Positions 1 to 36,015 of a stretch of 36,015 bases of DNA are shown here, piece after piece. The notes below the pieces were generated by a model. That model was not told the DNA's origin. It made no database searches and was given only the letters and a program-made list of their open reading frames with translations. Both the position numbers and the translations under genes were made by a program. This DNA comes from an uncultured Pseudomonadota bacterium (GTDB lineage: Bacteria > Pseudomonadota > Gammaproteobacteria > Competibacterales > Competibacteraceae): the NCBI GenBank assembly GCA_903844665.1, contig CAIMUS010000128.1, forward strand, positions 1 to 36,015, written 5' to 3'. Every line of letters starts with the position of its first letter. Positions within the stretch are counted from its first letter, which is position 1.

Positions 1-195
1 CAAAATGACAGGATAATGCTTTTCATGCTACTTTCATCCACGATTTACCTCCGATGCAGGTCACTTTCAGCGCCTTGCTGAAGGGGGCAGGGGTACTAAA
101 AAGTGCAGGAACTGTCTCTGACAAATTCAACAGCCTAGCCGTGTACCATGCACGCCTGTCCTATCCAAGCCACTACCACACGAGGATGAGCCGCT
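1..195. other. Intergenic, no gene recognised
   Basis: No convincing coding sequence was found. The one longer open frame here, starting at 54, has no recognisable domain and overlaps the pyruvate kinase start in another frame. The stretch probably holds the former promoter region of the truncated pyruvate kinase gene, but no clear -35/-10 pair could be picked out. Confidence 0.4.
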
Positions 196-327
196 ATGCG
201 ACGACCGGGCAATACCAAAATTGTCGCCACCCTGGGGCCAACGAGCGACACGCCGGAGCGTAACCGTTTAGCCCCCTCTTCCCCGCTTGCGCAAATAGGG
301 GGAGATATTGGGTTTTCCCCTCCTTGA
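196..327 (+). pseudogene. pyk: Pyruvate kinase 5' fragment, truncated by repeat element
   Basis: An ATG at 196 opens a frame reading MRRPGNTKIVATLGPTSD, which matches the conserved N-terminus of pyruvate kinases (T-K-I-V-A-T-L-G-P). A GAGG at 182-185 sits about ten bases upstream as a possible ribosome binding site. Pyruvate kinase-like sequence stops near residue 21-22, exactly where the inverted-repeat element begins at 260. The frame then continues into the element and ends at a TGA at 325-327 after 43 codons. No continuation of pyruvate kinase was found in any frame after the element (393-567), so this is a remnant and not a simple insertion into an otherwise intact gene. An intact copy probably exists elsewhere, but this cannot be seen here. 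Confidence 0.7.
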
Positions 328-392
328 AAAGGAGGGGAAAGCAGCAATACCTACCTTTGCAGATATGCAAGCAGGGGGGGCTAAACGGTTAC
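260..392. mobile_element. MITE-like inverted-repeat element
   Basis: The left end GTAACCGTTTAGCCCCC (from 260) is repeated in inverse orientation at the right end (GGGGGCTAAACGGTTAC, ending near 391), enclosing about 100 bases without coding capacity. Inside lies a strong hairpin at 314-340 with a 12-bp stem (TTTCCCCTCCTT paired with AAGGAGGGGAAA) and a 3-base loop. Terminal inverted repeats, small size, no open reading frame and its position at the point where a coding sequence is cut fit a non-autonomous miniature element. No clear target-site duplication was seen. Confidence 0.6.
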
Positions 393-454
393 CCACCAAT
401 CTGCTGCATATTACGAAGGTGGAGTAGGGTCGAAGTAAGGGCAAGCCGTTTTTC

Positions 455-560
455 ATAGACCGCGTAGGACGCATTAGCGTAGCGTATGCGCCGCATGCAG
501 AGGCGCCGCGATCATGCGGCGGAATACTACGGGCTACGGGCTACGGGCTATACTCCGACG
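455..560. repeat. Palindromic and short tandem repeats
   Basis: GCGTAGGACGCAT at 462-474 recurs exactly at 17101-17113. It is followed by an imperfect palindrome around 488-525 (CGCCGCATG ... CATGCGGCG). Next comes a short tandem run with a 7-base period (CTACGGG about three times, roughly 528-551). This looks like a dispersed intergenic repeat (BIME type). No gene was found between 393 and 567. Confidence 0.5.
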
Positions 561-567
561 CAGCGGA

Positions 568-1188
568 TTATGCCCTATCCTCCCCCAATTGCCGCAATTG
601 CCTGTCATGTAATTTGCCGAGCGTAAGGAGCGCCGTGATTGCGCCTACCAGCGCCATGAACATATCCCATTGGGTGTCCCAGATATCCCCCTGGGTGGCC
701 AGAAATTGCTCCGCATCCTGCCCAAGCAGAAGGGCCGTCCACCATTCGATGAATTCGTAGCACGCACTGATCGCCAGACAAACGCAGATCACCAGAAAAT
801 TCAGCATCTTGCCTCTTGAAATTGGGCTGACCCTGAGCAGTATTTCCCTGGTCAGAATGGCCGGTACGAATCCCTGGGCGAAGTGGCCGATGCGATCATA
901 CGGATTTCTCGACAGATCGAATAAATCCTGAAGCCAGAAACCGATAGGAGTCTTGGCATAGGTATAATGGCCGCCGATCATCAAAATTCCACAGTGAATA
1001 AATATCAGCGTATACGCTAAATTTGTCAGTGGAAATTTATTGTAGGTAAGGATCATCACAGGGACTGCAATGATCACCGGCGCCACTTCCAGAAACCAGG
1101 TCGGCCGATCATAAGGGCCGATGCCCGACAGAGTCAGGGCTGCCAGGAGGGCGAGAATATAACTATAAAACCAAGTTTGATTTGTCAT
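568..1188 (-). CDS. YjdF-like inner membrane protein (DUF2238)
   Basis: This 206-residue protein is hydrophobic over most of its length, with about five to six predicted membrane segments. It carries the conserved blocks of the DUF2238/YjdF family: GGHYTY near residue 72, NPYDRIGHFAQGFVP near 95-109, YEFIEWW near 145, and GDIWDTQWDMFMALVGA near 167-183. The family's biochemical role is unknown. Length is normal for the family. It is divergent from ubiD and alone on its strand, with repeats on its downstream side, so it is probably monocistronic. Family assignment is firm; function is not. Confidence 0.88.
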   Translation of the reverse strand: MTNQTWFYSYILALLAALTLSGIGPYDRPTWFLEVAPVIIAVPVMILTYNKFPLTNLAYTLIFIHCGILMIGGHYTYAKTPIGFWLQDLFDLSRNPYDRIGHFAQGFVPAILTREILLRVSPISRGKMLNFLVICVCLAISACYEFIEWWTALLLGQDAEQFLATQGDIWDTQWDMFMALVGAITALLTLGKLHDRQLRQLGEDRA

Positions 1189-1302
1189 GGATTTTGCACT
1201 CGCAAAGTGATGCCTGCTGGCGCAGCCGGTCAGATCCGGTTCCGGCAGGGTCGATCGCCTGCAGGGATGATAGTGTACATTTAATGCCGGAGTGAATGCG
1301 CC

Positions 1303-1308
1303 TATAAT
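1303..1308 (+). promoter_or_regulatory. Candidate -10 box for ubiD
   Basis: A perfect TATAAT lies 33 bases upstream of the TTG start of ubiD. No good TTGACA-like -35 was found at 16-18 bases spacing; the best is a weak TTTAAT at 1280-1285. If real, transcription would start near 1315, giving a leader of under 30 bases, which agrees with the absence of a clear Shine-Dalgarno sequence before the TTG. Confidence 0.4.
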
Positions 1309-1341
1309 TAAGGATCACACTTCAATCACTTAGTAATAAAA

Positions 1342-2817
1342 TTGAAATACAAAGACCTGCGTGATTTCATCCAAAAGCTGGAGCAGGACGGCGAACTCAA
1401 GCGGGTGCGCATTCCCGTCAGCCCCTATCTGGAAATGACGGAAATCTGCGACCGTACCTTGCGGGCCGGTGGTCCGGCATTGCTGTTCGAAAATCCCACG
1501 GGTTACAGCATACCGGTGCTGGGCAATCTGTTCGGCACGCCCAAACGGGTCGCCATGGGCATGGGGGAGGATGACGTCGCCGCGCTGCGGGAAGTCGGCA
1601 GGTTGCTGGCCTTTCTGAAAGAACCCGATCCTCCCCGCGGCATGCGGGATGCCTGGGAAAAACTGCCGATCTTCAGGAAAATTCTGGATATGGCCCCGAA
1701 AAAAATCAACCATCCGCCCTGTCAGGAGAACGTGCTCGAAGGGGCGGCGGTGGATCTGTCCAGGCTGCCGGTCCAGACCTGCTGGCCCGACGATGCCGGA
1801 CCGTTGATCACCTGGGGGCTGGTGGTCACCAAAGGGCCTTACAAAGCCCGACAGAATCTCGGCATTTACCGCTTGCAGGTGATCGGCCGCAACAAGGTCA
1901 TCATGCGCTGGCTGTCGCATCGGGGCGGCGCGCTGGATTTCCGCGACTGGCGGGAGGCGCACCCCGGCCAGGCCTTTCCGGTCGCCGTGACGCTGGGCGC
2001 CGACCCGGCCACGATCCTCGGCGCGGTCACCCCGGTGCCCGATACCCTGTCCGAGTATGCCTTTGCCGGTCTGCTGCGGGGCGCGCGCACCGAGCTGGCC
2101 GCCTGCCTGGGCAACGAGGAATTACAAGTCCCGGCCAGCGCCGAATTCGTGCTGGAAGGGCTTATCCAGCCGGGGGAGACCGCGCCCGAGGGACCGTTCG
2201 GCGATCATACCGGCTACTATAACGAGGTGGAGACGTTTCCGGTTTTCACTATCGAGCGCATCACCCATCGCGACCGGCCGATCTACCACAGCACCTATAC
2301 CGGCCGGCCGCCGGATGAACCGGCCATTCTGGGGGTGGCGCTGAACGAGGTGTTCGTGCCGATTCTGCAAAAACAGTTTCCGGAAATCACGGATTTTTAC
2401 CTGCCCCCCGAAGGCTGTTCCTACCGCCTGGCGGTGGTCGGCATAAGAAAACAATATCCGGGGCATGCCAAACGCATCATGCTGGGAGTATGGTCATTTC
2501 TGCGCCAGTTTATGTATACCAAATTTGTCATCATCGTGGACGATGATATCGATACCCGTGATTGGAAGGATGTGATCTGGGCCATGACCACCCGGATGGA
2601 CCCCGGCCGCGATACGGTCGTCATCGACAACACCCCGATCGATTACCTGGATTTCGCCTCACCGGTATCCGGCCTGGGCTCCAAGATGGGTTTCGACGCC
2701 ACCCATAAATGGCCTGGCGAAACCCAGCGGCAATGGGGTCGCCCCATCAGCATGAGCGCAGCGGTCAGGCAACGGGTGGATGAAATATGGGAACAACTGG
2801 GAATTGGGCAAAGTTAG
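1342..2817 (+). CDS. ubiD: 4-hydroxy-3-polyprenylbenzoate decarboxylase
   Basis: This is the UbiD decarboxylase of ubiquinone biosynthesis, which uses prenylated FMN supplied by UbiX to decarboxylate 3-polyprenyl-4-hydroxybenzoate. At 491 residues it is close to the usual length of about 490-500. The N-terminus [20 protein letters not shown] and the [11 protein letters not shown] block near residues 283-293 are typical of the family. The TTG at 1342 is chosen because the conserved N-terminus begins there; the first in-frame ATG would remove about 30 conserved residues. No Shine-Dalgarno is evident. The next gene is a flavin-reductase-type protein, echoing the ubiD-fre pairing in enterobacteria. 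Confidence 0.96.
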
Positions 2818-2818
2818 G

Positions 2819-2847
2819 CTGTAGGAGCGGGCTGGCTCGCGAATACA
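2819..2847. repeat. REP-like palindromic element
   Basis: The segment from 2819 reads CTGTAGGAGCGGGCTGGCTC and continues CGCGAATAC. It closely resembles the GTAGGAGCGAGC-type REP sequences known from Pseudomonas and relatives. GAGC and GCTC can pair as a small stem. It sits directly after the ubiD stop codon, the usual place for such elements. A second small hairpin, GCAAATTC/GAATTTGC, follows at about 2891-2909. Confidence 0.55.
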
Positions 2848-2942
2848 ACCGAAGCCGGTGAATCTAAGTCATGCAGGGTTTTTCCAACGGGCAAATTCAA
2901 CGAATTTGCGATTCGAGCAAAATATCGACGGAAACTTAACGT

Positions 2943-3968
2943 ATGTCCTACAAAGTCACCAATAAACCCAGCGGCCATGAATTTTGGGTGGAAGCCGGGG
3001 AAACCGTGCTGGATGCAGCCTTGCGGGCGGGTTGTATATTACCTTACGGTTGCCGCAACGGCACTTGTGGCTCCTGTCTGGGTAAGGTGCTGGAAGGTGT
3101 GGTGGACTACCGGGGAGAACTACCGCCTGCTCTCGACGAGCGCCAGCGGGCGGAAGGCAAGGCGCTGTTCTGCCAGGCTGTTCCCAACAGCGATCTGGTT
3201 ATCGAGGGACGGGAAATCGACGCTCTGCGCAATATTGCCGTCAAGACTTTGCCCTGCCGGGTGGTCGGCATGACCCGACTGGCGCCCGATGTGATGCGCC
3301 TGTATCTGAAATTGCCAGCCTCCGAGCGCCTCCAGTTTCTGGCCGGCCAGTATATTTCCTTCCTGTTGAAGGAAGGCAAACGGCGTGATTTTTCCCTGGC
3401 CAATCCGCCCCATGCGGACGAATATCTGGAACTGCATGTGCGCAAAGTGTCAGGCGGTGAATTCACCACCTATGTTTTCGAGCAGATGCAAGAGAAAGCC
3501 ATTCTGCGCTTCCAGGGGCCGTTGGGTTCTTTCTTTCTGCGGGAAGACTCGCTCCGTCCCATCATCCTGGTGGCGGGCGGTACCGGTTTTGCCCCGATCA
3601 AGGGGATGCTGGAGCACGCTTTCTATCAGGGCATCATCCGTCCCATCCACCTGTACTGGGGGGCGCGGGCGCGGCAGGATCTGTATTTGCACGAACTACC
3701 CGAAGCCTGGGCCGAAAAGCATGAAAACTTCAGCTATACCCCGGTGCTGTCCGAACCCTGTCCCGAAGATGACTGGCAGGGCCGTACCGGCTGGGTGCAC
3801 GCGGCGGTGGCGGCGGACTATCCGGATTTGAGCACTTACGAAGTTTACATGAGCGGGCCGCCCCCCATGATCGCCGCCACCCGGGAGACGTTTACGGCGC
3901 GGGGACTGCCTGAAGAGTATTTATATTACGATTCCTTCGAGTATGCGCACGAGCGGGGCGGGGCCTGA
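2943..3968 (+). CDS. CDP-6-deoxy-3,4-glucoseen reductase-like ferredoxin reductase
   Basis: The protein has 341 residues and three domains. It begins with a plant-type 2Fe-2S ferredoxin domain with ligands C37, C42, C45 and C77 (C-x4-C-x2-C ... C). A flavin-binding barrel with RDFSLANPP near residue 150 follows, then a nucleotide-binding domain with VAGGTGFAPIKG near residue 210. This is the AscD/RfbI architecture and is related to Fre. Many gammaproteobacteria carry such a gene beside ubiD. I infer that it supplies reduced flavin for UbiX/UbiD function instead of making a deoxysugar, since no dideoxysugar genes adjoin it. The ATG has only a weak ribosome binding site. Confidence 0.9.
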   Translation: MSYKVTNKPSGHEFWVEAGETVLDAALRAGCILPYGCRNGTCGSCLGKVLEGVVDYRGELPPALDERQRAEGKALFCQAVPNSDLVIEGREIDALRNIAVKTLPCRVVGMTRLAPDVMRLYLKLPASERLQFLAGQYISFLLKEGKRRDFSLANPPHADEYLELHVRKVSGGEFTTYVFEQMQEKAILRFQGPLGSFFLREDSLRPIILVAGGTGFAPIKGMLEHAFYQGIIRPIHLYWGARARQDLYLHELPEAWAEKHENFSYTPVLSEPCPEDDWQGRTGWVHAAVAADYPDLSTYEVYMSGPPPMIAATRETFTARGLPEEYLYYDSFEYAHERGGA

Positions 3969-3988
3969 CCGGTTTCCGGCTCCTGGCA

Positions 3989-4066
3989 ATGGGTTTGAGC
4001 GCCGAGCAGGTGGCGGAAGCGCTGCGATTGCTGATGGAAGATGTCAGGCCAAAACAGCAGCAGTAG
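3989..4066 (+). CDS. Possible 25-residue microORF
   Basis: Just past the reductase stop, an ATG opens a 25-codon frame ending at TAG 4064-4066 (begins MGLSAEQVAEALRLL, ends with three glutamines). Its composition is helix-forming and protein-like, and the frame stays open upstream into the end of the reductase gene. No ribosome binding site is evident and no family is recognised. It could be a small protein, a remnant, or chance. Confidence 0.15.
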   Translation: MGLSAEQVAEALRLLMEDVRPKQQQ

Positions 4067-4067
4067 G

Positions 4068-4133
4068 GTGGGCAGCTTGTCTGCCCACGGGGGTTGCTCT
4101 GAGGTAGGCAAAGTGGGCAGCAAAGCTGCCCAC
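4068..4133. terminator. Paired hairpins between convergent genes
   Basis: Two copies of the same 8-bp stem, GTGGGCAG/CTGCCCAC, form hairpins at 4068-4088 (loop CTTGT) and 4113-4133 (loop CAAAG). The outer arms can also pair with each other into a longer structure. The element lies between the convergent reductase and hemY genes, where a bidirectional terminator is expected. There is no strong T-run, so it may instead be a REP-type repeat that also limits read-through. Confidence 0.5.
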
Positions 4134-4155
4134 CCGACTGACTCTGACCGCCCGT

Positions 4156-5457
4156 TCAGGAAGCTGCCGCCGGTTGGGGGTCCTGGGACAGCGCCGTAAC
4201 CCGGCCGGGTTCGCCGAAAGCCGTTTCGCTGCCGGAGCCGCCGAGAAGCACGGTGGCGGCTTCCTTCGCCTCCTCCCGACCGGAGAGCAGACGCAGACCG
4301 GCGCGATAACACTGCAAGGCTTTGTCCTTGTCGCCCGATTCCTCCAGCACTTCCGCCAGTTCCTGATAGGCGTCCGGACCGGGTAGAACAGCAAGACTCC
4401 GCTCCAGGTAAGTGCGGGCTTTATCCAACTGCCGGGCGCACCGGGCCAGCCGGCCACAACTGAATAATAAATAGGGGTTATCCGGCTGTTGCTTGAGCCA
4501 GTTCTCGGCCGTCTCCAACTGGGCGGTGATATTGCCGCGCCCGAGCGCCCCGTAGCCCAGCGCCAGTCGATCGCTCCAGCGCCGCTCCAGGGCCTGGCGC
4601 AGTAAACCTTCGGCTTCGTCGGCGGCGTTGTTGTCACGCAGATGACCGCTGTATTCGATCAGCAGCGGCTCCTCGGCCCGCAGTGACTGGGGCGCCGCTT
4701 TCCAGAGCGCGCGCAGTTCTTCCAGACTGCCGGCTTGAGCGGCATCGCGCAGCAGGGCGCTGTAAACCTGATATTGCAGCCGGCTGAAGCCGGCCTTGTC
4801 GAACATGCCGCTCTTGTCCAGGGCCGGCAGCAGTGCCTGCAACTTGCGCCAGTCGGCCAACTGCTGGTAGGCGCGCGCCAGCAGTTCCAGGGCGCGGGGA
4901 TGATTGGGCTGCTCCTCCAGCAGGGGGAGCAGGATGTCTTTGGCGGCGGCGGCCTGCCCGTCTTCCAACAGGAATTCGGCCCGCGCCAGTTTCGCCAGAA
5001 AGGCGTCGCCCTCAGGCACGGCCTCCAATTTTTGCAGATATTTGTCGGAACGATCAGGAGCGCCCAGATGGCGGGCGGCCTGCGCCGCGCCGAGATAGTA
5101 CAGGGTTGGGTTCTGACTGCCCTTGGAACCTTTCAGCAGCGAATGCTCGGCGGCTTTCCAGCGGCCTTCGGCGAGTTCCTCCATACCCTGGGTCAGATAT
5201 TGCTGGGATTTGCGGGATCTGAAGCTGTGCGTGGCGGTGCTGATCCGGCGGGGGGCATGCCTGAGATAGTGCAGCAACCGCAGCAGCAGATAGCACACCC
5301 CGAATAGCGCCAGCAGAAAGAGCACGGCGACGGCAAAGCTGGTTTCGACAGCCCACTGACCCATGCTGACCAGCACATAACCGGGGTCATCCCGCAACAG
5401 CAGCGCCAGACCCAATGCCAGGCCCAGGGCTACAAGAATCCACACTAACAGCTTCAT
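4156..5457 (-). CDS. hemY: HemY, heme biosynthesis-associated TPR membrane protein
   Basis: This 433-residue protein has two N-terminal membrane segments (about residues 4-22 and 40-60) followed by a long cytoplasmic helical-repeat domain of TPR type to about residue 400. This is the HemY_N plus TPR layout of the proteobacterial HemY family. The family is linked to heme synthesis by its genomic position; it is distinct from the protoporphyrinogen oxidase called HemY in Bacillus. Its start overlaps the stop of hemX by four bases (ATGA type), pointing to translational coupling. It is the last gene of the hem operon. Confidence 0.92.
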   Translation of the reverse strand: MKLLVWILVALGLALGLALLLRDDPGYVLVSMGQWAVETSFAVAVLFLLALFGVCYLLLRLLHYLRHAPRRISTATHSFRSRKSQQYLTQGMEELAEGRWKAAEHSLLKGSKGSQNPTLYYLGAAQAARHLGAPDRSDKYLQKLEAVPEGDAFLAKLARAEFLLEDGQAAAAKDILLPLLEEQPNHPRALELLARAYQQLADWRKLQALLPALDKSGMFDKAGFSRLQYQVYSALLRDAAQAGSLEELRALWKAAPQSLRAEEPLLIEYSGHLRDNNAADEAEGLLRQALERRWSDRLALGYGALGRGNITAQLETAENWLKQQPDNPYLLFSCGRLARCARQLDKARTYLERSLAVLPGPDAYQELAEVLEESGDKDKALQCYRAGLRLLSGREEAKEAATVLLGGSGSETAFGEPGRVTALSQDPQPAAAS

Positions 5458-6896
5458 GGCCTGGCCTCCCCGGCGGCGTCGCCAGCGGCCGGCATGGTGA
5501 CGGAGCGCACCGGCTTGCGGGTCTGCATGGCGTCCAGAAAGGCCTGCAAGGTGGTGGAAACCGCCGGAATGTAAGGCTTAAGCTTGATATTTCTTAAGGT
5601 TTCCAGTTCCGATACGAATTCGCCGACCTTGGAATCGTTGGTATCGAAATAGGTTTTGACCCATTCCTGCGCCGTGGCGTCGGATTCCAGATAACTGGGG
5701 ACATCGTTGCTCAGCAGGGCGATACGCATCGCCCCCAGTTTCATCCGCAGATTCTGCAACAGGAAATGTTCCTCCTGCACGGCCATCAGCGGCGGTTCGT
5801 TGCTCCGGCTGCGGCGGACCACGACGATATCCTTGAACTGTTCCCTGGCCAGCGAGCCGAGCCGTTCCCACCAGGGTTGGGTTGTTTCTCCTGGCACGGT
5901 CTGCACATCGTGCGGTTTGACATGTTCCTTAAGGGCGGCGATCTGCCCTTCGTTGCGCAGCGGCAGGGCGCCCAGACGGCTCTCCATCTCGATAATTTTC
6001 TGCGCCAGGGTGGAGCGGTCCGGCAGATCGACTCCCTTGAGGCTGGCGATATTTTCCCGGATCATTTGCCGGACTCCGCTGAAAATTTCCTCGTTCACGG
6101 CGCCCAGCCGCTGGTAGGCTTCGTTCAGCGCGGCGATGGCGTCGGGAACATCCTGCTGGAAGCGCAGCTTGTAATCCGCCAGACGCAGCAGATACTCGAC
6201 CTCCGACAGGGGAAAGGCGTTGACGTCGCCGCCACGGGCCATCACCGCCTTGACATTGTCCAGCGTGGTCAGCAGGTTGCGCTGCGCCAGTTGCAGGTTC
6301 TGCACCCGGTTGTCTACTTCGGCGAGCATTTTTTTCCGCTCATCCACCTGCTTGTCCATCTCTTCCTTCAGTCCTTGCAGATTGCCGGTCAAGGCCTGCA
6401 CGTCCTGTTGCAGCGCCTGAATCGCGCTGCGGTGAGTCTGATAATTACCCTGCTGGGTGTCCACACTGGCCTGAACCATCTGGTGGCTGTCCTGCAGGTT
6501 CTTGATCTGCTGTTGCAGGTTATCGAGGCCGCTACGCAGGTTTTGTTCTTCCTTGTCCTGCGTCTGGTTCTGGCTTTTCAGGGCGCCGGTCTCGCTTTTC
6601 AGGGCATCGGCTGCGCTGCGCTGTTCGGCGAACTGCTGTTGCAGCGTTTTGATATCCGTTTCTCGCGCCTGCACAATCTGATTCAGTTGCTGGTCTACCC
6701 GGACATCCTGCTGGCGCCATAGATAAGCGCCGCCGCCGCCGATAAGCAGGCTGAGCAGCAGGGCCAGCCAGGCCACCCCGCGGCCACTTTTACTCCTGGC
6801 CGGGGTCACTGGCGTGGGAACCGGTTTATCTTCCACCGCAGGCTGAACCGGTGCGGCCACAGCCTCGGGTGTCATGTCTTGCTGATTATCCGTCAT
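5454..6896 (-). CDS. hemX: HemX, uroporphyrinogen operon membrane protein
   Basis: This 480-residue protein has a short Pro/Ala-rich cytoplasmic leader and a single membrane segment at about residues 40-60. A long Gln-rich coiled coil (about 65-205) and a periplasmic alpha-helical domain of the HemX family follow. Despite its historical annotation as a uroporphyrin-III C-methyltransferase, HemX lacks a methyltransferase fold, and its exact role is unsettled. It overlaps the end of hemD by 11 bases and is coupled to hemY by a four-base overlap. Order and strand are the standard gammaproteobacterial hemCDXY arrangement. Confidence 0.93.
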   Translation of the reverse strand: MTDNQQDMTPEAVAAPVQPAVEDKPVPTPVTPARSKSGRGVAWLALLLSLLIGGGGAYLWRQQDVRVDQQLNQIVQARETDIKTLQQQFAEQRSAADALKSETGALKSQNQTQDKEEQNLRSGLDNLQQQIKNLQDSHQMVQASVDTQQGNYQTHRSAIQALQQDVQALTGNLQGLKEEMDKQVDERKKMLAEVDNRVQNLQLAQRNLLTTLDNVKAVMARGGDVNAFPLSEVEYLLRLADYKLRFQQDVPDAIAALNEAYQRLGAVNEEIFSGVRQMIRENIASLKGVDLPDRSTLAQKIIEMESRLGALPLRNEGQIAALKEHVKPHDVQTVPGETTQPWWERLGSLAREQFKDIVVVRRSRSNEPPLMAVQEEHFLLQNLRMKLGAMRIALLSNDVPSYLESDATAQEWVKTYFDTNDSKVGEFVSELETLRNIKLKPYIPAVSTTLQAFLDAMQTRKPVRSVTMPAAGDAAGEARP

Positions 6897-7698
6897 GGCG
6901 GGCTCTCGCTGATTTTTGATTCGGTGGTAACTCTAGCAGTGCTTGGACGATAGCGGCGTCGCTCGCTTCCCTGGCGAGCAAAGGGGGCTGGCTGAATCCC
7001 AATTGCAAGGCCAATGAGCGGGCGCGCTCGCTGACGACTACCAGGGGTGTATTGAGCAACCAGGGTTGCCCGGCGGCGCCAACCATAGCAAAGAGGTTTT
7101 GCAGATTTTCATTGCTGGTGGCGATAACGGCCTGAATTTCCCCCCGTGTCCAGTATTGTAGCAAGTCATCGGGACAAAAGGCGGGTTTACTGCGCCGATA
7201 GACTATTGCATGGCCGATCCGGGCACCGCGTGCCCGTAGGGTATCGCCCAGGGCTTCGCGCCCGCCTTCGCCGCGAAAGATGACGATGCCTTTGCCGGCC
7301 ACTGCTTGCAGTTCCGGTAGCGCCAGCAAGGCTTCGCTGTCGGCGCCCGGCTCGGGCGTGCGGCAAGCGCCGATACCGTATTCTGCCAGTGCCCGGGCCG
7401 TGGCCTTGCCGATGGCGAACAGCCGCCAGCCTGACGGTAGGGGATGGCGCGACAGCAGCAGCTCCAGCCCCAGGTTGACGGCGTTGGCGCTGGTAAAGAT
7501 GGCAAGTTCATAGCCGTCCAGATGGTCGATCACGGCGAGGGCGGGAGCGGGGTCGCGGGGAGGCAGAATCTCCAGGGTGGGACAGCGGATCGCCCGCCCG
7601 CCCTGGGCTTCGATCAGCCGGCAGAGTCCTTCGGCCTGCCGCTCGGGGCGGGTGACCAGTATGCCCATTCCCTGGAGAGGTAACGGTTGGCTGCTCAT
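6886..7698 (-). CDS. hemD: Uroporphyrinogen-III synthase
   Basis: HemD cyclises hydroxymethylbilane from HemC to uroporphyrinogen III, inverting ring D. The 270-residue protein shows the family's early [11 protein letters not shown] segment (about residues 14-25), FTSANAV near 89, and the [18 protein letters not shown] block near 142-159. The sequence is otherwise divergent, as is normal for HemD. The start codon overlaps the hemC stop (ATGA) and its own end overlaps hemX, so the operon is tightly coupled. Confidence 0.94.
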
Positions 7699-8663
7699 CG
7701 GTCTGGTTGGAGATTCGGCGTGGGCGGCGGGGGATCGGCGCTATAGACCCGCTGCAGAATCGCCGCCGCGCCACGCTCGAGCAGATCCTCGGCCAGCGCG
7801 ATGCCGAGCCGCTCCGCCTCGGCGGCGGAACCGTGGATTTCACCGCTGACGATACGGCTGCCGTCCGGGTCGCCAACCAGTCCGCGCAGCCAGATTCGAT
7901 CCTCCTGTAACACCGCATAGCCGGCAATGGGTACCTGACAGCCGCCTTGCAGGCGGTGATTCAGTGCCCGCTCGGCGGTGATGCGGATAACCGTGTCCGG
8001 GTCGTTCAGAACGCCGATCCGGTCCGAAACGGCTGGATCATCCCGCCGGCACTCGATAGCGATGACGCCCTGGCCGATGGCCGGCAGACTGAACTCCGGT
8101 TCCAGCTGGCAGGTGATGCGATTTTCCAGCCCCAGGCGCTGCAATCCGGCCGCCGCCAGGATAATGGCATCGTAGTCGCCGGCGTCCAGTTTCGCCAGAC
8201 GGGTGTTGACATTGCCGCGCAGATTCAGCAGGGTCAGATGGGGATAGCGGGCCGCCAACTGGCATTGCCGGCGCAGGCTGGAGGTGCCCACCCGGGCGCC
8301 GGAAGGTAACCGATCGGGATGAGGGTGGCGCGGCGAGACAAAGGCATCGCGTGGATCTTCGCGGGCCAGGATCACCGGCAGACACAAACCGGCTGGAAAT
8401 TCCACCGGCACGTCTTTCAGCGAATGCACTGCCAGATCGGCGCCGCCGTCCAGCAGGCCCTGTTCCAGTTCCTTGACGAACAGACCCTTACCGCCCACCT
8501 TGGCGAGCGGGCTGTCCAGAATCTTATCGCCGCGCGTGCTCATGCCGACCAGTTCGACCCGCAGGCCGGGATGGGCCTCGCGCAGGCGTCGGGCGACGTG
8601 TTCGGCCTGCCAGAGCGCCAGGGGGCTTTTACGAGTGGCGATACGGAGGGTCGTTGCCTGCAA
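7695..8663 (-). CDS. hemC: Porphobilinogen deaminase (hydroxymethylbilane synthase)
   Basis: HemC joins four porphobilinogens into hydroxymethylbilane in the cytosol. The 322-residue protein contains [16 protein letters not shown] at residues 8-23 and VHSLKDVP near 79-86. GTSSLRRQ follows near 126-133, and the dipyrromethane cofactor cysteine is C242 in [12 protein letters not shown], the same number as in the E. coli enzyme. It is the first gene of hemCDXY. The 130-base gap upstream contains a repeat pair, and its promoter could not be defined. The C-terminus is slightly long, with a proline-rich tail. Confidence 0.97.
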
Positions 8664-8689
8664 AATTTAACCCATTGGAATTACTAAAT

Positions 8690-8793
8690 GTCTCGGCTTA
8701 AGTGGATACCCGTCTCTAACAACCTACCGGCTTTAGCCGGTAAGTCATTAAGTCACACCCAGCGTTTACTGTCCCGCTTTCAGTGGGTATTCC
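8690..8793. repeat. Repeat pair with central hairpin
   Basis: Two related 22-23 base arms lie at 8690-8711 (GTCTCGGCTTAAGTGGATAC plus CC) and 8771-8793 (GTCCCGCTTTCAGTGGGTAT plus TCC). Both run in the same orientation. Between them is a perfect hairpin at 8725-8742 (TACCGGCT-TT-AGCCGGTA). Very similar arms occur at 35335-35357 (inverted) and 35415-35436, so this is a dispersed family. It fills the gap between the UbiA-family gene and hemC. Confidence 0.55.
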
Positions 8794-9663
8794 CTACCGG
8801 AATAGATGTACATTGCCGTAATCGATGATGACATAAGCGACCAGCCACAATAGAATTAACGCAAGAATGCGGCGTTCCTTGACCAGGATCTTTTCGGGTT
8901 CCTCACCATCCTGACGCACCATGACAATGCGTTTATAGTGCATGACCGCATAATATACGATGGGTAAGGTAACGACCAGCGTGGGATTTTTTCCAGAAGT
9001 CACCGTGAACAGTGCATAGCACAGGATCGCCATCGTAGCGGCGCTATTAAGCAAACTGTCCAGGTAGTCGATGGTATAACCGCTGAGTACCGGCCGTTGC
9101 GAGATACCCTGAGCGGTCAAGTTGTGCATTTCCGCCCGCCGCTTGGCGATCGCCAGGAACAGCGCCAGAAACAAGACACACAGCACAGCCCAGGAAGTGG
9201 GCAGATCGCCAAAAACGTAAATACCGGCCAGCAAGCGCAGAATGAAACCAAAAGCGATGGAAAGCACATCGATTACAGCAATGTGCTTGAAAAAAAGCGA
9301 ATACAGCAAATTGTTCCCGACATAGAGCAGGACACAGGCCAGCGTCGACCAGCCTAAGGCCCACGCTCCAACCAAAGCTCCTAGAGCCAGGCCGCCACCT
9401 AAAACGGCGGCTGTAGGAACGCTGACCTCGCCACTGGCGATAGGGCGATTGCGCTTGCTGGGATGGCGGCGGTCGCGCTCACGGTCGACGATATCGTTAA
9501 AAATGTAGACCGCCGAGGAAATGGCGCAGAAGATCAAAAAAACCGCCAGGTCCAGCAGCAGCAATGCAGGCTGACCGACGTGCCCGCCGAATATCCAGCC
9601 GGCAAAAACCAGAATGTTTTTGCTCCATTGATGCGGCCGGAGCAATTTAAGATGCGCCTTCAT
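8794..9663 (-). CDS. UbiA-family polyprenyl-phosphate phosphoribosyltransferase-like protein
   Basis: This 289-residue membrane protein has about eight to nine predicted helices. The first aspartate-rich motif NDIVDRERD (residues 56-64) is followed by HPSKRNRPIASG (67-78). That combination is characteristic of the decaprenyl-phosphate 5-phosphoribosyltransferase branch (Rv3806c-like), not of UbiA or heme O synthase. Such enzymes move 5-phosphoribose from PRPP to a polyprenyl phosphate. The start overlaps the stop of the SMR-like gene by one base (TGATG), so the two are probably co-translated. The family is solid; the exact substrate is inferred. Confidence 0.85.
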   Translation of the reverse strand: MKAHLKLLRPHQWSKNILVFAGWIFGGHVGQPALLLLDLAVFLIFCAISSAVYIFNDIVDRERDRRHPSKRNRPIASGEVSVPTAAVLGGGLALGALVGAWALGWSTLACVLLYVGNNLLYSLFFKHIAVIDVLSIAFGFILRLLAGIYVFGDLPTSWAVLCVLFLALFLAIAKRRAEMHNLTAQGISQRPVLSGYTIDYLDSLLNSAATMAILCYALFTVTSGKNPTLVVTLPIVYYAVMHYKRIVMVRQDGEEPEKILVKERRILALILLWLVAYVIIDYGNVHLFR

Positions 9664-10028
9664 CAGGACCGGCCTAGCATGAAGATACCGAACACCACCG
9701 CCACCAGACCGATATAGTGGTTGAGCGTCAGTTGTTCGTCGAACAACCAGTGGGCCGCCAGCGCGAGCATGGCGAAGCCGGAACCGGCGAGCACGGGATA
9801 AGCGATGGAGACGGGCAATTTTTCCAACGCTTTGGCGAACAGGATGACATTGATACCGTAAAAAAGCAGTCCGCCGATAAACCAGGGTGAGAGCAACAGT
9901 TCGAACGGTCCCTCATCGCCACGCGCCACCAGCCGCGATTTTTTAAGCAGAAGGTTGCCGATGCAGGAGTTGATGCCCGCGACCAGCACCAGCAGCCAGG
10001 TTGTCCAATACAAGGTTATAGAACCCAT
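9663..10028 (-). CDS. SMR/EamA-type small transporter, ArnE-like
   Basis: This 121-residue protein has four predicted membrane helices. The segment with PVSIAYPVLAGSGFAMLAL aligns with the SMR/DMT signature. The start at 10028 (MGSITLYW) is preferred to a longer frame reaching 10121, because the longer N-terminus is unlike the family and lies wholly inside the upstream epimerase gene; the chosen start overlaps that gene by 13 bases. By eye, the essential membrane glutamate of EmrE-type drug pumps (E14) corresponds to a serine in GINSCIGNLLLKKS. That argues for an ArnE/F-like carrier of a lipid-linked sugar, consistent with the UbiA-family partner downstream. Confidence 0.78.
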   Translation of the reverse strand: MGSITLYWTTWLLVLVAGINSCIGNLLLKKSRLVARGDEGPFELLLSPWFIGGLLFYGINVILFAKALEKLPVSIAYPVLAGSGFAMLALAAHWLFDEQLTLNHYIGLVAVVFGIFMLGRS

Positions 10029-11044
10029 TGCAGCAGCCTTAAAATGCCCTGTTTGACGGGGCGGCGATGATGGCTGCCACCGGTAGTGGCCAGCACCCGC
10101 TCCCGGTTGGCCAGATACCAATCATAACTCTGGGCAAACATTTCCTCATTTGAGTACTTCGGCTGCCAGCCCAGTTCAGTACGGGCTCTGGTGATGTCGA
10201 AATACATCGAGCGGCCGTACATCAGCGCATGATAGGCGCCCAGTGGCGAAAGTCCCAACGTACTGGTGATTTTCATACCCAGGATAGCTAGGTTCATGGG
10301 TACACTTTTCACCCTGGATCGGGTACCGGCATGGGCGATTAACCCCTCCAGGACTTCGCGCATGGTGCCATAGCGATCGGTACCGCAGTTGTAAACAGCC
10401 GGTCCGGCGCTCTCTCCCGCCAGAATGCAGGCCTCAGCCAAGTCGTCGGCGTGGATAAACTGATAGACATTGTCACCGCGCCCGAGAACGGGCACGTTGA
10501 CGCCTTCACGAATCCACTCGAACAGAATTTGAAAAATACCCAGTCGCCCATGGCCGATAATGGTGCGCGGTCGAATAATCGACACGTCCAGTCCCTGGCC
10601 AGCGAAGCGCTGGCATAACTGTTCGCCCTCTAGTTTTGCGCGCCCATAGTCTTCCCGCGGCTGGGGAATCATGGTCTCGGTGACCGGATTACGCTCCGGA
10701 ATACCATAGACAGCACTGGAAGAAGTATAGATAACCTTATGACAGCCCGCATCCAAGGCAGCTTTAAGAAGGTTTTCGGTGCCTTGCACGTTGACCGACT
10801 CGAACAGATGCCGATCTTTCGCCAAGGGTACCTGGGCAACGTTATGATGTACAACGTCGATCCCTTCGCAGGCTGCCCGAATGGCGGCGTAGTCGCGGAT
10901 ATCCCCCTGCAGAAATTCGACATTCACAGGTCGGTCATCGGCGTCGTTGATATCGAAAACCCGACACTGGCCATCGCGTTCCAGCAATCTGCAGAGCAGT
11001 AATGAACCGAAATAGCCGGAGCCTCCTGTAACCAGATAGTGCAT
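10016..11044 (-). CDS. NAD-dependent epimerase/dehydratase (extended SDR)
   Basis: This 342-residue extended short-chain dehydrogenase has a nucleotide-binding TGGSGYFG at residues 6-13. TSSSAVYG lies near 106-113 and the catalytic YGRAK near 133-137. The family interconverts nucleotide sugars or acts on 3-beta-hydroxysterol-like substrates; the substrate cannot be read from sequence. It leads a three-gene run with the SMR-like and UbiA-like genes, overlapping the former. This suggests it acts on the same sugar or lipid-sugar, possibly as a keto-reductase or epimerase. Confidence 0.85.
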   Translation of the reverse strand: MHYLVTGGSGYFGSLLLCRLLERDGQCRVFDINDADDRPVNVEFLQGDIRDYAAIRAACEGIDVVHHNVAQVPLAKDRHLFESVNVQGTENLLKAALDAGCHKVIYTSSSAVYGIPERNPVTETMIPQPREDYGRAKLEGEQLCQRFAGQGLDVSIIRPRTIIGHGRLGIFQILFEWIREGVNVPVLGRGDNVYQFIHADDLAEACILAGESAGPAVYNCGTDRYGTMREVLEGLIAHAGTRSRVKSVPMNLAILGMKITSTLGLSPLGAYHALMYGRSMYFDITRARTELGWQPKYSNEEMFAQSYDWYLANRERVLATTGGSHHRRPVKQGILRLLQWVL

Positions 11045-11197
11045 ATCAGCTTCCCTCTTAACTGTTTATCAAGGTGTTGCCACACCAGGGTAGTTGGGTC
11101 GGGCGCCCGGGCCAGTCTATCTGCCACCCGTGCGCTATGGGTAAGTGTTGAATCAAGTTGGAAACTATAAAGAGTTGGGGAGCGCCGAAATTGCACT

Positions 11198-12577
11198 CTA
11201 TTTCAGGCTATTCGGTTGTTGCCTTGGGCGCTCCTGATCACGTTTTCGGTTCATCCGGCTGGCTATAGCCAGTGTAACAACCGTTATGACCAGAGGCTGT
11301 GTTGGAATTGAGTACCGCCCATTTTCACCATATTCGGTAAGCGCCTGAACAACCGAGGTGCCTAGAATAACAGTGGTCAGTAATAGCGGGACAAGGTTGT
11401 ATTGTAGCGGCTCACGTCTTATAAACAGTTGCCATAGCAGCACTACCGTGGCAATCAAAAATAAGAGATTGAACAGGCGATACAGCAGTTGCTGTCCTTT
11501 CCAGATAATTTTCAAGCTATCGGCCAGGGGTTGAAATTTGAGTTTATCCAGATGCCAGTAATTGGGGACGACCCAGAAACTGAGCCAGGCATCTGCGACA
11601 CTGGCCATATACCGCAGTGGAAACTGCGCAAACAGATGCATTGATAGTTGTTGAAATTGATGGGAAATTTGAGGTTCTGGCAATCCGGTCACCTGCCGCA
11701 ATTCCTGGCGCGCAAGCCAGAAAGTCATCCGATGACTTCCAGTCTCGGCCATTTTAATTTTACGGTATTTTAAATAGATGTCGCGGATTACTGCATATTC
11801 ATCGGGTGCATACTCCATGAAAGCGCCGCTATGGTTGGTCAGATGATAACCGAGCCAGGTGGTCATACTAAAATAACCTGTTTTTTCCTTGTTAAAAGAC
11901 ATCCATCCGATCACGGGCGCCAATGAAAAAATAAGGAATATCGATAGCAGAGATACCCTCTTAAACTGAAAAAAAATAACAATAAAAGAGGCAAGCAGCG
12001 GAATAATGAATAAATACTGTGGGCGTGTCAGAGTCAGTAACGCCGAGATCAGACCAACCGCAGCCAACGAAGACCAATTACTCTTATGTATAGCTGAATA
12101 AATAAATAGATAGCAGACTAATATCACCAAGAAAGTGGTCAATGTTTCTGTGAGAATAAAAGCTTCGAAAAACATTTCGTTCAATGCAAGCAACTGCAAT
12201 ACTGCGCCTGCCAAAGCCCACTTCACACTCATGCCGTGAAGACGTATAATAAAAAACACTAATATCGATATCAGTAGTCCCAATATCGATTGAATTATCC
12301 ATATTATGTAATTATTATTAAACGCAAGCAGAATTAATACTGGATAGCCAGGCGTGCGAAATCCATTATATTCATGAAAATCGAAATTTGCGATCTGGCT
12401 GGCAAGTTGTTGATAAGTACCGGTGTCATCTGCAGGCAGCGGAGAATATAGTAAAAACAATAACCCCCGTGTAAGTATCCAAAGTCCAATTAACAGCAGC
12501 AAGGCAAGGCGTTGATCACGGCGATCAGCATTTCTATCAATAAATAATGTTCTGGAATTAAATGCGGCGGCGGTCAT
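11198..12577 (-). CDS. GT-C/ArnT-PMT-like membrane glycosyltransferase
   Basis: This 459-residue polytopic protein has about ten or more membrane helices. An acidic pair D50-D51 in the first extracytoplasmic loop and RTPGYP at 74-79 are typical of the GT39/PMT_2 (GT-C fold) family, whose members use polyprenyl-phosphate sugars. TETL in a later helix is also common in these proteins. The coding sequence is visibly richer in A and T than the neighbouring hem and ubi genes. It lies 17 bases downstream of the unrecognised membrane gene. The acceptor and sugar are unknown. Confidence 0.75.
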   Translation of the reverse strand: MTAAAFNSRTLFIDRNADRRDQRLALLLLIGLWILTRGLLFLLYSPLPADDTGTYQQLASQIANFDFHEYNGFRTPGYPVLILLAFNNNYIIWIIQSILGLLISILVFFIIRLHGMSVKWALAGAVLQLLALNEMFFEAFILTETLTTFLVILVCYLFIYSAIHKSNWSSLAAVGLISALLTLTRPQYLFIIPLLASFIVIFFQFKRVSLLSIFLIFSLAPVIGWMSFNKEKTGYFSMTTWLGYHLTNHSGAFMEYAPDEYAVIRDIYLKYRKIKMAETGSHRMTFWLARQELRQVTGLPEPQISHQFQQLSMHLFAQFPLRYMASVADAWLSFWVVPNYWHLDKLKFQPLADSLKIIWKGQQLLYRLFNLLFLIATVVLLWQLFIRREPLQYNLVPLLLTTVILGTSVVQALTEYGENGRYSIPTQPLVITVVTLAIASRMNRKRDQERPRQQPNSLK

Positions 12578-12594
12578 ATATTTTACTTCTCCAC

Positions 12595-13224
12595 TTAGTG
12601 TTGGATGTTACCAAAATTAGAATCAGGAGAACTGCATTCAGCATTAGGCTTCACCTCGACGAAATCTTTGGTTACTGAGAAAGCATCCGCTAACCCTAGC
12701 CATGAAGAAGTCAATGTCTTCCCCTGATCTGTAATCTGCAAGCGCCCATCCTCAACATGAATATTTCCAGTCGCTACCTGCTCTCTGACTCTTTTTTCAA
12801 TCGCCTTGTTTTTAATTACAAATTGCTTCACAAAATTACATTGAATTTCTGACATGGTTAAATCACCTGAATCGAGTAAAGCAAGGATAAACATAGAAAT
12901 GGATCTATCCAACAGAGTAGGTAATGTAATATGAACAGCGTATGAGCCAGCGGCTCCAACAAATACCCCTAGAATAATATAACTGGCAAATGTCCTTGAG
13001 CTTGAAGTCAGCAGGGCCAATAAGAGACCACCTCCAACCACCAAAGCGGTCATAATAACAATAATCCAAATTCCCTCATAGTAAACAATGGATGCTGGAT
13101 ATATTTTACGCTTGATGATCAGCGTTGCTATAAATATAATAAAAAATATCCCTGCTACCAGTAGCCCTTTGAGCAGATTTAAGACTTCGCTTTTTAGAGT
13201 AGTATTCTGGTTTTGCGCATTCAT
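12595..13224 (-). CDS. Unrecognised membrane protein with winged-helix-like C-terminus
   Basis: I do not recognise this protein. From the ATG at 13224 it has 209 residues; a longer frame reaches 13299, but neither start has a good ribosome binding site. The first 110 or so residues contain four hydrophobic segments. The soluble tail holds a helix-helix-wing-like stretch (KRVREQVATGNIHVEDGRL, then QITDQGK) that resembles a winged-helix fold of the kind ending in 'LTPKG'. Composition is AT-rich. It is followed 17 bases later by the GT-C gene, so a role in membrane glycan assembly or its control is plausible but inferred. Confidence 0.65.
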   Translation of the reverse strand: MNAQNQNTTLKSEVLNLLKGLLVAGIFFIIFIATLIIKRKIYPASIVYYEGIWIIVIMTALVVGGGLLLALLTSSSRTFASYIILGVFVGAAGSYAVHITLPTLLDRSISMFILALLDSGDLTMSEIQCNFVKQFVIKNKAIEKRVREQVATGNIHVEDGRLQITDQGKTLTSSWLGLADAFSVTKDFVEVKPNAECSSPDSNFGNIQH

Positions 13225-13446
13225 AGACAAGTTTACTATTAAACGAAGGTGATTGTGCGGATAGCGGAAACTAATAGCAAAAATTAGCGGGTATTGCAAT
13301 AGTCAGCTGCCGAATGAGCGATCACAAACGATATAAGTGATAAAAATACAGGTTGACTAAATCAAAATCTTACAAGTGCCGCCAGGGCCGAAACCGAGGC
13401 ATTGGCAGTTTGTTAAGCTTTATTAACTGTCTCAGTTAAACATGTG

Positions 13447-14520
13447 TCAATCCCCATTTAGAACAGAGGGCGAAGCAGCCATTAACCATCGCAGGCTGCG
13501 CCGCATCCCCTCTTCCAGCGCCACGGTCGGTGCATAGCCCAGATCTCGCCGGGCTTTCTCAATCGAGCAGGCGATGGTCTTGTTCATCTCGGACAGCACA
13601 TGGATTTTCTGCTGGTAAAAGCCCAGGGACTGGATACTCCAATCACACAGCCAGGCGATCTTACTCACAATGCCAGGCAGGCGCAGACGTGTATGCTTGC
13701 AGACTTGGCCAAATTCGGTCTCCAGCAGGCGCTCGATGGTAGTCACGATTTCGTTCATCGTATACGGTCGTACGTCGGCAATCCAGTAAATCTGGCCATT
13801 GGCTGCGGGCGTGAGCGCCGCCAGGAGCATTCCCTGGGACAGATTGTCCAGATACGCCATGGAACGGCGGTTCTCGCCCCCACCGACGATGGGTACTGCG
13901 CCATCCCGTATCATGCGGAAGAACAGCGTCTGGCGTGGTGGCTGGAACGGCCCGTAAAACCAGGGAGCACGGATGATCACGGTCTCGATCTGTCCGGCGG
14001 CCTGGACTGCTTTGACCTGTTGCTCCATCAGCACTTTGGAGCGACCATAACCCATATACGGCTGATAGGGTGAGGCTTCGTCGAAGCGATGGTCCAGGTG
14101 CGGATTGCAGCCGATCGGCGAATTGGAGGACATGACCACAGCGCGTCGCACGCCAGCCTCCTGGGCGGCAGCCAGGAGATTCTGCGTACCACCCACATTG
14201 ACTGCATAGAACTCCCGGGTGCGGCGCGGGTGGATCATGCCGGCCAGATGGAACAGAATTGCCTGTTGGGCATTCGCACAGAAACGGCGGCAGTCCTGCA
14301 GGTTGGTCAGGTCGCCAATCACTACCTCGGCCCGTGGGCAAACGGCGGTGACTGCGCCTTCCTGCCCAGGCATAACCAGCGCTCGAATGGTTAAAGCCGG
14401 TTGCGGTTGGCTGAACCGCTCGCAGTCCGGCAGTCCGTTGCTCAAGGCATGCAGGAACCCTTGACCCAGCCAGCCCGCCGCCCCGGTGACCAATACCGTA
14501 TCGGTGCTCAAATCCAGCAT
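13447..14520 (-). CDS. NAD-dependent epimerase / 3-beta-HSD-like SDR
   Basis: This 357-residue extended SDR has TGAAGWLGQG at residues 12-21, MSSNSPIG near 129 and YGRSK near 158-162. The spread of conserved residues suits the 3-beta-hydroxysteroid dehydrogenase/isomerase-like branch or nucleotide-sugar epimerases. It starts 12 bases after the GMC oxidoreductase stop, so the two very likely share an mRNA. Together a flavoprotein oxidase and an SDR could carry out an oxidation-reduction epimerisation. The substrate is unknown. Confidence 0.83.
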   Translation of the reverse strand: MLDLSTDTVLVTGAAGWLGQGFLHALSNGLPDCERFSQPQPALTIRALVMPGQEGAVTAVCPRAEVVIGDLTNLQDCRRFCANAQQAILFHLAGMIHPRRTREFYAVNVGGTQNLLAAAQEAGVRRAVVMSSNSPIGCNPHLDHRFDEASPYQPYMGYGRSKVLMEQQVKAVQAAGQIETVIIRAPWFYGPFQPPRQTLFFRMIRDGAVPIVGGGENRRSMAYLDNLSQGMLLAALTPAANGQIYWIADVRPYTMNEIVTTIERLLETEFGQVCKHTRLRLPGIVSKIAWLCDWSIQSLGFYQQKIHVLSEMNKTIACSIEKARRDLGYAPTVALEEGMRRSLRWLMAASPSVLNGD

Positions 14521-14532
14521 GATTGCGGTTGC

Positions 14533-16020
14533 CTATAACTTGCCTAGAAAGCGCAACGCATTGCGCCGTACCAAAGCCATCACGGTGCCTTGGGGATTGA
14601 CTCCCGGCGCCCCTCCCAGCAGGGAAGCATCCGCTATATATAAATCATCCAGTCCATGCACTTTGCCAAAGGAATCGACGGCCGCTAGGCGGCGGTTCTC
14701 CCCCATCGGACAGGAAGCCATCAGGTGAACGGTCATCAGGCTGGTGCGTGTCGGCGGCAGGGGACGGGGAATACAGGTCAGATCAGCTTCGCCACGAATG
14801 ACCGGATGACCATTGATACTGGGATAGAGGGCCTCGGCTCCGGCAGCCAGCAATACCCGGCACAGCTCACGCAGGGCATCGGACAGATCGTACAGATCGG
14901 TGGCTCGCAGCCGATAGCGGATCAGGGGATCAAGGTAACAAGGGACCGGCCTGACAATGCCTTGGCCACCGCCGATCATCGCATAATAAATGGCCATGTG
15001 GCGCCACTGCGGGTGCACTTTAGCGAGATCACGGGGATGGTCAACCAAAGCCAGCGCCAGGTAAGGAGGGGTGCTGATGGCGCAGCCAAAACTGAACCGG
15101 GGTGCAAATTCCTTGACCTGATGGACTGGCACGCCCATGTCGATGCTGTTGACTGCCTCAGGAAAACACGCTACCACCTTGACGGTGGGATGAAACTTCA
15201 GACTGTTGCCCACATTCGACTTAATCCCGCTACGCCGCAGCAATGTCGGCGTCTGGATGGCGCCACCGGCCACGAATACGGTGGCGGCGTCGATCGTCAG
15301 TCGGCGCTTCCTGACGCCGGCCGGAGAATGCTCGGCCCAAAGTCGCCAACCCGTGCGGGTACGAGTCAGGCGTACAATGCGCGTATCGGGCAGCAGGGTG
15401 GCGCCAGCAGCCAGGGCGCGCGGAATAAAGGTTTGCGTCATGGATTGCTTGATCCCGCCAGGGGCATCCGCTCCTGCGGCAGCAGTATAGGCAAACCAAC
15501 GTGGCACTTCCAGGGACTGCCAGCCCAGACGTTGGGCGCCGTGGTGCAGCTTCAGCGAGGCCGCCGGGGCCGCACCACCGGGCAGGCAGGAGACGCTGAG
15601 GTCCCTTTCACAGGCGCTGAAATGAGTGGTCAGATCCGCCTCGCTGAAGCCTTCGATCCAATAGGCGCGGCGCCACTGTTCCAGAATATCCGCCGGCGTC
15701 CGGTGATACAGACCACTGTTGATTTCGCTGCCACCCCCCACGCATCGCCCTTCCACATAGCCGATTTTACACCGTCCCAGCGCCGCTGTCAGACCGCCAT
15801 TGCGATATTTCTGCTCCATCTCCTGGCAGGTAAAGGGTATACAAGAATCCAGGGGCAGATAAGGACCCTCTTCGAGCAGCAGAACCTCACGACCCGCCTC
15901 CGCCAACAGAGCCGCCGTAATAGCACCACCGGGGCCGGAGCCAATCACGGCGATGTGGGTACAGAGCGAGGGAGGAGGGGATGAGGCAACCGCGGCAGGT
16001 GGTAACTTATCTCGCGGCAT
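14533..16020 (-). CDS. GMC-family FAD oxidoreductase
   Basis: The FAD-binding motif IAVIGSGPGG lies near residue 23 of the chosen start. A GRCVGGGSEINSGLYHR block follows, and the C-terminus carries HLMASCPMG and ADASLLGGAPGVNPQGTVMA, with the catalytic His and Asn positions of glucose-methanol-choline oxidoreductases. The ATG at 16020 is preferred to the one at 16044 because it has a GAGG six bases upstream; this gives 495 residues. It overlaps the small upstream gene. The sequence is nearest to long-chain or sterol alcohol oxidase types. The substrate is not determined, and a prenyl-linked sugar or an alcohol are both possible. Confidence 0.85.
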   Translation of the reverse strand: MPRDKLPPAAVASSPPPSLCTHIAVIGSGPGGAITAALLAEAGREVLLLEEGPYLPLDSCIPFTCQEMEQKYRNGGLTAALGRCKIGYVEGRCVGGGSEINSGLYHRTPADILEQWRRAYWIEGFSEADLTTHFSACERDLSVSCLPGGAAPAASLKLHHGAQRLGWQSLEVPRWFAYTAAAGADAPGGIKQSMTQTFIPRALAAGATLLPDTRIVRLTRTRTGWRLWAEHSPAGVRKRRLTIDAATVFVAGGAIQTPTLLRRSGIKSNVGNSLKFHPTVKVVACFPEAVNSIDMGVPVHQVKEFAPRFSFGCAISTPPYLALALVDHPRDLAKVHPQWRHMAIYYAMIGGGQGIVRPVPCYLDPLIRYRLRATDLYDLSDALRELCRVLLAAGAEALYPSINGHPVIRGEADLTCIPRPLPPTRTSLMTVHLMASCPMGENRRLAAVDSFGKVHGLDDLYIADASLLGGAPGVNPQGTVMALVRRNALRFLGKL

Positions 16021-16375
16021 GCGTTGCCTCGTCGTAGGCGGCATACCAGCCGAATACCGTCAGGCTTTCATAAAACCGGATCAGATCGCGCCCCGGTCCG
16101 AACCGTGCGGCGCGCCAGCGGGCGATCCGGTACAGCCGGCGTTCAGGAGGCAATCGATGGAACGGTTGTAAAGTCGTCAGCCAACTGGCAGCGGTAAACG
16201 ACAACGTCGCTAACAGCAGCGGCAACTTCAGGTAATCCGGCATACCTTGATAACGCGCCAAGACAAAGCGTACACAAGTGTTCTCCAAAAACCGGTGCTG
16301 GTGCGGATCCTCCGGACAGTGTGCCGCTACCAGGGAGTACACCAAGGCTGAAACGGTATGATGAAAGAGTGACAT
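16007..16375 (-). CDS. Small companion protein of the GMC oxidoreductase
   Basis: The frame runs back to a TTG at 16411, but the ATG at 16375 (122 residues) is used here; neither has a clear ribosome binding site. The protein has one moderately hydrophobic stretch (KLPLLLATLSFTAASWL) and many Arg and Trp residues in its second half. Its position directly upstream of and overlapping a GMC oxidoreductase recalls small subunits such as gluconate 2-dehydrogenase subunit 3. I cannot confirm membership by eye, and no function is asserted. Confidence 0.55.
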   Translation of the reverse strand: MSLFHHTVSALVYSLVAAHCPEDPHQHRFLENTCVRFVLARYQGMPDYLKLPLLLATLSFTAASWLTTLQPFHRLPPERRLYRIARWRAARFGPGRDLIRFYESLTVFGWYAAYDEATHAAR

Positions 16376-16577
16376 AAATTCGTATATGGATTTTAAGACC
16401 GGTATCGACAAGAATACTACATCTATCGTGCCAGATGCCAGTCAGCGGCCCCTGGCCCCTGGCTTTTATTTGGTAGACGTTGTCGTGGCGTAAACCGATG
16501 GTTCTGGTCGAAGAATTTATAATTGCAATTATTTTCTCCGCGAAGCACGTGTTCTGCCGTGGCATGAGGTTGTGAGG

Positions 16578-16988
16578 ATGGCGTATATAGTGGCTCCACT
16601 GGTGGCATGGTTGGTGGCCGGCAGCCTGAAGTTTTTGCTTAATTCCATCCTGGCCCGGCGTCTTGCCTTTGAGGAAATCGGCCTCGGTAGGCTGCCCAGT
16701 ACCCACACCACTATTGTCAGCACGATGGCTTTTTTGGTGGGTTTGCGTGAAGGGTTTGCCACGCCCTTGTTTGGTATCGCGCTGACACTGGCATGGATCG
16801 TCATCCTCGACGCCATGGACTTGCGCCGCCGTATCGAGCAACAGAGTACAGCGCTCAACCGGCTGGGCGCCTCCGGTGCAGGCTGGAAACCACTGCGGGA
16901 ACGGATCGGTCATCGCCCTCATGAAGTATTGGCGGGAATAGTAACGGGCTTGGCCTGTGCTTATGCATTAGCTCTTACGCTACCTTAA
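16578..16988 (+). CDS. Divergent PAP2 family protein (DUF212)
   Basis: This 136-residue membrane protein has LPSTHTT near residues 39-45, LDAMDLRR near 83-90 and GHRPHEV near 116-122. Together with an early VAWLVAGSLKFLL segment, these define the divergent PAP2 (DUF212/YuiD) family, relatives of phosphatidic acid and polyprenyl pyrophosphate phosphatases. The ATG at 16578 is preferred over GTG 16572, with GAGG at 16565-16568 as ribosome binding site. It is transcribed away from the GMC pair. A lipid-linked phosphosugar phosphatase role is conceivable given the neighbourhood, but enzymatic activity of this family is not well established. Confidence 0.85.
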   Translation: MAYIVAPLVAWLVAGSLKFLLNSILARRLAFEEIGLGRLPSTHTTIVSTMAFLVGLREGFATPLFGIALTLAWIVILDAMDLRRRIEQQSTALNRLGASGAGWKPLRERIGHRPHEVLAGIVTGLACAYALALTLP

Positions 16989-17096
16989 GAGATTGAAGAA
17001 ACTGGATGTCGTCGAGCGCATGGATGGCATCGCTCTTGCCTTCCAGTACCACCCAGTAAGCGATTCTTAGCCCGGCGCCCTGCTGGATCGAAAAGA
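16975..17096 (-). pseudogene. C-terminal gene remnant, family not recognised
   Basis: The minus strand reads protein-like sequence (RIAYWVVLEGK, then SDAIHALDDIQFLQSL) to a TAA at 16975-16977, with well-behaved codon use. Upstream it runs straight into a palindromic repeat at 17098-17118 and no start codon or N-terminal domain is found. It overlaps the end of the PAP2-like gene. The likely reading is the 3' remnant of a deleted gene bordered by a repeat. Confidence 0.35.
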
Positions 17097-17097
17097 T

Positions 17098-17118
17098 GGC
17101 GCGTAGGACGCATCCTAC
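17098..17118. repeat. Short palindromic repeat
   Basis: GTAGGA and TCCTAC pair around a CGCA loop at 17103-17118. The 13-mer GCGTAGGACGCAT here (17101-17113) also occurs at 462-474, so this is a second copy of that dispersed repeat, again next to a broken gene. Confidence 0.5.
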
Positions 17119-17231
17119 AAAATCTGCCAACGATAATGGCCACACTGAGCAAACTGAACTTGGACAGTGCAGCAAAGGTGCATGAAGAACATATAGAAGA
17201 AGTGGTCAAAATTCAACACTCTAGGCTACCA

Positions 17232-18194
17232 CTAATGCCGATAGTTCCATAATAAACGTGCCATAAAACGAGTCGGCTGTGCATCCCAAGGAGTAAAGCG
17301 CGGCAGTTGCCAGGGATCGGTTTGCAGCGTAATTCCCCCCCAGTTTGTCGATACGGCAGCAACAAAGCCTAAATCCTGCACCATCTCTCTATGCTCCGGT
17401 AGATAATCCTGACCCAATTTGCCATTGGGATAGGCGAACAGGTTAACCTTTTGTCCGAGCAGTTCCTCCAGATATTGCTTGCTGGTGGCGATTTCCCACC
17501 GGGCCGTCGGGTGATCCAGCCGGGCAAGAATGGGATGATTCACGGTATGGGCGCCGATTTCCATACCTGCCGCTTGTAATTCACGCACCTGTTGGGCAGT
17601 AAGCATTAACTTGTCAGGCAACGGTGTGGCAACCAGAGAAGCCAGGTAACGAACCCGCTCCTCCCTCTGTTGAAAGGGTAGATACTTCAGTAGCTGAATG
17701 AGCCGTATAGCCACATCGTTCCGTTCCTGCCAACCATCCAGGCGGTAACTGCCAAGGCCCTGCTCGCTAAGATCCAGGATGCCGGCGGGTAGACAGCGAA
17801 GTGCTTCTATTACGGTATCATTCCACATCCGGCCACCATCCAGATAACCGGTAGCGATAAAGAAGGTGGCGGGTACGCCTAGGGTTTGCAGAATCGGCAA
17901 AGCGACCTCGAGGTTATCGGCATAGCCATCATCGAAGGTCACACAAACCGCCCGTGCGGGCAGGTTGCTCTCACGCAGCAGGCGCAGCGCCAGGGTGAGC
18001 GGCAGTACCCTGAAATAACGGGCCAGCAGTTGTATATGCCAGCTAAAAGTGGCTGCATCCACCTCACCGGGACGCATGGGATCCGGTTCAGACAGCACCC
18101 GATGATAGATCAAAATAGAGAGCCTTCCCCTCCTGCCACCCGTCGCCAGCCAGGAACCCAGGTATTTCAACAAAGTAAGTTGTATTGCGGCCAT
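17232..18194 (-). CDS. Polysaccharide deacetylase family protein (CE4)
   Basis: This 320-residue NodB-homology protein has YHRVL at residue 30, the metal-binding TFDDGYADN near 89-97 and HTVNHPILARL near 217-227, the usual CE4 aspartate and histidine motifs. No signal peptide is apparent, so it is probably cytoplasmic or membrane-associated. It is the last gene of the XrtA locus, 27 bases after the ligase-like gene. It probably N-deacetylates a sugar in the exopolysaccharide or its precursor. It differs from the DUF3473 deacetylase in the same locus. Confidence 0.88.
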   Translation of the reverse strand: MAAIQLTLLKYLGSWLATGGRRGRLSILIYHRVLSEPDPMRPGEVDAATFSWHIQLLARYFRVLPLTLALRLLRESNLPARAVCVTFDDGYADNLEVALPILQTLGVPATFFIATGYLDGGRMWNDTVIEALRCLPAGILDLSEQGLGSYRLDGWQERNDVAIRLIQLLKYLPFQQREERVRYLASLVATPLPDKLMLTAQQVRELQAAGMEIGAHTVNHPILARLDHPTARWEIATSKQYLEELLGQKVNLFAYPNGKLGQDYLPEHREMVQDLGFVAAVSTNWGGITLQTDPWQLPRFTPWDAQPTRFMARLLWNYRH

Positions 18195-18221
18195 CGTCTC
18201 GCCCTGCTGCCTGTCGCTATG

Positions 18222-19556
18222 TTAACGACCGAGAACAGCTTTGGTATCCTGCAAAGTTCCTGACCATTGATATCGATTACCTTCGATTTTCTCGGTTGCT
18301 TTACTATGCTCTTCCGCTATCGTCCTGCCCAATACCATGATAGCGACCAGATGCCAGGGGAGATCAAAGTAAGCTAAAGTATGGAAAGTACCTCCTGTAC
18401 AGTAAGCAATCAATCCAAGCTGCACCATTTTTGTAAGATTCGCAAGCCATTCCAAATCGGGCTGCCCGCGGCACTGGCGAATAGTCCGGCTTCCTGTTCG
18501 CCATGCCATGAAAAGAATGGTGACGAACATACCCAGGCCAGGCCAACCATGCTCGGCCAGTGTGGAAAAATAGATACTATGAACAGCAGCAGCATAGCCA
18601 GGAGGTGCATCAGAGGAATATAGTTGATAGGTTAAAGTGCTCCAGGGACTAAACCCGGCGCCCATAGGTCTATGTTGAACCAGATTTAGAGTCATCTTCC
18701 ACTGGATGATACGATCCTGAGCAGAGCCTTCACGTTTCCCCTCCTCGTTCGTCGTATAAATACTGGTCATACGATCATGCCAGGATTGGGGCATGAAGGC
18801 AAACAGCGCAGGAATTAACAGCATGATAGCAATTACTGTAATCAGTTTATTCTTGGTTTTAAGCCATAGGAAAGCAGCGACTGATAACCCACTTATAAAA
18901 GCAGCACGCGATTGAGAACCCACAATAGATATACTTGTCAATAACATAGAGATTAATAATGCCAGCCGAACCCATCGATTTTGTGAGATGATCCGGAGAT
19001 AATTCATTAAAGGTAGCACGATAGCCAAGGCTAAGGCTAAACCGTTATTATCTTCAATAAAAGTGCCAGGTGGCCCCCAGACATGAAAGTTGCCACCGCT
19101 CTTAAGAGTAAATATTCCTCCCTTAAGACCGTAGTAACCCAAAGATAACACAATAACCCAAATTAACATATTAAGTCGCTCCTTCGATCCCATCAACATA
19201 ATGGTAAAAAATGTTACCAGTTGAATCTTGAGAACCTTGATCAATTGTATATAGGCATCATCAGGAAACATTGCAAATATCGTCGTAAAACACATCCAGG
19301 CAATAAAAAACAGCCATAATACAGTAAGGCCTGTTAAGGGTATCCGCTTGGGTTCTTTAGAAAAGAGCATACCTAACATGGTACTGATAGCCACTACCTG
19401 GGCAAAAGGAAAATTCATGGCCAGCCCCCAGCTTATCCGATGAGGATTCATATAACTGAGCCATGACCAAAGCAATATTCCTACATGCGGTTTGCTGAAA
19501 ACTTGTGGTAAAAAACCGAAAACCATAGCAAACACGAACAAATCTCGCAAAGCCAT
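18222..19556 (-). CDS. Putative O-glycosylation ligase, exosortase A-associated
   Basis: This 444-residue protein has about ten or more membrane segments and the N-terminal block MALRDLFVFAMVFGFLPQVF. Another block, WSWLSYMNPHRISWG near 31-45, is also diagnostic of the exosortase A-associated O-antigen ligase-like family (TIGR03097 type). A large periplasmic loop near 260-320 would hold the Wzy/ligase active site. It is thought to polymerise or transfer polyprenyl-linked glycan. Base composition is more AT-rich than the glycosyltransferase upstream, and a 189-base gap separates them. Confidence 0.88.
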   Translation of the reverse strand: MALRDLFVFAMVFGFLPQVFSKPHVGILLWSWLSYMNPHRISWGLAMNFPFAQVVAISTMLGMLFSKEPKRIPLTGLTVLWLFFIAWMCFTTIFAMFPDDAYIQLIKVLKIQLVTFFTIMLMGSKERLNMLIWVIVLSLGYYGLKGGIFTLKSGGNFHVWGPPGTFIEDNNGLALALAIVLPLMNYLRIISQNRWVRLALLISMLLTSISIVGSQSRAAFISGLSVAAFLWLKTKNKLITVIAIMLLIPALFAFMPQSWHDRMTSIYTTNEEGKREGSAQDRIIQWKMTLNLVQHRPMGAGFSPWSTLTYQLYSSDAPPGYAAAVHSIYFSTLAEHGWPGLGMFVTILFMAWRTGSRTIRQCRGQPDLEWLANLTKMVQLGLIAYCTGGTFHTLAYFDLPWHLVAIMVLGRTIAEEHSKATEKIEGNRYQWSGTLQDTKAVLGR

Positions 19557-19745
19557 AATTATTTCTTCTACTGTTAAGCGTGGTTCAGCTCTGGCGGCTG
19601 TAGTGATTGGTCAGTTTAACTTGGCTTTTTCCGCCATTAGGAAATCGTTCTGCCAGCAGACAACCGGGCTGCCGGTCAGCCTGGCCACAGCGCCAGCAGG
19701 CGACGAGATCAATTCGCCTAATACGGCCTTTGCACATCGACCGGG

Positions 19746-20957
19746 TCATACATCCCTGCCCAGGACGGCTCCATATACCTGCCGGTAGCGGGCAACGCTA
19801 TTGAACCAGCTACGCTCGCCCTCCACAAAGCGGCGGGCGGCGGCTTTGAGCTTTGGCCAGTGCTGGGGGCGCGCCAGGAGATCCACAATACCGGCCGCCA
19901 GTTCCGCCGCATCGCCGGCGCGGAATAATACACCCGTTTCACCATCGCGGATGAGTTCCCGGTGGCCGCCGACATCGGAGGCCACCACCAGCCTGCCCTG
20001 CGCCATGGCCTCGAGCGGCTTGAGCGGAGTGACCAGTTCGGTTAAACGGATGGCGAGCCGGGGATAGACCAGTATATCGATAAGATCGTAGTAGCGCTGC
20101 ACTTCAGCATGGGGGACACGACCGGTAAAGATCACCTTGTCGGCGATACCCCGCTCCTCGGCCAGGCGTTTGAGAAAAGCCTCCTGAGGACCACCGCCTA
20201 CCAGCAGTACCCTGACATTGCTCACCTTGGCCAGCACCAGCGGCAGGGCCTCCAACAGCAGCGGCAAGCCCTCATAGGCGTAGAACGAACCGATAAAACC
20301 CAGTACCCGGGCATTCGCCAGTTCCAGTTGGCGTTGCAGCGCCAGATCGGGGGCCTCGCCGGTGGAGAATTGTTCAATATCCACCGCATTCGGAATGACT
20401 GTCACTTTGGCCGCCGGGATACCCCGTTCGATGATATCGCCGCGCAGCCCCTCGCAAATCGTCGTGACATGGTTGACCCGTCGATACACCCAGGTTTCCA
20501 GCGCCCGGGTCGCGCGATAGCGCCAACCGCCCGCCGCGGCAGTACCATGATCGACCGCGGCGTCTTCCCAAAAGGCCCGCACTTCGTAGACGACCGGAAT
20601 GCCCCACTTGCGCCCGATATAGAGCGCGGGAATGGCGTTCAGCACCGGAGAATGCGCATGCAAAATATCAGGTCGATGCAGCCGGACGACTTGTTCAATG
20701 CGCCTGGCCAGCGCGTTCATCAGTACCAACTCACCCAGGATGGGAAATTGCGCCAGGTTTCCCCGACCGGACAGGGTACGGTAGAAATGCCAGCCCTCGA
20801 TCGTCTCTTCCCACTGCCGGCAATTTTCCTGCTTGGGGCTGGTCAGATGGATAGTTTCCCAATGCAGGCGGCGCTGCTCATTCAAGATGGCCAGGGTGCG
20901 GAAAGTGTAACCACTGTGAAGCGGAATGGAATGATCGAGAATGTGCAGAATTCGCAT
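19746..20957 (-). CDS. Exosortase A-associated GT4 glycosyltransferase
   Basis: This 403-residue GT-B fold enzyme of the GT4 family has an N-terminus MRILHILDHSIPLHSGYTFR. It also carries HAHSPVLNAIPAL near 119 and the C-terminal PRLAIRLTELVTPLKPLEAM block containing the E-x7-E-like nucleotide-sugar site. It fits the PEP-CTERM/exosortase A-associated glycosyltransferase family (TIGR04063 type). It is cytoplasmic, building the repeat unit on the lipid carrier. It is 33 bases downstream of the asparagine synthase-like gene. Confidence 0.9.
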   Translation of the reverse strand: MRILHILDHSIPLHSGYTFRTLAILNEQRRLHWETIHLTSPKQENCRQWEETIEGWHFYRTLSGRGNLAQFPILGELVLMNALARRIEQVVRLHRPDILHAHSPVLNAIPALYIGRKWGIPVVYEVRAFWEDAAVDHGTAAAGGWRYRATRALETWVYRRVNHVTTICEGLRGDIIERGIPAAKVTVIPNAVDIEQFSTGEAPDLALQRQLELANARVLGFIGSFYAYEGLPLLLEALPLVLAKVSNVRVLLVGGGPQEAFLKRLAEERGIADKVIFTGRVPHAEVQRYYDLIDILVYPRLAIRLTELVTPLKPLEAMAQGRLVVASDVGGHRELIRDGETGVLFRAGDAAELAAGIVDLLARPQHWPKLKAAARRFVEGERSWFNSVARYRQVYGAVLGRDV

Positions 20958-20990
20958 ACTGGAAATCGGACCTGTTTCTCTGCGTTGCGC

Positions 20991-22892
20991 TCAGACCCGA
21001 AAATTGCCCAACCGCCGTAAGAACGCTTCGAACATCAACAGGGTCCACAACGCGGCGCTGTTATCGCGTTGTCCCGTTCGATGCTGATCCACCAGGTGTT
21101 GCAAGAAATCCGGATTGAACAGGCCACTTTCCGCCAGTAGCGGTCCCAACACCGCATCCCGCACTCGCGTCCGCAGCGGACCGCGGAACCAACTGGCCAA
21201 AGGCACTGCAAAACCCATCTTGGGACGATACAGAATGGTATCCGGCAAATAGGGGCGCAAGGCTTTTTTGAAGAGATATTTGCCTTCCCGACCCCGCAGC
21301 TTCCAGGACGGCGGCAGCCCGGAAAGCCACTCGACCAGGGGATGATCCAGCAGCGGCACCCGCACTTCCAAGGCATGGGCCATGCTGGCCCGGTCTACCT
21401 TGGTCAGGATATCGCCCGCCAGATAGGTTTTCAGGTCCAGATACTGCACCAGGGAAAGTGAATCCTCGGTGGGAGCACGCCGGGCATGTTCCCGCAGCAC
21501 CTCGACCGCCTGATAGCCTTGTAATTGTCGACGGAAGGAGGCGCTGAACAACTGCTGCCGCAAGGGATCCCCCAGAATGGAAACACTATGAAAATAGCCT
21601 TCGATGCTGTCCCTGGCCAGCGCCTCGAGCGTGGCTTTGGCCCGGAATGGTTTGGGCGCCCAGTCCGCCTTGGGATAGATCCGTCCGAGCCAACCGAACA
21701 AGGGACGGCGTACCCCTAAGGGCAGCAACCCCCGCACCCGCTCTTCGTAAGTATGCCAGCGATAGCGGCGATAGCCGGCCAGGTTCTCGTCACCGCCATC
21801 CCCGGACAGCGCCACCGTCACCTGCCGTCGAGCCAGCTCGCAGACGCGATAGGTCGGCAAGGCCGAACTATCGGCGTAAGGCTCGTCATAGAGCTCCGCC
21901 AGCCGTTCGACCAAGGCGAAGTCATTCGGATCCACCGCTTCGACCCGGTGGTCGGTATGGTAGCGTTCAGCCACTTGGGCGGCATAGGCGGACTCATTAA
22001 ACTGAGGATCGCCAAAGCTGATCGAGCAGGTCTTGACCGGATCGCTGGATAGCCCCGCCATCATGGCCACCACCGCGCTCGAATCCACCCCACCCGAGAG
22101 AAAGGCGCCCAGCGGTACCTCCGCAATCAAGCGAATGCTGACGGCCTCCCGCAGACGGTGCAGCAATTCTTCACCGACATCTTCTTCAGTGCCGACAGGC
22201 ACCGGTTTAAAGGGTACATCCCAGTAACAGCGCGGCGGTGGGAGCGGTTGCCGCCGGCGCACCACCAGCGTATGCGCCGGCGGCAGCTTCAGGGCATGAC
22301 GCAGAATGGTTTTGGGTTCAGGCACATAACCATAGGCGAAGTAGTCTTCGACAGCCTGCGGCTCGATCTCCCGGGGCAGTTCCGGATGGGTCAATAGCGC
22401 TTTCAGCTCGGAACCAAAGAGCAACTGACCATTGGGGAGAAGGGCATAATAAAGGGGTTTGATACCCAGCCGGTCGCGTCCCAAAAAGAGGGTTTCCCGG
22501 TTACGGTCCCAGACGGCAAAAGCGAACATGCCGCGAAATCGGGTTACACAGGTCTCGCCCCACTGTTCCCAGGCATGAACGATCACTTCGGTGTCGCAGT
22601 GGGTACGGAAGGTATGTCCCAGCGCCTGCAATTCCTCGCTCAATCCCTGGAAATTATAGATTTCCCCGTTGTAGACCACGACCACGGAGCCGTCTTCGTT
22701 GAACAGGGGCTGCTGCCCGCTGGAGAGATCGATGATAGAGAGACGGCGGTGACCCAATCCCACTCCAGGCTCACGGTGCAGCCCGCCTTCATCGGGTCCC
22801 CGATGATGCTGGGACTCATTCATCCGGTTGAGCAGCGCTTGGTCTATTGCCGTGGTGGCGCGTGTGTCGAAAATCCCGGTGATGCCGCACAT
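20991..22892 (-). CDS. Asparagine synthase-like amidotransferase, XrtA-associated
   Basis: This 633-residue protein has an N-terminal class II glutamine amidotransferase domain with Cys2 (MCGITGIFD). Its RGPDEGG, YNGEIYNF and CDTEVIVHAWEQWG blocks match. The C-terminal ATP-pyrophosphatase domain carries the P-loop FLSGGVDSSAVVA near residue 265. This is asparagine synthase (AsnB) architecture in the exosortase A-associated clade (TIGR03108 type). In this setting it probably amidates a carboxylated sugar of the polysaccharide instead of making asparagine, though this is inferred from context. Confidence 0.93.
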   Translation of the reverse strand: MCGITGIFDTRATTAIDQALLNRMNESQHHRGPDEGGLHREPGVGLGHRRLSIIDLSSGQQPLFNEDGSVVVVYNGEIYNFQGLSEELQALGHTFRTHCDTEVIVHAWEQWGETCVTRFRGMFAFAVWDRNRETLFLGRDRLGIKPLYYALLPNGQLLFGSELKALLTHPELPREIEPQAVEDYFAYGYVPEPKTILRHALKLPPAHTLVVRRRQPLPPPRCYWDVPFKPVPVGTEEDVGEELLHRLREAVSIRLIAEVPLGAFLSGGVDSSAVVAMMAGLSSDPVKTCSISFGDPQFNESAYAAQVAERYHTDHRVEAVDPNDFALVERLAELYDEPYADSSALPTYRVCELARRQVTVALSGDGGDENLAGYRRYRWHTYEERVRGLLPLGVRRPLFGWLGRIYPKADWAPKPFRAKATLEALARDSIEGYFHSVSILGDPLRQQLFSASFRRQLQGYQAVEVLREHARRAPTEDSLSLVQYLDLKTYLAGDILTKVDRASMAHALEVRVPLLDHPLVEWLSGLPPSWKLRGREGKYLFKKALRPYLPDTILYRPKMGFAVPLASWFRGPLRTRVRDAVLGPLLAESGLFNPDFLQHLVDQHRTGQRDNSAALWTLLMFEAFLRRLGNFRV

Positions 22893-22970
22893 GCCTGTTG
22901 CAACCTCAGTTTTGTCTGGTGATAAGAGTCAGGAGTACCGGCGCGCAGGACGGCGCTGGCAACCGTGCTA

Positions 22971-24575
22971 TCAGCCGCCCGCCTTGCGGCCAGGCTGAGA
23001 CTGCCCTTGGTTTTGTCTTGCCAAAGTCGCTTCGATCTGACCGGCCATGCTATCCAGGAACTGCTGTAACAAAGCTTCGGCATCGGCGGGCTGGACCTGA
23101 TAATCAGCGGCTACCGCCACTATGGCGGAACCTCGCCGGGATCCACTAAAGCTATCCCAAGCCTCCAGCAATTTAGCCAGATAGGGCGAAGTGGTGGTTT
23201 TTCCTCCTATCCAATACCAGTGCCAGATCAGCCGTTTACGGTTAGCTGAGCCGACCCGGGTCGCCACCAGAGTCTGCCTGCCAGTAGCGAGCGGCGCCGT
23301 CATGTTCTGCTCACCCACATAAACCCAACGTTTACCATCATAGAGCGCATTACCGGAACTGACCAGCTTGGCGTCCTGGCGCTGCCGGCGGTAATAAGCG
23401 ATATAGAGATACACCGGCTGCTCCCGCCAGCGATAGCTGCGCAATAGCGTACCGTCGGCGCCGAGGAAAACCGGTTGCCAGTCACCATCGCCATCCAGCG
23501 GTCCGCTCCAGGGAGCGACCGCGGCGGGCCCGGTTAGCGACACGGGGCCGCTCTGCGAGGCCCCGGCGTTCAACCAGGCTACGCCAGCCGGCCCCAGAGA
23601 CAATACCAGCAGGCAGGCCAGCGCGGTGAAAACGAGCCTGCGGAAAGAAACCGTCGCACCAGGGGGGGTGGCGGCCGGTATCGCGGCACTGGGCCGGGCG
23701 GTGTCAGGAATGGATTCACGCCAGAAAGAGCCGATCCAGAACATCAGCAAAACCACGACCCCGAAGAAAAGCCAGCCATAGATGATATGATCGACGCCGG
23801 TGGCGATCTTGCCATCGCTCAAGTAGGCCAGCATCACGATGCCATAGGCTCGCAAGCCATTGGCGATAATAGGCACCACGAGAGCCATGGCGACAAAGGC
23901 AAGTCGTCGCCAGAGGCTGCGGTAGCTCAAATAGGCATACAGGCAGCCCAACGCCAGCGAGGCGATCAGGTAACGCAGCCCGCTGCACGCTTCGGCCACC
24001 TCGAACTGAGCCGTAGGTAAAACGAGCTGGTAGCCCTCCCAGAAAACGGGTATGCCGGTAAGACGTAACAGGGCGACGCTAAACCATGCCGTAAAATCCT
24101 GTAACGGCAGGGTCAGAAATTCCCCCACCGGCACCGCAAAATAGAGATAGGCCAGAGGAAAGGCAATCGCCCAACTGACCTGCCAGCCCAGCAAGGCAAC
24201 GACGCTGGCCACTACCATGGTCACCAGAGCGAACTGCTGTACCACGATGACTTCGGCCGCATAAGCGGCCAGCCAGGCTATACCCGCCAGGACCAGTAAG
24301 AGCAGCCCCGATGGATTGCTGCGCGGCAGTAATTGCGCCAAGGTGTGACGCCGTTGCCAGATCATGTAGAGCGCTATCGGGACAATCAGCATGCCATGTG
24401 CGTAAGTATCCGAACGCCACCAGATTTCCGCCATGGAAACCGCCGTCTGCCAGTACAACCCGAGCAGAGCGAGTAACGTTATCCCCAGTAACAGCAATGT
24501 CCAAAGCCAGTACCCTGTGGCGATACTGTCTGGCTTCATTACGCGATTCGATAGGTTCCAGCCAATGAAGTGCAT
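22971..24575 (-). CDS. xrtA: Exosortase A fused to an EpsI domain
   Basis: The start at 24575 is chosen because it follows the upstream stop by two bases and has GGAGGAG about ten bases before it; the open frame extends to 24677 without support. Of 534 residues, about 1-290 form a polytopic exosortase with WWRSDTYAHG near 52-61. The catalytic triad is C197 (EACSGLR), R242 (NGLRAYG) and H263 (DHIIYG). Residues from about 310 onward form a periplasmic EpsI domain. XrtA cleaves and transfers proteins bearing a C-terminal PEP-CTERM signal at the inner membrane. The fusion with EpsI is the usual form in EPS loci of this type. Confidence 0.95.
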   Translation of the reverse strand: MHFIGWNLSNRVMKPDSIATGYWLWTLLLLGITLLALLGLYWQTAVSMAEIWWRSDTYAHGMLIVPIALYMIWQRRHTLAQLLPRSNPSGLLLLVLAGIAWLAAYAAEVIVVQQFALVTMVVASVVALLGWQVSWAIAFPLAYLYFAVPVGEFLTLPLQDFTAWFSVALLRLTGIPVFWEGYQLVLPTAQFEVAEACSGLRYLIASLALGCLYAYLSYRSLWRRLAFVAMALVVPIIANGLRAYGIVMLAYLSDGKIATGVDHIIYGWLFFGVVVLLMFWIGSFWRESIPDTARPSAAIPAATPPGATVSFRRLVFTALACLLVLSLGPAGVAWLNAGASQSGPVSLTGPAAVAPWSGPLDGDGDWQPVFLGADGTLLRSYRWREQPVYLYIAYYRRQRQDAKLVSSGNALYDGKRWVYVGEQNMTAPLATGRQTLVATRVGSANRKRLIWHWYWIGGKTTTSPYLAKLLEAWDSFSGSRRGSAIVAVAADYQVQPADAEALLQQFLDSMAGQIEATLARQNQGQSQPGRKAGG

Positions 24576-24577
24576 GG

Positions 24578-25843
24578 TTAGGACGCTCCTCCGGCAAAAT
24601 CGTATACCGCTGCGGCCACTGGCGATGGCAGTTCGCTTTCCAAGAGTTGCCCGAAGCGGTCCAGGTGCACAGGCCAATGGTGATGTTGCAGTACCCAGCG
24701 CCGCCCCAGAGAGACGGAGTCTCGATCCATTTCCGTCAGCATCCGGACGGCAAGATTGGCCAAGTCCTGGGGCGTATCCGCTATCCAGGGTTCCAGCACC
24801 GGACAGGGTAACAAACCGTCGGCGGCGGCGCGGGTAAGCAGGATCGGCTTGGCCATAGCCATGGCTTCCAGGACTTTGTTCTGTACGCCGCGGGCAATGC
24901 GCAAAGGCGCCACCGCCAGTTGCGCGTGCGCCAGATAAGGCCGGATGTCACGCACCGCGCCGATCACCTGCACTCCAGGCAACCGCTCCAGTTGTTGCAC
25001 TGCCGGGCTTGGGCGGGCGCCGACAATGGCGAAATGCGCCGTCGCTATTCGCTGGCGTATCCCAGGGAGCACCTCCCGGGCAAACCAACAAACGGCATCG
25101 ATATTAGCCCAGTAATCCATGGCGCCGGTAAACACCATGACCGGAGTGGCCGCCGGTAAGTAGGGATCGGGATAGTCCAGTTCAGGGTTGAAGAAATTGC
25201 TGTCCACACCGTTGCTGATGGATACGATCCGGGCAGCGGCGTGAGGGGCCAGTTTACGAAACAGGCCGGCTTCCTCGGTGGTCACGAATACGCTGGCGCC
25301 AAACTCCGCCGCCACCCGCCGCTCGAAGCTTAACAGGGTCCGACTCTCGCGCCGGTACAACCAACTGAGTGGCCAGGGCCGGCGCCGGCTGTATTGCGCC
25401 CATTTGTCGGAATCCACGTCGACAAAATCGATCACCCGGTGCAGATGTCGATAGGCCGGCCCTTCGACATACTGCGCCATGGCCGAGGAAAACACCAGTA
25501 CCCGCCGGATGGCAAAGCGCTGCAATACCTCATCTACCCAGCGCTGCAACCCGGCGTTGCGGTAATACGCCACCGTCAGCGCCCGATTGCTCCACAGACC
25601 GGTAAGGCTGTTTAAGCGCCCCCGGCCGGAGCCGAGGCCGGTGACATGGATTTCCCCACAGAGTGCCCGGACCTCATCGACATAACGCCAATCCTCCGGA
25701 GTATCGATAAAAGTTCCCAGATGCACCCGGTAATGGCGGGCCAGATGCTTGAGCAGATTGAAAGAGCGGATTTTATCGCCTTTATTAGGCGGATAAGGAA
25801 TGCGATGGACCAGAAATAACAGATCTTCCATGCTGACATTCAT
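24578..25843 (-). CDS. XrtA/PEP-CTERM system glycosyltransferase (TIGR03087 type)
   Basis: This GT-B glycosyltransferase begins MNVSMEDLLFLVHRIPYPPN and continues GDKIRSFNLLKHL, the hallmark start of the PEP-CTERM-associated sugar transferase stp1 family. DYWANIDAVCWFAREVLP and the C-terminal APLRIARGVQNKVLEAMAM donor-site block also fit. The ATG at 25843 overlaps the FemAB gene stop as ATGA, so I use it in place of the longer frame to 25906; a second ATG at 25831 is also possible. The length is 421 residues. Confidence 0.9.
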   Translation of the reverse strand: MNVSMEDLLFLVHRIPYPPNKGDKIRSFNLLKHLARHYRVHLGTFIDTPEDWRYVDEVRALCGEIHVTGLGSGRGRLNSLTGLWSNRALTVAYYRNAGLQRWVDEVLQRFAIRRVLVFSSAMAQYVEGPAYRHLHRVIDFVDVDSDKWAQYSRRRPWPLSWLYRRESRTLLSFERRVAAEFGASVFVTTEEAGLFRKLAPHAAARIVSISNGVDSNFFNPELDYPDPYLPAATPVMVFTGAMDYWANIDAVCWFAREVLPGIRQRIATAHFAIVGARPSPAVQQLERLPGVQVIGAVRDIRPYLAHAQLAVAPLRIARGVQNKVLEAMAMAKPILLTRAAADGLLPCPVLEPWIADTPQDLANLAVRMLTEMDRDSVSLGRRWVLQHHHWPVHLDRFGQLLESELPSPVAAAVYDFAGGAS

Positions 25844-26922
25844 CCCAGGTCGCGGGCAATCAGCGGTCCAAGCCAGCGGCTGAGCGGCAAAGGCAGGCGT
25901 TTCCACAAGTCGATGAACAGACGGTATTTTGGATTCGTAGGATTGACGTTGGGCAGTTGCCGGGCCTTTACCAAATGGTACTCATAAAAGAGCGGTTCCG
26001 GCGTAAAACCCCAGTTCTTCTTGAAACTGTAGGAACCGCTGCCCACCTTGCTGCGGCCGTAGTCGAATATCCGGATGCCTTGCTCGCAGGACCGTCGCAG
26101 CAGTTCCCAGTACATAAAATCATTGCCCTTTACCTGACGGGCCAGTTCGGTACCGCCCCCATAGTAAGGCAGTACCTGATCCCGAAAATAGAAACTCAAT
26201 ACACTGGCAACCAGGCTCCCATCCAGGGTTACCGTCAATACCCGACAGTTTTCTCCAAAGACTTCTTTAAGAATCCGAAAATAGCGGCGGGGCAATACCG
26301 GTGTTCCCAGATTACGCACGCTTTCCGAATAAGCGATGAAAAGGCGGTCGATATCGTCATCGTCCTGCGCCGCCAGACCGGCCTCGATACCCTTGCGCAC
26401 CATCGCCCGCTGCTTGCGGGGAATGGCTTTCAGATTGACCTCGGGATCGGGATCGATTGCTTTGCGGAAGCCGACATACAGGTCCTCTTTTACCGGCCAG
26501 GTGGGATGGCGGCGTACCGGATTGCGCATTTCCAGGTAATCCACCGCCAACGACCCGGCGAGCTCACAGGCGGCCCGCTCCAGCGCAACGCGCGCTTCGA
26601 CCGTGCTGGCGGCAATGCCTCCCTGCACGCAAAAAGGCAGCGATATAAGGGCTTTGCCAAATAAACGACTGTTGATGTGGCCAAGCGGCAGCACCCCTTG
26701 AATGACGCCACCAGCCTCGGCATACAGAAAATAGGTGGCATGTCCAAAGGTCCGCTGGATGACCTCCTCCCAGCCGGCGCGATGGAAAAAAGTCGCTTCG
26801 GGGCAGTGGGCCACGAATTCATCCCAGCGCTGCCTGTCCGCTGCCTGTAGAGACTGCACTACGAGGCCGCTTGGCGGTTTGTTTTCCGTGGCGGCGGCAG
26901 GCGGAACTTGATTATCTAGCAT
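25840..26922 (-). CDS. FemAB family XrtA/PEP-CTERM system-associated protein
   Basis: This 360-residue GNAT-fold protein of the FemAB-like type carries WDEFVAHCPEATFFHRAGW near residue 34 and LPYYGGGTELARQVKGNDF near 249. YGRSKVGSGSYSFKKNWGF near 288 is also typical of the exosortase A-linked FemAB subfamily (TIGR03019 type). Relatives transfer aminoacyl groups to peptidoglycan; here an aminoacylation or acylation of the exopolysaccharide is suspected. It overlaps the deacetylase upstream by seven bases and the glycosyltransferase downstream by four. Confidence 0.9.
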   Translation of the reverse strand: MLDNQVPPAAATENKPPSGLVVQSLQAADRQRWDEFVAHCPEATFFHRAGWEEVIQRTFGHATYFLYAEAGGVIQGVLPLGHINSRLFGKALISLPFCVQGGIAASTVEARVALERAACELAGSLAVDYLEMRNPVRRHPTWPVKEDLYVGFRKAIDPDPEVNLKAIPRKQRAMVRKGIEAGLAAQDDDDIDRLFIAYSESVRNLGTPVLPRRYFRILKEVFGENCRVLTVTLDGSLVASVLSFYFRDQVLPYYGGGTELARQVKGNDFMYWELLRRSCEQGIRIFDYGRSKVGSGSYSFKKNWGFTPEPLFYEYHLVKARQLPNVNPTNPKYRLFIDLWKRLPLPLSRWLGPLIARDLG

Positions 26923-27767
26923 AGAGTTGTCTCAGATAGGAAGACCCGGTCCATCCGATCCCACCGGAAATCCCGCAACAAAGCCCGTAGGCGCCGTTCC
27001 ATCCGGTTCAGATTGAGATAATGACGAAATCGGGTTTTGTAATCGATGCCGGGCACGCGCGGCTGTTGCGGATCGAGTTCCCAGGGATGAAAGTAAAACA
27101 CGCAGGCCTGACCATCCTGCTGATTAACCCGCCGGATAGCCCAGCGCGACAGGGTATACGGCAGCAATCGGAAATAGCCCCCACCCCCGCAGGGGAGCTT
27201 ACGGCCGCCGATAGCCACCGTGGTGACAGGTATCTCCAGCAATCCTGTGGCGCCTTCGGGCCGAAACGCGAACCGGGGCGCCTCCGGCATACCATAAAGA
27301 TCGTGGTGGATGGGATAGATACTGGAACTATAGGCATAACCGGCGCGCTCTAAAACCTCCAGCGCCCATAGATTGGTTGCACCGATCGAATAACTCGCGG
27401 CGCGATAGCCGCGCACCGCTATCCCACTGATATCTTCCAGCAACTGTTTGGTGCGGCGAATATCTTCGTAAAATTCATCGGGCGTCTGCTGGGTGACGCG
27501 AACATGCGCGTAGCCATGGCTGGCCAGTTCGTGCCCCTCGTCTACGATACGCCGCAGCAATTGCGGATAACGTTCAGCGATCCAACCCAGCATAAAAAAG
27601 GTCGCTTTGACTCCATGCCGGGCGAACAGCGCCAGCACCCTGTCCGTATTGCGCTCGACCCGCTGCGGTAACCGTTGCCAATCCTCGCGGGCGATGTAGC
27701 GCTCGAACGCGGAGACCTGGAAATAATCCTCCACGTCCACCGTCATGGCATTGCAGTGCGTCGGCAT
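26916..27767 (-). CDS. XrtA system polysaccharide deacetylase (DUF3473)
   Basis: This 283-residue CE4 enzyme begins with NAMTVDVEDYFQVSAFE (residues 6-22), supplying the catalytic and metal aspartates. HGYAHVRVTQQ follows near 89 and GYRAASYSIGATN near 119. The C-terminal DUF3473 region carries CGGGGYFRLLPY near 193 and FYFHPWELDPQQPRVPG near 224. This matches the exosortase-associated TIGR03006 type. It likely N-deacetylates hexosamines of the exopolysaccharide, in line with the UDP-GlcNAc 2-epimerase 26 bases upstream. Confidence 0.93.
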   Translation of the reverse strand: MPTHCNAMTVDVEDYFQVSAFERYIAREDWQRLPQRVERNTDRVLALFARHGVKATFFMLGWIAERYPQLLRRIVDEGHELASHGYAHVRVTQQTPDEFYEDIRRTKQLLEDISGIAVRGYRAASYSIGATNLWALEVLERAGYAYSSSIYPIHHDLYGMPEAPRFAFRPEGATGLLEIPVTTVAIGGRKLPCGGGGYFRLLPYTLSRWAIRRVNQQDGQACVFYFHPWELDPQQPRVPGIDYKTRFRHYLNLNRMERRLRALLRDFRWDRMDRVFLSETTLC

Positions 27768-27793
27768 AAGCTACTTTAAACCAGGCAGTGAAG

Positions 27794-28924
27794 TTAACGG
27801 TAGGCCCAGCCGGCGATCACCGTAGCGATCCGCGTGGCGGCGTGACCGTCCCACAGTTCCGGCGCCCTGCCGGCCTTCCCCCCGGTGGCGAGCACTTCCA
27901 GTGCCGTCCGGCGAATGCGTTCAGGATCGGAACCGACCAGCGTGTTGGTGCCCTGCGCCACCGTGATGGGCCGCTCGGTGTTATCCCGCAGGGTCAGGCA
28001 GGGCACCCCCAACGCCGTGGTCTCTTCCTGGATTCCCCCCGAATCGGTCAACACCAGGCGGGCCCTGGCCATCAGGCCCAACATCTCCAGATAACCCAGC
28101 GGCGGCAGACACAAAATCCGCGGTGTATCCAGCAGGCTGTTCAGACCAGCCTGATCGATCCTCGCCTTGGTGCGCGGATGCAGCGGGAACACTAATGGCA
28201 GCACGGTACTGAGTTCTCCAAGAACTTGCAATAATCGCTCCAGCACTGCCGGCTGATCGACATTGGCGGGCCGATGCAAAGTCAGTACACCATAGCCCTC
28301 GCGCAAGAATACGGCCGGTTCTGCCGCCGCCGCCAGCGTCTGCTCGGCTGGCGCCGCCAGCTTCAGACTGGCCAACAGGGTATCGATCATCACGTTGCCC
28401 ACAAAATGAACCCTGGCGGGATCGATCCCTTCCCGAATCAGATTATCCAGGGCGTGGCGTTCCGTAGTGAACAGCAAATCCGAGAGCTGGTCGGTCAGCA
28501 CCCGATTGATTTCCTCCGGCATCGTCCGGTCGAAACTCCGCAGTCCAGCCTCGACATGGATCACCGCCACCCCCTTTTTGGCCGCTACCAGCGCACAAGC
28601 CACGGTCGAGTTGACATCGCCCACCACCAGCACGGCGGCAGGTTGCTCCACATCCAGTACCGGCTCGAACCGGCGCATGATTTCGCTCGTCTGGACTGCA
28701 TGGGTAGCCGAACCGACTTCCAGGTCGATGTCCGGAGTCGGAATCCCCAGTTGTTCGAAGAAACGCTGGTTCATCGCCACATCATAATGCTGACCGGTAT
28801 GCACCAAACAGGTATACAACGGTCTGGGAGCACCGGCCAGCGCCGCCATGAGGGGTGCAATTTTCATGAAATTGGGTCGGGCGCCCACCACACAGACAAT
28901 CTTTGGCGCAGCAATGGTAGTCAT
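27794..28924 (-). CDS. wecB: UDP-N-acetylglucosamine 2-epimerase (non-hydrolysing)
   Basis: The enzyme interconverts UDP-GlcNAc and UDP-ManNAc. Its 376 residues match the usual length. Motifs include VVGARPNFMKIAPLM at residues 12-26, HTGQHYD near 42, GDVNST near 102 and HVEAGLRSFDRTMPEEINR near 122. LTDSGGIQEETTALGVPCLT lies near 290. It lies between the ATPase and the DUF3473 deacetylase, a usual position in XrtA loci, and suggests ManNAc-derived sugars in the polymer. Confidence 0.95.
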   Translation of the reverse strand: MTTIAAPKIVCVVGARPNFMKIAPLMAALAGAPRPLYTCLVHTGQHYDVAMNQRFFEQLGIPTPDIDLEVGSATHAVQTSEIMRRFEPVLDVEQPAAVLVVGDVNSTVACALVAAKKGVAVIHVEAGLRSFDRTMPEEINRVLTDQLSDLLFTTERHALDNLIREGIDPARVHFVGNVMIDTLLASLKLAAPAEQTLAAAAEPAVFLREGYGVLTLHRPANVDQPAVLERLLQVLGELSTVLPLVFPLHPRTKARIDQAGLNSLLDTPRILCLPPLGYLEMLGLMARARLVLTDSGGIQEETTALGVPCLTLRDNTERPITVAQGTNTLVGSDPERIRRTALEVLATGGKAGRAPELWDGHAATRIATVIAGWAYR

Positions 28925-28974
28925 TCTTTGTTCCGGGAATTATTCGATGCAGAATGGGGCAGTAAAATAAAATG

Positions 28975-30057
28975 TCAAGACGACATATTGGCATCCGCGT
29001 CCAAGGGTTCTGCCACCGCTTGGCGCAACCCGGTCACCGTTTGTTGCAAGCTTTTCACGAGCTTTTCCAATTCCACCAAGCGTTTTTCCATTCTTTCCAC
29101 CTGCACATCCTGCCATTGGGGATACTCCAGCAAGGCGTCGACCGTTTGCTCCAGGTTGGCTATACGCTGTTCCGTCCCAGGCAGGGTAAACAGAGTCTTT
29201 GCTTGCTGGAATTGAGGGGCCGCCGTTCTGATAGAACCGGAAACAACCTTTTCCTGCGAGAATTCATTGCCCACAGTATTTACGGTTGCTTCGGCAATCA
29301 CGGACAACTCCTCCAAAAAGCCATACAGCAGCAGGCGGTCACAAAAAACATTGATCCGCCTGGGGACCCCCTGGGTGTGCTGGTGAATGGCAGGGTAGGC
29401 TTCATCGTCAAAGTGGGGATTACCCTGCCAGCCCGCAACCCGCAGTCGATGTTCGATGTAGTCGCGCGTTTCCTGCAAGCTTAACGGATTGAGGTGACAG
29501 GAAGCGATTACCCGTTGGCGCAACTGCTCCATACCAGGCCCCTGCAAGGTGGCGCGGAAAGTCTCCTGGCCCAGCAGAAAACTTTGCAACAGCGGGGCAT
29601 CGGCCGCCTGGAAGTTGGAGAGCATGCGCAGTTCCTCCAAGGAGCGCGCCGGCAGATTTTGAGCCTCGTCCACCACCAGCAGAATCCGTTTACCCTGCCG
29701 CGCGGAATCCCGCAAAAATTCCTCGAACCGTCTGAGCAAAGAAGCTTTATTGCTGTCCTCATAAGGCAGATTAAAGGCGGCCACCACCATCCGTAGCAAG
29801 TCGTCCGCCTCCAATTGGGTGGTAACCAACTGGGCGGCGATTACATTAGTGCTATCCAATTCCTGGAACAGGCTTTTCACCAGCATGGTTTTACCGGTAC
29901 CGATGTCGCCGGTAATGACGATAAAACCCTCCGATTGGCTTAACCCATAGCGCAGGTAAGCCAAAGCCCGGCTATGCCCGCTGCTTCCAAAAAAGAAACG
30001 GGGATCGGGGTTCAATTGAAACGGCTTAACAGTAAATCCGTAATAACTGGTATACAT
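28975..30057 (-). CDS. XrtA/PEP-CTERM system ATPase (ExeA-like, AAA)
   Basis: This 360-residue protein begins MYTSYYGFTVKPFQLNPDPR and continues FFFGSSGHSRALAYL, the signature of the PEP-CTERM-associated ATPase (TIGR03015 type). Walker A GDIGTGKT lies near residues 50-57 and Walker B LLVVDEAQN near 122. The AAA domain ends near 265. After a low-conservation linker, the last 60 residues form a leucine-rich predicted coiled coil (LEQTVDALL, MEKRLVELEKLVKSLQQTV). The start is five bases after the outer-membrane gene stop. Function is thought to be energising or regulating EPS assembly. Confidence 0.93.
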   Translation of the reverse strand: MYTSYYGFTVKPFQLNPDPRFFFGSSGHSRALAYLRYGLSQSEGFIVITGDIGTGKTMLVKSLFQELDSTNVIAAQLVTTQLEADDLLRMVVAAFNLPYEDSNKASLLRRFEEFLRDSARQGKRILLVVDEAQNLPARSLEELRMLSNFQAADAPLLQSFLLGQETFRATLQGPGMEQLRQRVIASCHLNPLSLQETRDYIEHRLRVAGWQGNPHFDDEAYPAIHQHTQGVPRRINVFCDRLLLYGFLEELSVIAEATVNTVGNEFSQEKVVSGSIRTAAPQFQQAKTLFTLPGTEQRIANLEQTVDALLEYPQWQDVQVERMEKRLVELEKLVKSLQQTVTGLRQAVAEPLDADANMSS

Positions 30058-30062
30058 GATAT

Positions 30063-31721
30063 TTAAAAATTCATCAGCACGTTCATCTCGATACGGTTCT
30101 CCCGATAATCATTATTCTGGAAATTCCCGTTATTCCCGTTATTCCCGTTATTCCCGTTATTCCCGTTATTCCCGTTATTCCCGTTATTCCCGTTATTCCC
30201 GTTATTCCCGTTATTCCCGTTATTCCCGTTATTCCCGTTATTCCCGTTATTCCCGTTATTGTTGAAATGAGTATAACGTAACTGGCCGCTGGTGTTGGGT
30301 GTAAAGGTATGCTCCAAGCCGATCAGGGTTACCCAAAAATTACTGTCGCCCTGGGCCGCTTGTGAATAACCAGTCCGGTACCAGTTACCCTGCAGGATGG
30401 AGCGTGTCCGCGGGGCCAGTAACCGTGTCCAGGAAGCTCCGCCTCCGTAGGTATGCTCGTTATTAAAGTTATCTTGATATTCCTGCCGTTGATCGTAGGC
30501 ATTGATCGTGAACTGATTTCTGCCTGGATTATAACCTATTGAAGCTTGAAGATTTTTACTTACATAATTTTGATTGGTCAGGGTAGATGGCGGGCCTTGT
30601 TGATTAATGGGATTGCCCTGATTATCGAATAAGGGTCGAGTAGCAAACTGTTGTTGCGCATTAGTAACTTGTTCGGAGTAAGTAACAGACCAAGTGGAAA
30701 ACTGGGTACTTTGTCGCAGCGAACCGCTCCAACTGGTTCCCGGATTGACGCCGACATCCAGCACACGACGGCTGAGTTCCAACTGGGTACGCATGGTCGG
30801 ATTCAATCGCAGGCTGTATTCACTGGAATTAAAGCCTTGCAAAGCGGTTACCCCCAGGAAACGATTGGGGGTCCAACTTGCGCCCGCCTCCCCGTAAGGA
30901 CCGTTGTTAGTGGTTATGTTCGACACTTGGCCGCCCTTATAACCCCCTCTTGCTAATAAGGTCCAGGCTCTGTTCAGGGGATAACCAACTTGTGCGGCTG
31001 CACTCTGACCGCTATCGTTTTGACCCTGTTGTTGCTGATTCTGGTAGTAGTAGGAATAATTAAGCTTCCAGGATAAGATTGGAAAGCGCCTGCCATTGTT
31101 TAAATCGATATTGAATTGATGAATCTGTCCGTTAGAAACATTTCCGGTATTATTGTTTCCGGTATTATTGGAAGTATCATTAAACAGCACGTCGCTAAAA
31201 TTATAGCCGATCCGTGAAGTCGCGTAGTCGTTGAAATTATTTAATAGATAAGGATTCAGGTTATATGCGCTGGCGATGGTGCTATTCTGGCCCATCAGGC
31301 TGTATTGCCCTTGCGGGCGATTGGAATTGGTGGCCACCCGATCGACGTATGCACTGGCGTCCAGGAATAAATGGTCTTGATACAACTCAGAGTTGGCCAC
31401 TCCCCGCACGCTGGGATTGAAATTCGAATCCCCCTGCGGGACAGCATATAGAGTTTGAAGACTGGAATCCAGATTGACTCCTAATCGGCCGCCCTGACGG
31501 CGCAAGGAAAAACCAGGGGTTGTCTCCCCCACTAAAGCACTCTTGGCATTACCCGGCGGATCCTGGTTCAAATTATCGGTGAGAATGGTTCCCACGCCAA
31601 GCCGGGGCCTGAATTCCCAATCGCCAGCCATACTCTTACAAGACACCAGCAACAGCAGAATGGTCAGCCAATAAGATAACGCATTCATCCAGTCTCTGGA
31701 AAGCAATTGGCCAAAACTCAT
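30063..31721 (-). CDS. TIGR03016-type PEP-CTERM system outer membrane protein
   Basis: This 552-residue protein has an N-terminal signal sequence (hydrophobic [11 protein letters not shown], cleavage likely after SMA) and then a beta-rich body full of Asn, Gln, Tyr and Gly. It ends in the aromatic terminus NVLMNF typical of outer-membrane beta-barrels. It starts in an ATGA overlap with the kinase gene; M12 is an alternative start. Near the C-terminus, between two beta strands, 15 perfect Asn-Gly-Asn triplets are encoded by a 9-base tandem repeat (30123-30257). That tract probably forms an extended extracellular loop. The barrel is inferred to help polysaccharide exit. Confidence 0.88.
30123..30257. 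repeat. Tandem repeat, 15 perfect copies of 9 bp
   Basis: ATTCCCGTT is repeated head to tail 15 times with no mismatch inside the outer-membrane protein gene, encoding Asn-Gly-Asn on the minus strand. Because the unit is a multiple of three, copy-number change would alter loop length without breaking the frame. Confidence 0.97.
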
Positions 31722-32692
31722 TGTTGGCTGGAATGCCCATAGCCATAGCCATAGCCATAGCCAGAACCATAGCCATAGCCAGAGCCAGAGCCATAACCGT
31801 AACCATAGCCATAGCCAGAGCCATAGTAATAATCGGTAAGAGGGCCACGGATCTTGTTGAGAACGAAGCCTACAATGGTATTGGAATCCACTAAAGCAAG
31901 CGCTTCCTTAACCTGAGACTGGCGGGTTTTCTCAGATTCCACTACCATTACGACCTGTCCCACGAGACTGGCCAGGATGCTGGCTTCACTGGTTGCCAGC
32001 AACGGGGGCGTGTCAAATATAACGATCCGATCCGAATAACGTTTGCTCATCTCCTGAACCAAAGCGCGCATATTGCCGCTGCCCAGCAGTTCAGTGGATA
32101 AATGATGCAAACTGCCCGCCGGCAGAATCGTCAGCGAAGGAATATTGGTTTTCAATAAAACATCAGACAGCTTTAAATCGTCCTCAATTAAATAATCCAC
32201 CAACCCTGTTTCAGCTTCGAAATCTAACAACTTATTTACAGAGGGTCTGACCAGATCGGCATCTACCAGAAGTACTGTCCGATCGCGTTCGGTGGCGATA
32301 CTCAGCGCCAGATTGCTGGCCGTAAAGGTCTTGCCTTCGCCGGGATTGGCGCTGGTTACCATAATTAAATTGGCGTATTCAGCGACGGTAGCGCCTTTGC
32401 CGGCGGCATTCATCAGGAGAGGCCGTTTGATGTGGCGGTATTCCTCCCGGATACGACTACGTTGGGTATCCGGCACCAGCAGACCGCGTTGCTGCAGGCG
32501 CTCCAGATCCAGTGTTATCGTGCGTTTGGTGCGCTGCTGCATTGAGCGTTCCATGGCATCGGTCCCGACGAGCACGGCTTCCGCCGACTGCCCGGTGGGA
32601 GTGTGTTCCTGCCGGGTGAACGGTTGTTCGCCTGCCACAACCGGCGACGCTGCCTGCGCCAGCTTATTCATTGCTTTCTCAATGCTGTTCAT
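31718..32692 (-). CDS. XrtA-associated tyrosine autokinase (BY-kinase)
   Basis: This 324-residue bacterial tyrosine kinase of the Wzc/CpsD type has Walker A SANPGEGKT at residues 114-122. Walker A' LLVDADLVRP lies at 141-150 and Walker B VIFDTPP at 224-230. The C-terminal tail from residue 288 is the tyrosine cluster, here extended into a Gly-Tyr repeat with some 14 tyrosines, ending in HSSQQ. It should phosphorylate its own tail and control polymer length with the chain-length protein encoded just upstream. ATG 32692 is preferred over TTG 32695. Its stop overlaps the next start (ATGA). Confidence 0.93.
   Translation of the reverse strand: MNSIEKAMNKLAQAASPVVAGEQPFTRQEHTPTGQSAEAVLVGTDAMERSMQQRTKRTITLDLERLQQRGLLVPDTQRSRIREEYRHIKRPLLMNAAGKGATVAEYANLIMVTSANPGEGKTFTASNLALSIATERDRTVLLVDADLVRPSVNKLLDFEAETGLVDYLIEDDLKLSDVLLKTNIPSLTILPAGSLHHLSTELLGSGNMRALVQEMSKRYSDRIVIFDTPPLLATSEASILASLVGQVVMVVESEKTRQSQVKEALALVDSNTIVGFVLNKIRGPLTDYYYGSGYGYGYGYGSGSGYGYGSGYGYGYGYGHSSQQ
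31733..31831. repeat. Hexamer-based Gly-Tyr coding repeat
   Basis: The 3' end of the kinase gene is built from CCATAG hexamers (minus strand CTATGG) with CCAGAG, CCATAA and CCGTAA variants, encoding alternating Gly-Tyr with a few Gly-Ser. Unit length keeps the reading frame if copies are gained or lost. Confidence 0.85.
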
Positions 32693-32710
32693 CAACCTAC
32701 CAGCCTCGGC

Positions 32711-34276
32711 TTAGATCTTGATAAGATGCATCATTTCTGCTGTCAACAAGCCCATAAAGAGCAGCAGCAGCAGGATAAACAGAGCGACGAACATCAGTAT
32801 TTTGAGGCGCTCGCGGCGGACTGCGGTAGACGACAGGATCATCCCCACACTGCCAAACACGGGAACATTGGTCGCTTGCATCAAACTCCGGCGCGAATCG
32901 AAGGTAGGCCAGAGTTGCGCGATGAGAAAAGCCACAGCCACACCGCCACCCAGACCCCCAACCAGCACTTCGCTCATCAACACCGGTCTGTTAGGACCTG
33001 AAGGTTCAGTTGGCACACGCGGTGGTTCGATCACGCGAAACCGGATATTGTCGGTTGTCTGCTCAGCCTGTTGCGACAGATGGGTCTGTTCCCGCCGCGC
33101 CACCATGGCATCGTAGTTGCTGCGTGTTAAACCGTAATCCCGATTCAAGGCCTGGAGTTGGGCTTCAATTTCCGGTATCGTGTTGACTTTACTCTCGAGT
33201 TCCTGCAACTGTCTTTGATAACTTATAGCGCGCGTCTGCAGGGAGGCTATATTCGCTTCTTCCTGGGCCAGATGGATTTGCAACTGCTGATAGATGGGGT
33301 TGGCATTCAGTTCGGCCGCCTTGGTATCCGGCGCCTGCATAGCCGCCTTATACTCGGCAAGATCTTTTTCCCGCTGCTTCCGCAACTCGGCAAGCAGATC
33401 CCGGGTCCATTGCACATCGGGATGCTTTTCCGTAAACCTGAGCAGCAGATTGTCCAACTGTTGCTGGGTGGCTCTGATGCGGTCGTCTATAGGCAAAGTC
33501 AGCGTTAGTGTTTTTTCAGAATTGGCGGGGTTTACATCGAGCGTCGGTTTACTCTGTTCGATCTGCTGCTTGATTGAATTCCGCCGGTTAGTCGCCTGTT
33601 GCAGCTCCAGCAAGGCGGCTTCCAACGCTTTTTGGGTGGCTTCGATACCGCCGTAGAGATTTCCCTCCGAACCCGCCACCAAGCTGCCATGTTTTTGTTT
33701 AAATGCGGCAAGGCGGTTTTCCGCCTCCACCAGGTGTTGCTCATATTCAGCGATCTGCTTATCCAGAAAACGTTGGGCGGTATCGGTATCCTGCCGGGTT
33801 TCACCCAGGGTGTTCTCCACGAAGATAGTCAGCAGGGACTGTACGACCCGTTTGGCCAGATCCGGATCCGAGTTGGTATAGGCAATACTATATAGATTCT
33901 CCCTGCCGGCTCCAGCAAGTTGAATCTGCCTAAGCAACTCACCCATCAATTCATCCTTGGCATAATCATCTTTGGCCTTTAAATCCAAATCGGTCATGCG
34001 TGCGACTTTTTCCAGATTGGGGCGACTCAATAAAGTGCGCGTCATGAGATCGATCTGGGAAGAAGGATTGAACTGTACTGTCATTCCTTGTAGAAGAGGT
34101 CGCAGCACCGATTGTGTATCCACATAGACACGCGCCGACGCCTGATACTGATTCGGCAATTTAAACACCAGCGCCCACCCCCCCAGACAGATCAGCCAGG
34201 CAAGACCCAGGGCATACCAGCGGTGGCGCCAGATGCCCTGAAGGTAGGTCAGAATTTGTTCAACTATATCATTCAT
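32711..34276 (-). CDS. XrtA system polysaccharide chain-length determinant
   Basis: This 521-residue Wzz/PCP-family protein has an N-terminal membrane segment at about residues 18-36, and KLPNQYQASARVYVDTQSV follows, typical of the Wzz domain. A long periplasmic coiled-coil region (about 165-390) comes next. RVIEPPRVPTEPSGPNRPVL near 410 precedes a second membrane segment. A further hydrophobic stretch lies near the C-terminus (LKILMFVALFILLLLLFMG). This matches the exosortase-associated TIGR03007 type. It lacks its own kinase domain; that is the separate next gene. It sets polymer length and bridges to the export lipoprotein encoded upstream. Confidence 0.93.
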   Translation of the reverse strand: MNDIVEQILTYLQGIWRHRWYALGLAWLICLGGWALVFKLPNQYQASARVYVDTQSVLRPLLQGMTVQFNPSSQIDLMTRTLLSRPNLEKVARMTDLDLKAKDDYAKDELMGELLRQIQLAGAGRENLYSIAYTNSDPDLAKRVVQSLLTIFVENTLGETRQDTDTAQRFLDKQIAEYEQHLVEAENRLAAFKQKHGSLVAGSEGNLYGGIEATQKALEAALLELQQATNRRNSIKQQIEQSKPTLDVNPANSEKTLTLTLPIDDRIRATQQQLDNLLLRFTEKHPDVQWTRDLLAELRKQREKDLAEYKAAMQAPDTKAAELNANPIYQQLQIHLAQEEANIASLQTRAISYQRQLQELESKVNTIPEIEAQLQALNRDYGLTRSNYDAMVARREQTHLSQQAEQTTDNIRFRVIEPPRVPTEPSGPNRPVLMSEVLVGGLGGGVAVAFLIAQLWPTFDSRRSLMQATNVPVFGSVGMILSSTAVRRERLKILMFVALFILLLLLFMGLLTAEMMHLIKI

Positions 34277-34310
34277 CTACTGCTATACCCCTCGACTATA
34301 AACTGACCAC

Positions 34311-34958
34311 CTAGAACCAAGACTCGGGAATAATTAGAATGTCGCCAGGCAGCATATCCACATTGGCCGTAATATCTCCATTTTTAAGCAAGTCATCAAT
34401 ACGTACCCTAAATGGTTTGAGTTGACCGTTCATCATCCGCATGATAGAAGCATTATTACCGTCGGCGAACTGGGTGGTGCCTCCTACCACAATCATTAAA
34501 TCCAGCAAGGTCATGCGCTCCTTGTAGGGCAGCGCCTGCGGTCTGGTGGCTTCGCCGACCACCCGGATTTGCTCGTTATAAGGTCCCGTCCCCCCTCCTA
34601 CCAGCACCGTCACGATCGGCTGGCGGATATAGGTTTCCAGTGCTTTTTCGATATCGCGAGCCAGTTGGGTAGGCGTCTTGCCGCTTGCCGGCAGGTCTTC
34701 CACCAGGGGGGTGGTGATCATGCCGTCAGGGCGCACGGTCACACCTTGCGAGACCTCCGGGTTACGCCACACGAAAATTTGCACGCTGTCACCAGGGCCG
34801 ATCACATAGCGGTAAGCATCCGGATCGACAGTCGTGGAGCCATAATAATTGGAAGCAGGCAGCAACGGATAGTCGTTGCGCGCACAGCCGACCAACCAGA
34901 CACCGACGATAATAGCCCAAATTGTTGTACGGATTATACAGCCTCTCATCTGGTGCAT
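34311..34958 (-). CDS. XrtA system polysaccharide export lipoprotein (Wza-like)
   Basis: This 215-residue protein starts with a lipoprotein signal ending in the lipobox LVGC near residue 25. A polysaccharide export (Poly_export) domain follows, beginning YVIGPGDSVQIFVWRNPEVS. SLBB-type segments include RVVGEATRPQALPYKERMTL, and the protein ends with LPGDILIIPESWF. It fits the TIGR03027-type export protein. It is first in the minus-strand XrtA run and has GAGGA about ten bases before its ATG. It would form the outer-membrane or periplasmic export channel with the Wzz-like protein. Confidence 0.93.
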   Translation of the reverse strand: MHQMRGCIIRTTIWAIIVGVWLVGCARNDYPLLPASNYYGSTTVDPDAYRYVIGPGDSVQIFVWRNPEVSQGVTVRPDGMITTPLVEDLPASGKTPTQLARDIEKALETYIRQPIVTVLVGGGTGPYNEQIRVVGEATRPQALPYKERMTLLDLMIVVGGTTQFADGNNASIMRMMNGQLKPFRVRIDDLLKNGDITANVDMLPGDILIIPESWF

Positions 34959-35251
34959 CCCGCTTTATCCTCGCCACCGGTAATTAAAAAAATCATCGAT
35001 CGATTAACAGGAATTGATTAGAGGGCCAAGCCGGTCCGATGCCATTGTAGCATCATCACTCGCCTGCCCCGAACAAGAGCGCCTTCAAAGCAACAAAGCT
35101 TAACATAGCCAGGGCTTTGGTCGGCAATAGGTCTGGTTCCGTTCGAAACCACTGTTATGGAGTTATCTATATGATTTTGAAAAAATTTATTAATTTTAAG
35201 AAAGTCTTTAAACTTTTTGCCGCCAGTCCAGCCCGGTTGCATGTCTGGCTA

Positions 35252-35280
35252 ATAACATTATTAAAATAAATTAATTTCAA
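35252..35280 (-). promoter_or_regulatory. Candidate promoter for the XrtA locus
   Basis: On the minus strand, TTGAAA (35275-35280) is followed by 17 bases and TGTTAT (35252-35257) within the AT-rich tract. Match to sigma-70 consensus is moderate (5/6 and 4/6). It would give a leader of nearly 300 bases before the export gene, so a nearer promoter may exist. Confidence 0.25.
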
Positions 35281-35334
35281 TAACAGGGGTATCCCAGAAT
35301 CTAGAGTTTGTGTATACAAAAATGCTCCAGGGAA

Positions 35335-35436
35335 GGGCTACCCACTTAAGGCGGGACGATCCGACCCTGGGAGCGCCGGCGTCCTCGCCGGCCCTTTGGG
35401 TCAGCCTGCAAAGTGTCCCAGCTCAAGTGGATACCC
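35335..35436. repeat. Structured inverted-repeat element
   Basis: Imperfect inverted arms at 35335-35357 and 35415-35436 (GTCCCAGCTCAAGTGGATAC plus CC) enclose GACCC/GGGTC (35363-35367 with 35398-35402). The innermost hairpin is GCCGGCG-TCCT-CGCCGGC at 35375-35392. The arms are the same family as those at 8690-8711 and 8771-8793. There is no coding capacity; it looks like a dispersed non-coding element. Confidence 0.55.
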
Positions 35437-35537
35437 TAAACTGGCGTATATGGGGCTGTACCGACCCTACCAGGCTACGCTGGCTCAAACCAAGGCCCAC
35501 CGGCAAAAGGTGGGCCATAGCCAGCCTACTGCAATTA

Positions 35538-35566
35538 TTTACAAATGAGCAATAACTTGCTAATGT
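35538..35566 (+). promoter_or_regulatory. Candidate promoter for the secreted coiled-coil gene
   Basis: TTTACA (35538-35543), a 17-base spacer and TAATGT (35561-35566) preceded by TGC give a plausible sigma-70 promoter with an extended -10. It lies about 80 bases before the ATG at 35646. Confidence 0.3.
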
Positions 35567-35645
35567 TTTCGTTGTCGAGCTTACTACTCTTACGGGTCGA
35601 AGGCTCTTCAAGAAATAAGATCTATTCCAATCCTGGGAGACCTCC

Positions 35646-36015
35646 ATGAAACGAGCTTGGTTCGACCCGCTTCACGTGCCGTTGCTCCTTACGCTGGTAA
35701 TGGGAGTGATGGGGCAGGCGTTAGCCAGTAATGGTATTCCTGACCAAATTAGTACGCTTACTGCGCGCTTTAATGCCTTGGAAGGCCGGGTGACAGACCT
35801 GGAAGCCGCCAATAGCATTCTGAAAAGCCGGGTGACAGACCTGGAAGCCGCCAATGATACTCTGAATGACAGACTGGCCTGCGTATCAACCGAGAGCAAC
35901 GACAAAAACTTTTACTTTAAAGGCTGTAACGTACATGTCCGTAACGCCAACGGGCCAACCGATAGTATTGACGGCTATGGCAACCTGATTATCGGCTATA
36001 ACGAGAGCGTAGGAA
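35646..36015 (+). CDS. Secreted coiled-coil protein, partial (runs off window)
   Basis: The ATG at 35646 has GGGAG six bases upstream. A signal peptide ends at about AlaLeuAla-Ser (residues 26-28). A leucine-heptad coiled coil follows, with two near-identical 14-residue units (RVTDLEAAN...) from a 42-base duplication. After LACVSTESND comes FYFKGCNVHVRNANGPTDSI and then GYGNLIIGYNES, where the window ends. The 'GCNVHVRN ... GNLIIGYNE' start recalls a family of surface proteins that continue with YadA-head-like or beta-helical repeats; this is from memory and needs the missing 3' part. It probably forms an oligomeric surface or extracellular fibre. It is divergent from the XrtA genes. Confidence 0.8.
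   Translation, partial: MKRAWFDPLHVPLLLTLVMGVMGQALASNGIPDQISTLTARFNALEGRVTDLEAANSILKSRVTDLEAANDTLNDRLACVSTESNDKNFYFKGCNVHVRNANGPTDSIDGYGNLIIGYNESVG

Follow-up and report, generated by a model that had tools for sequence, protein, structure and literature searches.

The closest described relatives of the locus studied here are the mycobacterial decaprenylphosphoryl-arabinose pathway (Rv3806c, Rv3807c, DprE1, DprE2, Rv3789 and a GT-C glycosyltransferase) and the three-component pentofuranose systems of Citrobacter youngae O1 and O2 (Kelly et al. 2024, PMC11127046). According to the main text of the latter work, the NDxxDxxxD and R..E motifs of the cytoplasmic loops sit in the PRPP/Mg active site of the polyprenyl-phosphate phosphoribosyltransferase (PPPRS), the HAD type of phosphatase was shown to take off the 5'-phosphate, and ORF13, a single SDR, alone turns Ribf into Xylf in C. 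youngae O2. The same text mentions elaborate systems with several candidate epimerases and counts no lyxofuranose among solved glycans; the words GMC and oxidoreductase are absent from it.

Here we analyzed a stretch of 36,015 nucleotides (the window) from an uncultured bacterium of the Competibacteraceae, focusing on a gene cluster at positions 8794-16988. Gene content, membership in the UbiA, SMR, SDR and GMC families, catalytic motifs, co-occurrence and the re-pairing of UbiA were all computed. We read the cluster, with a probability of about 0.62, as a three-component pentofuranose system of a variant type, with a GMC flavoprotein and extended SDRs in the place of DprE1/DprE2.

Genes of the cluster

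The gene coordinates and families that an earlier note on this DNA had given for the UbiA, SMR, GMC and DUF212 proteins and for two extended SDRs were borne out by Pfam and NCBIfam HMMs. The UbiA protein (8794-9663, on the minus strand, like all genes below except that of DUF212) is a standalone protein without a HAD domain, matching Pfam UbiA at 7e-28 and scoring 235.4 bits with the NCBIfam decaprenyl-phosphate phosphoribosyltransferase model NF008977 (cut-off 234). In a sequence search of the PDB its best structure match was 8j8j (E 2e-35), and its only solved relatives by sequence were mycobacterial decaprenyl-phosphate phosphoribosyltransferase entries. When aligned, it and the other PPPRS rows carried both NDxxDxxxDxxHxxK and KRxxE, a combination missing from the own-genome UbiA and from a second UbiA-family protein of the same genome. 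It also grouped with PPPRS, and not with UbiA/MenA-type prenyltransferases, in a tree whose two own-genome outgroup proteins have very long branches, for which reason the motif evidence outweighs the tree. Judged by its sequence, then, this UbiA is a member of the PPPRS/DPPRS family and is predicted to transfer phosphoribose; grouping with enzymes of another substrate, which the earlier note had named as counting against its proposal, is not what motifs and tree indicate.

Adjoining UbiA is the SMR/ArnE-like protein (9663-10028), which matched Pfam Multi_Drug_Res at 1e-10, had ArnE as its best NCBIfam match and is ~54% identical to the SMR of rhizobial copies of the cluster. Counting MATE, GtrA or SMR genes as flippase genes, we take it as the putative flippase for the lipid-linked sugar; no SMR gene was found at the loci of three further genomes discussed below (G221, G450 and G360).

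The 459-aa multi-pass membrane protein at 11198-12577 had been called a GT-C glycosyltransferase in the earlier note, a call that could not be confirmed. It gave no Pfam or PDB match even at E 10, no NCBIfam match and no homologue in the 274 genomes searched, neither pairwise comparison nor profile comparison with PMT_2-type GT-Cs lent it support, and its single-sequence structure model was poor (pLDDT 51). Its topology and a GT-C-like Asp-Asp following the first TM helix are what make it a candidate. The candidate terminal glycosyltransferase varies from locus to locus. A second membrane ORF, overlooked by the earlier note, encodes a three-TM protein (12595-13227) that found no family match in HMM scans and no homologue in the other loci bearing this gene set; GC is 0.43 in 11198-12577 and 0.39 in 12595-13227.

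Two extended SDRs belong to the cluster. SDR1 (10016-11044) is GalE-like (Pfam Epimerase 3e-39; motifs TGGSGYFG and YGRAK) and a reductase/epimerase candidate, and SDR2 (13447-14520; Pfam Epimerase 4e-31; motifs TGAAGWLG and YGRSK) carries in addition an invariant SSNSP. Both keep the cofactor motif TGxxGxxG and YxxxK, as for an auxiliary extended SDR epimerase. The best PDB match of SDR2 was dTDP-glucose 4,6-dehydratase, a family featuring an acid/base Asp-Glu pair; despite this match we rejected SDR2 as a dehydratase, since the pair is replaced by an invariant Asn-Ser.

The flavoprotein (14533-16044) is of the GMC type and not of the DprE1 type, as the earlier note had it: both GMC_oxred_N and GMC_oxred_C were found by Pfam, and no DprE1 match was found in the window. 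It has the N-terminal FAD motif (GSGPGG) and the C-terminal catalytic His with Asn/His (here Asn) expected of GMC oxidoreductases, these residues being invariant in the nine members aligned, and prediction gave no TM or signal segment. We regard it as a candidate sugar-ring oxidase. Beside it lies a small ORF (16007-16375) that the earlier note overlooked, yet which belongs to the set. It is kept, next to GMC or SDR2, in all nine module loci aligned, weakly so in G360 and G221. Its helical product had no meaningful match in a Pfam scan, and its structure model, though good (pLDDT 82), found no convincing match in structure comparison; against a gluconate 2-dehydrogenase subunit 3 protein, however, hhalign returned a probability of 81% (controls ≤0.6%). 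Owing to this distant likeness, the small protein may be a partner of the GMC flavoprotein.

Recurrence of the module in other proteobacteria

Plasmids were searched independently with GMC and with SDR2, and both searches returned the same nine rhizobial plasmids, with three weaker, unrelated loci added by the GMC search. GMC, SDR1, SDR2 and the small ORF (hereafter, the module) occur together on all nine, as well as in the proteobacterial genomes G221, G360, G450 and G587, SDR1 being present at every GMC-module locus; one more contig (G406) shows SDR2 alone of the module genes. SDR2 is strongly conserved, at 51-61% identity across Alpha- and Gammaproteobacteria and G450. Rare co-occurrence of the homologues, the other finding that the earlier note had named as speaking against it, is therefore not what these loci present. 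A recognizable UbiA lies near the module in all but G360, where none was found on the module contig and only a weak HAD/UbiA-like match on a different one; Mesorhizobium AR07 retains only a UbiA fragment.

The rhizobial carriers are symbiosis plasmids. In Sinorhizobium fredii NGR234 the cluster lies at pNGR234a 299625-307690, in the order UbiA, SDR2 and a 658-aa membrane protein, followed by divergent GMC, small ORF, SMR and SDR1; the genes carry y4n names. The other rhizobial loci resemble it, some of them split by mobile elements or decayed, and where mobile elements break the cluster the linkage to PPPRS holds within about 20 kb. Neither a paper nor a function for the NGR234 genes or for this gene combination was found in the literature searched.

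Few genomes carry the module. SDR2 was found in 4 of 398 genomes of the phylum, the window's own included, and further relatives gave few loci. Within the order, GMC occurs in one of 40 genomes, that of the window. This absence from the 39 relatives, together with the lack of any XrtA annotation in the stretches around the rhizobial copies, led us to set aside the XrtA-linked glycan decoration suggested in the earlier note. The same absence, along with a GC that ranges from 0.39 to 0.61 along the cluster, would suit genes that are mere chance neighbors between the hem and XrtA loci with no joint role, but the recurrence of the set in Alpha-, Gammaproteobacteria and other proteobacteria contradicts such an explanation, which we consider highly improbable.

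The module also appears with more than one type of PPPRS gene. In a tree of 19 sampled GMCs, those of the module form a single clade (96/95), while their UbiA partners are scattered: the window's UbiA pairs with that of G450 at 100/99, the rhizobial, G587 and G221 module UbiAs branch elsewhere, and the starred, well-supported branches of this tree, whose bootstrap is not fully settled, require no fewer than three changes of label. Between G587 and NGR234, identity is 85% for GMC, 80% for SDR2, 76% for SMR and 73% for SDR1, and only 35% for UbiA. On these sequence comparisons the module is re-paired with different PPPRS lineages, which argues for a functional link over a frozen neighborhood.

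This linkage bears on a further explanation, namely that GMC and the two SDRs serve a route of their own for modifying lipids or terpenoids (a sterol/hopanoid-like oxidation and reduction), which merely adjoins a PPPRS gene. The SDRs do match HpnA, OleD, SdmB and 3-beta-HSD models, cholesterol oxidase is among the matches of the GMC protein, and G360 is without a clear UbiA on its module contig. Still, the linkage to PPPRS persists over several UbiA lineages and despite mobile elements, and no terpene gene was seen in the annotated loci, making such a route improbable in our estimation.

A proposed route to a lipid-linked pentofuranose

In the rhizobial (NGR234 included), G221 and G587 module proteins, a HAD domain is fused to the N-terminus of UbiA. 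The UbiA proteins of the window and of G450 are without it, and a HAD PRP search of both genomes gave no match. The window does encode a DUF212 (divergent PAP2) protein (16572-16988, plus strand; Pfam 1.5e-28). DUF212 occurs in its own genome only next to the module and is absent from all 39 order relatives searched, and its closest plasmid homologue is a Marivivens gene (46.5%; next best 33%) that overlaps with one for PPPRS. Given this context, and with no HAD PRP found in the genome, the DUF212 protein is favored as the candidate 5'-phosphoribosyl phosphatase of this cluster, and the earlier note's guess to this effect has gained support. The DUF212 gene is on the opposite strand, divergently transcribed, and is absent from the other module loci; in G450 neither a HAD PRP nor a DUF212 gene was found by the respective searches.

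We considered 36 PPPRS loci from a UbiA scan of genome contigs and ten contrast plasmid loci. DprE1 was present at ten of the 36 genome loci and GMC at none; DprE1/DprE2 were present at five of the ten plasmid loci, mostly beside GtrA. GMC was absent from all 15 DprE1 loci examined, and neither DprE1 (an FAD-binding oxidoreductase) nor DprE2 (a classical SDR) had a match in the GMC-module loci, the window included. As the GMC loci had been selected by GMC or SDR2, this exclusion is a description and not a statistical test. GMC and SDR2, in turn, occur together in every locus where both are readable. That DprE1 is never at GMC loci and that GMC is always with SDR2 suggest that GMC fills the oxidase slot.

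GMC enzymes can also oxidize primary alcohols. The SDRs, both of which retain their cofactor and YxxxK motifs, might epimerize alone, in the manner of ORF13 in C. youngae O2 for xylofuranose, and leave GMC and its small partner to another step, for instance to oxidize the 5-hydroxyl, or the sugar once it has been transferred. The constant pairing of GMC with SDR2 and its apparent occupation of the oxidase slot count against this division of labor, and we find it unlikely.

In the pathway that we prefer, a variant pentofuranose system with GMC as the oxidase, the individual reactions and their order are inferred, as are lipid, sugar and acceptor. UbiA would move phosphoribose from PRPP onto undecaprenyl phosphate, and DUF212 would strip the 5'-phosphate, a step that would fall to the UbiA-fused HAD domain in most relatives. 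On the cytoplasmic side, GMC and its small partner would oxidize polyprenyl-P-ribofuranose at a ring hydroxyl, and one extended SDR, or both, would reduce or epimerize the product to another pentofuranose. This lipid-linked pentofuranose would be flipped by the SMR protein and joined to an extracytoplasmic glycan by a membrane glycosyltransferase, probably that at 11198-12577. The earlier note's lipid-linked pentose pathway thus retains its backing from module co-occurrence and the identity of UbiA, with reactions that are predicted and a GT-C step that stays a candidate; its XrtA link found no support in these loci and genomes.

The presence of two SDRs and an oxidase raises the question of which pentose results. 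We suggest, tentatively and as a somewhat doubtful extension, that GMC, its small partner and the two extended SDRs are a third, unrelated solution to the isomerization of lipid-linked pentofuranose, which passed from one bacterium to another as a module, was re-paired with different phosphoribosyltransferases and gives a pentofuranose that the Ribf, Xylf and Araf routes now known do not cover, such as one with both C2 and C3 inverted. If the preferred pathway is true, proteobacteria possess a non-homologous equivalent of the DprE1/DprE2 step, a mycobacterial drug target, and this uncommon but widely scattered module could help to predict unknown pentofuranose decorations, including those encoded by rhizobial symbiosis plasmids such as NGR234's; rhizobia of this kind are genetically tractable carriers of the module.

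Comparison with described systems

The earlier note had presented the pathway as a candidate undescribed one. The general pathway is already in Kelly et al. (2024, PMC11127046), and what is absent from the literature searched is the variant with GMC and extended SDRs. As the main text of that paper notes several-epimerase systems, we claim novelty for the composition only (GMC plus extended SDRs), and the elaborate systems mentioned there may include it. Compared with the C. youngae O1/O2 systems as that text presents them, the window has the same PPPRS-type UbiA, phosphatase and flippase candidates, extended SDR epimerase(s) and candidate membrane glycosyltransferase, and differs in having GMC with a small partner, two SDRs, an SMR rather than a MATE protein and DUF212 rather than a fused HAD domain. 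With the pNGR234a cluster it shares UbiA, SDR2, GMC, the small ORF, SMR and SDR1; there, however, HAD is fused to UbiA, the genes form two divergent arms and the 658-aa membrane protein is without detectable similarity to 11198-12577. With the mycobacterial decaprenylphosphoryl-arabinose pathway, finally, it has in common a PPPRS homologue, a PAP2-like phosphatase candidate, an FAD enzyme together with an NAD(P) enzyme, and an SMR flippase candidate, but where that pathway has DprE1 and DprE2, the window has GMC and extended SDRs.

Surroundings of the module in the window

The module is adjoined by an XrtA/PEP-CTERM locus (window 18222-31721), which comprises exosortase A, glycosyltransferases, an amidotransferase, FemAB, a deacetylase and an ATPase. 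The polysaccharide deacetylase encoded at window 17232-18194 is distinct from the XrtA-type one, which lies at 26916-27767.

Inside the gene set, a pair of membrane genes (window 11198-13227) has a GC content of 0.39-0.43, compared to 0.53-0.61 for the surrounding gene set, and possibly represents a later insertion or a swap of the candidate terminal transferase.

Related loci in other genomes

Signs of decay were observed in rhizobial copies of the module (L090, L091 and L093), with the UbiA and GMC frames both split in R. gallicum, and UbiA split in Mesorhizobium 131-2-5 and reduced to a fragment in Mesorhizobium AR07.

On a Marivivens plasmid (locus L065, 4464-7250), genes for an EamA/SMR-type transporter, a glycosyltransferase, the phosphoribosyltransferase PPPRS and DUF212 are consecutive; this row lacks an epimerase and is possibly a simpler system.

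Likeness to two-part transferases

Close to the S. garamanticum module (locus L051), positions 15447-16917 hold genes for a member of the phosphoribosyltransferase family and for a HAD hydrolase, a pair reminiscent of the two-part ribofuranose (Ribf) transferases.
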